This document shows, piece after piece, positions 1-64,000 of a stretch of 64,000 nucleotides of DNA. The DNA comes from Anaerolineae bacterium (GTDB taxonomy: Bacteria > Chloroflexota > Anaerolineae > Aggregatilineales > Phototrophicaceae). The position numbers and the translations under genes were made by a program. The stretch lies in contig JALHNB010000023.1 in the NCBI GenBank assembly GCA_022843745.1, positions 1 to 64,000 of the forward strand. The letters run 5' to 3'. How positions within the stretch are numbered: position 1 is the stretch's first letter; each line of letters begins with the position of its first letter. The notes under the pieces were generated by a model. That model was not told the DNA's origin, searched no databases, and saw nothing but the letters and a program-made list of their open reading frames with translations.

Positions 1-27
1 AAACTAAACATCAACTTGAAAGCGAAA

Positions 28-309
28 ATGATGCCTATTACCGATGAAAAAATGAACCGTGCCAAAGCTGCTCAAAATAAATATGAAGGCCAGCTTATGG
101 CTAAAGAAAATGTGGTTGGCGTGAGCATAGGGCAGGTCGCTAACCGCCAAAATGAAGCGGCCATCGTCGTTCTGGTGGATGGTTCGACAGGTCATTTATC
201 TGAAGATCGAATCCCTTCTGAATTGGATGGTGTCCCGGTTGTTATCCGGCAAATCGGTAAACTCGAAGCCCGCTATCAGGCGAAACGAGCAGAAGCGGGC
301 TGGGTCTAA
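28..309 (+). CDS. Small protein resembling the N-terminal domain of trypsin-like proteins
   Basis: A 93-residue protein read from the ATG at 28; a second ATG follows at 31. The frame is open to the window edge, so a longer N-terminus cannot be excluded. The first half reads like the segment found before the protease domain of some bacterial trypsin-like proteins: a charged helix rich in Lys and Ala, then VVGVSIG at about residues 32-38, then a short beta-rich part with IVVLVDG. No protease domain follows, because the stop at 307-309 is only 10 bp from the end of the convergent M81 gene. There is no signal peptide or membrane segment. The family resemblance comes from memory of such proteins and is tentative; the function is unknown. 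Confidence 0.6.
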   Translation: MMPITDEKMNRAKAAQNKYEGQLMAKENVVGVSIGQVANRQNEAAIVVLVDGSTGHLSEDRIPSELDGVPVVIRQIGKLEARYQAKRAEAGWV

Positions 310-319
310 GCGTGGAAAG

Positions 320-1846
320 TTAACTTCGCACTGACGACTTCAGTATTGCGGGTTGCAGGTCTGGTATATCGCTATCAACTGGGAAGAAAGGCCGGTTCAG
401 TCGCTTGAACGGCATATTGCGCAGAGTAGGCGGTGTCGGTCCCGGCGTGTCAACGACAAAAGCGGCTTTTGCGACATCCCGATAGGCGAAGTTATAGTTC
501 ATCGGGTTTTTAACGCCGATAAATTTGGCATCACGCGCATCCAATCCAGCCGCGCGGAACTGCTCGTCGAGCCAATCATAGGTTGGCCTGGACATAATCA
601 GTATTTGAATCGCGCCTACCTGAAAAACAGCCGACAGCCCCATATCACCGATTGTGCCGCCGTAAATGCCGCCCCGATAGCGAAATTTTCCATCAAAAAG
701 ATGCCGAACGATACCCTCAACCTTGATAGATTTCCCCCAACTTGGATCAATTTTGTAACCTAGTTCAAGCGATATTTTTTGCCCGATGCCCGCTTTTGAG
801 CAACTGACAGCCGCTTCCGGGTCGATTACCATTAAAAATGTTGGTTCGGTAACTCCCAAATCGAGCAGCCGTTCCAAGAGTGCGATGCTGTCTCCCGCCG
901 CGCCGCCGCCTACACAGTCTGCCGTGTCCACCAGAAGCACCGGCCCGCTCTCAATTGCTCGTCCTCGTTGAATAGCTTCGGCAACGGGAATAATTTCCGG
1001 CTCGAAATCCTGCCGTCTCGCCCAGTAATCCTCTGCCAATTTACGTGCCTCATGCTCTGCCACTTCAATATCACCATTGGCGATGACCAGCCCGCCTGAC
1101 CCCATCCCCGGTATGTCGATGCTCGGTTGGACATGGAAAATGGACACTGAAAGAATATCAGGCTGCTTTTCCAGTTCACGTGCCTGCTGAGTCAAATGCG
1201 CCATCGGTGCATCGCCAAAGGTCATGCCGTTGATGCCGCTGCATATCACTGGTACTTTTGCCATGACGGTTACGGGACGCGCCTCGCCTCGCAATATTTT
1301 GAACAATAAATTTGCGCTGCGCTGGCCTGTTGTGAAGGTGTCATCGTGCGGGTAATGCGTAAATCCGATAATAGCGTCCGCGTTTTCCACCATTTTTTGC
1401 GTGACATGCGCGTGTAGATCGAGGGTGACGATAATCGGAACGGATTGCCCGACGATCTCGCGGACAGCGTGAATCAGATCGCCTTCCGGGTCATCATCGG
1501 AGAGTGTCGTCATCGCGCCATGTAAAGGCAAGATCACACCATCTACAGGCATGGCTTGCTGAAGAGGCGTGAGGAGCAACTGTTTTAATTCGGCATAACA
1601 TTCGTCGGTCACAGGCCCACCGGAAACACTTCGTGCTGCCACCAGAGGTACGACTTCTGCATTTTTGCTTTTACAGATCGTCAATGCCCCTGCGATTTCG
1701 CAATCCGTACCCGCCAGCTTAAACAGGTCGTCTCGTACATAGATATAGGTGTTTTCAAAATAAGAGCGATCAATGCGCGTCGTCAGAAAATGACTGGACT
1801 CGGCAAAAATCGAACCAATGGCAACGCGCCACGTGCGAGATGACAT
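320..1846 (-). CDS. M81 family metallopeptidase (MlrC / microcystinase-like)
   Basis: About 508 residues, the usual length of the MlrC-like family (N-terminal DUF1485 domain plus C-terminal MlrC domain). It starts at the ATG at 1846, preceded by GAAGGA about 8 bases upstream; an in-frame codon six residues earlier has no such site. The N-terminus (WRVAIGSIFAESSHF) matches the family opening that normally reads GGFxHETNTF. LDLHAHVT and THYPHDD are the conserved metal-site strings. MlrC itself degrades linearised microcystin, but most members have unknown substrates and are often found with transporters. It is the last gene of the operon running from 9076, with 30 bp to the dioxygenase gene, so a catabolic role on the imported compound is likely. 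The family call is firm; the substrate is unknown. Confidence 0.85.
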   Translation of the reverse strand: MSSRTWRVAIGSIFAESSHFLTTRIDRSYFENTYIYVRDDLFKLAGTDCEIAGALTICKSKNAEVVPLVAARSVSGGPVTDECYAELKQLLLTPLQQAMPVDGVILPLHGAMTTLSDDDPEGDLIHAVREIVGQSVPIIVTLDLHAHVTQKMVENADAIIGFTHYPHDDTFTTGQRSANLLFKILRGEARPVTVMAKVPVICSGINGMTFGDAPMAHLTQQARELEKQPDILSVSIFHVQPSIDIPGMGSGGLVIANGDIEVAEHEARKLAEDYWARRQDFEPEIIPVAEAIQRGRAIESGPVLLVDTADCVGGGAAGDSIALLERLLDLGVTEPTFLMVIDPEAAVSCSKAGIGQKISLELGYKIDPSWGKSIKVEGIVRHLFDGKFRYRGGIYGGTIGDMGLSAVFQVGAIQILIMSRPTYDWLDEQFRAAGLDARDAKFIGVKNPMNYNFAYRDVAKAAFVVDTPGPTPPTLRNMPFKRLNRPFFPVDSDIPDLQPAILKSSVRS

Positions 1847-1876
1847 AAATATATCCTTCAGCAAACAGCAGATCGG

Positions 1877-2740
1877 TTAATTGTGTTGATAATGGCTTGG
1901 CGAATTTTCCAGCCGCGTCATCCAATAACGTGCATCAAATGATTTATCACCTGAAATAAAGCGCCACTTTCGGATGCGATTGAGAATTTCGAGCCGACCC
2001 GATGCGGAGTCGAACCAGGGTTCCTGCTCACACAGGATGCTCCGAACATCATTTTTGTCGTGATGCGCACCGCCCCAGATCACTTCAGGCTGCTCATATT
2101 CGATCAGATCATCGGTATTCCACAGGCGAACTTGAGGCTCGGCGGGGTTGAGATGAATCTTGTACATATAACGATTCTGATCGCTCCGATTTTGTCGTCC
2201 ACAATGCCACAGGCCATTATGAAGCGCGAGAATCGACCCTGCTTTACAGACCATCTGGGTTTGCCCCAGCATATTCTGGTAACGGGCAATATCATTCTCA
2301 TTGATTCGGCGATAGTGTGTTCCGGGGACGAACATCGTGCCGCCCATTTCCGGCGTGATGTCATGCGGGAAATACATCAGTTGAATATCGAAATCCATAC
2401 GCAGGTCGATGATTCCGTCACTATGTAAATACTGCGCTCCCGATTGGCGGGGTTCGCGCACATGAACATAGTGATGGTCGAATAACGGGTCTGCTCCCAC
2501 AAGGCTGTGAATGATGCCTTGAATCTGCGGCAGAAGGAGCATCTCACCCAGCAGGCCGAATGATTCATAGCACTGCGACAGGGCAGTACCAGCGGGCTTG
2601 CTCCGTAAAATATTGGCCTCAAACTCCTGCATGATCGCCGCGTTCATCTCGGCAGGCACGATCTCATCAAAGCGCAGATAGCCATGTGCGACAAATGTTG
2701 CCATCTGTTTTGACGTGAGTAAATATTTTTTATCAACCAT
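1877..2740 (-). CDS. Phytanoyl-CoA dioxygenase (PhyH) family Fe(II)/2-oxoglutarate oxygenase
   Basis: A 287-residue cytoplasmic protein. The ATG at 2740 has GGAG seven bases upstream and gives the usual family N-terminus (a helix, then HGYLRFDEIVP); upstream in-frame codons extend into the neighbouring gene and are unlikely. The iron-binding facial triad is visible: HSD (His106, Asp108) and a distal His in LHNGLWHCG (about 179), followed by Arg190, which fits the 2-oxoglutarate carboxylate site. FVPGTH and the stretch after HNGLWH are also typical of PhyH enzymes. Such enzymes hydroxylate small molecules, often in catabolism or in natural-product and phosphonate metabolism. It lies between the glycosidase-like gene (26 bp) and the M81 gene (30 bp). 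The substrate cannot be read from sequence. Confidence 0.85.
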   Translation of the reverse strand: MVDKKYLLTSKQMATFVAHGYLRFDEIVPAEMNAAIMQEFEANILRSKPAGTALSQCYESFGLLGEMLLLPQIQGIIHSLVGADPLFDHHYVHVREPRQSGAQYLHSDGIIDLRMDFDIQLMYFPHDITPEMGGTMFVPGTHYRRINENDIARYQNMLGQTQMVCKAGSILALHNGLWHCGRQNRSDQNRYMYKIHLNPAEPQVRLWNTDDLIEYEQPEVIWGGAHHDKNDVRSILCEQEPWFDSASGRLEILNRIRKWRFISGDKSFDARYWMTRLENSPSHYQHN

Positions 2741-2766
2741 TGATATTCTCCATATGAAATGAAAAA

Positions 2767-4812
2767 TTATTCGATGACGATCAAACTGTGAACGCCCAGC
2801 GGCGGCGCAGCAATTTTCAGCCAATCCCCTGAAGTTTCATATTGCAATGAGGTTGCAGGAGGCGAAAAGACACGATTAACTTTACCCAGTCGCGCCAGAT
2901 TAATCTGAATGTCGATATTGTGCAGGATAATGCCGTGACCTTCTGACGAAAGCCTGTCCGCGTCGCCCACATGATAATTCACAAAATGAATCACATAGCG
3001 GCCTGCTTGCTGGTTGAGAACGACTTCGACACCGGGAGGGGCGTTGGTTTTTAAGACAGGTGTGTCGATCAATCGGTTCGCCAGGACGCGCATCAGCTGC
3101 TTAATCCAGGCGTTGGGCATCCCTTTCGCTTTCAGCGGTATCGCCACATACCAGCACGTTCCCTTGCCGAATGAATACTGGCAAATGCCGGGGAATTTTT
3201 GTGATTCGTCCGGGCCAGGGTCTCCCCACAGGATCGTCGTCGCGTCGGTGCGGCGTGATTCGGGATAAACCACGTCCGCCAGCACGAATGCACCTCGCAA
3301 ATCGACCTCATAAGGCGCTTGATCGACAAAAATTGGCATCGATGTGACCTGATTCGCCAACTGTTCATCGCGGATTTTGAGGTAGGTGAAGGGTGTACTC
3401 TGGTCGCGGATAAAGGAAACGCCAAACACATCGCTCAGGCCAAAGTCAGGCCGCTTTGCGCCAGTTTCGTCGTAGAGAGAACTGCTGCCGCTGGCGATCA
3501 ATTTTCCGCCTTGCTGCACATAATCGCGAATTTTCTTGATCTCCGCGTCGCTGAGTGAGGCTTGATCGGGCAGAATCAAACCCTGATACTTCAAAAAATC
3601 GTCGGACATGCGCGTGATGTCGAATTGAATCTGACCGTCGAGCAGTGCTTCGTGAAAAGCCTCCGCGCCATCCTGCATCTGACCCCAGAAAAGCGATGCT
3701 GTGCGTGGTTTCGCCGCCAGAATCAAGCCGATGTCACTGATGCCTGTCGGCTGTGGCAAATAGGCTTCAATTTCGCCAATCGGCTTATAAACTTTCGCGA
3801 ATCCGGCAAGCTGACCGGGGTCGGTTGAGCCATTCGGATAGGGCGCTTGACCGATAGCGACACTGCCGCCGTGAATGGCTGCAATAGCTGATTCCAGCCG
3901 CATAATCGTTGGCGGTTTTTGGTCAAAACCGTTCCAACCACCGCCCAGATCGAGGCGCGGCAGCCCACCAGCGGTCATGATCTCAAACGGCTTGCTGCGA
4001 GACTTTGCCCATCGTGCGATAAAACTTTGACGCGAATAATTGGGCGCATGACCCTCAATCGAGATCAGGTCGCCGGAATCAATCGGATCGCCGGGAGCGC
4101 CCGCGCCGTTATACGTGACGATGGCTTCGGGGCGGTATTGGCGAACCACTGTATAGGCTTCATCCAGAAATGACGAAATTTTATCGGTCATGAAGCCGAA
4201 AATGCGCTCGGCCTGTTCCGGCGTGGGCTTATTGGGCAGCGGCTCACCCGTTTCGGCCTGATACACGCGCTGTGCGGGAAGAGAGTAATCGGGAATCGGA
4301 TGCGGTGTCGTCATCCATACTTCCTGTCGTACATCTCTGGCAAGTGGAATGATGTCCAGCCAGATGCCATCGACCTCGTAATTTTCGACTAATTCCTGAA
4401 TCTGTCGCAGCACAAATTGCGTGTAGTCAGAACAGATCGAGGCCATGTAGAACGAGCCGAGCTTATAGGGATCGCCCAGATAATTAACCGCCCGCCACTC
4501 TGGAAAAAGGCCGAGCGCATAATTATCAAAACAGACGCTGACATAGGCGATCAGGCGAATGTTGCGCTTTTTGAGTTCAGGCAGCATCTCGCCCAGAATA
4601 TCGCGTGGGTAGGGAATGCCCAGTGAGCAGGGGAAGTAGCAGTTGCCGTGATGATCTTTGCAGTAAAGTTCGACACAATCGACATTCGCTGCCGCCAACC
4701 CCTCGGCATAAGCAGCAGCGTTAAAAGCCATGCCGCGAGCTTTGACCCACTGCGGTGAAACGTACAGATTGTGAACTTTACGAAAGGTTTGTCCGAACCA
4801 TTGGCTGCCCAT
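2767..4812 (-). CDS. Glycoside-hydrolase-like protein (GHL6-type barrel plus beta-galactosidase-trimerisation-like domain)
   Basis: A 681-residue protein without a signal peptide, so probably cytoplasmic. The ATG at 4812 has GGAG five bases upstream. The first 370 or so residues look like a TIM barrel of the hypothetical glycosyl hydrolase 6 group: VDCVELYCKDHHG near residue 45, a region with RLIAYVSVCFDNYAL, and VDGIWLDIIP near residue 150, a typical barrel strand ending in an acidic residue. After that comes a glutamine-amidotransferase-like domain (LILPDQASLSDAEIKKIRDY, then GGKLIASGSSS), as in beta-galactosidase trimerisation domains. The C-terminal 80 residues look like a beta-sandwich. 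It follows the two sugar permeases at a 13-bp gap, so it probably hydrolyses the imported glycoside. The exact linkage is unknown. Confidence 0.75.
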   Translation of the reverse strand: MGSQWFGQTFRKVHNLYVSPQWVKARGMAFNAAAYAEGLAAANVDCVELYCKDHHGNCYFPCSLGIPYPRDILGEMLPELKKRNIRLIAYVSVCFDNYALGLFPEWRAVNYLGDPYKLGSFYMASICSDYTQFVLRQIQELVENYEVDGIWLDIIPLARDVRQEVWMTTPHPIPDYSLPAQRVYQAETGEPLPNKPTPEQAERIFGFMTDKISSFLDEAYTVVRQYRPEAIVTYNGAGAPGDPIDSGDLISIEGHAPNYSRQSFIARWAKSRSKPFEIMTAGGLPRLDLGGGWNGFDQKPPTIMRLESAIAAIHGGSVAIGQAPYPNGSTDPGQLAGFAKVYKPIGEIEAYLPQPTGISDIGLILAAKPRTASLFWGQMQDGAEAFHEALLDGQIQFDITRMSDDFLKYQGLILPDQASLSDAEIKKIRDYVQQGGKLIASGSSSLYDETGAKRPDFGLSDVFGVSFIRDQSTPFTYLKIRDEQLANQVTSMPIFVDQAPYEVDLRGAFVLADVVYPESRRTDATTILWGDPGPDESQKFPGICQYSFGKGTCWYVAIPLKAKGMPNAWIKQLMRVLANRLIDTPVLKTNAPPGVEVVLNQQAGRYVIHFVNYHVGDADRLSSEGHGIILHNIDIQINLARLGKVNRVFSPPATSLQYETSGDWLKIAAPPLGVHSLIVIE

Positions 4813-4825
4813 TATGTCTCCAAAA

Positions 4826-5704
4826 TTATCGCAGTGCGCCAGCCGTCATACCCTTGCGAATATGCCGTTGGAACAGGAAGTAAAAAATAATCAGTGGCAG
4901 CGTCGTCAGGCTCATGATCGCGAATTGCTGCCCGACGACGGCTTCGGCGGCCATTGCTGCGGGTTTATAGGCCGAGATCGCCAGAGGAAGGGTGCGGACT
5001 TCCTGTTTATTGAGCAGGACGAGCGCGAAAAATAATTCGCTCCATACCCAGGTAATATTCACAATGGCGACACTTGCCAACGCGCCGCGCGATACCGGAA
5101 GCACGATTCGCACGAATGTACCCAGCCGTGAACAACCGTCGATCATCGCCTGTTCTTCGAGTTCACGTGGGAAGCTCAAAAAATAAGCCCTCATCAGGAT
5201 AATCGTGAAGGGCAGCCCTAATGTCGCATAAACAATCATCATGCCGATCAGATTGTTCCGCAGCCCCAGGCGACCCATGAAAAAATACATCGGGATAAGC
5301 AGGACATGCACAGGCACAGCCAGCGTGAGCAGAAAACCCTGCTGTACAGCTTTGCTGCCTGGGAAACTTCCACGAGCCAGTGCGTATCCAGCGAGCGACG
5401 CGACGAAAAGTAGCAAAATAAGCGTACCAAGCGTTACGACCACACTGTTAGCGAAGAAGCTGATATAGGGCTGATTGGCGCGATCACCGATCCAGACCTG
5501 GACATAATTGCTGTACTGGATAGCCGCCGGGAAAGCAAAAGGAGCATTTAAAATCTCCTTGTCACTTTTGAGCGATGTCACAAACATGAAGACAATCGGG
5601 TAAAGCTCCACCAAAAACCAGAATATCAAAACGCCAAAAATAAGAATTTTTGGAATACGCCCCAGGATCGAGCGCCATAGTGGAGGTTGTTGTGTCTGTA
5701 TCAC
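4826..5704 (-). CDS. CUT1-type sugar ABC transporter permease, MalG-like
   Basis: A 292-residue integral membrane protein with about six transmembrane helices. It starts with GTG at 5704; GGAG lies six bases upstream. The inner-membrane EAA loop that contacts the ATPase is seen as LEEQAMIDGCSRLGTFVRIVLP at about residues 190-210 (an EAAxxDG type loop with Gln in place of the first Ala), which places it in the binding-protein-dependent permease family. The N-terminus (LIFWFLVELYPIVFMFVTSLKS) matches MalG/UgpE-type subunits. It pairs with the permease gene 14 bp upstream. There is no ATPase gene in the operon, as is common where a shared MsmX-type ATPase serves several importers. Confidence 0.93.
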   Translation of the reverse strand: MIQTQQPPLWRSILGRIPKILIFGVLIFWFLVELYPIVFMFVTSLKSDKEILNAPFAFPAAIQYSNYVQVWIGDRANQPYISFFANSVVVTLGTLILLLFVASLAGYALARGSFPGSKAVQQGFLLTLAVPVHVLLIPMYFFMGRLGLRNNLIGMMIVYATLGLPFTIILMRAYFLSFPRELEEQAMIDGCSRLGTFVRIVLPVSRGALASVAIVNITWVWSELFFALVLLNKQEVRTLPLAISAYKPAAMAAEAVVGQQFAIMSLTTLPLIIFYFLFQRHIRKGMTAGALR

Positions 5705-5718
5705 GGCTCGCTCCTTGA

Positions 5719-6675
5719 TTAGTAATCGCTTGATTCGATTTTAATCATGCGCTGGTAAGCATAAGTAACGATGAAAATGACCACGAACATGACGACGGCG
5801 ACTGCCGAGGCATAGCCGTATTCATGCAGCTCAAAGGCTTCTTTGTAGAGATAGGTTCCCAAAACGGTAGAGCTTTCTCCCGGCCCGCCTTTGGTCATGA
5901 TCCACACCAGATCGAAAACCTTGAGCGAGAAGATCAGTTGCAGCATACTGATCGAAAACAGCACGGGGCGGATTAGGGGAACGATCAGAAAACGGAGGCG
6001 CTGCCATTCGTTAACGCCATCGAGCGTCGCAGCTTCGTGGATTTCCTGCGAGATATTTTCGATGGCTGCCAGCAGCACAATCATTGGAAAACCGGAAAAT
6101 TGCCAGATGGAGACGGCTATAATCGCCCATAGTGATAAATCGACGCTTCCCAGCCAGGGAGAAGCCAGATCACCCAGGCCAATCGTGCGCAGCAGCGTGT
6201 TCAACAGGCCATAATTGCTCTCATAGATACGCGCCCATAATGCGCCGGTGACCGTCATCGGCAGCATCACCGGCAGGTAAAAAACCACCCGATAAACCGA
6301 TGAACCCCACGTACCGCGCGAGATGATGACGGCTAGTAAGAAGCCAATCAGAACTGTACCCAGCGTGGCGACTCCGGCAAATATCAGCGTGTGCGACAGC
6401 GCAGACCAGAAAAAGCGATCATCCAGCAGCTCGATAAAATTCTCTAAACCGATGTATTTCGGTGGCAGGAGGCCGTTCCAGTCGAAAAACGAAAGCTGCA
6501 ATGATTCAACCAACGGCATTGCCATAAATGCCAGTAGCAAGACCACCGCAGGCGTGAGGAACAGATACCAGATCAGATTTTTACTGATTGATCGCGCAAG
6601 GCGGGATAACCGGGTGTTGCGCGGTTCGGCTGCGTTGATGACTTGCGATCCAGTTAGTGTTTGTCTCCCCGCCAT
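5719..6675 (-). CDS. CUT1-type sugar ABC transporter permease, MalF/UgpA-like
   Basis: A 318-residue membrane protein with an N-terminal helix and about six transmembrane segments. The ATG at 6675 has GGGAG eight bases upstream. The EAA loop reads HEAATLDGVNEWQRLRFLIVP near residue 220, and the segment LVWIMTKGGPGESSTVLGTYLY near the C-terminus is a hallmark of UgpA/LacF-type subunits. It forms the translocation pore together with the MalG-like subunit encoded 14 bp downstream. It lies 123 bp after the binding-protein gene; that gap carries a hairpin and a small duplication, both listed separately, which may lower its expression relative to the binding protein. Confidence 0.93.
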   Translation of the reverse strand: MAGRQTLTGSQVINAAEPRNTRLSRLARSISKNLIWYLFLTPAVVLLLAFMAMPLVESLQLSFFDWNGLLPPKYIGLENFIELLDDRFFWSALSHTLIFAGVATLGTVLIGFLLAVIISRGTWGSSVYRVVFYLPVMLPMTVTGALWARIYESNYGLLNTLLRTIGLGDLASPWLGSVDLSLWAIIAVSIWQFSGFPMIVLLAAIENISQEIHEAATLDGVNEWQRLRFLIVPLIRPVLFSISMLQLIFSLKVFDLVWIMTKGGPGESSTVLGTYLYKEAFELHEYGYASAVAVVMFVVIFIVTYAYQRMIKIESSDY

Positions 6676-6693
6676 ATTTTTTCTCCCACGAAT

Positions 6694-6722
6694 AGGCAGG
6701 GGTTTGTGTCTCGCCCCTGCCT
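6694..6722. promoter_or_regulatory. Inverted repeat between binding-protein gene and permease gene
   Basis: Arms AGGCAGGGG (6694-6702) and CCCCTGCCT (6714-6722) pair perfectly over 9 bp around an 11-base loop. On the minus-strand transcript there is no T-run after the stem, so it is more likely an mRNA-stabilising or processing hairpin than a terminator. The minus-strand arm reads AGGCAGGGGCGAGAC, close to the palindromes at 46911, 53719 and 56568, so it may be a decayed copy of that repeat. Confidence 0.5.
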
Positions 6723-6736
6723 GTCATCTTAAAGTG

Positions 6737-6817
6737 TCTTAAAACGCGACCTTAACCTTCGTGCGCTTTTAGTATCTTAAAACGCGATAAACTCGATCTT
6801 AGCCTTCACGCGCTTTT
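6737..6817. repeat. Imperfect tandem duplication at the 3' end of the binding-protein gene
   Basis: Two related segments, 6737-6770 and 6775-6817, both begin TCTTAAAACGCGA and end with a CTTCRYGCGCTTTT-like string. The second covers the last codons and the stop of the binding-protein gene at 6799. The first therefore looks like a copied gene end. The sequence just after the stop (GATCGA on the minus strand) matches that of the tandem repeat at 27137-27211. Confidence 0.6.
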
Positions 6818-8112
6818 TCGGTTTCTTCCTGCATCATGGCGGCGGCTTCTTCAGCCGTTATGCTGCCCGTCAACATGAGATCGCTGGCCTGCTTCAAAGT
6901 GGATAGAAGCTGTGGCGGTACAGCCGATTCGTACAGCGCCGGAGCGCCCATTTCCGCTACATCGGCAAGCATACGCTGGATCGGCTCATTGAGGATTTTG
7001 TCCAGAGCTTCCTGGGGCAGGTCGATCTGTCCAGGCGGAAGACCGGATGCCTCACCGTAGATGGCTGCACCTTCGTTGGATGCTAAGAAAGCGATAACTT
7101 TCTTGGCTGCTTCGAGGTTGGGGCGGTTGAAGGCGATAAAGCAGTTCGGCACCCAGCTACCAACAGGGCCGTAGGGTACGGTGTCTTCAAAGTTGGGATA
7201 GTAGAAATAATCCCACTCGAAATCGACGACAGAAGGTATACCCGAACTGCCGCCTTCCCATGAGCCGCTTTGGTACATGGCTGCTTTGCCGGAAGTAAAG
7301 AGTGCTTTGGACTCGTTATAGTCGGTAAGACCAGCAAAGCCCTCGCCGTACAGACCTTTATCCGCCATATCTTTCATCGTTTGGAAGATACGGACACCGT
7401 GCGGGTCTGTCCATTTGAATTCCAGTGATGCTTCCGGCGCATTCGGCCAGGAGTTGACGAGGAAGGCGTTGTATTCTTCCTCTGTCCATGAACGGAGCAT
7501 CAAAGCGTCTGGAAGATGGCTTCTCATGCTCATTTCGTAGACCATCGAAAGCGGCAGGTAGCCTGCGGCAGTTGCGGCATCGCCAATCGCGTACAGTTCA
7601 TCCCAGGTTGTTGGTGGTTCAACGCCAAGTTCTGCGAAGATGTCTTTGTTGTAATAAATATAGGGTGTCCAGACCACATCGGTGTTCACCGCATAGCGAT
7701 GACCGTCTGGTTCCGTAAAGTAATCCAGCGTACCTTTCGGGAAGGATGTTTCCCAACCTTCGCTGGTGTACAGATCATCCAGCGGGGCAATAAGACCAGC
7801 GGCGATCATGTCTTTATACTGGGTTGTTGGCGAACACCACCACCAGGAAAGATCGGGGCCATCATCAGCAGCGAACATGGTGCTGGGTGCTGTGGCCTGC
7901 CAGCCCATCTCGTCCGCCTGGATTTCGAGTTCAACCTGGATGTCCGGGTTGTTGGCGTTCCAAACTTCAATAGCGGCCTGCGTACCGATACCGGCGGCAC
8001 CTGTCAGGCCCGTCATACGCAGGATGATCGGCTCCTGAGCAAGCGATGTTCCGCCGATTGAGAGCAGCAGCATCCCTATAATCAACATTATTTTGAGCGA
8101 TTTATTTTTCAC
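6799..8112 (-). CDS. Sugar ABC transporter substrate-binding protein (family 1)
   Basis: A 437-residue extracellular solute-binding protein. It starts with GTG at 8112; GGAG lies seven bases upstream. The first 25 residues are a Sec signal peptide (KNKSLKIMLIIGMLLLSIGG, then LAQ before EP) with no lipobox cysteine. The mature part has the family 1 layout: an early strand with ILRMTG, a hinge motif with YYNKDIFAELGVEPPTTWDE near residue 150, and GKAAMYQSGSWEGG near residue 280, a typical ligand-cleft string. Several Trp and Tyr residues suggest carbohydrate stacking. It is the binding subunit for the two downstream permeases. The ligand is unknown but probably a sugar or glycoside. Confidence 0.93.
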   Translation of the reverse strand: MKNKSLKIMLIIGMLLLSIGGTSLAQEPIILRMTGLTGAAGIGTQAAIEVWNANNPDIQVELEIQADEMGWQATAPSTMFAADDGPDLSWWWCSPTTQYKDMIAAGLIAPLDDLYTSEGWETSFPKGTLDYFTEPDGHRYAVNTDVVWTPYIYYNKDIFAELGVEPPTTWDELYAIGDAATAAGYLPLSMVYEMSMRSHLPDALMLRSWTEEEYNAFLVNSWPNAPEASLEFKWTDPHGVRIFQTMKDMADKGLYGEGFAGLTDYNESKALFTSGKAAMYQSGSWEGGSSGIPSVVDFEWDYFYYPNFEDTVPYGPVGSWVPNCFIAFNRPNLEAAKKVIAFLASNEGAAIYGEASGLPPGQIDLPQEALDKILNEPIQRMLADVAEMGAPALYESAVPPQLLSTLKQASDLMLTGSITAEEAAAMMQEETEKAREG

Positions 8113-8197
8113 CTTAAGTCTCCTTTAGATTTTTTCGTCTGTTGTGTCTGTTGCCAGAGACTGAATTATTTGATTGATTGCCTTTACATCACCTCCT

Positions 8198-8320
8198 TTA
8201 ACGGGCATTTAATGGGTATTTGTATAGAGGCGCAGCCAAATCTTCCCTCAGCAGAGTCGGGGAGGAGGGCAGGTTATCTTTTTGCAGGGATTTAAATAGG
8301 CGGTAAATTTCTTCGGTCAT
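8198..8320 (-). CDS. Possible 40-residue small protein between regulator and binding-protein genes
   Basis: An open frame from the ATG at 8320 to the TAA at 8198-8200 fills half of the gap between the regulator and the binding-protein gene. It reads MTEEIYRLFKSLQKDNLP at the start and ends PLYKYPLNAR; it is mixed-charge, without a membrane helix. The upstream AGG lies 9 bases away inside a direct repeat (TATAGGCAC twice, 8327-8344), so the ribosome site is weak. Composition is protein-like, but the length allows chance. I do not recognise a family. It could also be untranslated leader. Confidence 0.3.
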   Translation of the reverse strand: MTEEIYRLFKSLQKDNLPSSPTLLREDLAAPLYKYPLNAR

Positions 8321-8368
8321 AAAAAAGTGCCTATAGTGCCTATAAGGAAATAATTTAACTGATTGCTC

Positions 8369-9076
8369 TCAATCTTCTGAAATTGAACTCATGGTATGAT
8401 CGCGCACCTGCTGTAAATGGGCGCGCATCGCTTCCCGTGCGCTCTCAGGGTCGCTGCGAATAATGGCATCCAAAATGCGCTTGTGATGAAATTGGCCGCT
8501 TTGTGGGCCATGATCGACATGAAAAATGCGCTCACGCTGTTTGTGCAAAAGATCGACAATCGGATCGAGAATAATTGGAATAAGTGCGTTGTGCGTTGCT
8601 TTAGCCAGCGTCATATGAAAATTGCCGTCAGCGGAAATATAGGCGCTGGCATCATCCATTTGAGTGTCCATGATCGTAACGGACTCGCGTAGAACAGCGA
8701 TTTCATCTTCGGTTGCCCGGATAGCTGCCAGTGCTGCAATCCCAGGTTCAAGAATCTCACGTATTTCCACCATATCGCTGTCCGTGACGCTCCCAAAATG
8801 CCCAATGCTAATCATGAGACCCAGGGAGCGTTTCAGCGCTTGGGATGTTCCGTCGATGACGAACGTGCCGCGCCCATGCCGCACCTCCACCAGCCCTTCT
8901 TTCGCCAGTGTTTTGATCGCCTCGCGCACGACGGTTCGACTCACGCCAAACTGTTCCGCCAACATTCGCTCATTCGGCAGGCGATCACCATCTTTCAGTT
9001 GCGAGGTGATGATCTGTTCACGAATTTGCGCCACGATTTGCTCATAAAGCTTGGTGGCCTGTAACGGCGTGTACAT
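8369..9076 (-). CDS. GntR family transcriptional regulator, FadR/FCD subfamily
   Basis: A 235-residue DNA-binding protein. The ATG at 9076 has AGGAG five bases upstream; a TTG five codons earlier lies before that site. Residues 1-75 form a GntR winged helix (LYEQIVAQIREQII, GDRLPNERMLAEQFGVSRT, VREAIKTLAKEGLVEVRHGR). Residues 90-235 form an FCD ligand domain whose metal or ligand site is visible: Asp and His in SADGNFHMTLA, plus later His in FHHKRILDAI and MRAHLQQV. It is divergent from the heme operon and codirectional with the importer operon 256 bp downstream. It is most likely the local repressor of that operon, released by a small carboxylate or sugar acid. That role is inferred from position. 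Confidence 0.9.
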   Translation of the reverse strand: MYTPLQATKLYEQIVAQIREQIITSQLKDGDRLPNERMLAEQFGVSRTVVREAIKTLAKEGLVEVRHGRGTFVIDGTSQALKRSLGLMISIGHFGSVTDSDMVEIREILEPGIAALAAIRATEDEIAVLRESVTIMDTQMDDASAYISADGNFHMTLAKATHNALIPIILDPIVDLLHKQRERIFHVDHGPQSGQFHHKRILDAIIRSDPESAREAMRAHLQQVRDHTMSSISED

Positions 9077-9309
9077 CGCTCTCCTGGTCAAGTGATAGGG
9101 TGGTATGATGACTGTATCTTAGGCCATAATCTTTGTCAAATTCGCCTCTGAACATGTTTACTTCGGTGAAAATATTGTCTTTATCAGGTAAAAACAGAAT
9201 TTGCTCCCTTAGAGAATTTGATAAATACTAAGATTATCTTGCAATTTTACGAAGATTTATGTAGATTCTTAGTTGTTCGAATATTCACAAAGATAAAAGG
9301 CCAATCTTG

Positions 9310-10419
9310 ATGACCCAGACTCGTCCTGAAGCGCGAACCCAACCCGCGCGTGGTGAACGCAATGGCCGCCCGACCAAGCGCCAATATGTGCGTTTCGCGT
9401 TCTACAAAGTTGACCCGCTGTGGCGACGACTTCCAGTCGATGAACAGGCAGACACTAAACGCGATTTATTGAAAACAATCGAATCTTTTAATCGCCGGAT
9501 GCTGCTGCGCCCTTACAGCCTGATGGGGACACGCGCCGATGCTGAAATTTTATTATGGCAGATTGCCGAAAGCGTCGAACCATTTCAGGAACTCGCCGCC
9601 GCCATCGCTGCCACGCCAATGGGCGCATATCTGAATCTGTCCGTATCACTGCTCTCACAGACGAAACGCTCCATTTACGAAATCCGCGACAACCCCGATG
9701 AGGCTGTCGAACGGCTCATCATCTCACCCAGCGAAGCCAAATATTTGTTTGTCTATCCGTTCGTGAAAACACGCCCCTGGTACAAATTGTCGCTGGAAGA
9801 GCGTCAAGTGATGATGGATGAACATATCCGCGTGGGGCGCAAGTACCCGGCTGTCAAGCTCAACACGACCTATTCGTTCGGGCTGGATGACCAGGAATTT
9901 GTGGTCGCTTTTGAAACGGACGAGCCTGCTGATTTTCTCGATCTGGTGCAGGAATTGCGCGAAACCGAAGCCAGCCTTTATACATTGCGCGATACACCCT
10001 TATACTCCTGCATCCGAATGGGGCTTGCTGAATCGCTAGATGCCCTGGGTGGGCCGAAAATCGCACAGCCGCAAACGCAAGTCGCCGAGAAGTCAGAGGC
10101 ATGGGTTGAAGTTTGTCCAGTTGAAGAATTCGGAGACAGTGAGCGTAAAGTCGTTTACCTGAACGGTCAGCAAATCGCAGTTTTTAATGTGGACGGCAAA
10201 TTTTATGCCATCAGCAACCGCTGCTCACACGCGCGTGGCCCACTCAGCGAAGGGGCAGTTGATGCGGAAAGCTGCACCGTGACCTGCCCCTGGCATTATG
10301 GACGTTTCGACTTGAAAACAGGTCAGACGGTGGATGGTGTCGTCAGTGCGCCTGTCAAAGCCTATACTGTCGAGATTCGCGATAACATGGTTTACGCGGG
10401 TATCAAATCCAATGAATGA
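9310..10419 (+). CDS. hemQ: Coproheme decarboxylase (HemQ/ChdC, chlorite-dismutase family) fused to a C-terminal Rieske [2Fe-2S] domain
   Basis: 369 residues. The ATG at 9310 is used because AAAGG lies nine bases upstream; a TTG directly precedes it. Residues about 25-240 are the chlorite-dismutase-like fold of HemQ. Tyr149 in FVYPFVKTR matches the catalytic tyrosine, and His172 in MDEHIRVGR the proximal heme ligand; TTYSFGLDDQEFVVAFETDEP is also diagnostic. Residues about 265-365 are a Rieske domain with the full ligand set: Cys305 and His307 in CSHARG, Cys326 and His329 in CPWHYGRF. HemQ converts coproheme to heme b in the coproporphyrin pathway and normally has no iron-sulfur domain. The gene heads the heme operon and overlaps hemH by 8 bp. 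The role of the Rieske part is unknown; electron delivery or peroxide control is a guess. Confidence 0.93.
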   Translation: MTQTRPEARTQPARGERNGRPTKRQYVRFAFYKVDPLWRRLPVDEQADTKRDLLKTIESFNRRMLLRPYSLMGTRADAEILLWQIAESVEPFQELAAAIAATPMGAYLNLSVSLLSQTKRSIYEIRDNPDEAVERLIISPSEAKYLFVYPFVKTRPWYKLSLEERQVMMDEHIRVGRKYPAVKLNTTYSFGLDDQEFVVAFETDEPADFLDLVQELRETEASLYTLRDTPLYSCIRMGLAESLDALGGPKIAQPQTQVAEKSEAWVEVCPVEEFGDSERKVVYLNGQQIAVFNVDGKFYAISNRCSHARGPLSEGAVDAESCTVTCPWHYGRFDLKTGQTVDGVVSAPVKAYTVEIRDNMVYAGIKSNE

Positions 10420-11479
10420 CAACACCCTATCAACCAATTCCCCCTATGACGCGATTCTGGTCGTGTCATTTGGTGGGCCAGAAGGCATGGACGATGTAAT
10501 CCCATTTTTGGAAAATGTGCTGCGTGGGAAAAATGTGCCGCATGAACGCCTGCTGCAAGTTGCCGAGCATTATGGGCAGTTTGATGGCATTAGCCCGATC
10601 AATGGGCAGAATCGCGCGTTAATCATGGCGCTTGAAGAAGAATTGAAAGCCAACCAGATTGACCTGCCGATCTACTGGGGCAACCGCAACTGGCATCCGA
10701 TGTTGACGGATACGCTGCGGCAGATGGCAAACGATGGCATCAAACATGCGCTGGCTTTTTTCACCTCGGCTTACAGTTCCTATTCCGGGTGTCGCCAGTA
10801 TCGTGAGGATATTGCCCGCGCCCAGGCTGAAGTTGGCGAAGCCGCGCCGCAGGTGAGTGGATTGCGCAAATTCTATAATCACCCAGGCTTTATTCAGCCC
10901 AATATCGAAAATGTTCGTGCCGCGCTCGACCAGATACCGGAGTCGCGCCGTGCTAACACTCATATCGCGTTTACCGCGCACAGCATTCCGTTAGACATGG
11001 CGCGTCATTCCCATTACGAAGCGCAGCTTGAAGAAGTGTGTCGCTTAATTACATCGAGTCTTGACCATTCAAACTGGAAGTTGGTCTACCAGAGTCGCAG
11101 CGGCTCACCGCGCCAACCCTGGCTGGAACCCGACATTCGTGACCATCTGCAAAGATTGAAGGATGCAGGTGTCGAAGATGTCGTGATCGCGCCTGTCGGC
11201 TTTATCTCTGACCATATGGAAATCCTCTACGACCTGGATACCGAAGCAAAAAATCTGGCTGATGAAATCGGCTTGCATATGGTTCGCACTGCGACTGTCG
11301 GCACACATCCCCGATTCATCACGATGATTCGAGAATTGATTGTTGAAAGAATGACGAATAATCCTGATAAGCTTTTCATCGGTACGCGAGGCGCAAATCA
11401 TGATTCCTGCCCTGAAGACTGCTGCTTGCCGGGGCTTGTGCGTCCGCCGCAGATGAACGTGCAATCGCAAAAAGGTTGA
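10412..11479 (+). CDS. hemH: Ferrochelatase (coproporphyrin or protoporphyrin type), possible [2Fe-2S] form
   Basis: 355 residues. It starts at the ATG at 10412, overlapping the hemQ stop in ATGAATGA; longer in-frame starts lie inside hemQ. Motifs of ferrochelatase are clear: VVSFGGPEG at residue 17, FTAHSIP with the metal-binding His190, and FISDHMEILYD with Glu270. Being cotranscribed with hemQ, it probably inserts iron into coproporphyrin III (the CpfC role). Cys127 in YSSYSGCRQY and the C-terminal cluster Cys333, Cys337 and Cys338 in DSCPEDCCLP resemble the positions of iron-sulfur ligands in actinobacterial ferrochelatases, so a cluster is plausible. No signal peptide; it acts in the cytoplasm or at the membrane face. 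Confidence 0.94.
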   Translation: MNDNTLSTNSPYDAILVVSFGGPEGMDDVIPFLENVLRGKNVPHERLLQVAEHYGQFDGISPINGQNRALIMALEEELKANQIDLPIYWGNRNWHPMLTDTLRQMANDGIKHALAFFTSAYSSYSGCRQYREDIARAQAEVGEAAPQVSGLRKFYNHPGFIQPNIENVRAALDQIPESRRANTHIAFTAHSIPLDMARHSHYEAQLEEVCRLITSSLDHSNWKLVYQSRSGSPRQPWLEPDIRDHLQRLKDAGVEDVVIAPVGFISDHMEILYDLDTEAKNLADEIGLHMVRTATVGTHPRFITMIRELIVERMTNNPDKLFIGTRGANHDSCPEDCCLPGLVRPPQMNVQSQKG

Positions 11480-11485
11480 TCAAAC

Positions 11486-12736
11486 GTGACACTTGTAATG
11501 ATTGGATTGAATTATCAGACGACACCACTTGATCTCCGGGAGCGTTTATTTCTAGCTGGGGATGATCTCCAAAATGCGGCGATTGTTCTCCACAGCGAAA
11601 CGACAGCCGAAGTCGTGATTGTTTCAACGTGTAATCGGCTGGAAATTTATGCGAATTCGTCGGATATTGAGCAGAGCATCGAAAAAATAAAAACCTATCT
11701 GGCTAGTCGGATTTTGCTTTCTGCGGCGCACCTGGAGAGCTATGTTCAAAATTTGACGGATGGCGAGGCTGTTCACCACCTGATGCGTGTGGCAGCGGGT
11801 TTAGAGTCGCTGGTGATGGGAGAATCCGAAATTCTGGGGCAGGTCGTCCAGGCGTTAAATCAAGCGCAGTTGGCAGGCACGACGGGTGCTGTGCTGTCGC
11901 GCCTGTTTCAGGATGCCATCCATACGGGAAAACGCGCTCGTACCGAAACCGCCATAAGCCAGCATACGTTGTCGGTCAGCCACGCGGCTATTCTGATGGC
12001 AAAGCGTCAAATTCCTGATCTGACCAACGCGAATGCCTTGATTATTGGCGCGGGGCGGATGGCCGAACTTGCCGCGAAAGCCTTAAAAGCGCATGGTGTG
12101 AAGACCGTTCGGGTGACTAATCGTACTTTTTCGAAAGCAAGCGATCTGGCTCATCACGTCGGAATCGAAGCGATTGAGTGGGCAGACCTGAAAAGTGCTT
12201 TAGCACAGGCCGATTTGGTGATTACCGCGACCAGTGCGCCGCAGCCAATTTTAAGCGCTGGCGATATTGAGGGGACACGCCCTCGCATTGTCGTCGATAT
12301 TGCCGTCCCGCGCAATGTGAGTCGCGATGTTTGCGATTTGCCCAATGTGCAGCTTTATGACATTGACGATTTGCAATCTGTCGTTGATGACCATCACGCT
12401 TTACGTCAGGCTGAGGCAAAAGACGTTGAAGCCATTATCGCGGATGAGTTAGAGGCTTATCTGGCATGGCTGAAAAGCCGGAGCGCGGTGCCGACGATTG
12501 TGGCGCTGCGCCAGAAAGCCGAAGAAATGGCTGCGCTCGAAGTGGAGCGAACCCTTCATCGCCTACCGGATTTGAGCGATCAGGAGCGTGAAGTCATCAT
12601 GGAAATGGCGCATCGAATCGTCAACAAGCTGCTTCATGCCCCGACAGTCGCGCTGCGTGAACGCGCCGCCAAAAATGACCATAATGCCTATCTCCACGCG
12701 ATGCGCAAACTATTCGATCTGGAAGGTGAATCCTGA
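11486..12736 (+). CDS. hemA: Glutamyl-tRNA reductase
   Basis: 416 residues, normal for bacterial HemA. It starts with GTG at 11486, six bases after the hemH stop, with AAGG about ten bases upstream. The catalytic nucleophile is Cys49 in VIVSTCNRLEIYA. The NADPH-binding domain has ALIIGAGRMAELAAKAL near residue 190, and the C-terminal dimerisation helix runs from about residue 315. It reduces glutamyl-tRNA(Glu) to glutamate-1-semialdehyde, the first step of the C5 route to 5-aminolevulinate. The stop shares one base with the hemE start (TGATG), so translation is coupled. HemL, which uses its product, is the last gene of the same operon. Confidence 0.97.
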   Translation: MTLVMIGLNYQTTPLDLRERLFLAGDDLQNAAIVLHSETTAEVVIVSTCNRLEIYANSSDIEQSIEKIKTYLASRILLSAAHLESYVQNLTDGEAVHHLMRVAAGLESLVMGESEILGQVVQALNQAQLAGTTGAVLSRLFQDAIHTGKRARTETAISQHTLSVSHAAILMAKRQIPDLTNANALIIGAGRMAELAAKALKAHGVKTVRVTNRTFSKASDLAHHVGIEAIEWADLKSALAQADLVITATSAPQPILSAGDIEGTRPRIVVDIAVPRNVSRDVCDLPNVQLYDIDDLQSVVDDHHALRQAEAKDVEAIIADELEAYLAWLKSRSAVPTIVALRQKAEEMAALEVERTLHRLPDLSDQEREVIMEMAHRIVNKLLHAPTVALRERAAKNDHNAYLHAMRKLFDLEGES

Positions 12737-13770
12737 TGAGCGAAAATCTAAACAGCCGATTTTTGAAAGCGTGTCGGCGCGAAAAAACGGACGCTACTCC
12801 GATCTGGCTGATGCGTCAGGCCGGGCGTTACATGCCGGAGTATCGCCAACTGCGCGAAAAATACAGCATTCTCGAAATTATCAAAACACCTGAATTAGCC
12901 TGTCAGGTTACGATGCAGCCTGTTAATGCGTTCGACATTGATGCCGCCATTATTTTCGCGGACATTCTGCCGATTCTGGAAGGCATGGGGCTGGAACTCG
13001 ATTTTATCAACGGCGAAGGTCCGGCGATTTATAACCCTGTGCGCTGCGCTGAAGATGTGCAAAATCTGCGAGTCCCGACACCGGAGGAAAATTCATGGTT
13101 CACATTGGAAGCGATTCGGCTGGCACGGGCTGAGTTAAAAATTCCGCTGATCGGCTTTAGCGGTGCGCCCTATACGCTGGCGGCCTATGCGATTGAAGGC
13201 GGCAGCAGCAAAAATTATCTGCGCACCAAAGGCATGATGATGGGCGACCCCACCACGTGGCATCTGCTTATGGAAAAACTGAGCCAGGTCGTCGGCGATT
13301 ATTTGCTGGCGCAGGCAAAGGCGGGCGCACAGGTGCTGCAACTTTTCGATAGCTGGATCGGGTCGCTTTCACCGGACGATTATCGCCAATATGTGATGCC
13401 CTACAGCCGCCGTGCTTTGGAAATCGCGTCGCAGGCGGGCGTGCCGATCATCCATTTCGGGACCGGCACAAACGGAATTCTGGAACTCATGCGCGACGCG
13501 GGTGGCGACGTGATCGGTGTTGACTGGGGCATTGACCTCGACACGGCCTGGGAACGTATTGGCGATGACCACGCTGTTCAGGGCAATCTCGACCCGGCGG
13601 CGTTGTTCGCGCCCTGGGAATCGTTACAGGTGAGAGCGCAGCAGATCATGGATAAAGCCAACAGACGTGCTGGTCACATTTTCAATCTGGGGCATGGCAT
13701 CCTGCCGGAAACGCCTGTTGACAACGTTAGGCGATTGGTCAATTTTGTTCATGAATACACTTCAGTCTGA
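12736..13770 (+). CDS. hemE: Uroporphyrinogen III decarboxylase
   Basis: 344 residues, full length. The family hallmark IWLMRQAGRYMPEYRQLR, which carries the substrate-binding arginines, is at residues 23-40. GFSGAPYTLAAYAIEGG near residue 140 and FNLGHGILPETP near the C-terminus are also diagnostic. It removes four acetate carboxyls from uroporphyrinogen III to give coproporphyrinogen III in the cytoplasm. The ATG overlaps the hemA stop by one base, and its own end overlaps the start of hemY by 20 bp. In the coproporphyrin branch its product is used directly by the next gene. Confidence 0.97.
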   Translation: MSENLNSRFLKACRREKTDATPIWLMRQAGRYMPEYRQLREKYSILEIIKTPELACQVTMQPVNAFDIDAAIIFADILPILEGMGLELDFINGEGPAIYNPVRCAEDVQNLRVPTPEENSWFTLEAIRLARAELKIPLIGFSGAPYTLAAYAIEGGSSKNYLRTKGMMMGDPTTWHLLMEKLSQVVGDYLLAQAKAGAQVLQLFDSWIGSLSPDDYRQYVMPYSRRALEIASQAGVPIIHFGTGTNGILELMRDAGGDVIGVDWGIDLDTAWERIGDDHAVQGNLDPAALFAPWESLQVRAQQIMDKANRRAGHIFNLGHGILPETPVDNVRRLVNFVHEYTSV

Positions 13771-15181
13771 TCGTCATGTCGTCATCATCGGCGGCGGGAT
13801 CACCGGACTCAGCGCTGGGTGGTATCTGCAACAGGAAGCGGCGCGTCAAGGGATCGGCCTCAGCTATACAATTCTGGAATCGTCGCATCGCTGGGGTGGG
13901 AAAGTTCAAACCGAGCAGGTAGATGGCGCTGGCGGTACGCCTTTTATCCTCGAAGCCGGGCCGGATGCTTTTCTCACGCGCAAGCCCTGGGCGTTAGAAC
14001 TCGCCCGCGAACTGGGTTTAAATGAGCGTATTCTGCCTGTCAACACGGAAAACAGCCGCACGTTTGTCCTGCATCGAGGCCAACCTGTGCCGCTGCCGGA
14101 TGGATTGCAACTACTTGCGCCGACTCGTTTGCAGCCATTTTTGCGTTCGCCGCTGTTCTCGCCCTGGGGCAAGCTGCGGGCGATGCTCGACTTTTTCATT
14201 CCGCCCCGTGATTCGGATACTGATGAGACGTTAGCGAACTTTGTACGGCGGCGGCTGGGCGCGGAAATGCTCGATAAGCTTGGTGAACCGCTGCTGGGTG
14301 GCGTTTTTAATGGCGACCCGGAACGGCAGAGCATGGCGGCAACGTTTCCCAATTTCCCGGCGCTCGAAAAAAAATATGGCAGCCTCATTCGTGGGCTGCG
14401 GGCAGGGCAGCGAGAGCGTACCCCCAGCGATGCGCCCGCATTTATCTCGTTAAAATCCGGAACACATGAACTGGTGTATACGCTGGTTCAACGTTTGAAC
14501 GGCTACCTGCGCTTGAACACAGTTGTATCCGCTATCGAACATGAGACTCATTATCGTGTCGTGACCACCGATGGCAATGTGATCGAAGCGGATGCGCTCA
14601 TTCTCGCGACTCCGGCGAATGTAACCGCAAAATTATTGCGCCAGATCGCGCCGGATGCTGCAAATCACCTCGACACGATTCCCTATACCGGAATAGGCGC
14701 GATTTATTTTGCGTTTCGTCGGGAAGATATTCCGCATCCGTTGAAGGGCTTTGGGCTGGTCGTTCCCGGCAGCGAAAGCCGACAATTTGATGGCATAACC
14801 TGGACATCCTCGAAATGGACGGATCGAGCACCAGAAGGATTTGAACTCCTGCGCATATTTTTCGGCGGCCCACGCACACGCCAAACCCTCCAACTGGATG
14901 ATGCTGAACTGGTTACGGTCATGCGGGGCGAATTGAAAGCTATTTTTAATATTTCTGCCGAGCCGCTGTTCCATCGAATTTTCCGCTGGCAGGACGGTTA
15001 TCCGCAGTACAATATCGGTCATCTGGAGCATGTCGCGGCGGCAGAGGCGGCGCTTCCACCGGGTATTTCACTCGCGGGCAGCGCCTATCGCGGTGTTGGT
15101 GTGCCGGACTGTATTCGCCAGGGTCGCGACGCGGCGAAAAAATTAGCCGCCACATTCGCGGAAAATTTGCAAACCGCATAA
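13751..15181 (+). CDS. hemY: FAD-dependent protoporphyrinogen / coproporphyrinogen oxidase (HemY/CgoX)
   Basis: 476 residues from the ATG at 13751; an upstream in-frame start lies deep in hemE and would add an unrelated sequence. The N-terminal dinucleotide fold [17 protein letters not shown] binds FAD, followed by a monoamine-oxidase-like layout ([10 protein letters not shown], then [15 protein letters not shown]) and the C-terminal FAD closure [19 protein letters not shown]. This is the oxygen-dependent oxidase type. With hemQ in the operon and no hemF or hemN nearby, the probable reaction is coproporphyrinogen III to coproporphyrin III. Position overlaps hemE by 20 bp; hemL follows after 10 bp. 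Confidence 0.94.
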
Positions 15182-15191
15182 AGGAATTTTG

Positions 15192-16487
15192 ATGAAAACC
15201 ACACAATCTGAAAATTTATTCACGCGGGCGCAGGAATTGATCCCCGGCGGAGTCAACAGCCCGGTTCGCGCCTTCCGCAGTGTCGGTGGCACGCCGCGCT
15301 TTATCGAACGTGGGCAGGGCGCGTCTATCTGGGATGCTGATGGCAACCGCTATATTGATTATGTGCTGTCGTGGGGGCCGCTGGTCATGGGACATGCCCA
15401 CCCACAGGTGGTCGCCGCGCTGCAAGATGCGCTCACACGCGGGACGAGCTACGGCGCACCCACAAAGCTGGAAAATGAACTGGCTGAACTGGTGATTGAT
15501 GTCGTACCGTCGATTGAGATGATACGTTTCGTGAACAGCGGTACGGAAGCGACCATGAGTGCGCTGCGTCTCGCCCGTGCCTATACCGGACGCGAGAAAA
15601 TTATCAAGATGGCGGGCTGCTATCACGGACACGCCGATATGCTGCTGGTGCAGGCGGGCAGTGGGGTGGCGACATTAGGGCTTCCCGATTCGCCCGGTGT
15701 TCCAGCCTCAACCGCTGCCAGCACGTTGACCGTTGAATTTAACGATCTGGATGGCGTAAAGGCGTTGTTCGAGCAGTTCCCGAACGAAATCGCGGCGGTT
15801 ATCGTCGAGCCGATTGCCGCGAATATGGGTTTTGTGATGCCAAGACCCGTCTATTTACAGGGTTTGCAGGATTTGTGTCGTCGTCACGGTGCGTTGTTTA
15901 TCCTTGACGAAGTCATGACCGGATTTCGTGTCGCGCCGGGTGGGGCGCAGCAAGCCTGGAATCTTGACCCCGATATTACCTGCCTGGGAAAAGTGATCGG
16001 CGGCGGGCTGCCAGTCGGGGCCTATGCGGGCAAACGTGAGATCATGAAAATGGTCGCTCCGGCTGGCACGATGTATCAGGCGGGAACGCTGTCCGGCAAT
16101 CCGCTGGCGATGACGGCGGGGATCGCGACGATTCGTGCTTTGCTCGAACCGGGCATTTTTGAATCCATCGCTGGCAAAGTGTCTGAACTCATCGCGGGGC
16201 TTACATCCGCTGCGGATTCAGCCGATATTTCGATCCAAACGGGCAGCGCTGGCACGATGTTCGGCTTCTACTTCCTGAAAACACCCGGTGCTGTGATCGA
16301 CGATTATGCCAGCGCCAAACAACACGCCGATACCGCGCGATACGGAAAATTTTTCCACGCGATGTTGGAAGCAGGCGTGTACCTCGCGCCAAGCCAATTC
16401 GAAGCAGCTTTTATGAGCAGCGCACATGGGAGCGAGGAAATTCAAGCGACTATTTCGGCGGTGACGCAGGTTTTTCACCAACTCTAA
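15192..16487 (+). CDS. hemL: Glutamate-1-semialdehyde 2,1-aminomutase
   Basis: 431 residues. The ATG at 15192 has AAGGA six bases upstream. It is a PLP fold-type I aminotransferase; the Schiff-base lysine is Lys267 in [32 protein letters not shown] at the N-terminus, [16 protein letters not shown] near residue 115 and [12 protein letters not shown] near residue 145 are the family strings. It isomerises glutamate-1-semialdehyde to 5-aminolevulinate. It closes the heme operon: only four bases separate its stop from the stop of the convergent glycosidase-like gene, and no terminator hairpin fits there. Confidence 0.97.
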
Positions 16488-16491
16488 ATTT

Positions 16492-18513
16492 TTACTCCCA
16501 CTGAATAGGGGCGGGTGGTGCTTCAGTTCCTAAATTGTTTTTCTCAGCTTCGCTGGGCGTTCCGGTGTAGTATGTTTTGATCTGCTTTAGAACGTCGGGC
16601 GGCGTGTAATAAAAGCTGACGAGCGTACCTTCGCAGCCGCGATCCACAATCGCCTGAGCGTGCAGCGCCATATACGCATCCATCACCGCCAACGCTTCGT
16701 CGCAGATTTCCACGACGCGAGATTTTTCCTTCTGCGTCAGATCGTCAGGCATTTTGTTGTTGCAAATTGGCTGTAATTCGACGGCTTTTTCCACACCGTG
16801 CAAATAGGTGATGGTGCAGTCGAGGCGATTGTCGAGAAAATTGAGGTAACTCAATCCATCTGCACTGGTCGTTTCTGCCGCGCAAACACGTAATTTTTCG
16901 GCAGCATTTTCATAATGTCGCCGCACCTCTGCCAATTTGTCTGCCCGCCATTTGCCGAAATAACCCAACCCGACATCGTGCCGCCACACGCCGACATAGC
17001 AGAATCCAACATTGGGCAAGTCATATCGCGCCTGTGAATCGGCATCGTCAATAATTTGCATGGCTTCAGCGTAGATTTGAGGCGATGCAATTCCCAATGA
17101 TGTCACATAGTCAGAATAAAACGCTTCCGGGCTGATGCCGTCAATCAGCGCTACTGCACTATAGCGGGCGCAGGTGCGGTTCTCGGCTGTGCGCCAATGA
17201 TTCAGGCTGATCGCATTCACGGGAGAATCGTCGTTCGTTTGACGCGCCAGTTGGATAAGCTGATAAATGCCTGTCAGCGCGTTTTGCTGAATATACATCG
17301 TGCCGTCGAACTCGATCCAGCTGTACATTGTTGCCCGCTGCCAGTCGTTAGGTGTCATTTCCATCGCTCGTGCATTATCAGCGACGGCGCGATTGCCATG
17401 ATCGAGCAAATAGGTCGTGCTGATTTCGGCGGGAATATAGCGGCGCATGATCGCCAGCAGCACCTTATGATGCTCCGGCACAACGCAATAAATCCCAATG
17501 CTCAATTTCGGCAGTTTGTCGCCACGCGCTTTGAGCGTCTGATAAAGCTCAATGTAATGACCGATTTCGCGGACGAGTTGATAGAGATCGACTTTGCCAT
17601 CAATCAGATAGGGCGCGATGTTGGGGTCATTGAGGATGTCATCGCCGAAATAGCGCACAGCAATCGCCCGCAGTTCTTCGCCCGGAATAGCGTGTCCCCA
17701 TCCGCCCGTTTCCTGCGTAATCATCTCTAAAATGTCGATTTGTGGATAGGTTTTCAGAATGGAATCGACTGCCGCCAGCGAGACATCCATGTTCTGTTCA
17801 CGCAGTTCGAACGAAAACTGCACCTGCAAGCCGACTCGCTTGGCCTCATTAATGACCGCTTGCAACCAGGCGATAGCCGCTTTACTTCGCGCCTCAATCT
17901 CGTCAAAAATCGGCTCAATCGCTGGAATGCAGAACGTTTTTTGATTGCGCACAACTTTCTGAATCACCGGGTTATCGGGAATATCGTGCCGCTGCCCGTA
18001 GAAAAAGTGGCCTGCATATTCGGTGCTGTTTTGCGAAGGCACTTCGTACCACTGGTTATGGTAGCTGTGAAATGTGATGTGATTCAGCCGCAACCGTGCC
18101 AGATTGCGAATATATTCCAGGGCTTCGTCCAGCGGATACCCGGAAATATCCATTGGAAAATTGATGTGCTGGCGGATACCCCGCTGGTTGACGACTGGCT
18201 GAATCTGCTCCGACCAGCCGTTAAGGGCATCCAGATTGGCAGGATGTCGCCAGCGTGGGCCAGTGATTTCAAAACAGAGGCCGATTTTTTCGAGCATCGT
18301 GTAAACGGCGTGAAGCACACAGGTCGCATCCGAACCGGAAAGATAAAGCTCTTTACTCTGGACGTTGACCGCGAAGCTGTAAGCAGACATCTGCGGGTCG
18401 ATGTCCAGGTGAAACTGCCAATCAGCAGGTATTTCTCCCAGGAAATGGCGTAATTCCTCAGCCGCGAAATCAAGCACTGGACTCGATTTGTTGAAGTGAA
18501 TTGCCGCTGTCAA
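16492..18513 (-). CDS. Glycosidase-like protein with GH67/GH20-type N-terminal domain
   Basis: 673 residues, no signal peptide. It begins with TTG at 18513, overlapping the stop of the permease gene (TTGA) with AGGGG about nine bases upstream; the next ATG is about 40 residues in and would remove a conserved part. Residues 1-90 look like the alpha-beta domain preceding GH67 or GH20 barrels (PVLDFAAEELRHFLGEI, ELYLSGSDATCVLHAVYTML). Then follows a probable TIM barrel from GIRQHINFPMDISGYPLDEA through LARLRLNHITFHSYHNQWYE. The distal 250 residues are mainly helical. It is cotranscribed with the second importer, so an intracellular glycoside or uronide is a likely substrate. I cannot point to catalytic acids with certainty. 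Confidence 0.65.
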   Translation of the reverse strand: MTAAIHFNKSSPVLDFAAEELRHFLGEIPADWQFHLDIDPQMSAYSFAVNVQSKELYLSGSDATCVLHAVYTMLEKIGLCFEITGPRWRHPANLDALNGWSEQIQPVVNQRGIRQHINFPMDISGYPLDEALEYIRNLARLRLNHITFHSYHNQWYEVPSQNSTEYAGHFFYGQRHDIPDNPVIQKVVRNQKTFCIPAIEPIFDEIEARSKAAIAWLQAVINEAKRVGLQVQFSFELREQNMDVSLAAVDSILKTYPQIDILEMITQETGGWGHAIPGEELRAIAVRYFGDDILNDPNIAPYLIDGKVDLYQLVREIGHYIELYQTLKARGDKLPKLSIGIYCVVPEHHKVLLAIMRRYIPAEISTTYLLDHGNRAVADNARAMEMTPNDWQRATMYSWIEFDGTMYIQQNALTGIYQLIQLARQTNDDSPVNAISLNHWRTAENRTCARYSAVALIDGISPEAFYSDYVTSLGIASPQIYAEAMQIIDDADSQARYDLPNVGFCYVGVWRHDVGLGYFGKWRADKLAEVRRHYENAAEKLRVCAAETTSADGLSYLNFLDNRLDCTITYLHGVEKAVELQPICNNKMPDDLTQKEKSRVVEICDEALAVMDAYMALHAQAIVDRGCEGTLVSFYYTPPDVLKQIKTYYTGTPSEAEKNNLGTEAPPAPIQWE

Positions 18514-19337
18514 AGTTTGATCGCCCCTGTGGATAAACCGTCGATAAATGCTCGCATACCGACCAGAAAAATGATAATCATGGGAATCGAGGCGATCACG
18601 CTGCCTGCCATTTGAACGCCAATCGTTGGTGCGCCCTGCTGCGTTGAGAGCAGCACTAAGCCTACCGAGATAGGCCGCAGCTCATCGCGGTTGAGTACCA
18701 ACAGCGGCCAGATCAGGTCATTCCACGCGCCGTTAAATTGCAGAATTGCCATTGACGAGATAATCGGCAGCGACAAGGGCAAGGTGACACGCGCCAACAA
18801 TGTCCAATGTCCGCCGCCATCAATACGCGCCGCCTCGAAAAGTTCTTCGGGCAGGCTCTCAAAAAATGTCCGCATGATAATAATCTGGAAGGCGTTCGCG
18901 CCCAGCACTGATGGCAGAATAACACCCCATAGATTATTCAGCAGTTTCAAATCGCGGACAAGCAGATAACGCGGCACAAGTGTGAGAATGCCGGGGATCA
19001 TCATCAGCGCCAGAATGAGGCTGAAAATCAGGATTTTGCCGGGGAAATTGTAACGCGCAAAAACATAAGCCGTGACGACTGCTAATATCGTGTTGCCGAT
19101 AACGATGGCGAAGGAAAGAATGATGGAATTGCCGAGATAATCACGGATGCCGAGATTCCAGGCGGTGACGTAGTTTTCCCAATTGAAGGGAAATGTCGGT
19201 AGCAGAGGATTGGTTGCCATCTGGCTGCTGTCCTTACCGGACATGATGAACAACATCGCCACCTGCACGAGCATTAATGCAACGATGATCGTCAGGGTGG
19301 TGTAGGAGAACCAGTTAAATATTCTGGAGTTTTTCAT
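18510..19337 (-). CDS. CUT1-type sugar ABC transporter permease, MalG-like (second importer)
   Basis: A 275-residue membrane protein with about six helices. It starts at the ATG at 19337, three bases after the stop of the partner permease; GAAGG is seven bases upstream, inside the end of that gene. The EAA loop LFEAARIDGGGHWTLLARVTLP is near residue 180. The N-terminal helix and PLLPTFPFNWENYVTAW before the second helix fit MalG-like subunits. The operon again lacks its own ATPase gene. Its stop overlaps the start of the glycosidase-like gene by a few bases. Confidence 0.93.
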   Translation of the reverse strand: MKNSRIFNWFSYTTLTIIVALMLVQVAMLFIMSGKDSSQMATNPLLPTFPFNWENYVTAWNLGIRDYLGNSIILSFAIVIGNTILAVVTAYVFARYNFPGKILIFSLILALMMIPGILTLVPRYLLVRDLKLLNNLWGVILPSVLGANAFQIIIMRTFFESLPEELFEAARIDGGGHWTLLARVTLPLSLPIISSMAILQFNGAWNDLIWPLLVLNRDELRPISVGLVLLSTQQGAPTIGVQMAGSVIASIPMIIIFLVGMRAFIDGLSTGAIKL

Positions 19338-19340
19338 GAT

Positions 19341-20270
19341 TTAGCCTTCACTTCCCTGGATATAACGCTGGTTGATGAGCGTCAGCGCGAAGATGATAAC
19401 GAACAGGATCACGCCAATGGCTGAGGCATAGCCGTAATCCGCATCCTGGGTGAAGGCCAGATACATGCGCAAACCTGGAACCATCGTTGACCAGCCGGGA
19501 CCGCCGTTGGTCATAAACAGTGAACGCCCAAAATCCTGAACCGTGCCGATAAATGTCAGAATGACCAGTACCTTGATCTGCCCACGTATCGACGGCAGTT
19601 CGATGCTCCAGAAACGACGCAACGTTGTTGCCCCATCGACGGCGGCGGCATCCAACATTTCAGTCGAGATGGAGAGAAATCCTGCCAGGAAAATGAGCAT
19701 GGTGAACGCATCCACCCAGGGAAAGCCCATGAACATGAGCGCGTACAGGGCGCTGCCCGTATCGCCTAACCAGACACGGGTGATCGACTCCAGGCCGACA
19801 GCCCGCAGGATGATGTTGATTCCACCATTGAGCGAGAACAACCATCGCCAGAGGACAATGAATACGAAACCAGGTGCGATCAGCGGTAAAACCACCAGTA
19901 CGCGATAAATATAACGGTGGCGGGCGCTGGGCAGACGGTAGATGAGATAGGCGACAAACAGCGGCACAGCCAGCGAAAGCAGGTTAAAAATGAGAAACTG
20001 GACGATATTGATCCAGGACTGGATGAGGCGCGTATCCTGCAAAAAATATTCGTAATTATAGAGGCCGATGTAGCTGGCGCGGCGACCATCCCACGAATGG
20101 AACGACCCCCAGAAGGCCATCAGCGCCGGATAATATTGAAACAGCACCATGCCGATCACTGTTGGCGCTAACAACAGGTAAAGCGTTCGATTTTTCCAGA
20201 TTTGGGAGAGTAGATGTCTAAACGAGTTTTTGGAACTTCGCTGTGTCAAAGGTTGTATTTTTGCGGACAT
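19341..20270 (-). CDS. CUT1-type sugar ABC transporter permease, MalF/UgpA-like (second importer)
   Basis: 309 residues with about six transmembrane helices. The ATG at 20270 is chosen because GGAG lies seven bases upstream; an earlier in-frame start would run into the hairpin region. The C-terminal half has EMLDAAAVDGATTLRRFWSI (the EAA loop) and LFMTNGGPGWSTMVPGLRMY, both typical of the UgpA/MalF type. It forms the channel with the gene three bases downstream. A terminator-like hairpin precedes it, so its level is probably below that of the binding protein. Confidence 0.92.
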   Translation of the reverse strand: MSAKIQPLTQRSSKNSFRHLLSQIWKNRTLYLLLAPTVIGMVLFQYYPALMAFWGSFHSWDGRRASYIGLYNYEYFLQDTRLIQSWINIVQFLIFNLLSLAVPLFVAYLIYRLPSARHRYIYRVLVVLPLIAPGFVFIVLWRWLFSLNGGINIILRAVGLESITRVWLGDTGSALYALMFMGFPWVDAFTMLIFLAGFLSISTEMLDAAAVDGATTLRRFWSIELPSIRGQIKVLVILTFIGTVQDFGRSLFMTNGGPGWSTMVPGLRMYLAFTQDADYGYASAIGVILFVIIFALTLINQRYIQGSEG

Positions 20271-20297
20271 ATTAGACTCCGTAAAACGGACTGGAAA

Positions 20298-20336
20298 CAA
20301 AAAGGTGTCTGGGCAAAAGTCAGACACCCTTTTGTA
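20298..20336 (-). terminator. Attenuator-like hairpin between binding-protein gene and permeases
   Basis: Arms CAAAAAGGTGTCTG (20298-20311) and CAGACACCCTTTTG (20321-20334) pair over 14 bp with one mismatch and a 9-base loop. On the minus-strand transcript the stem is followed by a T-rich run. Lying 25 bp after the binding-protein stop and 28 bp before the permease start, it probably ends most transcripts after the binding-protein gene, giving the usual excess of binding protein over permeases. Confidence 0.8.
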
Positions 20337-20359
20337 TTAATGTGGTTTAAGGGCTTGTT

Positions 20360-21865
20360 TTAGGGTTCAGGCCACGCTGCTGTATCCCAGTCGGGATGGT
20401 CGATAATCGCTTTTTCAGCCAGTCGTTGGTACTCGGTCTGAAGCTGTGCGCCGAAATCCTCTAAGGTGATGTCGTCATTCATGTACAGGCCGAGGAGTCG
20501 GATAAAGCTGCCATCCGGCGTCCAATCGCTGTTGCCAATGCCGCGAACAGAAGTCTCTGGTGACATGGGTGGGTTATAGAAACCGTAAACCTGATCCTGG
20601 ACGATGGGATCGGTGATGACTTCTTCAACTGCCTGATCTTTGGGAATGCAGGGCGGGAATTGGGTTTCGCACCACTGGTCATTGCCGGAACGCGCTGTCA
20701 GAAATTGGAGTAAGTCCAGGGCCAGCGGCAGCTTGCCATTATCAACGGTTGTGGTGGGGATCATGAAGGAATTGCCGATTTCGCCACCTTCCAGCCCGCC
20801 GTAACGACGTAAGACTTCCAGAGTTGCCAGGTCGCTGCTTTCTTTGGTGATGAGCGGAAATACAAACGAGCCAAATTCAAAATCACGAGTTGGGTCTTCG
20901 ATGTATTGCGGCAAACCCCAGAAACCGTTATGGGTCATCGCTACACGCTTGGTCAGGAAATACTCGACAGTACCCTCACTGGCCTGCCAGTCTTCGTTCC
21001 AGCAGCGATCCTGCATTTCGTTCATCAGGCGGGCAGTTTCCAGCACATAGGGGTTGTCACCTGTGACGACACCTTTATCAATCGCCCACATCATCATCTG
21101 CTCGTCGATATAGTTGCCGGCTTCAGGCCGACCCCAGGCATCAAAAATCCGTGTTACATCCGGCGCAAGCAGTTGTTCGCCAATCCAGCCCGAATACCAG
21201 CCCAGCGTTGGGCCAGCGGCGGCATCCGCAAACAGGGGCGTCCAGCCTGCTGCTTTCAGCGAGTCACATGCGGACATCAACTCTGCGTAAGTGTCCGGTA
21301 TTTCGGTGATTCCAGCCTCTTCAAAAGCAGTTTTATTGTAGTAAATCACAAGTTGACCGATGTTGGATGGCAGCGCATTACCGACGAAATAAACCTGACC
21401 GTTCGGGATAGCGCCTGATCTCAATCCGAGGGTCAGGTCATACCAGAATTCTTCACCCCAGGTATCGAATTCCCCATAAGGATTTTTCTCAGAAAGATGC
21501 GGTGTGAGGTCATAAACCAGGTCGATATTGCCTTCCAGAAAGGTATCATTCGGGTAAATCGCCACGACATCCGGCAGAGTTCCACTGATGAGCTGGGTGC
21601 GAACACGGTCATAGATGCCGTCCGTTGGCTGAGAGATAAATGTTACTGTCGCATTTGGATGAAGCTCATCCCATTCCTTGATGAGGTTGTAGGTCGCTTC
21701 CCAAGGGCGATTATCGCTCAACCCGGCTTCGTATTCATCGACGTTACCCCAGAATGAAACCGTGAGTTCGCCCGATAACTCATCCTGCGCACTGACGCTG
21801 GTCGCAATGATGAGCGCCAGCACGATAAACAACATACTCAACAAACGATTTTTTGTCCCTTGCAT
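20360..21865 (-). CDS. Sugar ABC transporter substrate-binding protein (second importer)
   Basis: 501 residues. The ATG at 21865 has GGAG about eight bases upstream. A Sec signal peptide spans about residues 1-26 (LLSMLFIVLALIIATSVSAQ). The mature protein begins with LTVSFWGNVDEYEAG and continues with the family 1 pattern: a hinge motif QLVIYYNKTAFEEAGITEIP near residue 165, then RVAMTHNGFWGLP near residue 310, with many aromatic residues in the expected ligand cleft. It heads the importer operon that runs to 16492. It is distinct in sequence from the binding protein at 6799. The sugar is unknown. Confidence 0.93.
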   Translation of the reverse strand: MQGTKNRLLSMLFIVLALIIATSVSAQDELSGELTVSFWGNVDEYEAGLSDNRPWEATYNLIKEWDELHPNATVTFISQPTDGIYDRVRTQLISGTLPDVVAIYPNDTFLEGNIDLVYDLTPHLSEKNPYGEFDTWGEEFWYDLTLGLRSGAIPNGQVYFVGNALPSNIGQLVIYYNKTAFEEAGITEIPDTYAELMSACDSLKAAGWTPLFADAAAGPTLGWYSGWIGEQLLAPDVTRIFDAWGRPEAGNYIDEQMMMWAIDKGVVTGDNPYVLETARLMNEMQDRCWNEDWQASEGTVEYFLTKRVAMTHNGFWGLPQYIEDPTRDFEFGSFVFPLITKESSDLATLEVLRRYGGLEGGEIGNSFMIPTTTVDNGKLPLALDLLQFLTARSGNDQWCETQFPPCIPKDQAVEEVITDPIVQDQVYGFYNPPMSPETSVRGIGNSDWTPDGSFIRLLGLYMNDDITLEDFGAQLQTEYQRLAEKAIIDHPDWDTAAWPEP

Positions 21866-22128
21866 TACAAAGTCTCCTTAGAATATTAGTCGAAATTTAT
21901 GTGATTGTTTGTCTGATGGACTTATGAACAACTATATATTATCAAGCATAGCGCCGTGTAATTTTATGCGCAACAATTGGTCTTATTTGTTATATCAGGT
22001 TTTATGGATTGTCTTGATTAAATTATGCTCAGAAATGAGGGCAAAAATCATCGACTTTTCAGAATAATTCGAGCAAAGGCGTGGTAATATACCCTACCGT
22101 AATCAGGGTAAAGGTCAGGAATTCTGAA

Positions 22129-23016
22129 ATGAGCAAGGCAAAACGAAACTCACTTGTGTTTTTAGCAATTGCTACACTGCTCATTATCATACTCGCGATG
22201 TCCTTGTCCAATCTGACATTATCCCCCGGTCAGCCGTTTACGCTTGAGGAAATTGAGCCTGGAGAGTTAGGCCTGAACCCGCTATCCCCGGATGGCAGTA
22301 TTCTGATCTGGATTTTCCGGGGGACAGTCGCTCTAATGTTGATCCTTCTGATACTCTATCTTGTCTACTCGTTGATGACATCGGAAGGGCGAAAACGGCT
22401 CATTGCGAATGCGCTGATGATTGTGATTCTCTTTTGGCTTGCGGATTATCTTCGCAATAATTTGCCTACCCCTACGGAGCAGCCAGAACAGCCTATGAGC
22501 GCGGCTGCGCAGCCCGATCAATTGGGAGAATCTATCCCCGCAACATTGTTCCCGACTGAGCCTCCTCAGTGGTTAACGCTGGCGGTTATTCTAGGAATCT
22601 CAGTTCTCATTTCGGTCTTCGTTGGTGTGATGTTCTGGTTCTTCTGGCAGCGCAGGAAAAAAGAGGCCAAGTCACCGCTGGATGCGCTCGCTGAAGAAGC
22701 CCAGATCGCGATTGAAGCCCTGAATGTCGGCGGCGATTTCCGGCTCACGATCATCCACTGTTATCAGGAAATGAGCCGGGTATTGAAGGCCGAGAAGGGG
22801 ATTGCCCGGGAGAGTGCCATGACCCCGCGAGAATTTGAATCCCAGCTTGTGGGTAAAGGTCTACCGCCAACGTCGATCAAAACGCTGACGCGATTGTTCG
22901 AGCAGGCGCGTTATGGCAGCGTATCCTCACAAACCAGCGAAGAAGACCTCGCCTTGTCATGCCTGACGGAAATTGTGGATGCTTGTAGAACGATTGGGAA
23001 TAGATATGAAGCTTAA
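22129..23016 (+). CDS. Membrane protein with C-terminal DUF4129 domain
   Basis: About 295 residues from the ATG at 22129, which has AGGA eight bases upstream; an earlier in-frame codon lacks a site. Three membrane helices are visible: near residue 10 (LVFLAIATLLIIILAMSL), near residue 70, and near residue 165 (LTLAVILGISVLISVFVGVMFW). The cytoplasmic C-terminus from about residue 200 is DUF4129-like (ALNVGGDFRLTIIHCYQEMS, then AMTPREFESQLVGKGLPP, then LTRLFEQARYGS). DUF4129 proteins accompany MoxR, DUF58 and transglutaminase genes. It opens an operon of five overlapping genes and overlaps the next by 11 bp. The cellular role is unknown. Confidence 0.8.
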   Translation: MSKAKRNSLVFLAIATLLIIILAMSLSNLTLSPGQPFTLEEIEPGELGLNPLSPDGSILIWIFRGTVALMLILLILYLVYSLMTSEGRKRLIANALMIVILFWLADYLRNNLPTPTEQPEQPMSAAAQPDQLGESIPATLFPTEPPQWLTLAVILGISVLISVFVGVMFWFFWQRRKKEAKSPLDALAEEAQIAIEALNVGGDFRLTIIHCYQEMSRVLKAEKGIARESAMTPREFESQLVGKGLPPTSIKTLTRLFEQARYGSVSSQTSEEDLALSCLTEIVDACRTIGNRYEA

Positions 23017-23662
23017 TAACAAAGCGAAGATCATTCTCTCATTGATTCTGGTGGTTGTCATTTTCAGCGTGATAAGCCTGATTTACTGGGATTTTATACG
23101 CGACGCGGTTGTGATGCCTGTCTATTATGTGATCTGGTTGGGTGATCTCCTTCTGAAAAGCATACCCCAGGAGGTGTATCTGGTCATTCTGATCGGTTTG
23201 TGCATCGTGATGGGTGTCACCACAGTCGCCAAAATCAGGACACAGCGGCTTGCTGAGAGTGGTGAACGGCAGCGTCCAATCGGCGGCACACGCTACCTTT
23301 TCTGGCGAAAAATTTACAGCCATATCGATTCCAGCCAATTTGCCCGAAATCATTTTGCATCGGAAACGCGGCGGTTGATTCTGGCTATCCTGTCACATCA
23401 GGAAGGGGTTGACGTTTTCGAAGTTGAACGCATGATTGTCAACGGCGATTTGCCTGTTCCCAAAACTGTGAGAAATTTGATCCTCAAGCAGGAAATAAAA
23501 TCTCCTATTAAGCCACAAAAAGCCATTGAGGGTGTGATTGACAGGCTGCGAAACCTGATTTTGGGCGAAGACTCAGAACTTGATTTGCAAATTGACCCGC
23601 AAACTGATGAGATTGTCAGTTTCATCGAACAACGTTTGGAGATTACGCGTGACGGAAATTAA
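23006..23662 (+). CDS. Unknown two-helix membrane protein in a MoxR operon
   Basis: 218 residues from the ATG at 23006, inside the end of the DUF4129 gene. Two hydrophobic segments lie at about residues 6-27 (IILSLILVVVIFSVISLIYW) and 50-70 (VYLVILIGLCIVMGVTTVA). The rest is soluble, with helices such as SETRRLILAILSHQEGVDVF and IDRLRNLILGED. I do not recognise a family. Such a gene between DUF4129 and MoxR is a common arrangement in these operons, which suggests a membrane partner of the MoxR ATPase. Confidence 0.7.
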   Translation: MKLNNKAKIILSLILVVVIFSVISLIYWDFIRDAVVMPVYYVIWLGDLLLKSIPQEVYLVILIGLCIVMGVTTVAKIRTQRLAESGERQRPIGGTRYLFWRKIYSHIDSSQFARNHFASETRRLILAILSHQEGVDVFEVERMIVNGDLPVPKTVRNLILKQEIKSPIKPQKAIEGVIDRLRNLILGEDSELDLQIDPQTDEIVSFIEQRLEITRDGN

Positions 23663-24629
23663 CCCCGCTTCGGATGTTAAAGTATCGGTTCTCGCTGAAC
23701 AGATTATCCAGGAAATCGGAACATCAATTATTGGAAAATCGGATGTTCTGTATAGGATGATGGCTGCCTTTCTTTCCGGGGGACATGTTCTGCTCGAAGA
23801 TTACCCCGGCCTGGCGAAGACGCTGATCGCCAATAACTTTGCCTCTGTACTCGGCATGGCATTTCGCCGGATTCAATTTACGCCTGATCTTCTCCCAGGC
23901 GATATTACAGGCGGGTATATTTACGACAAAGGCCGCAATCAGTTCGTTCTCCGACAAGGGCCGGTGTTCGCCAATATTGTACTGGCAGATGAGATCAACA
24001 GGGCTTCGCCGAGGACACAATCTGCGTTACTAGAAGCGATGCAGGAGCGCCAGGTGACGGTTGAAGGCGAAACTATGAAGCTTCCATCACCTTTTATCGT
24101 AATCGCTACCCAAAACCCGATTGAATATGAAGGCACGTTCCCGCTGCCAGAAGCGCAGCTAGACCGCTTCATGGTTAAACTTTCAATTGGATACCCCACG
24201 CCGGAAGAAGAAAAGGAGATCGTGCATCGCAGACGGGAACGCAAGCAGGACGATCAGCGCTTGCGTGTAGTAGCGGGTGGTGAGAGTCTCCAGGCAATGC
24301 AGCGGGAAGTGGAAGAGGTGTTTGTCGATGGGGATATTGAACAATATATCGTGAATATCACGACCAAAACTCGCTCACATCGTCAGATCGCCGTTGGCTC
24401 CAGCCCCAGAGGGACGTTAGCGCTCTTAAAATTGAGCCGAGCCTGGGCCGCTATTCAAGGCAGATCGTTCGTGCTGCCGGATGATGTCAAAATGTTCGTC
24501 AAACCCGCTTTGACCCATCGCTTAATTTTGCAGCCCGATTTGTGGTCAATGCCGCAAGCCGCAGATCGAATCTTAACTGAGATACTCCAATCTGTTCCTG
24601 TGCCTGTCATTCAGGATGAAACCGCGTGA
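23649..24629 (+). CDS. MoxR family AAA+ ATPase
   Basis: 326 residues from the GTG at 23649, which has GGAG seven bases upstream and overlaps the previous gene by 14 bp. The Walker A region reads HVLLEDYPGLAKT near residue 40, a frequent MoxR variant; Walker B is LADEINRASPRTQSALLEAM near residue 110. VTVEGETMKLPSPFIVIATQNP and EAQLDRFMVKLSIGYP are sensor 1 and arginine-finger regions, and the C-terminal lid has SPRGTLALLKLSRAWA. MoxR proteins act as chaperone-like ATPases that assemble or activate partners with von Willebrand folds, here probably the DUF58 protein encoded next. Its stop overlaps that gene in GTGA. Confidence 0.93.
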   Translation: MTEINPASDVKVSVLAEQIIQEIGTSIIGKSDVLYRMMAAFLSGGHVLLEDYPGLAKTLIANNFASVLGMAFRRIQFTPDLLPGDITGGYIYDKGRNQFVLRQGPVFANIVLADEINRASPRTQSALLEAMQERQVTVEGETMKLPSPFIVIATQNPIEYEGTFPLPEAQLDRFMVKLSIGYPTPEEEKEIVHRRRERKQDDQRLRVVAGGESLQAMQREVEEVFVDGDIEQYIVNITTKTRSHRQIAVGSSPRGTLALLKLSRAWAAIQGRSFVLPDDVKMFVKPALTHRLILQPDLWSMPQAADRILTEILQSVPVPVIQDETA

Positions 24630-25909
24630 GACTGTCGTTCATTCAGGTTGTCAGCCTGATTTTTGGGACGGTCATCCTGGGATTAGCCGCGCGGCGAAGC
24701 GATGTGGTCGCGATGTCGATCCCGCTGATCGCTTATCTTTTCGCGGCTATTGCCCAGCGTCCCGATGACATCAAGCTGACCGTGACACGCGAAGTATCCC
24801 CCGACTACGCGCCACAAGGCACACCCATTACCGTGAAGCTGACGATTTTGAATCAAGGCAGCGCGATTGACGAAGTGACCTTGCAGGATGTCCTGCCAGA
24901 TGGTGTTCGTCAAACGGACGGCCAATCCTCAATCGTTTCTTTTCTGGAAGCAGGCGGCAAGATTGAGTTGGAATACACGATGGAGGCCAGCCGCGGCGAG
25001 TACAGGGCTTACGAGGTGCAGGCACATGCCAGAGATTTTTCCAATCTTTTCGAGCTGCCCTTTTTTTACCGAACTTCGCAGCGCCTCCTTATTCACCCGC
25101 GCTACCCCAAACTGAACCGCATTAAAATTCGCCCACCACAGACTCGCGGATTTGCCGGGCCAATCGCTTCTCGACAAGGGGGAACTGGCGTGGATTTCTG
25201 GGCCATCCGAGAGTATCAAAGCGGTGATCCCCAGCGTCAGATCAACTGGAAGCGCACTGGTAAATCAGATCGCGACTTGTTCACCAACATTTTTGAGCAG
25301 GAGCGTGTCGCCGATGTTGGCATTATTCTCGACTCGCGCCAGCATGTGAATGTCATTACGCCATCAGGATCGCTGTTCGAACATGCGGTGACTGCTGCGG
25401 CATCGTTAGCCGAAAATTTTCTGGAAGACGGGAATCGGGTGAGCCTGCTCGTCTACGGCTCTGGTATCGGGCGGGTCTTTCCCGGCTATGGGCGCTTTCA
25501 ACGGGAACGCATTCTGAAGGAGCTATCGAGAGCAAGTACAGGCGTGAACTACGCGCTGGAAACGCTGGGGAATTTGCCCACGCGGTTTTTTCCAGTGAAA
25601 TCACAGATTATTGTCATCAGTCCGCTTTCGCCAGAAGACATCCCCGTGATTCTAAGAATGCGCTCTCAGGGCTATGCGGTTATCGTCATCAGCCCCGATC
25701 CGATTTCGGCTGAAAGCGCGATTTATGAAGACTTTGAATCGGCGGTCTATCGCATCGCCTATGCCGAGCGCGATTTTATGCTGCGCAAGATTCGCCAGAG
25801 TGGTGCGCAGGTTGTGAATTGGAACGTCGAACAGCCTCTCGAAGTCGCCATCCGAGCCGCTTTGTCGCGTCAACCTCCCGCCGTACATCTCAACATCGTG
25901 GGGAAATGA
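24626..25909 (+). CDS. DUF58 domain protein, von Willebrand A-like
   Basis: 427 residues. GTG at 24626 overlaps the MoxR stop by four bases. Two short hydrophobic helices lie within residues 4-45. Then an Ig-like region (VTREVSPDYAPQGTPITVKL, LEYTMEASRGEYRAYEV) precedes the DUF58 signature DFWAIREYQSGDPQRQINWK near residue 190. The part after it is vWA-like, with VGIILDSRQHVN at the place of the metal-site motif (Asp, Ser; the usual third residue of DxSxS is changed). Proteins of this type are membrane-linked partners of MoxR ATPases. It overlaps the next gene by four bases. Confidence 0.9.
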   Translation: MRLSFIQVVSLIFGTVILGLAARRSDVVAMSIPLIAYLFAAIAQRPDDIKLTVTREVSPDYAPQGTPITVKLTILNQGSAIDEVTLQDVLPDGVRQTDGQSSIVSFLEAGGKIELEYTMEASRGEYRAYEVQAHARDFSNLFELPFFYRTSQRLLIHPRYPKLNRIKIRPPQTRGFAGPIASRQGGTGVDFWAIREYQSGDPQRQINWKRTGKSDRDLFTNIFEQERVADVGIILDSRQHVNVITPSGSLFEHAVTAAASLAENFLEDGNRVSLLVYGSGIGRVFPGYGRFQRERILKELSRASTGVNYALETLGNLPTRFFPVKSQIIVISPLSPEDIPVILRMRSQGYAVIVISPDPISAESAIYEDFESAVYRIAYAERDFMLRKIRQSGAQVVNWNVEQPLEVAIRAALSRQPPAVHLNIVGK

Positions 25910-26415
25910 TGGCTAAAAATATTCTTTTGGGTTCGATTGGCGCGACGACTTTCATCTTCTCGTGGTTGTATTTCGGCTCCGCGAATTACCCCTTCGCGAT
26001 GATTTCCCTGGCAGCAGGTTTAATCTGGATAGGGCTGGAGATCAAATGGAACAGGTCATTAGCCTCTATATTTTTTCTGGCTTTTTTCGCCCTGGGAGTC
26101 GTCGCCAGCCTGAGTGATTTCCCCACGCTGCCGATACTCTTGGGTCTATCAACGAATCTGGCAGCATGGGATTTATCGCGGCTAGAGGCGAGAATCGCGA
26201 AGGGTGCAGAAGGCGATGTGAAAGCGATACTGGAGACAAAACATCTTCAAAAGCTTGCCATCGTAACGGCTGCCGGATTTGTCGTTGCGCTGCTTGCGAC
26301 ATCGGCGCAGATTTCCCTCAGCTTTGTCGCGCTTGCCGTTATCACGCTTCTGGTGATGATCGCCCTGCGTGTGTCCATGCTCTACGCGCGTAAAGAAAAC
26401 AGCGGAAATTCTTAG
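25906..26415 (+). CDS. Unknown integral membrane protein, last gene of MoxR/DUF58 operon
   Basis: 169 residues from the ATG at 25906 (ATGATG; the second ATG at 25909 is an alternative). It overlaps the DUF58 stop. About five hydrophobic stretches are visible: ILLGSIGATTFIFSWLYF, FAMISLAAGLIWIGL, LASIFFLAFFALGVVASL, IVTAAGFVVALLATSAQ and LSFVALAVITLLVMIAL. A charged cytoplasmic loop carries LSRLEARIAKGAEGD. No family is recognised. The operon position suggests a membrane scaffold for the DUF58 and MoxR proteins. It ends 11 bp from the convergent regulator gene. Confidence 0.75.
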   Translation: MMAKNILLGSIGATTFIFSWLYFGSANYPFAMISLAAGLIWIGLEIKWNRSLASIFFLAFFALGVVASLSDFPTLPILLGLSTNLAAWDLSRLEARIAKGAEGDVKAILETKHLQKLAIVTAAGFVVALLATSAQISLSFVALAVITLLVMIALRVSMLYARKENSGNS

Positions 26416-26426
26416 TGTTTTCGAGT

Positions 26427-27095
26427 TTACTCAAGATTATCCATTCTGAAGCCATGACCGCGCACGGTAACGATGTATTCGCCGTTGGGGTCAACCTCGG
26501 CTAGACGGTCACGCAGGCGGCGTACAAGCGCGTCGATGGCCTGTTCGCTGACACCTTCGCCCATCGCTTCCGGCCAAACCGTTTCGACCACATTGTCGCG
26601 CGTACAAATGCGCCCCATGTTGTTATACAGGAGTTCGAGCAGACGGTACTGCGGCAAACTCAGCGGCGGATCAAGTTCGCGGTCATTGATAAAAACACGC
26701 CGCGACTCGCGATCTAAGCGCAGCTTGCCGCTAATTGTCGTTGGCGGCTCGTAAGGCAGGGGAGTGGTTGAGCCAGAGCCTATAAATTGAAGATGCGTTA
26801 CCAACGCCAATTGAATTTCATCGCCATCGGTCAACTCGCGTGAGCCTTTAAGCTGTGTGCCGTTGACCCATGTGCCATTCTTGCTCTCCAAGTCCTGGAC
26901 ATAGAACTTGTTTCCATCTTTATAGACGCGAATATGCTGGCGCGAGATTTGTCGCTCGTCCAGTGTCAGGTCGCACTCCTCGCCGCGCCCCAGAACGATG
27001 TCATCTTTTTCCATCATCCAGTGTCGGGCGGGCAGGTTGTTGTTATCGCGAATTATGAGAACAGGTCGATCTTTTTGTTTATCAGACATCGGCAT
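26427..27095 (-). CDS. FHA domain fused to OmpR-type winged-helix DNA-binding domain
   Basis: 222 residues; a second ATG two codons in is an alternative start. Residues about 10-105 form an FHA phosphothreonine-binding domain: DIVLGRGEECDLTLDERQIS, then RQHIRVY, then LESKNGTWVNG. Residues about 120-222 form an OmpR/PhoB C-terminal domain (LSLPQYRLLELLYNNMGRIC, then SEQAIDALVRRLRDRLAE, then ITVRGHGFRM). There is no receiver domain. Such a protein would bind DNA in response to Ser/Thr kinase signalling, as in EmbR, where the domain order is the reverse. No kinase gene is in the window. It is convergent with the MoxR operon. Confidence 0.88.
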   Translation of the reverse strand: MPMSDKQKDRPVLIIRDNNNLPARHWMMEKDDIVLGRGEECDLTLDERQISRQHIRVYKDGNKFYVQDLESKNGTWVNGTQLKGSRELTDGDEIQLALVTHLQFIGSGSTTPLPYEPPTTISGKLRLDRESRRVFINDRELDPPLSLPQYRLLELLYNNMGRICTRDNVVETVWPEAMGEGVSEQAIDALVRRLRDRLAEVDPNGEYIVTVRGHGFRMDNLE

Positions 27096-27136
27096 TCTCT
27101 CAAAAAGTAATACACACTTAGCAATGGCCTGGTTCA

Positions 27137-27211
27137 GTTAAAACACGACGTTTAGTATGGTGCTTCGATCTTAGTATAAAACATGACGTTTAGTATTATG
27201 CTTCGATCTCA
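27137..27211. repeat. Two tandem copies of a 37-38 bp unit
   Basis: Unit 27137-27173 and unit 27174-27211 match at about 33 of 38 positions; both contain GACGTTTAGTAT and TGCTTCGATCT. The second unit ends on the stop codon of the anchored gene at 27209. On the minus strand each unit begins with a stop-like TGA or TAA followed by GATCGA, as in the duplication at 6737-6817. No clear hairpin or promoter is seen. Confidence 0.75.
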
Positions 27212-27895
27212 TTGAGCCGTCAATGTGATCGGAATGGTGAATGGCTGCGACTCCACGTATCCACCTCGAATGAGTGCTAACCCTTGATCGGGATAAATCG
27301 GTGTTGCTTCCAGATTTTGCGTCTGGAAGATTTGGCCTGCCGATGTGATACGGTAAAAAGCGCGTAGCGACGTGCCGGGCGTGATGCTGACCTGGCTGGC
27401 GGCAAAATCCATTCGATGGACACAGCGCATTCTCGGCCCCAGCAGGCGGATATTGGCCTCTGGGAAACTCGCCGAATCCTGCCGCGCACTATTGAGCGGA
27501 ATATTGACAGCCCCATCAAAAATAACGCCCAATCCACTCGTGCCGTTATCCCCGATAATCACTTGCTGTTCATTATACACAATTGGCACAGTACCAAGCG
27601 ATTCGTTGATGACAGTGATCGTAATTCTGAAGCTGCCATCGGCGGTATTGGGAACAGAGCCTGTTCTCACCGCCAGTCGGATCGGGTTTACAGCAGCCCG
27701 TCCGATGAGCGATTGATGATTGGCGCGATCAATGCCGTTTTGCAACCACGCGCACGGCACGGCCTCGTCAATATTCGGCGCGACGGATGAAACAATACGT
27801 GGCAGCATATTCGGGCCGATAAATACAGCCAGCAGCACCAGTAAAAAAATGCCGACCAGCGTATTCGGATTTTCGGTTCGATTAAAATAACGCAT
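27209..27895 (-). CDS. Unknown membrane-anchored extracellular protein
   Basis: 228 residues from the ATG at 27895. One N-terminal helix (LVGIFLLVLLAVFIGPNML, about residues 13-32) anchors or exports it; the remainder is beta-rich and probably outside. Two cysteines (in VPCAWLQNG and MRCVHRMDF) could form a disulfide. The middle, with FRITITVINESLGTVPIVYN, looks like an Ig-like or transthyretin-like sandwich. No family recognised. The start is three bases after the miaA stop, so it is probably cotranscribed, although no functional link is obvious. Confidence 0.7.
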   Translation of the reverse strand: MRYFNRTENPNTLVGIFLLVLLAVFIGPNMLPRIVSSVAPNIDEAVPCAWLQNGIDRANHQSLIGRAAVNPIRLAVRTGSVPNTADGSFRITITVINESLGTVPIVYNEQQVIIGDNGTSGLGVIFDGAVNIPLNSARQDSASFPEANIRLLGPRMRCVHRMDFAASQVSITPGTSLRAFYRITSAGQIFQTQNLEATPIYPDQGLALIRGGYVESQPFTIPITLTAQ

Positions 27896-27898
27896 GAA

Positions 27899-28831
27899 TT
27901 ATGTCTCTAGCCACCGTGCGCTTGATTCGCTGATTGCTGCTGCGTTCAATTGCTCTGCGTCCAGCCAGATAATGCTATTGTCATGCCCTCGAAACCATGT
28001 GTACTGCCGTCGGATGAAAGCGTGTGTTGCATTCTCGGTTGCTGTGATTGCCTCGGTTATCGGTGTGTGATCGATAATGTGGCTGGCAAGCTCTCGATAA
28101 CCCAGACCACTCATCGCTGGCAATTTACGATTATAGCCCATATTCAGCAGACGGCGAACCTCCTCAAAAAACCCCTGCGTCATCATTTGATCGAGGCGTT
28201 TGTCGGCGCGTTCGTAGAGTTTTTCACGCTCCATCAGGAGGCCATATTGGAGAACATCGTAGGGCGGTGGATTTTTTTGCTGGAGTTGGCTGATCGGTTC
28301 GCCCGTTTCCAGGCATACTTCCAGCGCACGAACGACCCGGCGCACGTTACGATGGTCAATGTTGGCAGCCGCAGCCGGATCAAGCTGCTGTAAACGCACG
28401 TGTAACGCTTCTGAGCCGTGTTCAGCCGCGAAAGCTTCGAGTTCTGCCCGCAGCGGAAGATTCGGCGGGACTTCAGGGATTGACCAGCCTTCGATGACCG
28501 CCGTAATGTATTGGCCTGTGCCGCCGACCAGAAGCGGCAGTTTCCCCCGGTTGTGAATATTCTCAATCGTGGCATAGACCATCTGCTGATACTGCGCGAG
28601 GCTGAGATTATCGTCGGGATTCACGATGTCTAAAAGGTGGTGGGGGATTTGCAGGCGCTGTTCGGGCGTTGGTTTTGCCGTGCCGATGTCCATGTAGCGG
28701 TAAACCTGTCGGCTGTCGGCGTTGATGATCTCGCCATTGAGAGTGTATGCCAATTCAATTGCCAGCCCTGTTTTCCCAGAAGCGGTTGGCCCCAGGATGA
28801 CAATCAGTGGAAGCTTACCAGTCAAGGCCAT
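27899..28831 (-). CDS. miaA: tRNA dimethylallyltransferase
   Basis: 310 residues from the ATG at 28831, the normal MiaA length; upstream codons run into the YraN-family gene. The P-loop is VILGPTASGKTGLA at about residues 11-24. GEIINADSRQVYRYMDIGTAKP holds the catalytic Asp and substrate Thr regions, and LVGGTGQYITAVIEG follows. RQYTWFRGHDNSIIWLD is near the C-terminus. It transfers a dimethylallyl group to N6 of A37 in tRNAs reading codons that start with U. The start overlaps the preceding gene by 17 bp. Confidence 0.96.
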   Translation of the reverse strand: MALTGKLPLIVILGPTASGKTGLAIELAYTLNGEIINADSRQVYRYMDIGTAKPTPEQRLQIPHHLLDIVNPDDNLSLAQYQQMVYATIENIHNRGKLPLLVGGTGQYITAVIEGWSIPEVPPNLPLRAELEAFAAEHGSEALHVRLQQLDPAAAANIDHRNVRRVVRALEVCLETGEPISQLQQKNPPPYDVLQYGLLMEREKLYERADKRLDQMMTQGFFEEVRRLLNMGYNRKLPAMSGLGYRELASHIIDHTPITEAITATENATHAFIRRQYTWFRGHDNSIIWLDAEQLNAAAISESSARWLET

Positions 28832-29177
28832 TTTCCACATGTTCGATAATGGGCGGTTCGCTGCGCCGCCATGCGATGGCAATAATATCCACGCGCCATG
28901 CGATATGCTGGAGATGATGCTCCGAGAGATACGCATAGGCCAGGGTTTGCAGGCGTTTTTGTTTGGCGGGGGTGATGCTCTCAAATGCCCATTCGGTGTT
29001 GTTCGCCTGTCGTGTCCGCACCTCGACAAAGACCAGCGTGGCATCTCGTCGGGCGATCAAGTCGATCTCACCGTGAGAGCAGCGCCAGTTGGTTTCGACC
29101 ATGCTGTAACCCTGGTTTTTGAGATAATCCGCAGCAGCTTGCTCTCCACGCTGGCCGAGCGTTTTCCGGGTGATCAT
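28815..29177 (-). CDS. YraN family (UPF0102) nuclease-fold protein
   Basis: 120 residues, the usual length, from the ATG at 29177; GAGGA lies upstream, with an 11-base spacer. Longer in-frame starts at 29198 and 29234 exist. The fold has the restriction-endonuclease-like core GEIDLIARRDATLVFVEVRTR (split as GEIDLI, then VFVEVR). The last catalytic residue, normally Lys in EVK, is Arg here. The opening LGQRGEQAAADYL is diagnostic. Function in the family is unclear, with a proposed link to DNA processing. It precedes miaA with an overlap. Confidence 0.88.
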   Translation of the reverse strand: MITRKTLGQRGEQAAADYLKNQGYSMVETNWRCSHGEIDLIARRDATLVFVEVRTRQANNTEWAFESITPAKQKRLQTLAYAYLSEHHLQHIAWRVDIIAIAWRRSEPPIIEHVENGLDW

Positions 29178-29486
29178 CGCGATATTTTCCTCTTTCATGC
29201 TGCCCATCATATCGGCTTTACGGCCTTTGCTCAAGCCATCATTGCTGAAATAACTACAGACTGTTAAGCTGGCTGGCTCCCAAACCCCACAAAACGGGTG
29301 TATTTATTATCGTTTTTTCAGCGATCTTTAACTATAGCAACATCTTTACGATCATCTTTAGTTAACTGACCTATCCTTTTCATCATCTTTATCTGTGCAA
29401 CATACCTTTTTGTCATCTTTATCCATAGAACCAACATTGATAACCTACAATAAGCAAACAGACTTATCGTATTTGGGAGAATCTGC
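29178..29486. other. Divergent intergenic region between YraN-family gene and large ATPase gene
   Basis: 309 bp without a convincing gene. The part near 29331-29421 is a degenerate tandem repeat, listed separately. The site GGGAG at 29475-29479 serves the large ATPase gene on the plus strand. Promoters for both directions must lie here; I cannot place -10 and -35 boxes with confidence. Confidence 0.6.
29331..29421. repeat. Three degenerate copies of a 30-31 bp unit ending in ATCTTTA
   Basis: Segments 29331-29360, 29361-29391 and 29392-29421 each end in a TCATCTTTA string (ATCATCTTTA, ATCATCTTTA, GTCATCTTTA), and an ATCTTTA precedes the first at 29324-29330. The interiors share only CAAC or CTATCCTTTT-like parts. 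The spacing of about three helical turns suggests repeated protein-binding sites upstream of the gene at 29487. It may also be a decayed simple repeat. Confidence 0.5.
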
Positions 29487-32400
29487 ATGTCATCGTTAGA
29501 GCCGCTGACCACAAAGCTCACAACAATCCGGCATTTAATTGCGGCGGGCGACAAAGAGACAGCACTTGATTTACTGAATCAATTCCTGAAGGAACACAAT
29601 CAGGCTGAGGCACATAGCTTGCGGCTGCGTATCCTTGTGGACGACATGAAGGATATTTTTCGTATCCACGAGTCGCTCAATTGGCTGGAACGGCATCATC
29701 CCGCATGGGAGTCGCTTCCCATGTTGGTTACAGCGCTGCATACCAAACTTGAATCGCGAGTCGGTGCAATGCGCGAATCAATTCTTGAATATGGCGGTAG
29801 TGGACAAATCGCGGAGCTGGACGAGCTTATACCGCTGGCAGATCGCTTCCCGGTGATTTATCTGGTGCGCGGGCTGGCGTTTGCCGACGCTGCCCGACCT
29901 GTACGCGAGGCCAGCAGCCCATTTCGCTTACCGCGTCCATCAGAACGCCGGCCTTTGGATCGTTTGCCAAAGCATAAATCGGAAGAATTGCCGAAACAGG
30001 CCGAGCAGTCGTTCGAACGGGCGATTACGCTGCTGCCTGCTCATGATCCGGCCCACCGCGAAGCGATTGAAGCGATAGCGATGCTGCACGAGGACATTAC
30101 GGGTGATCTGAAGGCCGCTTTGATCTGGTATAAGCGGGGATTGGCATTAGGAATCCCCGTCGAGGAAAAGATTATGCTGGTACAGCGTGGTATCGTCAAA
30201 CAGACCGTCACACGCTTTGCCCAACACCTGGACGGGCTGATCTCGCGCCACCAGTTTGATAAAGCAGCAGGGTTAATTGATGCTTCAGATGACCTGCAAG
30301 GCTTACCTTCTATCCAGGTACGTCGTGCTGATCTGGCTTTGCTGCGGGGCGATGCGCAGCAAGCGGAATCTCTGTATCAGACACTTCTCGACACCTTGCA
30401 AAAGACGCTCACGACGGATATAGGCGATTTTGAAATGGAGCAGGTTTTCCCTTTAATGGAACGGCTCCCCAAAGATATTCTTGTGCCTATCGATTCACAT
30501 CTGCCTTGTGTGCGCTATCTGGTGGATTACAACGATATTGGTCGGCGCACCCAGGTGGGTTTGATCGCTGTTTACCAGCATCAGGGTCAATATGACCGAG
30601 TCTATGAAATGATCCGGCAGATGTTGCAAGATCAAACCATGACTGCCAAAACAACCGCGATCTTGCTGGATGACCTGAATCAAACCGAGGTGCAGATTCA
30701 ACAGCAAAAAAGTGAGCGTTTACAGGCGCAGATTCCGACGCTCTGGGAGGCCAAAAATTGGCGAGGGCTGATTCAAACCTGCCGCCAGCTTACCAGCTTG
30801 CCCGGTGCGCAGCCTTCGGATTTTGCCTGGCTTGCTGCCGCCATGTATAAGGCAGGCGAGAATCCAGACGCGATTATTTTCATCCTGAATCGAGTTCAGG
30901 AGATGGGCGTATTGCCTGCTGAGGTTGCCCGTGCGCTGCTGCGCGATCTATCAAACGCCGGATACTGGCGCGTGACTGACTCGTATGTCGCATCTGTCGC
31001 CAACGCGGGGGGCTGGCGCACCCGTTATTATGAACGCCGCGCTGCGTTCATCGAAACGACACTCGCACAGGCCGAGCAAGCGTTCAAGGCGGGTGAAATT
31101 AATTTCGCTGAAAATCATATTCGCAGTGTACTAGAACTCGAATCTCAGGACGCGCGTGCGCGTTTGCTTCACTGCCGGATTCAATTTGCTGCCGGAAAAC
31201 CCTCACTCGCCCGCACGGAACTTTTAAAACTCGTCGATGATGAGGCGGTTGGTCGTGAGGCGGTGTTAGCGTTGGCAGAGATTGATATTGCCGATGGCTA
31301 CTTATTGGATGCCCGCAAACGGCTGGACGAATTGGCGCGAGGTGGGCGTGACGCGCGTCTCGATGCGCTGGTGCGTTCATTAGAACATCGAATTGATCGT
31401 ACCCCTGTGATTGAAATTGAAGCTGTGAAAACAGTTGTCTCACCGGATACGCTGCGCCGGACACCCGCTGCGGGTACATGGGCGGCGACATTCGCGGTGC
31501 GGTTGACAGGTGTACGTGCTGTGCGTCAGCCGCCATCTGTCGATCAGGCTTGCGCCGAACTGCTGACCGCGCTTTGCCGTGTTAGCGATAACCTCGGCTT
31601 GCAGACGTTGTTCGCATGGCGCTACATCGGCCACAAGGGCAGTTTGCGAATCGCGCTGATGTGCCGGGTCGAAGGCGCAAGTAGCGAGGAAAACGCCCGT
31701 CTGTCAGCCGAGGCTCTGTGGGATACGCTCAGGGGTTTGCTTCCGTTGCAGGATGAGCAAATCTATGCCTACGAGCCTGTAATGGGGGTAGATGAACTCG
31801 AATATTTGCGGATGCCTGAAAAAGTTGAAAGCGCTGTCGAGATCGTCCGTAAGGAATCGCTGATTTCGGTGAGCGAAAACGACGACGTTTATCTGATGTA
31901 CCCGTTCGCTTTTCACGATGGCAATATGCACCGTCTGCTGCGCACATTGGCGGAGCAGCCAGAGACGACCATTCTGGATATTCATTTTCAGCCGACGCTT
32001 TTGCTGCCCTGGGAGCGCACCGCCATCAAAAACATGATGGATGTAGACGTGAATAATTCGCCCGACAGCGGCGGTGGGCTGGGTTTTATGGGTAACTTCA
32101 GCTCACAGGGGGACGAGCGCTATCAACAAGCGCAGTATATGTATCCCGAATTTTTGCGTCATACCCAATGGATGGCGTTCGTGGTGCGTATTCATCTGGT
32201 GACAAAGGGTAATATGAACTCGGTGCTGCCGAATATCGCCGCGACAGGGTTGTTTGGCCCCTCGCGCTATGAGATCGCTCCAGCGAATTTCGAGCGCGAT
32301 CTGGAAGTCATCGCCAGCAATTTGCACGATGTCAACTGTGAGCGCTGGGGCTACAGCGCCGCGCCGAATAAGCTGGAACGTCTGCGTTATCTGTTGATGC

Positions 32401-33818
32401 CCGCCGAAGCGCTGACGGCTACGCGCATCCCGCTACCGGGAGCAGATGGTCTGCCGGGGCTGCCCGCGTTGAAAATCAAAGCCGCGCCGCTGCCTTCGAA
32501 TTTGCCGCAGAATGGTGTCAGCATCGGCGAAAGTGTGACACCTGTTCAGGGCCGACCCATGACGATCCGCGCGAATTTGCCGGATCGGTTGCGTCACACC
32601 TATGTCGTGGGGCGTACTGGCACGGGGAAGTCCACTTTACTGCAAAATCTGGCGCTGCAAGATATTGAAGCTGGGAGGGGAGTGGGCATTATCGACCCGC
32701 ACGGCGATCTGGTCGAAGCGATTCTTGAACGCATTCCGCCGCATCGTTTACAGGATGTGGTGCTGTTTGACCCTTCTGATACCGAACGCCCAGTTGGACT
32801 GAATATCCTCGATGTTGACGGCACATTTGAGAAGAATATGGTCGTGGCTGAATTTATCGGCCTGATGTACAGCATGTTTGACCCGCATAAAATCGGCATC
32901 GTTGGGCCGCGCTTTGAAAATGCCGTGCGTAACGCCATGCTGACAGCGATGGAAGTTCCCGGCAGCACCCTGATTGAAGTCGTGCGAATTTTGAGTGATC
33001 GCAAATATCTACAGGACTGCCTGGAAGTCATCAGCGACCCGGTAGTGAAGTCATATTGGCGCGATATTGTCGGCAACCAGAGCGATTTTCATAAAAGCGA
33101 AGTGCTGGACTACATCACCAGTAAATTCGGGCGTTTCGTGACCGATCATCTCGTGCGCAACATCATCGGTCAGAGCCAGAATGCGCTCAACTTTTCTGAA
33201 ATTATGGATAACGGGCGCATTTTGTTGGTTAATCTGGCAAAAGGCAAAATCGGCCCGCAGAACAGCCATTTTCTCGGCTTGCTGCTCGTGCCGCGCCTCC
33301 TGATCGCTGCTCTCAGCCGTGCGCATGTGGATGTTGGTGAACGGCGCTTGTTCAGCCTGTACGTAGACGAGTTTCATAATTTCACGACACCGGCCTTTGG
33401 CGTGATGCTCTCGGAAGCGCGGAAATATGGCGTGGCGCTGACCGTCGCAAACCAGTTTATCAGCCAGTTGGAAGATTCGATCCGTGAATCCGTTTTCGGA
33501 AATGTCGGCACACTGCTCACATTCCAGGTGGGTGTGAAAGATGCCCATTACCTTGTGCCGGAGATGTACCCCGTTTTCGACGTGGACGACATGGTGAATC
33601 TGCCAAATTTTCATCTCCTGGCGAAAATGCTTATCAATGGCAACGTCGCGCCGCAGTTCCCGGTGCGGACGCTGCCGGATTCGCGTGTCCCCGATTCTCA
33701 ACTTGGCGAGATCATTCGCTCACACTCGCGCCAGCGTTATGGACGTGATTCGTTCATCGTTGGTCACGAGATTCAACAGCGTTTCAACCAAACCCCGAAA
33801 GAACGATTGGCGAAATAG
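29487..33818 (+). CDS. TPR-repeat protein fused to a VirD4/TraD-like DNA-translocase ATPase
   Basis: 1443 residues; the ATG at 29487 has GGGAG seven bases upstream. Residues about 1-640 are helical repeats of TPR type (for example ETALDLLNQFLKEHNQAEAH, ARVRLLHCRIQFAAG-like units). Residues about 650-1000 include a VirB4-like region (GLQTLFAWRYIGHKGSLRIAL). Residues about 1020-1430 are a RecA-like ATPase: Walker A in VVGRTGTGKS with Lys1048, IIDPHGDLVE just after, Walker B in LFSLYVDEFHNF with Asp1294 and Glu1295, and a sensor region VALTVANQFISQL. The ATPase resembles conjugative coupling proteins, but no relaxase, VirB or mobility gene is near. The role is unknown: DNA pumping, protein export or DNA repair are possible. 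Confidence 0.85.
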   Translation: MSSLEPLTTKLTTIRHLIAAGDKETALDLLNQFLKEHNQAEAHSLRLRILVDDMKDIFRIHESLNWLERHHPAWESLPMLVTALHTKLESRVGAMRESILEYGGSGQIAELDELIPLADRFPVIYLVRGLAFADAARPVREASSPFRLPRPSERRPLDRLPKHKSEELPKQAEQSFERAITLLPAHDPAHREAIEAIAMLHEDITGDLKAALIWYKRGLALGIPVEEKIMLVQRGIVKQTVTRFAQHLDGLISRHQFDKAAGLIDASDDLQGLPSIQVRRADLALLRGDAQQAESLYQTLLDTLQKTLTTDIGDFEMEQVFPLMERLPKDILVPIDSHLPCVRYLVDYNDIGRRTQVGLIAVYQHQGQYDRVYEMIRQMLQDQTMTAKTTAILLDDLNQTEVQIQQQKSERLQAQIPTLWEAKNWRGLIQTCRQLTSLPGAQPSDFAWLAAAMYKAGENPDAIIFILNRVQEMGVLPAEVARALLRDLSNAGYWRVTDSYVASVANAGGWRTRYYERRAAFIETTLAQAEQAFKAGEINFAENHIRSVLELESQDARARLLHCRIQFAAGKPSLARTELLKLVDDEAVGREAVLALAEIDIADGYLLDARKRLDELARGGRDARLDALVRSLEHRIDRTPVIEIEAVKTVVSPDTLRRTPAAGTWAATFAVRLTGVRAVRQPPSVDQACAELLTALCRVSDNLGLQTLFAWRYIGHKGSLRIALMCRVEGASSEENARLSAEALWDTLRGLLPLQDEQIYAYEPVMGVDELEYLRMPEKVESAVEIVRKESLISVSENDDVYLMYPFAFHDGNMHRLLRTLAEQPETTILDIHFQPTLLLPWERTAIKNMMDVDVNNSPDSGGGLGFMGNFSSQGDERYQQAQYMYPEFLRHTQWMAFVVRIHLVTKGNMNSVLPNIAATGLFGPSRYEIAPANFERDLEVIASNLHDVNCERWGYSAAPNKLERLRYLLMPAEALTATRIPLPGADGLPGLPALKIKAAPLPSNLPQNGVSIGESVTPVQGRPMTIRANLPDRLRHTYVVGRTGTGKSTLLQNLALQDIEAGRGVGIIDPHGDLVEAILERIPPHRLQDVVLFDPSDTERPVGLNILDVDGTFEKNMVVAEFIGLMYSMFDPHKIGIVGPRFENAVRNAMLTAMEVPGSTLIEVVRILSDRKYLQDCLEVISDPVVKSYWRDIVGNQSDFHKSEVLDYITSKFGRFVTDHLVRNIIGQSQNALNFSEIMDNGRILLVNLAKGKIGPQNSHFLGLLLVPRLLIAALSRAHVDVGERRLFSLYVDEFHNFTTPAFGVMLSEARKYGVALTVANQFISQLEDSIRESVFGNVGTLLTFQVGVKDAHYLVPEMYPVFDVDDMVNLPNFHLLAKMLINGNVAPQFPVRTLPDSRVPDSQLGEIIRSHSRQRYGRDSFIVGHEIQQRFNQTPKERLAK

Positions 33819-33887
33819 GCTGCCTATTTGCCGAAATAGAATTTATGTGCTAAGTTCGGGCTGTATGCTTATACCCAGGAGATAAAA

Positions 33888-34262
33888 ATGAGCAACAGTC
33901 CCGTTCTTGGCAATCTGTCACCGCTGATTCCCGCAGGCGATGATGTCGATGTCGCCATCAATTTTTACGAGAAGAAATTGGGCTTTACGACGCGCTATAA
34001 AGAGGGGAACCCGACCACGATGGCGATTATTCAGCGTGGAGTCGTTGAGATTCTCCTCATACAGAATGGGGATAAAAATTTCGCCGAAAATACCAGTTTT
34101 CGTATCCATGTTGAAGGTGTGGATCAGCTTTACGCGGAATATCGAGCCAGCGGTGTCGAAAAAATGAATACGCTCGACATCAAACCCTGGGGAACGAAAG
34201 AATTTTCGGTGATTGATCCGGCAGGCGTGTGCATTGCATTTTATGAGTCTGTCAAAAAATGA
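33888..34262 (+). CDS. VOC (glyoxalase / bleomycin-resistance) family protein
   Basis: 124 residues, a single VOC module of normal size. AGGAG lies upstream of the ATG at 33888. The pattern LIPAGDDVDVAINFYEKKLGFT opens the fold; RGVVEILLIQNG is mid-domain; KPWGTKEFSVIDPAGVCIAFYE closes it, with the final Glu at a usual metal position. The first metal ligand (often His or Gln near the start) is not obvious. It may act as a lyase, dioxygenase-like or drug-binding protein; the substrate is unknown. A bidirectional terminator follows. Confidence 0.88.
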   Translation: MSNSPVLGNLSPLIPAGDDVDVAINFYEKKLGFTTRYKEGNPTTMAIIQRGVVEILLIQNGDKNFAENTSFRIHVEGVDQLYAEYRASGVEKMNTLDIKPWGTKEFSVIDPAGVCIAFYESVKK

Positions 34263-34265
34263 AAA

Positions 34266-34300
34266 ACAGGGCGACCTCACTGAGATCGCCCTGTCGTTTT
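34266..34300. terminator. Bidirectional intrinsic terminator
   Basis: Arms ACAGGGCGA (34266-34274) and TCGCCCTGT (34286-34294) pair perfectly with an 11-base loop. T-runs follow on both strands (CGTTTTAT on plus, TTTTTC on minus). It lies between the convergent VOC gene (stop 34262) and OB-fold gene (stop 34299). Confidence 0.9.
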
Positions 34301-34604
34301 ATGCGCGGGATAACACTTTGCGGAATTTGTAGCCGTATACGATCATACCCTTGCCGCCTTCGGTGCTGAGCTTGCGCGTCACCATTTCGACGCGATCACC
34401 GATCTCTATCGGCCCATCGACATCGGTGAGCTGCGCGGTAACCAGCGGCCCTTCATCCAGTTTCACCAGTGCCAGCACATACGGGGCTTGTTCTTCAAAG
34501 CCTTCCGGCGGCTCTTGCAGCGTCGTGAAACTGAAAACCTCGCCCGTTCCGGCGAAGGTAAAACGCTCATGTAGCAATTCAGCTTGCTTGTTCAAATCGC
34601 TCAT
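34299..34604 (-). CDS. DUF35-type OB-fold protein lacking a zinc ribbon
   Basis: 101 residues; GAAGG lies seven bases before the ATG at 34604. It has the OB-fold half of DUF35 proteins: GEVFSFTTLQEPPEGFEEQA, then PYVLALVKLDEGPLVTAQLT, then GDRVEMVTRKL and IVYGYKFRKVL. In archaea such proteins bridge acetoacetyl-CoA thiolase and HMG-CoA synthase. The usual N-terminal zinc ribbon with CxxC pairs is absent; this protein has no cysteine at all. The 57-residue gene 20 bp upstream looks like the detached N-terminal half. Together they probably replace the single protein in the thiolase-synthase complex encoded upstream. Confidence 0.85.
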   Translation of the reverse strand: MSDLNKQAELLHERFTFAGTGEVFSFTTLQEPPEGFEEQAPYVLALVKLDEGPLVTAQLTDVDGPIEIGDRVEMVTRKLSTEGGKGMIVYGYKFRKVLSRA

Positions 34605-34624
34605 ACGATGGCCTTCATTATTAT

Positions 34625-34798
34625 TTAGACGGCGCTCGTAGCGACAGTTTCTTTATTGGTCATCACTGGCTCATCGGTGTGAGCAGCTTCGGTGTTCAGG
34701 GTTGGGCGCGATTGCAGGCTGACTTCGCCGTTCGAATTGCGAAAACCTTCAAGGCGATACCGCTGTGAGTTCAAACGCCAGTGTCTTGAGATCTGCAT
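34625..34798 (-). CDS. 57-residue protein resembling the N-terminal (zinc-ribbon) half of DUF35 proteins, without cysteines
   Basis: A short gene with a strong ribosome site: AGGAG nine bases before the ATG at 34798; the stop TAA is at 34625-34627. It begins MQISRHWRLNSQRYRLEG, the same kind of opening as DUF35 N-termini (HWR, then QRYRLxG before the zinc ribbon), and continues FRNSNGEVSLQSRP. The positions where CxxC pairs would sit hold other residues, so zinc binding is unlikely. The last 25 residues are polar and probably disordered. It is followed after 20 bp by the OB-fold gene in another frame. The pairing suggests gene fission with loss of the metal site. Confidence 0.7.
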   Translation of the reverse strand: MQISRHWRLNSQRYRLEGFRNSNGEVSLQSRPTLNTEAAHTDEPVMTNKETVATSAV

Positions 34799-34869
34799 TG
34801 TAGTAAACTCCTACTTCGTCAATTACATGTGCATTTTTGCACGAACTAGGATTATTGTAGTCCCGAAAG

Positions 34870-34902
34870 GCTATCAAAACCTATCATATGGGTGTTGATA
34901 GC
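34870..34902. promoter_or_regulatory. Candidate operator: repeated CTATCA / TGATAG boxes upstream of the split DUF35 pair
   Basis: Plus-strand GCTATCAAAACCTATCATA (34870-34888) is followed by TTGATAGC (34895-34902), giving three half-sites: two direct and one inverted, with an 8-bp inverted pair GCTATCAA/TTGATAGC. A 19-bp match with 3 differences lies before the HMG-CoA reductase gene at 38527-38545. A TACAAT box near 34853-34858 (minus-strand reading) is a possible -10 element. I infer a shared regulator of mevalonate genes. Confidence 0.45.
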
Positions 34903-34964
34903 TCTCAAAGCCTCTCTGAAAATGGACTTTTCACACCATTTCTTTATTCTTTATTCATTTATTC

Positions 34965-36116
34965 TTAAGCTTTAAGAACATGTGTGATCGCCGTGCTGCC
35001 CAGCCCGCCGAGGTTCTGGATCATCGCGATTCGGGCATTGGCGACTTGATTCGCACCCGCTTCTCCGCGCAGTTGTAAACACGCTTCGACGGCTTGATAG
35101 ACTCCGGCAGCCCCCGCCGGATTGCCGCGACTTTTCAATCCGCCAAATGTGCTGATCGGCAAATCGCCTGCTAAACCAATCGCGTTGCTTTGCGCGAGTT
35201 TCCATCCCTCGCCGCGTTCGGCAAACCCAGTGGCTTCCAACGTGAGCGTGCTGAGGATCGTAAACGCATCGTGCAGTTCAAACAGATCAATATCGGATGG
35301 CTGAATCGCGGCCTGTTGATAGGCTTTATATGCCGAAAGATTCGCACCCTTGAGATACAGCAAATCGCTGCGGTCATGCAGCGCGAGGGTATCTGTCGCG
35401 GCAGAACTGGCGGCGATTCGAATCGGTTGCGGCACGAGGTCGCCCGCGCGTTCCGCCGTCGTGATGACCAGGGCAGCAGCGCCGTCAGCATCCGGGGCGC
35501 TGTCGAATAAATTCACAGGATCGGAAACCAGCGGTGCGCCCGCGAATCGTCCCGGCTTGATCGTATTGCGGAACATGGCGTATTCGCTGCGTCCACCGTT
35601 CGCATGGGCGTTGATGCTAAAGCCTTCGAAAACATCGAGGCCGACATGATATTCGTGCATATAGCGGCGCATCAACATCGCCGCCAGCGCCGTGATGGTC
35701 GCGCCCTGAGCCGCTTCGAAATCCGCATCAATGCTGACATTACGCGCCATGACCCGTGCGCCACCTACTGTGTCTGTCGATTTTTCGACACCAACCACGA
35801 GCGCAGTCTCTACTGAACCGGAAGCAACTGCCATATATGCAGTTCTTAAAGCCGCTGCGCCGGAGGCCTCTGCCGCTTCACAAGTATAAGCCTCGATGCC
35901 GGACAAGCCAGCATAATCTGCTACCAACGCGCCAAGATGAGTCTGGCTGCTGACCGATGCGCCGTAGGCATTACCCAGATACAGGGCATCGACTTGCGTC
36001 AAACCGGCATTTTTGAGCGCTTCATTAATCGCGTCGGCGGCTAACATGCGTAAACTGCTCCCCCAGTGTTCGCCAACCGGGGTGCGTCCTACGCCAATAA
36101 TTGCGACATCTCGCAT
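34965..36116 (-). CDS. Thiolase-like acetyl-CoA C-acetyltransferase (archaeal / SCP2-thiolase type)
   Basis: 383 residues. The ATG at 36116 has GGA about eight bases upstream, and only four bases separate it from the HMG-CoA synthase stop. The acyl-accepting Cys79 is in EAYTCEAAEASG; the catalytic His is in LFELHDAF near residue 275. The C-terminal glycine-rich loop is QNLGGLGSTAI, without the second cysteine of classical thiolases, as in SCP2-like and archaeal members. In archaea the enzyme forms acetoacetyl-CoA and passes it to HMG-CoA synthase in a complex with DUF35. The operon order supports that role here. Confidence 0.9.
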   Translation of the reverse strand: MRDVAIIGVGRTPVGEHWGSSLRMLAADAINEALKNAGLTQVDALYLGNAYGASVSSQTHLGALVADYAGLSGIEAYTCEAAEASGAAALRTAYMAVASGSVETALVVGVEKSTDTVGGARVMARNVSIDADFEAAQGATITALAAMLMRRYMHEYHVGLDVFEGFSINAHANGGRSEYAMFRNTIKPGRFAGAPLVSDPVNLFDSAPDADGAAALVITTAERAGDLVPQPIRIAASSAATDTLALHDRSDLLYLKGANLSAYKAYQQAAIQPSDIDLFELHDAFTILSTLTLEATGFAERGEGWKLAQSNAIGLAGDLPISTFGGLKSRGNPAGAAGVYQAVEACLQLRGEAGANQVANARIAMIQNLGGLGSTAITHVLKA

Positions 36117-36120
36117 AATT

Positions 36121-37206
<1,086 letters not shown>

Positions 37207-37210
37207 GGTC

Positions 37211-38503
37211 TTATTTTCCTCGTAATTCGTTCACAAGTGCTTTTGCGCGTTCCAGACGGATATTATCTTCCTCGATCATTGTCTGGACAATGCGTGGGAT
37301 GAGATCGCTACTGGCTCCGGCGGCAATCGCGATCTGGCGAGCGTGGAGGCTCATATGGCCGCGCTGGATGCCCTCGGTTGCCAGCGCACGTATCGCCGCG
37401 AGATTTTGCGCCAATCCGACACAGGCGACGATCTCCGCAAGCTGGTTCGCCGATTCAATGTTCAGAATTTTGAGCGCGATTGGGGCAGTGGGATGGACAC
37501 GGGTCGCGCCGCCGACAATGCCAACCGCTAATGGCAGTTCAATTGAGCCGTGCAAATCGCCGTTTTCATCCTGCCACCACTTGGTCAGGCTGGTGTAAGA
37601 GCCGCCGCGTGCAGCATAGGCGTGTGCGCCAGCTTCAATCGCCCGCCAATCATTGCCCGTCGCGATAATCACCGCGTCGATGCCGTTCATGATTCCCTTA
37701 TTATGGGTAGCCGCGCGGTACGGATCAACCTCCGCGAAAACACCCGCCTCGACAATCGCCCGTGCCACATCGACACCTTTGAGACTATCGGTTTCGAGTT
37801 CGGCGGCTGGAATGATGCCTTCTGCACGGGCTTTGCGCTGGTCGGTGAGGTTGCTCAGGATGCGCAGATTGACACGCCCACCCGTGATCGCTTCGATGTG
37901 CGGCGCAAGATGCTCGACAGCCGTGTTGATGGCGTTAGCGCCCATCGCATCGCGGCAGTCGTAGAGCAGGTGGACAACCAGCATCGGGCCAATTGGCGTT
38001 TCCATAAATGGACGCACCTGAATATCACGTGCGCCGCCGCCGCGCTTGACGATGCTCCCGCCGACTTTATCGGCCTCGGTCATCAGCATTTTACGATTCG
38101 CCATCACCGCGCCTGCCGCCGCATACACATCCGGCAAATCCAGAACTTGAATCTGCCCGATCATAATGGGCGCATCACTGGTAGCTGTAAAACCGCCGCC
38201 CGCGCGGAACATTTTAGCGGCGTTACTGACAGCAGCGACAACTGACGGTTCTTCAACCACCATCGGCACGAGATAATCTTCGTTGTTGACCAGAAAATTG
38301 GTGGCGACCCCCAACGGCAGCGCGTATACACCAATCGCATTTTCGATCATATTGTCGGCTTGCATGGCGTTGAGGCCGCTGATGCCAACCAGCGTGGTCT
38401 GCTCCTGCGGCGTGAGTTTCGCCCACTGCGCGACGACAGCCGCACGTTCAGCGAGGCTGCGCTTATAAAAACCGGGTATTCGTGAGGTGTGTTCTTTTGA
38501 CAT
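37211..38503 (-). CDS. mvaA: Hydroxymethylglutaryl-CoA reductase, class II (bacterial) type
   Basis: 430 residues. The N-terminus [20 protein letters not shown] and [20 protein letters not shown] are typical of class II enzymes such as that of Pseudomonas mevalonii. The catalytic set is visible: Glu84 in [10 protein letters not shown], a Lys in [11 protein letters not shown], an Asp in [16 protein letters not shown], and His in [11 protein letters not shown]. Class II enzymes often prefer NAD(H). It reduces HMG-CoA to mevalonate for isoprenoid synthesis and is the first gene of the operon. The pairing of a bacterial-type reductase with archaeal-like synthase and thiolase is mosaic. Confidence 0.95.
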
Positions 38504-38526
38504 GCAGCCTAGTTTACCAGCCGGAA

Positions 38527-38545
38527 GCTTTCAAAATCTATCAAA
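38527..38545. promoter_or_regulatory. Candidate operator upstream of HMG-CoA reductase gene
   Basis: Plus-strand GCTTTCAAAATCTATCAAA matches the site at 34870-34888 at 16 of 19 positions. It lies 24 bp before the reductase start codon. On the transcribed strand it gives TTTGATAG and TTTGAAAG in tandem. No other gene in the window shows the motif, as far as I could find by eye. Confidence 0.45.
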
Positions 38546-38587
38546 TTGGTGAAAAATGGCACAAAAGGAGATGAGCAGATGCTTAAA

Positions 38588-39226
38588 TCAGTGAATTTCG
38601 TCCGGGGCATAGAGCGCAATTATTTCCCATAATAATATCGGACTTTGATAATGTACGATTTCCCATTCTCCTGCCGATAGACTATCCAAGTTGCCTGTCC
38701 ACGCAATCTCATCGTTGATGCGTACTGTCATAGTACCATCTGCCTGAACATCCAGATAAAGCTTGTTGTCGCTATCTCGCCGAATATGCGGAAATTCAGC
38801 CCACTGAGGTTTTTCGTCTATAGTTACTGAGAGATAACCTTCGCGGCTGATGAGGATCGACCATAAATTTTGTAACCTGACTCCCCAGGCTGAGGCGGCG
38901 AGTCCTTCATTATCTCCCGTCAATTCCAGCGTAAAGGGTGGCGAGGGGAGGGCAACGGGCGCGGAAAAGAAGTCGAATTCATCGCTTGCTTGTGCCAATG
39001 ACCAATCGTCTACTGAATTGACCTGCCAGCGAAGTGTTCCCGCACGCGGGGGATTCGCAACGCCAAACGATAGCAAGATGATGAGGATTGCGCCACCGAG
39101 GATTACGACAAAAGTCATCAGCAGTGCGAAAAGCCACATTATTGGGGGGACGATTTCAATTGACAGGTTTTCAGGCGGCTTGTATGCTTTTGAGATGAGC
39201 GATTTTCGCGTGTTTCGACTTGTCAA
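38588..39226 (-). CDS. Membrane-anchored protein with extracellular beta-sandwich-like domain
   Basis: 212 residues from a TTG at 39226; an excellent AGGAGG site lies seven bases upstream. One membrane helix covers about residues 29-54 (IMWLFALLMTFVVILGGAIL). The outside part (about 60-212) is beta-rich with APVALPSPPFTLELTG and RINDEIAWTGNLDSL, resembling concanavalin-like (LamG/DUF1080) folds. No family is certain. The start region overlaps that of the divergent deacetylase by 32 bp, an unusual head-to-head arrangement. Confidence 0.7.
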   Translation of the reverse strand: MTSRNTRKSLISKAYKPPENLSIEIVPPIMWLFALLMTFVVILGGAILIILLSFGVANPPRAGTLRWQVNSVDDWSLAQASDEFDFFSAPVALPSPPFTLELTGDNEGLAASAWGVRLQNLWSILISREGYLSVTIDEKPQWAEFPHIRRDSDNKLYLDVQADGTMTVRINDEIAWTGNLDSLSAGEWEIVHYQSPILLWEIIALYAPDEIH

Positions 39227-40025
39227 ATCTTACCTCCTCATCGTTCTATGGTGTGGTCTGATTATCGCCGCCATTATGAGAGTGCAGCATGTATTGGCTG
39301 ATTCTGCTGTAGCTGGGGATGGTACGCTGCGCCGCATCCACGTGCCTATCCTGATGTATCATTATGTCAGCCTGCTCCCCGAAGATGCCGATGATATTCG
39401 GCGCGACCTGACGATTGAGCCGGATATTTTCCGCGCCCACATGCAATATCTGCGCGATGAAGGCTATCATACCATCTCGCTCTACCAGCTTCATGATGCG
39501 CTGATGTTTGGGACACCACTGCCACCCAAGCCGATTATCGTGACATTTGATGACGGTCATATCGATCATTATGTATCCGTGTTACCGATATTGCAGGAAA
39601 TGGGTTTTGTCGGTACATTCTTCATTATTACGGGACGGGCGGATACGCATGATCCGGCCCATGTCAACTGGATACAGATCAAGGCGATGGCCGATGCGGG
39701 TATGAGCATGGAGTCGCATACCAAATCGCATCTGGATTTGCGTGGGCGTGATCGTGACTTTCTGGTTTATGAACTGCTTGGAAGCTTTGAAAGTTTATCG
39801 GCGCATATCGGGCGCGAGTCGCGCATGTTTTGTTATCCGGGCGGACGTTACGATGATGCAGCACTGGATGTCGCGCGGGAAATGGACATCTGGCGAGCCG
39901 TGACTACTCAACCTGGCATGGATCACACGACGGATAACCGCCTCGAACTCCCGCGTGTGCGGGTGAGCGGTGGCACAGGCCCAGGTGGATTGGAGTATCT
40001 GCTGGGGGGCGATTGGCTGCAATAG
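39195..40025 (+). CDS. Polysaccharide deacetylase (NodB/CE4 family)
   Basis: 276 residues from the ATG at 39195. An N-terminal signal anchor (SYLLIVLWCGLIIAAIMRVQ) exports it; starting at the later ATG (39276) would lose the anchor. The catalytic core has all usual motifs: IVTFDDGHIDHY (Asp-Asp), MESHTKSHLDL (metal His-x3-His), FCYPGGRYDD (Arg), and LELPRVRV. VPILMYHYVS is the common entry motif. It removes acetyl groups from a cell-surface polymer or peptidoglycan. The ribosome site is weak (GGCGG). The first codons overlap the divergent anchored gene. Confidence 0.92.
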   Translation: MSDFRVFRLVKSYLLIVLWCGLIIAAIMRVQHVLADSAVAGDGTLRRIHVPILMYHYVSLLPEDADDIRRDLTIEPDIFRAHMQYLRDEGYHTISLYQLHDALMFGTPLPPKPIIVTFDDGHIDHYVSVLPILQEMGFVGTFFIITGRADTHDPAHVNWIQIKAMADAGMSMESHTKSHLDLRGRDRDFLVYELLGSFESLSAHIGRESRMFCYPGGRYDDAALDVAREMDIWRAVTTQPGMDHTTDNRLELPRVRVSGGTGPGGLEYLLGGDWLQ

Positions 40026-40046
40026 AAACTGCCAGAAATCTGCAAG

Positions 40047-40074
40047 AAACCCGCCGGGATGTTCCAGCGGGTTT
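40047..40074. terminator. Hairpin between convergent genes, probable weak terminator
   Basis: Arms AAACCCGC (40047-40054) and GCGGGTTT (40067-40074) pair over 8 bp with a 12-base loop. The T-tract is short on both strands. It lies between the deacetylase stop at 40025 and the stop of the small membrane protein at 40089. Confidence 0.6.
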
Positions 40075-40088
40075 GGGAAGAGTCGTCA

Positions 40089-40352
40089 TTAATCGGGTAG
40101 AATTTTTGTGCCGAGAAAATAATCCAGCCAGATCAGGTAAACCAACGCCAGTGGGCCAGCGGTCGTGATGAAGTAAATGATACCGTAGCGTTCAATGGAA
40201 ACGGGAACGGATTGAACCGGAGTGATAATGGGGGGGAGTGAAAGCGATGGAAGTATCCCGAATCCGACAGTAATAATCAACAAAGCCGTCACAAAGCCCA
40301 GACCCAGCGAAACAACCCAAACAATAATTCTGCGTATAGTAAGCGAGGACAT
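40089..40352 (-). CDS. Small two-helix membrane protein, unknown
   Basis: 87 residues; AGGAG lies a few bases upstream of the ATG at 40352. Two membrane helices are visible at about residues 9-32 (IIVWVVSLGLGFVTALLIIT) and 56-80 (GIIYFITTAGPLALVYLIWL), with a Pro-rich extracellular loop between. No conserved family known to me. It lies alone between the deacetylase (convergent) and the oxoamine synthase (divergent). Confidence 0.7.
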   Translation of the reverse strand: MSSLTIRRIIVWVVSLGLGFVTALLIITVGFGILPSLSLPPIITPVQSVPVSIERYGIIYFITTAGPLALVYLIWLDYFLGTKILPD

Positions 40353-40521
40353 ACCATCTCCTATTGATGAGCGTTTTGGTAATTGGGCGTATTTTAACCT
40401 GACTAGAGGTTAACTTGCAAGTAACGTTTTTCACAAGGCATTGTTGAACGTTCAAAAAGTTGTTAAACTTGTGAAACTTGAGTCCGTTTAGGATAAAGTG
40501 AGATTGAAAGGGGGCCGTTCT

Positions 40522-41736
40522 GTGCCTGACTTATTTGATAAAGTTGGTGGTTACACTCAGGCTAAAGAAGCGATGGCGCTGGGAATTTATCCATACTTCC
40601 GTGCCTTGAGCGATTCCGAGGGCACAATCGCCCACTTTGAGGGCAAAGAAGTGGTCATGATTGGCTCCAACAATTACCTGGGATTGACGACTGATCTGCG
40701 TGTGCGTAAAGCCGCGATAGAGGCAGTAGAACGCTATGGAACCAGCGTGACAGGTTCTCGATTCTTAAATGGAACGTTGGAACTTCATCTCGAATTGGAT
40801 CGCCGCCTTGCGAAGTTTGTTGGCAAGGAAGCGGCGCTTGTGTTTCCAACCGGGTATCAGACGAACGTTGGCACAATCTCGGCACTGGTGCAAAAGGGCG
40901 ATTACGTCATCGTTGATAAGGACGATCATGCCAGCATCGTTGATGGCTGTTTCATGGCGAGGGGCGAGATGAAGCGCTTCCGTCATAACGACATCAGCAG
41001 CCTGGACGATGTTTTGAGCAAGCTGCCCGCCGATGCCGGGAAACTGGTGGTCGTTGATGGCGTGTATAGCATGGGCGGCGATATCGCTCCGCTGCCAGAA
41101 ATCGTCGCTATCTGCAAAAAATACAACGCCCGCATCATGGTGGATGACGCACATGGTGTTGGCGTAACAGGCAATGGACGCGGCACAGCAGCGCACTTTG
41201 GCCTGACGGATGACGTTGATCTGATCATGGGTACGTTCAGCAAGAGCTTTGCGTCGATTGGCGGTTTTATCGCCGGAAGCGCAGATGTCGTTCATTATAT
41301 TCAGCATCACGCGCGTTCGCTGATTTTCTCCGCAGCACTTCCCGCCGGGAATGTCGCGGCAGTCCTGGCAGCCCTGGATATTATCGAAACCGAGCCAGCC
41401 CATGTGGAGAGTCTTTGGGACAACGCCGAATATATGCGCAAGGGCTTCAAGGAACTCGGCTACGATACCGGTAAAAGTAACACACCGATTATCCCTGTTA
41501 TTATCCGTGACGATTATCGTACCGTGCTGGCGTGGCACGCGCTGATCGAAGAAGGCGTTTATACCAATCCGGTATTGCCGCCGGGAGTGCCGCCGAATAG
41601 CAGCCTGCTGCGAACCAGCTATATGGCGACGCACCAGAAAGAACATCTCGACAGAGCATTGCACGCCTTCAAGCTGGTCGGTGATCGGCTAGACCTGGTT
41701 CATATGCCTGCCAGCACTGTGCCAGAAACAGGTTAA
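40522..41736 (+). CDS. Alpha-oxoamine synthase (BioF / KBL / serine palmitoyltransferase family)
   Basis: 404 residues from the GTG at 40522, which has GGGGG seven bases upstream; a GTG at 40498 is an alternative. PLP fold-type I: GSNNYLGLTTDLRVRKA near residue 45, HASIVDGC near residue 135, DDAHGVGVTGNGRGTAAHFG near residue 210, and the Schiff-base Lys in MGTFSKSFASIGGFIAG. The N-terminal GIYPYFRALSDSEG with long pre-domain is more like serine-palmitoyltransferase-type or CqsA-like members than BioF. Family members condense an acyl-CoA with an amino acid (Ser, Gly or Ala). No biotin gene is nearby, so a lipid or ketosphingoid role is possible but unproven. Confidence 0.9.
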   Translation: MPDLFDKVGGYTQAKEAMALGIYPYFRALSDSEGTIAHFEGKEVVMIGSNNYLGLTTDLRVRKAAIEAVERYGTSVTGSRFLNGTLELHLELDRRLAKFVGKEAALVFPTGYQTNVGTISALVQKGDYVIVDKDDHASIVDGCFMARGEMKRFRHNDISSLDDVLSKLPADAGKLVVVDGVYSMGGDIAPLPEIVAICKKYNARIMVDDAHGVGVTGNGRGTAAHFGLTDDVDLIMGTFSKSFASIGGFIAGSADVVHYIQHHARSLIFSAALPAGNVAAVLAALDIIETEPAHVESLWDNAEYMRKGFKELGYDTGKSNTPIIPVIIRDDYRTVLAWHALIEEGVYTNPVLPPGVPPNSSLLRTSYMATHQKEHLDRALHAFKLVGDRLDLVHMPASTVPETG

Positions 41737-41766
41737 CGACGATAGACGTTTGAGGTGCTTTTAGCG

Positions 41767-41797
41767 ATCCCGAATCAACCCTGGTTCGGGATTTTTG
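41767..41797 (+). terminator. Intrinsic terminator after oxoamine synthase gene
   Basis: Arms ATCCCGAA (41767-41774) and TTCGGGAT (41785-41792) pair perfectly with a 10-base loop, followed by a TTTTTG tract. It lies 30 bp after the stop at 41736. Confidence 0.92.
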
Positions 41798-41968
41798 TTG
41801 CGATACCATCAGTCTTAATGAATCACATCTGGACATCAATTGCGCTTGTGAAATAGAATACATTTGAATACATTTCTTTACGTTTAAAATATTCTGAATT
41901 GCATCTCATTGAACCCCTGAACAACTCGTGCGTTTCTAGGGGCGTTTCATGTCAATAGGGGGAAATCT

Positions 41969-44900
41969 ATGAAGTCATTTTTTAGCTTGCTAACCAACCT
42001 GTCAGTCCGTTTCCGGGTGGTTACGCTGGCGTTGGCCATCGCGGTGATTGTGTTGGGCGTGGTTGCGATCACCCAACTGAAGCAAGAACTGCTGCCACCG
42101 ATTGAGTTTCCTCAGACCATCATCCTCGGTCAGGTTTCCGGTTTGACCAGCGAACAGGTCATGGAAGTGTTGACCAAGCCGCTTGAAACCGAACTTGATA
42201 AAATTGACGAACTGGTGAATATCCAGTCCACGACGACAGGCGCGTTCGGCAGCGTGATCCAGACCAGCAACGAATTTGGTCAGAATCAGGAACGACTGCG
42301 CCAGAGAATACAAGCCGCCATAGACACGGTTCCGCTGCCACTGCGACGCATTGCGCCCGCCGCCGACCAGGACGCGGAAGCCTTCGCGACAACACTGCTG
42401 GCAGATCTGACACCGGATGTGCTGATCTATCTGGCAGAGAGTGATCCCAACTTCCTGTTTCAATTATCACCCGATGTCTGGGCTATTTTTCCCGCTGATA
42501 CGACACGTGCCGTTCTCGCATATCTGGCAGCGCAAACCGAAGCTGGCGAAGCGGACAAAAGCGTTTTACGCCAATTGGTCGATCAGGAAATTGTTCCCCA
42601 ACTTGACGCGCTGGATTTAGTTGCCAATATCACCGTTGGTGGTGGGCAGGTGCTTCCCGGCGAAGAAAGTGCGCTGGCAATAAGCGATCCTGCGACTGAA
42701 AATGCGCAGCCGTCCAGCCTGCTCCTCAAACTCTCGCGGGAAGTGTGGACAGTTGTCGGTGGCGACCTGGACGCATTAGACGCGAATGCTGTCGAGGCGT
42801 TGACCAGCGTGGCCTTTGAAATTCCCGAAACCGCCCCTGCGCTCCCGGCAAGCTGGCAGATGGATCGTTTCACTGATGCGACAGATTTGGTCGAAATGCG
42901 AACACTCACGCGCACGACTGCTGGCGTGTTCAATGATTTCTACACATCGGGTCGTATTGTGGGCGCACTCGGTCAGACGAATGACCTGACTCCCGAAGTT
43001 GTCGAGCAAATGTTGGCGATAGATCCGACGATGGCAGGCTATTTCGAAGCCGAACAACTTGCCGCGATGTCGCCGGAAGTGTTTGCTGTCCTGCCAAGCG
43101 ACTTTGTTGCCAATCTTGACGGTTTTACCCGTGACGCACTGGCGGCGGCTGCCCTGGCGCAAACGATTACCGGTGAGCGTCTTGATCCTGCGCCAGTTGA
43201 GCTACCCGCCTCCTGGCGCATCTCGCCGCCGCAAATTATCAGCTTCAGTTTTGATGATTTGCCGCTGGCGACCTTTAGCGTTTTTGGTAATCTCAGTACC
43301 GAGCAAGCCGCGCCGCAAGAAGAAGCTGCTTCCGAAACGGTTGCGCAGGCTGAAGCAACCCTTGAAGCCACGCCCGAAGCTGAGACTCCTGTTCGCGAAA
43401 TACCCGAAGGCCCGCCGCTGCCGCTGACCTTTAACCTCCTGTTAGGCAGTTTTCTGGGTACAGAACTCAATACGGCAGATGACCTGATCGACATGCCTGT
43501 TTCTGGCGCGATTGGGGAGCAGTTGGGGGCAAGTACCCTGCGTGCCGCCGATTTCTTCAACTTCCTGATTTTGTTGAGCAACCCCGAGTCGTTACCAGCA
43601 GGGGCGCCGACTCTACCCATAGATGTTTCAACACTTATCAACGGTCTGAGTCCAGAAGCGATTGGCTTTATTGCCGATAACGACCCGACATTCATCCCGA
43701 ATCTGACTGCGGATGTTTACGAACGCTTCTCGGATGCGGTATTGCAACTGCCTCAGATGAATCCGCCGTTGGCTGATGTCTGGGACACGCTGGCGGGTCA
43801 GCCCCAGTTCACCGAGAACCCGCTAGACTCATCGAAAGATTTGCTCGATATTGGCGGTGGCAGCGCTTCAAGCGTACTCAATACGATTGACGAGACGGTG
43901 CCAGAAGATTTTTCGGGCTACGAAGTGCGCCTGTTCGACAGCCTCACGCCGGCTGTTGTACGCTATCTTGCGCTCAACGAGCCGGATTTCTACGCCAACC
44001 TGAATCCTGCTGTTCTGGAAAAACTCTCACCCCAGGTTCTGGTGCTGCTCTCGCCAGATTTCCTGGCTTCACTTGACCCCGCAGTCTCGGAAAAATTGAC
44101 AGCGATTGCAAACGGTGAGCAGGATTCCGCCGCGACTGTGCTGGAATCGCGTTATACCACCAACGCGCCGCCTGCTGATCCAAATGCGCCGGCGATCAAC
44201 CCGGATTGGGCAGTCATTGAACAATTTTTCAATATTGAACTGGATACGGTGGATGATTTCTTCCGTTTCCCCGAAGGCTTCCAGTTTAACGGTGCCAGCG
44301 GCCTTATGAATGGTCTGTTCGCGACCCCGCAAGGTGCATCCTTTGCCTCCGGCATGATCGGCGGCCTGAGTGCGGACGCGGTCAACTACATGCTTACCCG
44401 CGACCCGTCGGTCTTTAACGACCTGCAACCCGCGCCGCTGCAAGCTTTTGCGCCTGAAATTCTGGCTTTGCTGCCGCAGGAATTGCAGGATCGCGCAAAA
44501 TCGGGTGGCGAACCCTTCAAACCAACCGATGCAGTCACACGCACCAACGGCGCATCGAGTTTACTCATTACCGTTTATAAATCGAGAGAGGCGAATACCG
44601 TTGAGGCTTTCCACACGGTTGAAGCGGTCATCCACGCGATAGACGAAGCCAACGAAGACATTCAAGTGGATGTGGCTTTCGAGCAAGCCAGTTTTGTCGA
44701 AGAATCAATCAGCGGTGTGGCGCGAGAAGGTCTGCTCGGCGCGATTTTCGCCATCATCGTCATCCTGCTTTTCCTGAGTGATGGTGCCTGGAATCGTTCA
44801 CCTCGGCGTACTGTCGGTCTCATCATGGTCGCCATATTCACGATTGGGCTGATCCTGGTGGTCGTGGGCGGCTTGAACGCGGCGAACGGTGATGTGGGGC

Positions 44901-46873
44901 TGGCCTTTGCCCAGGCCGATACCGTCGTGCGTGTCTTGCTGATTATCGGCATCGTCAGCGGCCTTCTCATTCTGCTCTGGCCGGGGAATATCCCGAACCC
45001 TGCTTGGCGCAGTACGCTTGTGACAACAGTGAGTATTCCCTTGTCAATTCTGGCGGGTTTGGCGATGATGAACTGGCTGATTCCAGCTATTCACAATCTG
45101 CTTGCGCCCGCCGCCGAAACATCGTCCATCGTGGCTTTTATATTACGCCTATTTCCCGCGAGTCTGACGCTCAACCTCATGACGCTTTCCGGCATGACGG
45201 TGGCGATAGGGCGCGTGGTGGATGATTCGATTGTGGTGCTGGAGAATATCTTCCGCGAGATGCAGACTGGTAAGCCAAAACGTGAAGCCATTCTTTCCGG
45301 CACCCGCGATGTGTCTGTCGCGATTTTCTCCGCTACCGTTGTCACCGTTGTGGTGTTCCTGCCGCTTGGTCTGACGGGCGGCCTCATCAGTGAATTCTTC
45401 CTGCCTTTCGGTCTGACAGTGACTTATGCGCTGCTGGCATCGTTTATCGTCGCGATTACGGTTGTCCCGGCGCTGGCCTACACCTTCGTTAACGAACATG
45501 ACATCGCGGAAGAAGAAGGCGCGGGGCCGATTGCGGGGCAGGTCGCGAAAGTTTATGAGCCGATTTTGAACTGGTCGCTGGCTTCAGGCCGCAATCGGTT
45601 TATCGTACTCGGCATCGCCGCGCTGTCCTTAGTCGTCAGCGGCGCGCTGTTCAGTACGCGCCCGTTCGCCTTTTTGCCGGATTTCGGTGAGCCTCAGATT
45701 GCTGTCAATGTGAGTATGCCCCCCGGCACCAAGCTTATCGAAACGAACGCACTGGTCAGCCAGATGGAACAGGTGATTCGCGATACATTCCCAGCGGACG
45801 AGCTAGGCACGGTTCGCGCGAACGTCGGTGGCGGTGGCCTGAGCCTCGAAGCGCTCTTGGGAACGACTAGTATCAGCGAAAATGTGGCTCAAATCACCGT
45901 TGGTATGCAATCGCAAGAGAATATTGACGCACGAACCCAAGAACTCCGCGCTCAGGCCGAGACGGTCTTTGGCGAGGGTAATGTAACGGTGTCTGCGGCT
46001 TCTTTATCCGATGGCGGTTTTGGAGGCTTTGAATTGGTCGTTGCTGGCCCACAAGAGGAACTTGAAGCGCTGGACAGCACGGTTATCGAAACGCTGGAAA
46101 ATGTCGAGGGTCTGGCAAATGTCAGCAGTAACCTCAGTCAGGTGGCGGCAGCGGGTAGCGGTGACAGCGGACCAACGACCTATCTACGCATCAACCTGGA
46201 ATCGGCGCTAAGTTATACCGGTGAACTGGAAACCCAGGATACGATTGGCACGACTCAGGTTGCTAAAGCCGCTGTTGAATCACTGGATTTGCCAGCGGGT
46301 GTGACCGTGAGCGAAGGTTTCCAGACTCAAACCCAGACTCAGGGTTTTCAGGGCATTCTGACCGCTATGCTGATCGCCATCGGCATCGTGGTGATCGTGC
46401 TGATCGTCACCTTTGGTTCGCTGGTTCACTGGCTGGACATCATCCTCAGCATCCTGGTTGCGCCGGTTGGTGCGGCGATTGCGCTCACCCTCGCCAATGA
46501 ATCGCTGGGTATTTCCGCCATGATCGGTATGCTCATGCTCATCGGCATCGTCGTCACCAACGCCGTCGTGCTGATTGATCGGGTCCAGCAGAATCGTCAC
46601 GAACGCGGTCTGGGGATTGATGAATCGTTGAAAGAAGCGGGTGTGCGCCGTTTGCGCCCGATTTTGATGACGACAATTGCCACCATTATTGCGCTGGTTC
46701 CACTGGCGGTTGGCCTTTCGGAAGGCGCGATTATCGCTGCGCAGTTGGGTATGGTCGTGATCGGCGGAATCACCAGCAGTATGCTTCTCACGCTGATTGT
46801 CGTGCCAGTTGCCTATCGTCTCCTCGACCCGCTGAACGAACGCATCTCGCGGTTGTTCGGGCGCAGGGGATAA
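41969..46873 (+). CDS. RND-superfamily transporter with giant repeat-containing extracytoplasmic insertion
   Basis: 1634 residues, about 600 longer than AcrB-type pumps; GGGG lies six to nine bases before the ATG at 41969. The N-terminal helix (VVTLALAIAVIVLGVVAITQ) and PPIEFPQTIILGQVSGLTSE are standard HAE/AcrB features. From about residue 130 to 880 the first periplasmic loop is expanded and carries five degenerate repeats of the form LTPxxxxYLAxxDPxF near 147, 339, 559, 658 and 799, plus an Ala/Glu/Thr-rich stretch near 450-480. The helix bundle then returns; the TM4-like motif VAIGRVVDDSIVVLENIF holds the proton-relay aspartates. About 60 residues with two extra helices are inserted before it. 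The second half is ordinary. There is no adaptor gene beside it. Substrate unknown. Confidence 0.92.
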   Translation: MKSFFSLLTNLSVRFRVVTLALAIAVIVLGVVAITQLKQELLPPIEFPQTIILGQVSGLTSEQVMEVLTKPLETELDKIDELVNIQSTTTGAFGSVIQTSNEFGQNQERLRQRIQAAIDTVPLPLRRIAPAADQDAEAFATTLLADLTPDVLIYLAESDPNFLFQLSPDVWAIFPADTTRAVLAYLAAQTEAGEADKSVLRQLVDQEIVPQLDALDLVANITVGGGQVLPGEESALAISDPATENAQPSSLLLKLSREVWTVVGGDLDALDANAVEALTSVAFEIPETAPALPASWQMDRFTDATDLVEMRTLTRTTAGVFNDFYTSGRIVGALGQTNDLTPEVVEQMLAIDPTMAGYFEAEQLAAMSPEVFAVLPSDFVANLDGFTRDALAAAALAQTITGERLDPAPVELPASWRISPPQIISFSFDDLPLATFSVFGNLSTEQAAPQEEAASETVAQAEATLEATPEAETPVREIPEGPPLPLTFNLLLGSFLGTELNTADDLIDMPVSGAIGEQLGASTLRAADFFNFLILLSNPESLPAGAPTLPIDVSTLINGLSPEAIGFIADNDPTFIPNLTADVYERFSDAVLQLPQMNPPLADVWDTLAGQPQFTENPLDSSKDLLDIGGGSASSVLNTIDETVPEDFSGYEVRLFDSLTPAVVRYLALNEPDFYANLNPAVLEKLSPQVLVLLSPDFLASLDPAVSEKLTAIANGEQDSAATVLESRYTTNAPPADPNAPAINPDWAVIEQFFNIELDTVDDFFRFPEGFQFNGASGLMNGLFATPQGASFASGMIGGLSADAVNYMLTRDPSVFNDLQPAPLQAFAPEILALLPQELQDRAKSGGEPFKPTDAVTRTNGASSLLITVYKSREANTVEAFHTVEAVIHAIDEANEDIQVDVAFEQASFVEESISGVAREGLLGAIFAIIVILLFLSDGAWNRSPRRTVGLIMVAIFTIGLILVVVGGLNAANGDVGLAFAQADTVVRVLLIIGIVSGLLILLWPGNIPNPAWRSTLVTTVSIPLSILAGLAMMNWLIPAIHNLLAPAAETSSIVAFILRLFPASLTLNLMTLSGMTVAIGRVVDDSIVVLENIFREMQTGKPKREAILSGTRDVSVAIFSATVVTVVVFLPLGLTGGLISEFFLPFGLTVTYALLASFIVAITVVPALAYTFVNEHDIAEEEGAGPIAGQVAKVYEPILNWSLASGRNRFIVLGIAALSLVVSGALFSTRPFAFLPDFGEPQIAVNVSMPPGTKLIETNALVSQMEQVIRDTFPADELGTVRANVGGGGLSLEALLGTTSISENVAQITVGMQSQENIDARTQELRAQAETVFGEGNVTVSAASLSDGGFGGFELVVAGPQEELEALDSTVIETLENVEGLANVSSNLSQVAAAGSGDSGPTTYLRINLESALSYTGELETQDTIGTTQVAKAAVESLDLPAGVTVSEGFQTQTQTQGFQGILTAMLIAIGIVVIVLIVTFGSLVHWLDIILSILVAPVGAAIALTLANESLGISAMIGMLMLIGIVVTNAVVLIDRVQQNRHERGLGIDESLKEAGVRRLRPILMTTIATIIALVPLAVGLSEGAIIAAQLGMVVIGGITSSMLLTLIVVPVAYRLLDPLNERISRLFGRRG

Positions 46874-46910
46874 TGAACAGGTATTGATGTTCAAGTTTGG
46901 TAACGGAATC

Positions 46911-46940
46911 TGTAGGGGCGACACATGTGTCGCCCCTACA
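46911..46940. repeat. Perfect 30-bp palindrome, copy 1 of a hairpin repeat family
   Basis: Arms TGTAGGGGCGACACA and its exact reverse complement. It lies between the convergent stops of the RND gene (46873) and the LysM-protein gene (46964), so it may also act in termination, though no T-run follows. Related copies at 53719 and 56568 have different but still self-complementary centres. Confidence 0.85.
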
Positions 46941-46963
46941 CGAATATTACCCTTATAAACTTA

Positions 46964-47872
46964 TCACCCCCCTGGCAGCGATGCCGGATCCGTCGTCGGT
47001 GTCAATGTTGGACTAAGCTGCTTCGTAAACGTCCAGGGGCCGCCCTCTTTACAAGGGATTTGCACGAAATTTGCGTCAAGCGGATAGACATACCATGTAT
47101 ACGTCCCGCTGGCAGGGATTTTAAGCAGGTCAAGCGTCTCGTTCTGGCGCAGCTCTAGCACGATTTCGTAGATTCCCTGACCGCTGCCTTCTGGCGCGAC
47201 AATGCGTATCAGGTTGCGTGGGGCATTGGGGCCGCGCCAGTTGAACGTGATCGTGCCGCTGCCCTCAATCGCCAGCGTGCCGTTGACAGGCGTTAACACT
47301 TCCCACGAGCAGTCATAAATCTGAACGGCTGGCTGGACATCACCCGGTACATGTAAAACTTGCCCAATCGTAATCACATTGGCATCGGTTAAGCAGTTTC
47401 CTTCTACCAGTTCGCTGACGTAGGTATTGTAGCGATTCGCGATTTTTTCCAGCGCATCATCCCGCTGCACTTCATACGTCAGCTTCCAATCTTCGCGTAT
47501 GGTACAACCCGGCGTGGTCGAGGGAGTCGGTGTTTCAGCACCGCGCAGCCCAGGGATCGACACGCTGATGTCAATCGTCGAAGTTGGCGTGATGGTTGGC
47601 GTGTTTGTGGCCTCGACAGTCGATGTCGGCGGCTCAAATGTCGGCGGCGGCAGCAATGTGCGCGAAGGTGTCAGCGTCGCCAGCGGTGTAAACGGCGGTA
47701 TCGTTTCTGTAGGCGGCGGGGGTGTTTCGCTGCCTGTTTGAGCTTGTGGCGCGTCCACAGGTGCGATATTTTGCGAATTGGGAACGGGACTCATGCTCAT
47801 CCGCATGAGAATCGCGCCGAGCAGCATGGCGATGAGGAACAACAAGAGGGTAGGAAGCTGCTTTCGAATCAT
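46964..47872 (-). CDS. Membrane-anchored LysM-domain protein with Thr/Pro-rich stalk
   Basis: 302 residues; the ATG at 47872 overlaps the upstream ATPase stop by four bases. A signal anchor (LPTLLLFLIAMLLGAILM) is followed by a Pro/Thr/Glu-rich linker of about 85 residues, then a LysM-like module near residues 125-175 (LEKIANRYNTYVSELVEGNC, then ITIGQVLHVPG). The C-terminal part (about 180-285) is beta-rich with NLIRIVAPEGSG and PASGTYTWYVYP, like an Ig-type fold. LysM modules bind peptidoglycan, so the protein may tether the ABC system encoded upstream to the wall. It is the last gene of that operon. Confidence 0.82.
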   Translation of the reverse strand: MIRKQLPTLLLFLIAMLLGAILMRMSMSPVPNSQNIAPVDAPQAQTGSETPPPPTETIPPFTPLATLTPSRTLLPPPTFEPPTSTVEATNTPTITPTSTIDISVSIPGLRGAETPTPSTTPGCTIREDWKLTYEVQRDDALEKIANRYNTYVSELVEGNCLTDANVITIGQVLHVPGDVQPAVQIYDCSWEVLTPVNGTLAIEGSGTITFNWRGPNAPRNLIRIVAPEGSGQGIYEIVLELRQNETLDLLKIPASGTYTWYVYPLDANFVQIPCKEGGPWTFTKQLSPTLTPTTDPASLPGG

Positions 47873-48579
47873 GTGTTTGTCCTCGGGCGCGGCGACAGCC
47901 GTCCATCCAGTAAGTCGTAAGCGGTATCGACGTATTCAACAATCATGGGATCGTGCGAGACAATCAAAAAAGTCGTGCCTTGCGCTTCGGCAATGCCGCG
48001 AAAAAGGGTTAAGACTCGCCGCGCGGTGGGTGTGTCCAGACCGCTTGTTGGCTCATCGGCCAGAATGATCGCCGGACGCAGCGCCAGTGCGCGGGCAATG
48101 GCGACACGCTGGCGCTGACCACCGCTGAGTTCGTCCGGTACATGATTCGCCCATGCGCTCAAGCCGACAGCCGAAAGCGCAGTTTTTGCGCGGTTACGGC
48201 GCTCAAAATAGCCGAGGCCGGGCAGTCGCAGCGTCAGGTCAATATTTTCGACAGCCGTATAAGTGGGCAGCAGCGTATAGCTCTGAAAAATGAATCCAAT
48301 CTGACGGCGGCGCAGGCGTGCGCGAGCGCGTTCTCCTAGATGGACAATATCCTGCCCACAAACTTCAATCGAGCCAGCATTGGGGTAATCCAGTGCGCCG
48401 ATCAGGTTGAGGAGTGTCGTCTTGCCGCTGCCGGATGGCCCATAGAGCGCGACCAATTGACCAACGCGCACAGTCAGATCAAGCCCGCGCAGAATATGTA
48501 CGGTGGTCTCACCCTGGCCGAATGAGCGCTCAACACCCTGGACATAGACGCTGACATCACTATTTTTTTGCGTACTCAT
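47869..48579 (-). CDS. ABC transporter ATPase, LolD/MacB-like (second of two)
   Basis: 236 residues from the ATG at 48579 (AAAGG upstream), overlapping the stop of the first ATPase by four bases. Walker A is LYGPSGSGKTTLL, the Q-loop FIFQSYTLLPTYTAVEN, the signature LSGGQRQRVAIARAL, Walker B IILADEPTSGLD and the H-loop IVSHDP. This is the LolD/MacB/FtsE class that works with FtsX-like permeases, not importers. It is the fourth gene of the operon that starts at 53702. Confidence 0.93.
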   Translation of the reverse strand: MSTQKNSDVSVYVQGVERSFGQGETTVHILRGLDLTVRVGQLVALYGPSGSGKTTLLNLIGALDYPNAGSIEVCGQDIVHLGERARARLRRRQIGFIFQSYTLLPTYTAVENIDLTLRLPGLGYFERRNRAKTALSAVGLSAWANHVPDELSGGQRQRVAIARALALRPAIILADEPTSGLDTPTARRVLTLFRGIAEAQGTTFLIVSHDPMIVEYVDTAYDLLDGRLSPRPRTNT

Positions 48580-49514
48580 GCTGCACCTTTGCGTTTGCGA
48601 CCAAACGGCCACCACCAGCGACGGGCGGCTTCCGGCGGGGCATCCTGCGGCAGCATATCCTGTAATAAGGCGCCGGTATCATCCAATTGCTCAATTTCCG
48701 GGCGCAAAAGCACACCTTCGGGACGAATCTCGACAGCGATGCGCGGGGCATTGGCTAATTGTGACCGCACCGCTTCGGGCAGGGTGATTCGTCCACCTTC
48801 ATCCAATGTGGGTGATTGATCTTCAGGATGGGCGATGTCTTGCCCAAGTGCGCCATCCCGCAGTGTCAAAACGCGATCTGCATGAGCCGCGACACCCAGA
48901 TCGTGCGTGACCATCAAGACGGTGAGGCCATAGCGCTGACGCAGATCGTTGAGCAGTTCCATGACTTGCTCGGCACTCTGTCGATCCAACGCGCCCGTTG
49001 GTTCATCCGCCAGCAGCAGTGCAGGATGATTCGCCAGAGCTACCGCCAATGCCACACGCTGCTGTTGACCGCCAGAGAGCGCCGATGGGCGTTTATAGGC
49101 GTGTTCAGATAAGCCTACCGCGTCCAAAAGTTCAAGCGCACGTTTGCGCCGTTCCCAGAATGGCACACCTGCCAGCATCATCGGTAGCGTCACATTGCGC
49201 AGCGCCGAACGATGCGCGAAAAGATTGCGCTCCACCTGCTGCCACAGAAAGCCGACCCGCTTCAGGCGATAATCGGCCAATTTTTTACCCTTCAGTTCGA
49301 GTAAATTTTCGCCATCTACCAACAACTGTCCGGCGGTAGGGGTATCCAGTCCACCAAGCAGATTCAGCAGCGAGCTTTTACCTGCACCGCTGGGGCCGAT
49401 AATCGCGACGGTTTCGCCTTTCTCCATCTCAAAATCAATACCCCGCAGCGCGACGAGTTCATGGTCGGCGACGCGATAGGCTTTTACGATACGTTTTGCG
49501 TCAACATAGGCCAC
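48576..49514 (-). CDS. ABC transporter ATPase, LolD/MacB-like, with AbrB-like C-terminal extension
   Basis: 312 residues from the GTG at 49514; AAGGAG is seven bases upstream. The ATPase core has IIGPSGAGKSSLL, the Q-loop FLWQQVERNLFAH, LSGGQQQRVALAVAL, LLLADEPTGALD and VTHDLG. The core ends near residue 225. About 85 extra residues follow; DEGGRITLPEAVRSQL and then IAVEIRPEGVLLRPEI look like an AbrB/SpoVT swapped-hairpin segment, normally a DNA-binding or dimerising module. The last part is Pro/Arg/Lys-rich. The role of the extension is unknown. It is the third gene of the operon. Confidence 0.9.
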   Translation of the reverse strand: MAYVDAKRIVKAYRVADHELVALRGIDFEMEKGETVAIIGPSGAGKSSLLNLLGGLDTPTAGQLLVDGENLLELKGKKLADYRLKRVGFLWQQVERNLFAHRSALRNVTLPMMLAGVPFWERRKRALELLDAVGLSEHAYKRPSALSGGQQQRVALAVALANHPALLLADEPTGALDRQSAEQVMELLNDLRQRYGLTVLMVTHDLGVAAHADRVLTLRDGALGQDIAHPEDQSPTLDEGGRITLPEAVRSQLANAPRIAVEIRPEGVLLRPEIEQLDDTGALLQDMLPQDAPPEAARRWWWPFGRKRKGAA

Positions 49515-49516
49515 GA

Positions 49517-50890
49517 TTACGCTCCTTCAACCACATCGCCTTCTTCAACCCCGGCGATAATTTCGACGCGCTCGTCGGTTTGCAGGCCAATCTGCACGTC
49601 AACACTGCGCGGGCCGTCCGGCGTTTGCAGCACGACGAAGGTGCGATTCTGGAACTGGCGTATAGCGGCAGGCGGCAGCCACAGAACGTTTTCGCGCACT
49701 TGCAGCGGCATCTGAATTTCGATCAGTTGATTCGTAGGCACATTTTCAAGTGTGGCGGCGACCCGCGTCGTCTGGTCAGCATCCCGTGCGCTGAGTGGAA
49801 TCTGGCGCACCACGCACTGTACCGCGCTGTCGGGGTCATTGATGATCTGGCAAATGCCGACCAAACCCACACTCAAGCGCTGCGCGTCGCCAATCGCGAG
49901 GGTGGCAATTGCTTCTTTGGGTTCTGGTCTGCCGACGCGGATCACGGCATTAAAGGCCTCGGCTTGATCACCGGGTGCAATATTTACTTCCAGAACTTCG
50001 CCGTCAATGGGCGTGTAAAGCGAAGATTGCGCGATATTGGCTCTAATCTGATCCATATTGAGCTGAATCGAGCGCAGATTTTGCTGGGCATCGGGGTTGC
50101 CTGCGCCGCTGCGGGCTTTTTGAAGATTCAATTCAGCCTGAATGACAGAATTTTCTTGTTGAGCGACCTGGAATTGATGATTATTGAAGCTTTGCGCCGC
50201 GCTGCTATAGCTGATTTCCGCGCTGCGTAACTGGGAACGTGCATTTTCGAGCGCCTGGAGAGCACTATCCACTGACGAGGCTGGCTGTTCCGGGTGGCTG
50301 CGTGCTTCGTCATACGCCCGCTGCGCATTTTCAAGATTGCGCTCGGCATCATCCAGGTTGATGCGTGAACTGGCGACGTTCGTCCAGGGGCTGTTCGCCT
50401 TCGTGCTTTCCAGGCTGAGGCGGGCATTTGCCAATGCAATCTCGGCATCTGTTACCGATTCCACTTCGCCCTGTGCGCCAGATTCGAGATTATATTGCGC
50501 TGATTCGAGATCAAGCTGTGCCTGGGCAAGCTGGTTTTCGAGATCATCAATCTGATAATCGGCTAATAATTGCCCTGCGCTGACCGTATCGCCGCGCTGG
50601 ACATTGACCTGCCGTATTGTCCCGCCGACCTCGAACGACAGCGCCATTTGATCGCGCGATTGCCAGCGTCCCGTAAATTCGAGAATTTCCTGCACATCGC
50701 CGCGCTGCACCAGATAGGTGGGGCGAGCGACAGCCGGGGCAGTTGGCGCAGGTGTGGATGTTGGGGCATCCTGCGCACCAGGTTGATTGTTCGGTGTACA
50801 GGCCGCGAACATCAAAATCAGGAGACTCATCACGCAAAGAAGGATTCTATTATGCTTGGACAGCGAGTTCTTAGCGCGCGAATATTTCAA
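49517..50890 (-). CDS. HlyD/MacA-like adaptor lipoprotein
   Basis: 457 residues from a TTG at 50890, with GGAG about nine bases upstream; no better start was found. The signal sequence LLCVMSLLILMFAAC ends in a lipobox (FAAC), so the mature protein is lipid-anchored. A Thr/Pro-rich linker follows, then a biotinyl-lipoyl-like part (FEVGGTIRQVNVQRGDTVSA), a long helical hairpin (about residues 115-260, LENQLAQAQLDLESAQYNLE and NARSQLRSAEISYSSA), and a beta-barrel C-terminus. These adaptors work with MacB-like ABC exporters. It starts 47 bp after the permease stop and ends 2 bp before the ATPase gene. Confidence 0.9.
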   Translation of the reverse strand: MKYSRAKNSLSKHNRILLCVMSLLILMFAACTPNNQPGAQDAPTSTPAPTAPAVARPTYLVQRGDVQEILEFTGRWQSRDQMALSFEVGGTIRQVNVQRGDTVSAGQLLADYQIDDLENQLAQAQLDLESAQYNLESGAQGEVESVTDAEIALANARLSLESTKANSPWTNVASSRINLDDAERNLENAQRAYDEARSHPEQPASSVDSALQALENARSQLRSAEISYSSAAQSFNNHQFQVAQQENSVIQAELNLQKARSGAGNPDAQQNLRSIQLNMDQIRANIAQSSLYTPIDGEVLEVNIAPGDQAEAFNAVIRVGRPEPKEAIATLAIGDAQRLSVGLVGICQIINDPDSAVQCVVRQIPLSARDADQTTRVAATLENVPTNQLIEIQMPLQVRENVLWLPPAAIRQFQNRTFVVLQTPDGPRSVDVQIGLQTDERVEIIAGVEEGDVVEGA

Positions 50891-50936
50891 TTCATTGTTC
50901 TCCGATTTGTAATAGCACGTCGCTCAATCTTCATGA

Positions 50937-53702
50937 TTACGCATCACCCAATTTGACGACGGTAGACAGGCTTTCGCGGCTGAGGAACAGGGTGGTGAGC
51001 AGAGTCACCATAAACAGGATACTGGCGAAAACGATGTAAACGATCAAAATATCGTTCCACGCGACCCGCACCAGATAGGGAGGCAGCCCACCGCTAAAAT
51101 CAAGCAATGGCAAAAATAACACCGTCGCCGCGACACCAATCGACGTGCCGCTGAGGATACCGCTGCCCGCGATCATGCCTTGCAGGATAATCAGATACAT
51201 GCCCACAGACATACCACTAAGTCCCATTGCCCGCAGCGAACCCAGTTGAGTCACTTGGGCGCGGAATGATGCGGTACTCTGGATAATGGCACTGATGAGC
51301 GTCAGTGAGATTGACGCAATAAAACCAACTGATAAAAATCCTAAAACTCCCCGGCGGGATGGCGCGGCCTGCGCTTCTTTCAGCGCCGTTTGTGGATCGA
51401 GCCATTGCAGCACCGGAAAGCCGATCTCGCGCACTTCCTGCCGTATGGCTTCCGAATCCGCGCCCGGCTTCAGGCTTAACCAGATGTCGTGGGGGAGTTC
51501 CGTGCCGACGAGTTCGAAAATCGGGTCGATATTGGTGATGAGGAAAAAACCGGTGTTGGGATTGAGCGTCGGGAAATATTCGACCAGCCCGACAATCGGC
51601 ACTTTTGTATCGTACCACTCGTTGAGCGCCGAAATTTGCAGCGTGACTTCCTGCCCGATGAGCAGATTGTAATCGCGGGCGGTTTTGGCACTTAATAGCA
51701 CACCGTTGCGTTGTCCCGCCAATTCGTTAAATAAATCAGCAATCGGTTGAGTCGAATAATCGCTGCGGAAACGGGTCGTCGCCGCCATCGCCGCCCGGTC
51801 AATGCCCAGAACGACACCATCAATGCGCTGCCCAGACAGGGCTAACCGTGCTGGATAACGCCCGACACGCGACACCTGCGCGATTCCGTCAATACCGAGC
51901 AAATCGGTTGTCGGCGGTGCGTTAAAACCCGTAACCGTCAGAGTTGGCTGTTCGCCTTCAGCCGTTGGCTCATTCTGCTCGGTCTGCGCATCGGTGACAG
52001 TGACGATCACGGTATCCGCGCCAATTTTGTAATTGACCGAATCGGCCAGACTGCGATCAATCGTGCTTGCCATCGACGCTGTGAATCCGGTCAGACTGAG
52101 CGTGAAGCACATCATCAGCAGTGTGCCTCGGTAACGTCCTATCGAGCGCGTCAATTCGCGCATGGTCATCAACAGGGCGATTCCCCGTCCGTAGGAGAGG
52201 ATACCTCCGGCAATCCGCAGCAAAAACGGCCACATCCGCAGAAACATCAGCGTCAGTGACAGCGAAAATAGTGTTGGGCCGAGGAATGTCAGCGGGTCAG
52301 CAAAGGGGTCTTCAGCCTGGGAGACGATTCCGCCCTGCCGCCAGAGCGTATAGAGCACATAGACCGCCGGGATGAACAACAGCACATCGAGATAGGCTTT
52401 TTGCCACCATGCTTTGGAGGCGCGGGCGGTTTCACGCTTAAAATTGGTGATTGTTTGGCCTGTCGTGCGCCATGCCAGCAAAAGGCCACTTCCAGCAGCG
52501 ATCAAGGCCGTGATAAGCCCTGCCGCCAGCGCTTGCGGCGTGAAAACTACCGTTAGCGGCGGATTGGACGGGTCGAATTGTAAAAATGAGGTCGTTTGCC
52601 CTACCAACCCCACGACCAGCGGCGCGGCAAAAATGCCAATCGCCAGGGCGATGCCCGCCAGCACAAGCCACATGAGAAAGTGAACGCCGAGAATCGCGCG
52701 TCGGCTCATGCCTCGGCTGCGCAGCGTGACATCTTCCTGCTGCTGTCGATTCACTAAAAGTCCGGCGACGAGCGATACGAAATACAACACCAACCCACCA
52801 ACGGGCAGCACCATAATCACAAGCTGCTGCGTGAGGAGGCTCACCTCGACGCTGAAGGCTTTGAGGCCATCGACAGGCGATAAATCCATCCTCATGCCGG
52901 GTAAAGCCGTCGTCACCAGCCGTTCGCCATCCACGACACGCGCCAGAATCGCGTCAATATCGGATGTTCGGACTTCTTCGCCATCGAAAATGAGATACCA
53001 CGCGCTTTCCTCGACTGGGCGCTCGATTCCTTCGAGCATTTTCCATAGATCGTCACGCTGCACCAACAGCACTTCGTCGAAAAATTTGGGCGTAAAAATC
53101 CACGATGGGTCGGCGGCGTTCAGCGGTGTCCACAGCGCGGCGATGACCAGTGTGACCGGGTCGCGCCCAGGGAGAGTAGCGGTTATTTCGTCGTTAACCT
53201 GGAGACCCATGCTGTAGAGCATTTTTTCCGAGATCATGACCGGGATTGCTTCGCTTCCCGTGTCGGTTTCCGGCGGCCATTGCCCTGCGACTACGTTGAT
53301 TTGCTCGTCCGCGCCATCCAGTGTGCCGATATTGAACGCGCCCAAGCCTTGACCGTCGTCCAGCCGCAGAGTCCATGCTCCGCCGCGTGCATAACGAACT
53401 TCACGCACGGTTGGCAGACCCATCGCACCGACAAAGCTATTCTCGACAGCACCCGTTGCGGCATTGATGTCGTCCTGTGTGACGTTGCCATTCCATGCGC
53501 CCAGGTAGCGGAAACGGAAGGCATAGGGCGGGTTGGTCAGGCGCGATTCGAGCAGGCCCGTGTTGACAGCATCAATATACAGCGTCAGGCTCAAGGCCAG
53601 AGTCGCCGCTGCCGAAAGCCCAACCAGCGCCCATAGTACGAGGATACGGTGCTGCCACAGTCGCTCAAGCGTGAAAATCAACGAGTCAAAAAATCGAAAC
53701 AT
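50937..53702 (-). CDS. FtsX/MacB-type ABC permease with two FtsX-like halves
   Basis: 921 residues; AAAGG lies six bases before the ATG at 53702. The N-terminal helix (LVLWALVGLSAAATLALSLT) is followed by a large outside domain (about 45-285), a first four-helix FtsX bundle (about 295-500; VMVLPVGGLVLYFVSLVAGL, AAPLVVGLVGQ, LITALIAAGSGLLL), a further helix and a second outside domain (about 560-770), and a final bundle (GFIASISLTLISAIIQSTAS, MVTLLTTLFLS). This is the layout of large MacB-type or FtsX-domain permeases that do mechanical work outside the membrane. It opens an operon of five genes. The palindrome at 53719 lies just upstream. Confidence 0.92.
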   Translation of the reverse strand: MFRFFDSLIFTLERLWQHRILVLWALVGLSAAATLALSLTLYIDAVNTGLLESRLTNPPYAFRFRYLGAWNGNVTQDDINAATGAVENSFVGAMGLPTVREVRYARGGAWTLRLDDGQGLGAFNIGTLDGADEQINVVAGQWPPETDTGSEAIPVMISEKMLYSMGLQVNDEITATLPGRDPVTLVIAALWTPLNAADPSWIFTPKFFDEVLLVQRDDLWKMLEGIERPVEESAWYLIFDGEEVRTSDIDAILARVVDGERLVTTALPGMRMDLSPVDGLKAFSVEVSLLTQQLVIMVLPVGGLVLYFVSLVAGLLVNRQQQEDVTLRSRGMSRRAILGVHFLMWLVLAGIALAIGIFAAPLVVGLVGQTTSFLQFDPSNPPLTVVFTPQALAAGLITALIAAGSGLLLAWRTTGQTITNFKRETARASKAWWQKAYLDVLLFIPAVYVLYTLWRQGGIVSQAEDPFADPLTFLGPTLFSLSLTLMFLRMWPFLLRIAGGILSYGRGIALLMTMRELTRSIGRYRGTLLMMCFTLSLTGFTASMASTIDRSLADSVNYKIGADTVIVTVTDAQTEQNEPTAEGEQPTLTVTGFNAPPTTDLLGIDGIAQVSRVGRYPARLALSGQRIDGVVLGIDRAAMAATTRFRSDYSTQPIADLFNELAGQRNGVLLSAKTARDYNLLIGQEVTLQISALNEWYDTKVPIVGLVEYFPTLNPNTGFFLITNIDPIFELVGTELPHDIWLSLKPGADSEAIRQEVREIGFPVLQWLDPQTALKEAQAAPSRRGVLGFLSVGFIASISLTLISAIIQSTASFRAQVTQLGSLRAMGLSGMSVGMYLIILQGMIAGSGILSGTSIGVAATVLFLPLLDFSGGLPPYLVRVAWNDILIVYIVFASILFMVTLLTTLFLSRESLSTVVKLGDA

Positions 53703-53718
53703 CCTGAACCTTTATCAT

Positions 53719-53746
53719 GTAAGGGCGCATCGCGATGCGCCCCTAC
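53719..53746. repeat. Near-perfect 28-bp palindrome, copy 2 of the hairpin family
   Basis: Arms GTAAGGGCGCATCG and CGATGCGCCCCTAC differ at one pair. It lies between the stop of the double-SBP gene (53772) and the start of the permease gene (53702), both on the minus strand. The centre differs from copies 1 and 3 but stays complementary. Confidence 0.85.
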
Positions 53747-53771
53747 GATTATCCGTCACACTCTATTTTAC

Positions 53772-56408
53772 TTATGATGTGATGGTTGGGTCTACATCGG
53801 TGGCACAGTCCACGAATTGCTGGAAGTAATCCCTCGGATTCTGTTCGCTTGCTGTGTCCAATGGCGGGATCGCAGCCGCACATCCTTGATAGTCTTTGGC
53901 GAACATTTCAGCCTGTGCCAATTCATCTTCGAGATTCGCATCTTCGTTAATATAGCGATCAAACGCCCGATTGAGCCAGCTTTGCACCCACGAGTCCTGT
54001 GGCGACCCACCGAAACCGGATGGTAGCGCGATCACATTAGGCTGACCTAAGAGACGGTCAATCTGATTATACAACGCGATAGTATCGGGTGACTGGCTGG
54101 CGGTCACTGCCGGGTCATTGATGAGCGAACGGCGGGCAGGCATGGCGGAGAACAGTTCGGGATGACGTGAAAGTTCGCTCAACCAGCGATAGCAGGCCTC
54201 CGGGTTCTGCGCGTTGACGCTGATGTACGCCGTTCCGACATTATAGGAGATGGTTGCATATTGAGTGCCTTGTGGGTATGTCGTCAGCCGATAGGGATTG
54301 CTGCCGACGATTTCTTCCACTGCGAACAGGTTTAACGCGCTCAATGAATGCGTGGAAATTGCCGTCGTATCCTCGGATGAATCAGCGATAGCGAATACGG
54401 CAACCGCACCGCCACCACCACGTGGCCCAATTGCCGTGTATTCGATATAACCAGCTTTTACCAGATCAAGCATCTGGCGGATGGCTTCGACAGTTGCCGG
54501 GTCGGTGAAATTGATCGTCACAGGCGTGGTTCGATAATCCAGCGGAAGCCCACCGAAACCGGCGATCAGCGACAAGAGATAATCACTACCAAAGCCACGC
54601 GGGATAAAAGGGGATGAATCCGGCGAAGCATCTTTTAACGTTTTGAGCGCATCGGTGAAAGCGTCGATTGTCCAGCCATCTTCCGGCATTTGAACGCCTG
54701 CATTCTCAAACATTTCGGCGTTGTAGCGCAGCACTTCTGGCTGGACGACAATTGGGAATGCCCAGGTTTTGTTGTCGGACTGGACTTGTGCCAGCGTGTT
54801 GCCGATCACATCACTTTTATCAAATGACGGGTCTGCATCCATGTAAGGATCGAGGTTGAGAACGTTTTCGAGATTGCCATCGCCGACGCTGTTGGTCGGG
54901 ATATAGTAGCAGTCATAGCTCGCAGACATCGCCTCCAGGCTGGTGTCACGGGCCGCATCCAGAACGATTTGTCCCACTTGTGGATCGCTGGCGACAAAAT
55001 TGTTGATGATCTGATCCCACTGATCCTGGTTCGGCAATGGCGAAATGAACGAGGTCAGGCCGAATTTAATCGCGATTTCGCCAGGATTCAGTACCACTTC
55101 CGGCACAGGTGTCGCGACGGTGACAATCGTGGTTTGGCGCTCGGCGGCAGTGTTTAAATTCCCGATGGCCAGCGCCTCAGCTTCCTGTAGGGCAGTTTGT
55201 GCATCCACGATGTCCTGTTCCATCGTGTCAATCGCGACGTTCAGATAATCCGAAAACAGCATTTCGGAAACGGGCAGCGCATGGTCATAGGCCTCAGTCA
55301 CGACAGCCTGATTTTCCGGCGTGTAGGTCAGGTCGGCAAAAGGTTGGTTGCTGTCACCTTCTATTCCAGCCAGACTTTTACGGGCCGGGGTCGAGCCAAA
55401 AAGATTGTTGGCGACATCAGCGCTTGATGTGAGGAATTTTGCCAGCGCGTAGGCTTGTTCTGGATATTGTGTCCCGGTGCTAATAGCAAAACCTTGCACT
55501 TCCATACCTGCATTCCCACCGGGGAGCAGTGAGCCACCAGGAGGATCGCCCTGTACGCCCGGAAAACTGGCGAGGCCAAAACTCTGCTGAATGCTCATCG
55601 CTGGCCCATCTCCACCACCGCCAACAATGACGATACTATTGCCACCGCCCACGCCGCCGATGATCCCCTCATCCTTGAGTGATTGCCAGGTCGTGAGCAG
55701 CGATTCAAGTGCCGAATTGGTCAATGCAGGTTGAGCAGGGGTAGCTGCCATATCCGCCAGCGATGTACCCAGCAAACTTCGCAGCATATATTTGGTGTTG
55801 CCATAATCGACGTAGCCCGCGTTTGTAACTTCGCCCTCTGCATCGCGTTTGGTCAGGGCGCGGGCAGCGTTGGCAAAGTCGTCCAATGTCCATGAGCCAT
55901 TGGGATAGGCTAGCCCAGCCTCGTCAAATGCTTTGCGGTTGTAGATCAACAAGATGACATCTGTCGAAACGGGCAGCGCCCATACCGAACGATCCCACTG
56001 GAAGGATTGCCACGCTGCGGGGATAAAATCGTCGATATTGAGCGTGGGATCGGCGCTGGTGAGAGGGCTGAGATCAAGAAAATAGCCCGCGCGAGCTGAT
56101 TCGGGTGTCAGGCTGCTCGAATTCACGAACACGACATCGGCTGAGGCAACATATTCCTGCATATCTTCCAGATGCGCGTTGATGCCAAAAGCGGGTGACG
56201 CGGCGAATCCGCCTCCACTGCTGCTGACGATGTTGAGCTTGATGCCAGGATTCTGCGACTCAAATTCTGCGATGAGATCGGCATCAAAAGTTTCGCTCAA
56301 AAATTCGGGGACAGCCAGTTGAAGTGTGACTGTCGAGTCCTGAGCCGCCAGTGGCAGCCCAACCAACAGCGTCGCCATCAATAAAAATACAAAATATCGT
56401 AAACGCAT
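53772..56408 (-). CDS. Secreted protein with two tandem ABC-type solute-binding domains (paralogue B)
   Basis: 878 residues. The ATG at 56408 has GGAG about seven bases upstream. A Sec signal peptide (residues 1-22, YFVFLLMATLLVGLPLAAQ) has no lipobox. Two complete family-1 solute-binding domains follow: about 25-430 (LQLAVPEFLSETFDADLIAE, VILLIYNRKAFDEAGLAYP, GGNAGMEVQGFAISTGTQYP) and about 445-870 (IAIKFGLTSFISPLPNQDQW, EVLRYNAEMFENAGVQMPED, GTQYATISYNVGTAYISVNA). A helical linker ending in a TP-rich strand separates them. A paralogue with the same layout lies upstream. No permease or import ATPase is beside them; the neighbours are MacB-like genes. The ligand is unknown. Confidence 0.88.
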   Translation of the reverse strand: MRLRYFVFLLMATLLVGLPLAAQDSTVTLQLAVPEFLSETFDADLIAEFESQNPGIKLNIVSSSGGGFAASPAFGINAHLEDMQEYVASADVVFVNSSSLTPESARAGYFLDLSPLTSADPTLNIDDFIPAAWQSFQWDRSVWALPVSTDVILLIYNRKAFDEAGLAYPNGSWTLDDFANAARALTKRDAEGEVTNAGYVDYGNTKYMLRSLLGTSLADMAATPAQPALTNSALESLLTTWQSLKDEGIIGGVGGGNSIVIVGGGGDGPAMSIQQSFGLASFPGVQGDPPGGSLLPGGNAGMEVQGFAISTGTQYPEQAYALAKFLTSSADVANNLFGSTPARKSLAGIEGDSNQPFADLTYTPENQAVVTEAYDHALPVSEMLFSDYLNVAIDTMEQDIVDAQTALQEAEALAIGNLNTAAERQTTIVTVATPVPEVVLNPGEIAIKFGLTSFISPLPNQDQWDQIINNFVASDPQVGQIVLDAARDTSLEAMSASYDCYYIPTNSVGDGNLENVLNLDPYMDADPSFDKSDVIGNTLAQVQSDNKTWAFPIVVQPEVLRYNAEMFENAGVQMPEDGWTIDAFTDALKTLKDASPDSSPFIPRGFGSDYLLSLIAGFGGLPLDYRTTPVTINFTDPATVEAIRQMLDLVKAGYIEYTAIGPRGGGGAVAVFAIADSSEDTTAISTHSLSALNLFAVEEIVGSNPYRLTTYPQGTQYATISYNVGTAYISVNAQNPEACYRWLSELSRHPELFSAMPARRSLINDPAVTASQSPDTIALYNQIDRLLGQPNVIALPSGFGGSPQDSWVQSWLNRAFDRYINEDANLEDELAQAEMFAKDYQGCAAAIPPLDTASEQNPRDYFQQFVDCATDVDPTITS

Positions 56409-56567
56409 AATCTATTCTCCTTCTGACAAAGGCTTGCTGAGATTTCTGATAATCTCCAGAATTCGAGCATAGTGTCGCCTTTGTCGGTTTCGCCCCGGTT
56501 ACACGGTGATTACAGCTTCGTAACCGGGTGCGAAATCACCATTCAGGAAAACGATGTAAATTCACTA

Positions 56568-56594
56568 TAGGGGCGACTCGCCGAGTCGCCCCTG
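56568..56594. repeat. Palindrome copy 3 of the hairpin family
   Basis: GGGGCGACTCG (56570-56580) and CGAGTCGCCCC (56582-56592) pair perfectly around a single C; the flanks TA and TG extend the likeness. It lies in the 208-bp gap between the two double-SBP genes, 23 bp after the stop of the upstream paralogue. Confidence 0.85.
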
Positions 56595-56616
56595 CAAAAA
56601 ATGATAAAGCATTCCT

Positions 56617-59283
56617 TTACTCGGGCAGCGGCGGGAAGAACGATTCCAGGCTCGGATCGACTTTGGTCGCGCATTCGAGATACTGCCGGACAAAATTGAT
56701 CTGCTCCTGTATCGAAGTCATCGAAGCCGGGTCATAGGCGGGTATAACGGCGATGCAATCAGCGTAGGCTTTGGCGAACATCTCCGCGTCCGCCAGTTCG
56801 AGATCGAGATCGCCATCTTCCAGCACGTAGCGGTCAAAAGCGCGGTTCAGCCAGATTTGAAGCACGAAATTGCCGATAGCCGAGTTATCCACACCAGCAA
56901 ATGGCGATGGAAATTCGACTTCGTTGGGTGCTTGCAACTGCTGGTCAATCGTATTGTAAAATGCGCTCAAATCTTCGCCCTGCAAGGTTGCAATAGAAGG
57001 GTCGCTAATTTGCGAACGTCGGGCAGGCATCGCCCCAAAAAGGTCGGGATTTTGAGCAATTTTGCTGATCCAGCGGTAGCAGGCTTCGGGATTCTGCGAT
57101 GTGGCGCTGATATAAGCCGTGCCAATGTCATAAGCAACAGGCGTGTATTGTGTTCCAGTGGGGAAGGTTGTGAGGCCGTAAACGCTCTCGCCTTCAGAAT
57201 CTTCCTCGGACATATTGAACCGGAAGCTCAGTTGATTGAGCGTGTCATTGTAAATCAGATATGACAGTTCACCGCCAAAACCACCGCCACCCAATGTCGC
57301 AAGCTGTGAATATTCGATGTAGCCATCTTTTGCCAGATCGAGTACCTGCCGAATCGCTTCAACATTCGCCGGATCGGTAAAGTTGATGGTCGGTGGTGTC
57401 GTGCTGTAATCCATGGGGATGCCGCCATATGCCGCGATGAGCATCAAAATATAGCTGGCGCTGATACTGTTTTGCGGGACAAACGGCGCGGGATCATCCG
57501 GGCTGATTTTCAATGATCTGAGCGCATCACTGAAAGCATCGACTGTCCATCCATTTTCCGGCTCAGGTACACCAGCCTCGGCAAACTTCGCGGTGTCATA
57601 CCACAATATTTGCGGCTGAACATTCAGCGGATAGGCCCAGATTTTGTTGTCGCGGCTCAACTGTGTCAGGACATTGCCAACCAGATCATTTTTGTCAAAC
57701 TCGAAATCCGCGTCAATGAAGGGGTCGAGGCTTAAAACGGTGGTGATGTCATTGCTGGATGTGGCATTATAGGGCAGCATGAAACAATCATGGGTGGTGG
57801 CGATGTCGGTGAGCGATGTACCAAAATCGGTGCTGAGGACGATTTGCCGCACTTCCGGGTCGCTGCTGGTAAACTCTTCAACCAATTGATTCCAGTGCTC
57901 CTGATTGGGCAGCGGTGACGTGAACGCGGTGATATTGAAATTGAGCGAAACCTGACCTGCGGATAGCACTGGTGTTGGCACAGGCGTCGGCACGATAACG
58001 ACGGTTGTCGCGCGTCGATCACTTGCCGCCTGTAGATTTTCAATCGCGCGTAGTTCGGCTTCTTGCAATGCACTTTGCGCGTCAATCTCTTCATCGTTCA
58101 TGCGGTTCAGTACATCGTTCACATAGTCGGTGAACTGCAAATCGGAATAGGAGAGTCCGTTCTGGAAAGCCTGGTCGATTACTGCCTGATCTTCGGGCGA
58201 ATAGGGCGGGCGAAAAGCGATATTATCCGGGTCTTCGGCACCCACAAGGCTTTCTCGCGCGGGGCGTTCACTGAAAAAGCTATTGACGAGGCGAATGTTA
58301 TTGGAGATGAACTTCGCCAGTTCATAGGCCTGTTCGGGATATTGCGTACCACTGCTGACGGCAAAACCATTTGCTGTAAGTCCCGCGCCGCCCCCAGGAA
58401 GCAGCGCTGCCGCCCGTTCCTGAGTCGCGTTTGTGCCAAATGAGTACAGCGCGAACGATTGATCGATACGGATCGGCACTTCGTTAATATCGAAACCCTC
58501 GCCCGGTTCAGATCCACCGAGCAAGCCATCTTTTTGGTACGCCACCCATTGATCGAGAAGGGCGACGACATCCGGCGTGTTCAACATGGGTATGTTGGGG
58601 ACAACTGTTTCATCGTAGAGATTATGCCCCAGCAGACTTCGGATGAGCAGGACTTTATTATTGCTGAATGTATAAAAACCCGGCTTGATGATGTTGCCGT
58701 CGGCATCACGCTCGGAAAGCGCATCATCGGCATTCGCGAGGTCGTCAATTGTCCAGTCCGCATCAGGGTAGGCTAATCCGGCTTCGTCAAATGCGGTTTT
58801 GTCATAAATTAAAAGCGTCATATCGGCGGTGATCGGGATTGCCCAGATGCCCCGATCCCATTGAAAATTATTCCACGCCGCTGGGAGAAAGTCGTCAGAA
58901 TTCAGTGTTGGGTCGCCTGCTGTCAGGGGCGATAAATCCAGAAAATACCCCGCGCGTGTCCCCTCCACCGATAAATTGTAATTGTTTACGAACAGCACAT
59001 CGGCAGCACTTGCAAATGTTGCGGCAGCGTCCAGATGCTCCTCGACACCATAGGCTGCTGCGGAGAAAAAGATATTGTCATTACCAATCGTATTGACTAC
59101 GACTTTCACTCCGGGATTCTCGGCTTCGAAATCGGCGAAAACATCATCTTCAATATTGCTTGTTACCCATTCAGGAAGGGCGACGGTCAAAATGATCGAG
59201 TTGTCCTGCGCCACCAGCGTGGGGACAAGGATGGCGATCACGAGAGAAATAATCAAGAAGCTTAATAATCGCTGCTTATTCAA
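56617..59283 (-). CDS. Secreted protein with two tandem ABC-type solute-binding domains (paralogue A)
   Basis: 888 residues from a TTG at 59283, preceded by AAAGGA six bases upstream. The signal peptide (LLSFLIISLVIAILVPTLVAQ) lacks a lipobox. The layout matches that of the protein encoded downstream: domain 1 about 25-440 (MTLLIYDKTAFDEAGLAYPD, LTANGFAVSSGTQYPEQAYE), a helical linker (DAQSALQEAELRAIENLQAA) with VPTPVPTPV, and domain 2 about 455-880 (FNITAFTSPLPNQEHWNQLV, INFTDPANVEAIRQVLDLAK, QIWLNRAFDRYVLEDGDLDL). The two proteins align end to end, so they come from a tandem gene duplication after the domain duplication. Context gives no transporter. It may bind a sugar or peptide and signal, or feed a remote permease. 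Confidence 0.88.
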   Translation of the reverse strand: MNKQRLLSFLIISLVIAILVPTLVAQDNSIILTVALPEWVTSNIEDDVFADFEAENPGVKVVVNTIGNDNIFFSAAAYGVEEHLDAAATFASAADVLFVNNYNLSVEGTRAGYFLDLSPLTAGDPTLNSDDFLPAAWNNFQWDRGIWAIPITADMTLLIYDKTAFDEAGLAYPDADWTIDDLANADDALSERDADGNIIKPGFYTFSNNKVLLIRSLLGHNLYDETVVPNIPMLNTPDVVALLDQWVAYQKDGLLGGSEPGEGFDINEVPIRIDQSFALYSFGTNATQERAAALLPGGGAGLTANGFAVSSGTQYPEQAYELAKFISNNIRLVNSFFSERPARESLVGAEDPDNIAFRPPYSPEDQAVIDQAFQNGLSYSDLQFTDYVNDVLNRMNDEEIDAQSALQEAELRAIENLQAASDRRATTVVIVPTPVPTPVLSAGQVSLNFNITAFTSPLPNQEHWNQLVEEFTSSDPEVRQIVLSTDFGTSLTDIATTHDCFMLPYNATSSNDITTVLSLDPFIDADFEFDKNDLVGNVLTQLSRDNKIWAYPLNVQPQILWYDTAKFAEAGVPEPENGWTVDAFSDALRSLKISPDDPAPFVPQNSISASYILMLIAAYGGIPMDYSTTPPTINFTDPANVEAIRQVLDLAKDGYIEYSQLATLGGGGFGGELSYLIYNDTLNQLSFRFNMSEEDSEGESVYGLTTFPTGTQYTPVAYDIGTAYISATSQNPEACYRWISKIAQNPDLFGAMPARRSQISDPSIATLQGEDLSAFYNTIDQQLQAPNEVEFPSPFAGVDNSAIGNFVLQIWLNRAFDRYVLEDGDLDLELADAEMFAKAYADCIAVIPAYDPASMTSIQEQINFVRQYLECATKVDPSLESFFPPLPE

Positions 59284-59664
59284 GCTTGTTTCCTTTCATA
59301 ACTGGCTGTTTATAGGAAAACTTTCTATGGTGATTACGCATCTTCGCCGTTTTCGTTGCTTAATTTTGAGCGTAATGATAGGATTGTCGCCGACAGGTGT
59401 CAATAGCAGAAGGTAACACTTGTGTAATGTGGTCGTTTGGGTTGCGCCAAAAAAGCCCCTCATTCATGAGGTGGTTGCTCCAACTGATGGCTGATATTGT
59501 GAGTGTAAATAAAATATCCATTTACCCGCGCAAAGGTTCGAGATTTTAGCAGTGGGTGAGGCGTAGGTGAGGCGTTTATTGACAGTCCCGCTATATTAAA
59601 AGTAAGATTGCAAACTGGGATTTTTATCCTTTTAGAAGATATACTAAGCGTTTTACAGGCAAAA
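59284..59664. other. Divergent intergenic region between double-SBP gene and Yip1-like gene
   Basis: About 380 bp. AAAGGA just upstream of 59283 serves the minus-strand gene. A small stem CCTCA (59458-59462) with TGAGG (59467-59471) followed on the minus strand by TTTTTT looks like a terminator for something transcribed leftward, but no gene fits. Direct promoters for both operons must be here. I see no further gene. Confidence 0.5.
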
Positions 59665-60729
59665 ATGATGGCAAGTGTTGATCTCAAAATGGATGATAAA
59701 CAACTGCAACCCCGCCGGGCAAGAAACCTTTCACTCGCGCAGCCCATTCGCCAGCGCGGCCTGTGGGGGCAAATCTGGATGGTCTTGCTTCAGCCGGGGC
59801 AGTTTTTTCGTGCGCTGCCGACGATAGATCAATCCCGACAGTGGCTGTGGGTGGGGTTGATCATTTTGGCGCTCATCGGTTTTAGTGCGATCCGTCAGGC
59901 CGCTGCACCCGCTGCTGATCCGAATGCGTTTCAAGTTCCTATCGATGCTGGCGGCGCACCCGACCCCAACATTTTTGGAGGTGGCGATTTTGGTGTGCCG
60001 GAAGGTGGCCCACCGCCGGGTGGTTTAGGCGGTAGCTCATCAACGGATGTGTCTTCTACATGGACGACAGCGCTGTTAGCTGCCAGCAGTATTGTGCTGG
60101 GCTGGTTTATCCAAACGTTATTATTGTGTGAGGTTTCGCTGCTCCGAGGTTTTTCGCCGCGTCTGGGACGAAATTTTCAGATTGCGATCTGGGCGAGTTT
60201 GCCTTTGGGAGTCATGGCGGTGGTACAACTGTTGTATTACATGGCAGGCGGCTCAATTACAGGCGCAGGGGTATCTGGTTTGGTGGTCGAGCTTCCCGGT
60301 TATGCCGATTTATCACCCTATGTTCAGGCGATTATTCTCTCATTTGCCACCCAGCTTACGCTGTTCTGGTTGTGGAGTCTGGCGCTCATCTACATCGGTG
60401 CGCGGCAGGCGCTTCACGGGCGATGGTGGTCGTCGATATTAGTTGTCATCGCCTGGGCCGTCATTATCGTGGTTGTACCTGTCCTCACAGGCGCGGTGAA
60501 AGCGCCTGAGACGGAACAGCAGGAAGTTGATCTCGACTCGTTGGGTCTGCCGCCGGAAGCGCTGGATGTGCTGCCGCGCGAATTTCTGGAAAATCTGATG
60601 GGGCCAGATGGCGCGGTATCTGAAACCGTTGAACCGGACATGGCTGATCCAGTAACATCACCACTTTCATCCGTTGAAGAAACTCCTGAGTTGTCGGAGG
60701 GCAGTGATGGCGCTCCAGAAAGTGAATAG
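59665..60729 (+). CDS. Yip1-like multi-pass membrane protein
   Basis: 354 residues from the ATG at 59665 (AGG six bases upstream; an ATG at 59668 is the alternative). WLLQPGQFFRALP-like text near residue 40 (MVLLQPGQFFRALPTIDQSR) is the entry motif of bacterial Yip1 family proteins. Five helices follow: LWVGLIILALIGFSAI, TALLAASSIVLGWFIQTLL, IAIWASLPLGVMAVVQLLYY, AIILSFATQLTLFWLWSLAL and ILVVIAWAVIIVVVPVLTG. A Gly/Pro-rich loop follows the first. The C-terminus is acidic and disordered. It opens the operon containing a MacB-like ABC system, a common partnership in this phylum. Confidence 0.85.
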   Translation: MMASVDLKMDDKQLQPRRARNLSLAQPIRQRGLWGQIWMVLLQPGQFFRALPTIDQSRQWLWVGLIILALIGFSAIRQAAAPAADPNAFQVPIDAGGAPDPNIFGGGDFGVPEGGPPPGGLGGSSSTDVSSTWTTALLAASSIVLGWFIQTLLLCEVSLLRGFSPRLGRNFQIAIWASLPLGVMAVVQLLYYMAGGSITGAGVSGLVVELPGYADLSPYVQAIILSFATQLTLFWLWSLALIYIGARQALHGRWWSSILVVIAWAVIIVVVPVLTGAVKAPETEQQEVDLDSLGLPPEALDVLPREFLENLMGPDGAVSETVEPDMADPVTSPLSSVEETPELSEGSDGAPESE

Positions 60730-61450
60730 CGCTGAAATCACGCCGATGGTCTCCGGGCGAAATCTGCAAAAGATGTTTCAACTCGGCGACCAGTGGGTGC
60801 AGGCTTTAAGAGGCGTGGATGTCGATATTCCCGAAGGCCAGTTTGTGTGCATCATGGGGCCAAGCGGCTCTGGCAAGAGTACGCTGCTCTATATGCTCGG
60901 CGGCCTGGATCGACCTACCGCTGGTGAGATTCTGATTGGCGGTCAGCGCATTGATTCGATGGATGGCGAAGATTTGGCGCGGTTTCGACGGGATCGTATC
61001 GGCTTTGTATTTCAGGCTTTTCACCTTGTCCCGACGATGACCGCTTTGGAAAACGTGGGGCTGCCCGGTGTTTTTTCCGCGATGCCGCGTGATCTGCGGG
61101 ATCGGCGGGCGATGCGACTTTTAAATATGCTGGGGATGCTGGATCGCATGGATCATCGTCCATCGCAGCTTTCCGGCGGTCAGCAGCAGCGCGTGGCGAT
61201 TGCACGGGCGCTCTTTAATAACCCGCCGATCATTATGGCCGACGAGCCAACCGGCGCACTCGATAGTAAAACCGGGCAAATTGTGATGCAAATGCTGCGC
61301 TGGCTAGCGACCAAGCGCGGCAAAACGGTATTGGTTGTCACCCACGACCCCGGTGTCGCCAGTTATGCAGATCGTATGTTGAATTTGAAGGATGGGCATA
61401 TTATCGAAGATACCCTGCCCAATCCAGAAAAGCGTAATCATGTCCTCTAA
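60707..61450 (+). CDS. ABC transporter ATPase, MacB/LolD-like
   Basis: 247 residues. The ATG at 60707, inside the end of the Yip1-like gene, has GGAGG six bases upstream; the earlier in-frame start would add residues of no known family. Motifs: Walker A IMGPSGSGKSTLLYMLGGLD, Q-loop FVFQAFHLVPTMTALEN, signature LSGGQQQRVAIARALF, Walker B IIMADEPTGALD, H-loop VTHDPG. It should drive the partial permease at 63494, with the CARDB protein between them as an external partner. Confidence 0.95.
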   Translation: MALQKVNSAEITPMVSGRNLQKMFQLGDQWVQALRGVDVDIPEGQFVCIMGPSGSGKSTLLYMLGGLDRPTAGEILIGGQRIDSMDGEDLARFRRDRIGFVFQAFHLVPTMTALENVGLPGVFSAMPRDLRDRRAMRLLNMLGMLDRMDHRPSQLSGGQQQRVAIARALFNNPPIIMADEPTGALDSKTGQIVMQMLRWLATKRGKTVLVVTHDPGVASYADRMLNLKDGHIIEDTLPNPEKRNHVL

Positions 61451-63491
61451 ACGTTTGATTGTCTATTTCGTCAGCCTGATGCTCCTATCAATAGGGGTGT
61501 GGCAGGTCATTGCACAGGAAACTACCCAGGAGCCGCCATCCGAAGCAACGGCAGAACCGACGGATGAGCCGACACCTACCGTTATCAGCGTCACCAGCTC
61601 GGAGCCGAGGCGCGTCACACGTGGTCAGGAAATAATCCTGTCGATTTTCGGCGCGAATTTCACACCCAATACGACTGTTCGCTTAATCGGCTTTGGTTTG
61701 CTGGAAACAACTCTCGTCAACAGTGGTGCATTGACTGCCAAAGTGCCGGGTACGGTGACGACGAACGAATATCAGATTGAGGTCAGCGATCCGGCGAACG
61801 GCACGGTGAGATCGCCGGATACTTTAAGAGTCGTCGCGCCCGCCGCCACACAACCACCTCAACCTACCGCCGCGCCGCCGCTAGACCCGCCAACGGCTAT
61901 TCCCGGTGAGCCATCGCTGGTGGTGCGGAATTATTCGACAAATCCTTCCTCCGTTACGCCCGGTGGAGGCGTGACCCTGACCCTGGAAATCGTTAATCAG
62001 GGTAATCGAACTGCGCAGGGTGGATCGGTTGCGGTTGAGTCGGGCGGCAGCTTTGTACCCGCCAGCGGACAGGCACTGGCAACACTGCCGGATATTGGCC
62101 CCGGCGCCAGCACGACAGTTACACTGGCGGCTGTTGCGGCATTGAGCGCCGCTGAAGGCCCAAACAGCATTAGCGTCACAATGGCCTACCGCGATTTTGA
62201 AGGTCAAACTTATACCAGCACGGGTTCGCTCACCGTCAATGTGCAAAAAGTTGACGAAGCATCGCAGGTGACGTTAGCACGTTATCTCGTCAACCCGAAT
62301 CCGGCTTTGCCCGGTGAACCTGTAACCGTGACCGTTCTAGTCATCAATAGTGGTAATGAAACCGCATCGCAGGTGCTTTTACAGATGTCTGCTGGCGCTG
62401 ATGGCATTTTGTTGGCCGGGCCGCAGGGCGATAGTTTCCCATTAGGCGACATCGCGCCTGGGGGAAGCGCTGGTTTTGATATGCCGTTGATCGTTGGCGC
62501 AGCGGCGAAAGCTGGCCCACAGCCGCAAGCCTTTACGCTGACCTACCTGCAAAATGGCGAGTCAAAACAGGTCACAGGCAGCATGACCATTGAAATCGCT
62601 AAAACGGAAATTCCAGCTCCGGTGCTTTTACTGGAATCCTATGATATTGGCGCGAATGTCTTGAAACCGGGCGACCAGTTCAAATTGACGATGAATTTGC
62701 AGAATGTTGGCACTGCGGATGCCACCGATTTATTAATCACATTTGGCACGGTGGAATCATCGGGCGGCGGTGATGATAACGACAATACCGATGATGGAAA
62801 CCCTTCCACCACCAGCACCACACCCAGTACAACTTTTGCGCCATTGGGTGCTGGCGGCACGATTTACGTCGGCACGATTGCGGCGGATCGCGAAATTGTC
62901 ACGCTGGAACAGGATTTTATTGTTAACGGCTCAGTCAGCAGCGGCATTTATAGCCTGCCGATCACGCTGCGCTACAAAAAGCCGGATGGATCAGCCGGAC
63001 AGGACAGCCTGCGTGCCAGTGTCGTTGTTCTTGCGCCACCACGCCTGCGCATCGAACTGCAAAGCCCACTACCTGAAGAGGTGAATGTGGGCGAACCGCT
63101 GCCGATTGCGCTGGATATTATCAACGTTGGCAAAAAAGATGTTGATCTCACATTTGCCAATTTTGAAGTCGAGAACGCTGAAATTCTGGACGGTGCGGAG
63201 ACATTTTTAGGGACGCTGAAAACGACTGAAGATACGTCTGTGGCGGCGACAATCATGCCCAATGATGAAGGGCCAGTGAAAGTCAGAGTCATTTTCAACT
63301 ATCTGGACGAACTCAATCAGGAGCAGGTGATTACCGAGGACTACGAAATCCAGGCGTTGTTGCCCCCGCCACCGCCGGAAGAGGAATTCCCGCTGATCCC
63401 GGATATAAACGTACCGCCGCCGGAAGAAGAGCCGGATAACAGTGCTCTCCTGGGACGCTTGCTGCTCGGTTTGCTAGGCTTAGGAAGTTAG
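61440..63491 (+). CDS. Secreted protein with IPT/TIG-like and four CARDB-like Ig repeats
   Basis: 683 residues from the ATG at 61440, overlapping the ATPase stop by 11 bp. A signal peptide (LIVYFVSLMLLSIGVWQVIAQ) is followed by a Thr/Glu/Pro stalk. Residues about 45-120 form an IPT-like fold (SSEPRRVTRGQEIILSIFGA). Four CARDB-type repeats follow, opening at VRNYSTNPSSVTPGGGVTL, ARYLVNPNPALPGEPVTVTV, LESYDIGANVLKPGDQFKL and ELQSPLPEEVNVGEPLPIAL. A Pro/Glu-rich tail ends in a short hydrophobic segment (LLGRLLLGLLGLG), possibly membrane-associated. It probably acts outside as a scaffold or spacer of the MacB-like system encoded around it. Confidence 0.85.
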   Translation: MSSKRLIVYFVSLMLLSIGVWQVIAQETTQEPPSEATAEPTDEPTPTVISVTSSEPRRVTRGQEIILSIFGANFTPNTTVRLIGFGLLETTLVNSGALTAKVPGTVTTNEYQIEVSDPANGTVRSPDTLRVVAPAATQPPQPTAAPPLDPPTAIPGEPSLVVRNYSTNPSSVTPGGGVTLTLEIVNQGNRTAQGGSVAVESGGSFVPASGQALATLPDIGPGASTTVTLAAVAALSAAEGPNSISVTMAYRDFEGQTYTSTGSLTVNVQKVDEASQVTLARYLVNPNPALPGEPVTVTVLVINSGNETASQVLLQMSAGADGILLAGPQGDSFPLGDIAPGGSAGFDMPLIVGAAAKAGPQPQAFTLTYLQNGESKQVTGSMTIEIAKTEIPAPVLLLESYDIGANVLKPGDQFKLTMNLQNVGTADATDLLITFGTVESSGGGDDNDNTDDGNPSTTSTTPSTTFAPLGAGGTIYVGTIAADREIVTLEQDFIVNGSVSSGIYSLPITLRYKKPDGSAGQDSLRASVVVLAPPRLRIELQSPLPEEVNVGEPLPIALDIINVGKKDVDLTFANFEVENAEILDGAETFLGTLKTTEDTSVAATIMPNDEGPVKVRVIFNYLDELNQEQVITEDYEIQALLPPPPPEEEFPLIPDINVPPPEEEPDNSALLGRLLLGLLGLGS

Positions 63492-63493
63492 CC

Positions 63494-64000
63494 ATGTTCT
63501 ATGAATTATCGCGTTTGGCGGTTGGCAATCTGGCACGTGCCCGCGCTCGTCTGGTTATGACAGCGGGGGGGGTGCTGGTGGGAACGACAGCGGTGATTTT
63601 GTTGATCGCGCTGACGATTGGGTTGCAGCAGGCCGCTGAAGCAGGTATCGGTAACAACGCCTCGCTGACGGAAATTACCGTTTATCCATCGTGGTCAGCT
63701 GGCCCAACGGATGAAAATGTTCCTCAGTTGGATATTGCTGCGGTGCGGGCTTTCTGGCAGGTTCCGGGTGTGGCTGCGGTGATTCCGATGGTCTATTACC
63801 AGGGCGGCGGTGAACTGATCGCCGATGATTACCGCAACTATGCGCAGATTATCGGCATTGATCCTTCGCTATTACCGTATCTGGGGGTTGGCGTTCAACA
63901 GGGTGAGCTACGATTAGGGCCAGGTGAGGTCATTTTCGGTGGTATGGTTGGCGATTATTTTTATGATCCTGAAGCTACCGAATGGCAGCCGATCAACGTC
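63494..64000 (+). CDS. MacB-like ABC permease, 5' part (cut by window edge)
   Basis: The reading frame from the ATG at 63494 is open to the window end (169 codons). It begins MFYELSRLAVGNLARARARL, then a membrane helix (VLVGTTAVILLIALTIGLQQ) and a MacB-like periplasmic core (AAEAGIGNNASLTEITVY, then VRAFWQVPGVAAVIPMVYY, then GIDPSLLPYL). It follows the CARDB gene by two bases. An 8-G run near 63564-63571 is in frame. The rest of the permease is beyond the window. Confidence 0.88.
   Translation, partial: MFYELSRLAVGNLARARARLVMTAGGVLVGTTAVILLIALTIGLQQAAEAGIGNNASLTEITVYPSWSAGPTDENVPQLDIAAVRAFWQVPGVAAVIPMVYYQGGGELIADDYRNYAQIIGIDPSLLPYLGVGVQQGELRLGPGEVIFGGMVGDYFYDPEATEWQPINV

Follow-up and report, generated by a model that had tools for sequence, protein, structure and literature searches.

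A degenerate repeat array with predicted short-helix units in the docking region of an RND transporter from an Anaerolineae bacterium

RND pumps are understood mainly as members of three-component machines, which depend on docking subdomains as well as on an adaptor and an outer channel, and the locus described here raises the question of what becomes of the docking region of such a pump in a bacterium that has no outer-membrane channel. The window (the whole stretch of 64,000 nucleotides that was analysed, from a host genome assembly of 7.96 Mb in 117 contigs) contains a 1634-aa ORF at 41969–46873 on the forward strand that is free of internal stops. The product matches the Pfam family ACR_tran with an E-value of 2.1e-117 (393.6 bits, curated cut-off 28), retrieves only RND families from NCBIfam, every one below its cut-off, and is, to judge from its sequence, an HAE1/AcrB-type RND transporter. 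No other ACR_tran protein was found in the genome, all four matches of which fall inside this one; a second RND-superfamily match, to MMPL, is seen in a 497-aa frame (G000:C27:19883-20317, L001; E 5.6e-6). The Asp-Asp pair of TM4 is present, and we take it to be the proton relay with the role that it has in AcrB. In TM10, a T-N pair (GIVVTNAVV, residues 1526–1534) presumably stands at the position of AcrB Lys940, and the Lys is absent. The same T-N pair is found in the monoderm RNDs L041 and L103, and is hence not peculiar to the repeat-bearing clade described below.

The TM1–TM2 loop of the protein measures ∼900 residues, ∼600 more than the ∼300 of canonical RNDs, which bears out the large extracytoplasmic insertion claimed in an earlier note on this DNA. 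ACR_tran positions 2–113 are matched at 41993–42331 and positions 270–357 at 44531–44791, and the gap from 113 to 270 corresponds to the first half of PN2 together with DN. No Pfam domain is found in the insert at curated cut-off; ALTTAQ_rpt (PF20080) at residues 265–282 scores 14.3 bits and does not reach its cut-off of 26.4. The earlier supposition that the pattern belongs to no named family holds for both Pfam and NCBIfam, and no description of such an RND or repeat was found in the literature by title or abstract opening.

Five degenerate repeat units are recovered within the loop (Table 1). The repeat profile was seeded and iterated on homologues of families f38 and f40 alone, with the proteins of the host family (f1) excluded, and yields 15.1–40.8 bits on the five units, against a best score of 9.1 bits in shuffled inserts (n = 1000). 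Among seven array-free RNDs the maximum is 0.9 bits (L102), the remaining six giving −2.2 bits or less, or no match. An unsupervised pick of the five most similar 35-residue windows in the insert returns the same five places (starts at 145, 338, 558, 657 and 798) with a similarity score of 439, against a mean of 39, a standard deviation of 20 and a maximum of 122 in 60 shuffles. The five repeats that had been read from the letters thus exceed chance both with and without a profile, and are also present in close homologues. The LDTxDDF-like strip reported ahead of several units is likewise seen, as DTxDD-like strips at residues 301 (loose), 499, 619 and 757, ahead of units 2–5. A sixth unit in residues 236–336 is rejected (∼ −3.5 bits in the window protein; in the corresponding region of relatives at best 6.3 bits in L036, and 1.4 bits or less at 254–292 in L120). 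The linker at 443–490 is the least conserved stretch against five of the six relatives compared and has a pLDDT below 50 over much of its length in the model. The insert is acidic in composition, with 14.7% D+E and 3.7% K+R. Units 2, 4 and 5 each have their own orthologue in L039, the number of units varies from two to eight across relatives, and the adjacent, near-identical units of L131 point to a recent and continuing duplication.

Table 1. Features of the RND transporter and its repeat array (all on the forward strand; positions in the window; bit scores of the units are those of the f38/f40 repeat profile)
Feature	Position	Strand	Residues	Evidence and remarks
TM1 and PN1	41969..42343	+	1–125	ACR_tran 2–113 match; PN1 strands and helices in model
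Repeat unit 1	42398..42526	+	144–186	32.7 bits
PN2 alpha1 and beta2, ahead of beta1	42566..42673	+	200–235	32.9 bits, f38/f40 profile
Loose DTxDD-like strip ahead of unit 2	42869..42898	+	301–310	missed by regular expression
Repeat unit 2	42977..43141	+	337–391	38.6 bits; matches L039 134–218
PN2 beta1, apparently displaced, behind alpha1-beta2	43229..43285	+	421–439	9.4 bits; strand 432–440 in model
Ala/Glu/Pro/Thr-rich linker	43295..43438	+	443–490	25–50% identity to six relatives
Repeat unit 3	43646..43747	+	560–593	15.1 bits; strip ahead at 43463–43495
Repeat unit 4	43940..44098	+	658–710	40.8 bits; strip ahead at 43823–43852
Repeat unit 5	44366..44491	+	800–841	20.7 bits; strip ahead at 44237–44269
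PN2 second half (beta3-alpha2-beta4)	44510..44758	+	848–930	ACR_tran 270–357; model
TM4 Asp-Asp pair	45212..45238	+	1082–1090	RVVDDSIVV
Short linker at the apparent site of the missing DC	46139..46177	+	1391–1403	flank-motif distance 23

Each unit consists of a 19-residue head followed by turns of 8 residues, modelled as short helices, such that the L-(S/T)-P-E turns are spaced by 19 once and by 8 thereafter (e.g. 659, 678, 686, 694 and 702). A hydrophobic period of 8 is detected by lag-8 autocorrelation in all four inserts tested, with values of 0.23–0.30 in L125, L129 and L131 and of 0.13 in the window protein (shuffle maximum 0.124). For the two-unit loop of L040, AlphaFold2 predicts 5–6-residue helices from residues 200, 208, 216, 224 and 232, and a second run with starts at 288, 296, 304, 312 and 320, the final helix of each run being longer. 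Across the models the helices are mostly of 4–20 residues, with one of 38 residues (176–213) that spans PN2 alpha1, and the units are accordingly modelled as runs of short helices. Both models are of moderate confidence (pLDDT 75.4 and pTM 0.46 for the window protein, 73.9 and 0.51 for L040), and the alignment used as input for the window model (A2) is flawed in its placement of two relatives, the beta1 stretch of L040 falling on window unit 1 and alpha1-beta2 of L039 on the linker. With VIA-align, the L040 model superimposes on CmeB with Z 16.1 (rmsd 10.7, 183 residues), and the window model on the periplasmic domain of AcrD with Z 9.7 (rmsd 5.9, 159 residues).

Foldseek returns no match to the window model at an E-value of 0.001 or better. 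Mesothelin heads the list below significance (E 0.041); homology to mesothelin (PF06060) is rejected on sequence, with no match in the window genome and, among six genomes, a single sub-threshold match (E 0.2) on a contig other than that of the pump. The likeness to mesothelin and stereocilin is likely limited to the common arrangement of a short-helix ARM/HEAT solenoid. In the PDB, the unit profile finds 9zem ('HeliScrew4') at E 1.7e-19, all other PDB sequences being at E 0.13 or worse, and the window insert alone finds it at E 0.0084. In its aligned stretches, 9zem, a protein of 120 residues, has in common with the units the 8-residue turns of L-(S/T)-P-E type, but not the 19-residue heads. 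The entry is absent among the Foldseek matches listed, and no literature on HeliScrew or ALTTAQ was found.

The position of the array relative to the docking subdomains can be followed in relatives. The motifs that flank DC are 13–23 residues apart in all 22 clade members measured (11 f1, 2 f5, 2 f38 and 6 f40 proteins, and L040), with 23 residues between motif starts in the window protein. Among the remaining 21 of the 43 RNDs, 20 have distances of 96–107 and L114 has one of 295. These distances indicate that DC is missing in the repeat-bearing Anaerolineae clade, and they support the earlier proposal of an array that takes over from docking parts. In L040 and L165, the interval between PN2 beta2 and beta3, i.e. 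the DN position, contains a linker and two units and nothing else; this interval is described as a known insertion point of funnel domains (PMC8277102). DN is recognisable in no clade member, as read by eye from the sequences apart from L040 and L165; the repeats stand in its place, as read for the window protein also from an alignment with L040. Two proteins of family f42, which carry one or two units, exhibit a DC-flank distance of ∼107, and retention of both DC and DN in this family implies that the array did not require the loss of the docking subdomains. Compared with AcrB, MexB and MdtB (HAE1), the window pump thus has in common the TM and porter core, the PN1/PN2 fold and the TM4 Asp pair, whereas it is without DC or a recognisable DN, bears a repeat array instead, has an altered PN2 strand order along with its host family, and resides in a genome without OEP. 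The SwrC-type HAE1-like RNDs of monoderms (Bacillus, Paenibacillus and Streptomyces) are 30–50% identical in the core over segments, and those measured keep a DC-sized segment and have no repeats. A model of Bacillus anthracis ApeX is described in which the docking domain is absent (PMC5596346).

The altered strand order concerns PN2 beta1, for which, as for alpha1-beta2, a profile was built from f38/f40. In L039, L124, both f38 proteins, six f40 proteins and both f42 proteins, beta1 precedes alpha1-beta2. Canonical RNDs match both motifs in 13 of 72 cases, all 13 in the normal order; with 59 of 72 lacking one or both motifs at cut-off, the order is checked in these 13 only. In all 11 host-family proteins, beta1 instead follows alpha1-beta2 (421–438 versus 200–235 in the window protein). 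By itself the beta1 motif is weak in the host family (5.1–20.0 bits), and a host-family beta1 profile by itself has no match in L039 or L131, so that the case for a permutation rests on the whole module of unit 2 plus beta1. A host-family profile of this module matches L039 at 134–244 with 74.2 bits (next best 9.1) and L124 at 131–250 with 53.0 bits (next best 6.4), in both cases ahead of alpha1-beta2 (254–288 and 258–290, respectively). These matches indicate one orthologous module that lies on opposite sides of alpha1-beta2 in f5 and in f1. In the host family, a PN2 strand and one repeat unit have, by this evidence, moved behind their helix-strand partner, an apparent intradomain permutation. 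In the window model residues 432–440 are assigned as strand, which suggests that the moved strand may still pair within PN2. The simplest route for the relocation would be a duplication after which the copies lost opposite halves. The stretch that the earlier note called an insertion also includes the displaced PN2 pieces at 200–235 and ∼421–439.

In a tree of 43 cores rooted at midpoint, a branch with support 99/94 separates the 24 repeat-bearing RNDs from the others (the duplicate loci L115, equal to L036, and L116, equal to L038, were dropped before counting). Family f42 branches first and L040 next, followed by f38, f40, and f5 with f1 (100/99), and f1 forms one group (100/100). The parsimonious order starts with repeats beside intact DN and DC (f42), proceeds through two units with DC gone (L040) to four to eight units (f38 and f40), and ends with a unit ahead of beta1 (f5) and then the moved strand (f1). 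In a class sample of 298 genomes, 66 match the protein at E 1e-20 and 23 carry the repeat at E 1e-6, scored on the best candidates per genome (up to 22); a genome of family f5 (G270) gives no repeat match in this survey though its pump has units. All repeat matches of the class sample are in RND frames, the three truncated ones being RND pieces at contig ends. Within the host family, the pump is found at E 1e-40 in 41 of 98 genomes and 18 of 24 genera; genus g7 has it in 0 of 34 genomes at the same threshold, which reflects either a clean loss there or a later gain elsewhere. The repeat occurs in four of 400 genomes sampled from the phylum, always in RND frames, and, among the genomes behind 12 loci, in the three whose pumps are long but not in the nine others. 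In the phylum of L041 it is found in 0 of 398 genomes (a search without positive control), and in that of L043 a match is seen in 1 of 396, in a 2027-aa frame (L175, G1296) that, in the 548 residues seen, is made of 8-residue x-M-P-P-E-A-F-A repeats and is not an RND. The inner period thus also occurs outside the clade.

The insert appears to be held by selection. For five pairs, dN/dS is 0.106, 0.149, 0.131, 0.090 and 0.152 in the insert and 0.117, 0.097, 0.059, 0.078 and 0.151 in the core, where the ranges termed insert take in the displaced PN2 pieces and dS is saturated for L117/L118. These ratios argue that the insert is under purifying selection; the units and the core show similar identity against six relatives.

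As the earlier note had proposed, the host is probably a monoderm without an outer-membrane factor: neither OEP (PF02321) nor Omp85 has a match in the genome, the control search for each being positive in 7 of 14 genomes. The gene upstream of the pump (40498–41736) is serine-palmitoyltransferase-like and falls below every equivalog cut-off shown (best NCBIfam score 527 bits, cut-off 640). Such an acyltransferase gene adjoins the pump in nine of the ten host-family loci with flanks, convergent in all nine, and in none of 12 loci of other families. Convergence and absence outside the host family make this synteny rather than an operon, and in nine convergent loci it indicates neither a partner nor a substrate; lipid export through this neighbour is rejected on the same grounds. 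Only in the window do the two genes run in tandem (41736–41969), which implies that the acyltransferase gene or the pump was inverted or moved in this lineage. Downstream, on the opposite strand, lie genes for a LysM protein (46964–47872), two ABC ATPases, an MFP and a MacB/FtsX-like permease. The statement that no adaptor gene is present hence needs amendment, as an adaptor-type (HlyD/MFP) gene is located at 49517–50890, 2.6 kb from the pump and inside the ABC cluster; relatives of this MFP are beside the pump in 0 of 22 related loci, which speaks against the MacAB-like ABC/MFP cluster as a partner. The window also contains a 1443-aa ORF with no Pfam match at E 1e-5 (29487–33818), and encodes two long proteins that carry an SBP_bac_1 domain, one of 878 aa (53772–56408) and one of 888 aa (56617–59283); binding proteins of this type are usually about half that length.

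What the array does is best read, in our opinion and with about an even chance of being right, as the exit crown of a proton-driven HAE1-type exporter that engages the wall, the docking funnel having been rebuilt for an envelope without an outer membrane. The pump would be driven by the proton gradient and would be a trimer as in AcrB, with the PN/PC porter gathering substrate in the usual way. On top of the porter the array would form a stiff, acidic crown, which would engage or space the cell wall or surface layer, and substrate would exit beyond or through this crown. The one direct hint of wall contact comes from a sister lineage, where L133 (f42; ORF 1348–6261, forward strand) carries a LysM match between its two repeat units (458–500, 37.1 bits, cut-off 20.9). 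Counting against the crown, LysM reaches its cut-off in L133 only, the match in L134 being below it, and both proteins are outside the host family. By analogy, the three arrays of a trimer might instead close into a self-contained tube across the wall. MmpL5 of mycobacteria (HAE2) offers a precedent, likewise being an RND with a long helical extracytoplasmic insert and no known outer channel; its insert in PD2, a coiled-coil hairpin of 196 residues, is described as modelled into a 13 nm tube and as required for efflux (PMC12501195). The logic of an RND without outer-membrane channel is the same, and the array stands in the funnel position. The window protein differs in having many units of short helices in the models and no coiled coil, on which an MmpL5-like coiled-coil tube is rejected, and a count of two to eight units among relatives would be odd for a tube of fixed length; we regard a conduit as unlikely. 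A related and equally speculative proposal, which we also hold to be improbable, is that the arrays form a self-supporting, length-adjustable exit across the wall that replaces adaptor and outer channel, independent of MmpL5, and that duplication and loss within the array carried the PN2 strand to its new place, leaving a subdomain folded from both sides of the units.

The array could also lie beside the path of the substrate, as a solenoid scaffold to which a partner protein, a glycan or the substrate itself would bind. Solenoids of short helices of the ARM/HEAT and mesothelin types are described as binding proteins or glycans (PMC2628672 and PMC10035497), the acidic composition would suit such a role, and the per-unit orthologues across families (units 2, 4 and 5 in L039) fit set roles for individual units. 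We nevertheless find a scaffold doubtful, as no partner gene is seen, the mesothelin match of Foldseek is weak (E 0.041, probability 0.47, TM 0.20 on target) and a mesothelin-family sequence match is absent from the window genome. A useless repeat expansion that the pump merely survives would account for the variable unit number, the near-identical adjacent units of L131 and the poorly conserved linker. It is much harder to reconcile with an insert dN/dS of 0.09–0.15 against 0.06–0.15 in the core, with a length of 1519–1821 aa in all 11 host-family proteins examined, and with the array being kept across the genomes and genera of the host family counted above, and seems to us quite improbable. 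That the long loop arises from a frameshift, a chimeric contig or a wrong gene call, the possibility on which the earlier observation would have fallen, has a practically negligible chance: the frame is single and open, and relatives at ∼42–62% identity, from many genomes, align with the window protein over its full length, which refutes an artefact. The insertion is a true and well conserved feature.

The transporter stands out among HAE1 RND transporters by a change of topology that would surprise specialists. The graded relatives illustrate how, where an outer-membrane channel is absent, docking subdomains can be given up and a modular solenoid can take their place, from repeats beside docking domains, through two units for DN with DC gone and four to eight units, to the permutation. 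The series makes the exit of an RND without an outer membrane a testable question, and provides an example from nature of a domain permuted by way of a repeat array. Extra residues in the first loop, ahead of the second half of PN2, are also seen in the clostridial-type RNDs L095, L098, L104 and L111 (∼1170–1220 aa), and are perhaps another, unrelated docking-region insert in monoderms; those of L098 are glutamine-rich.
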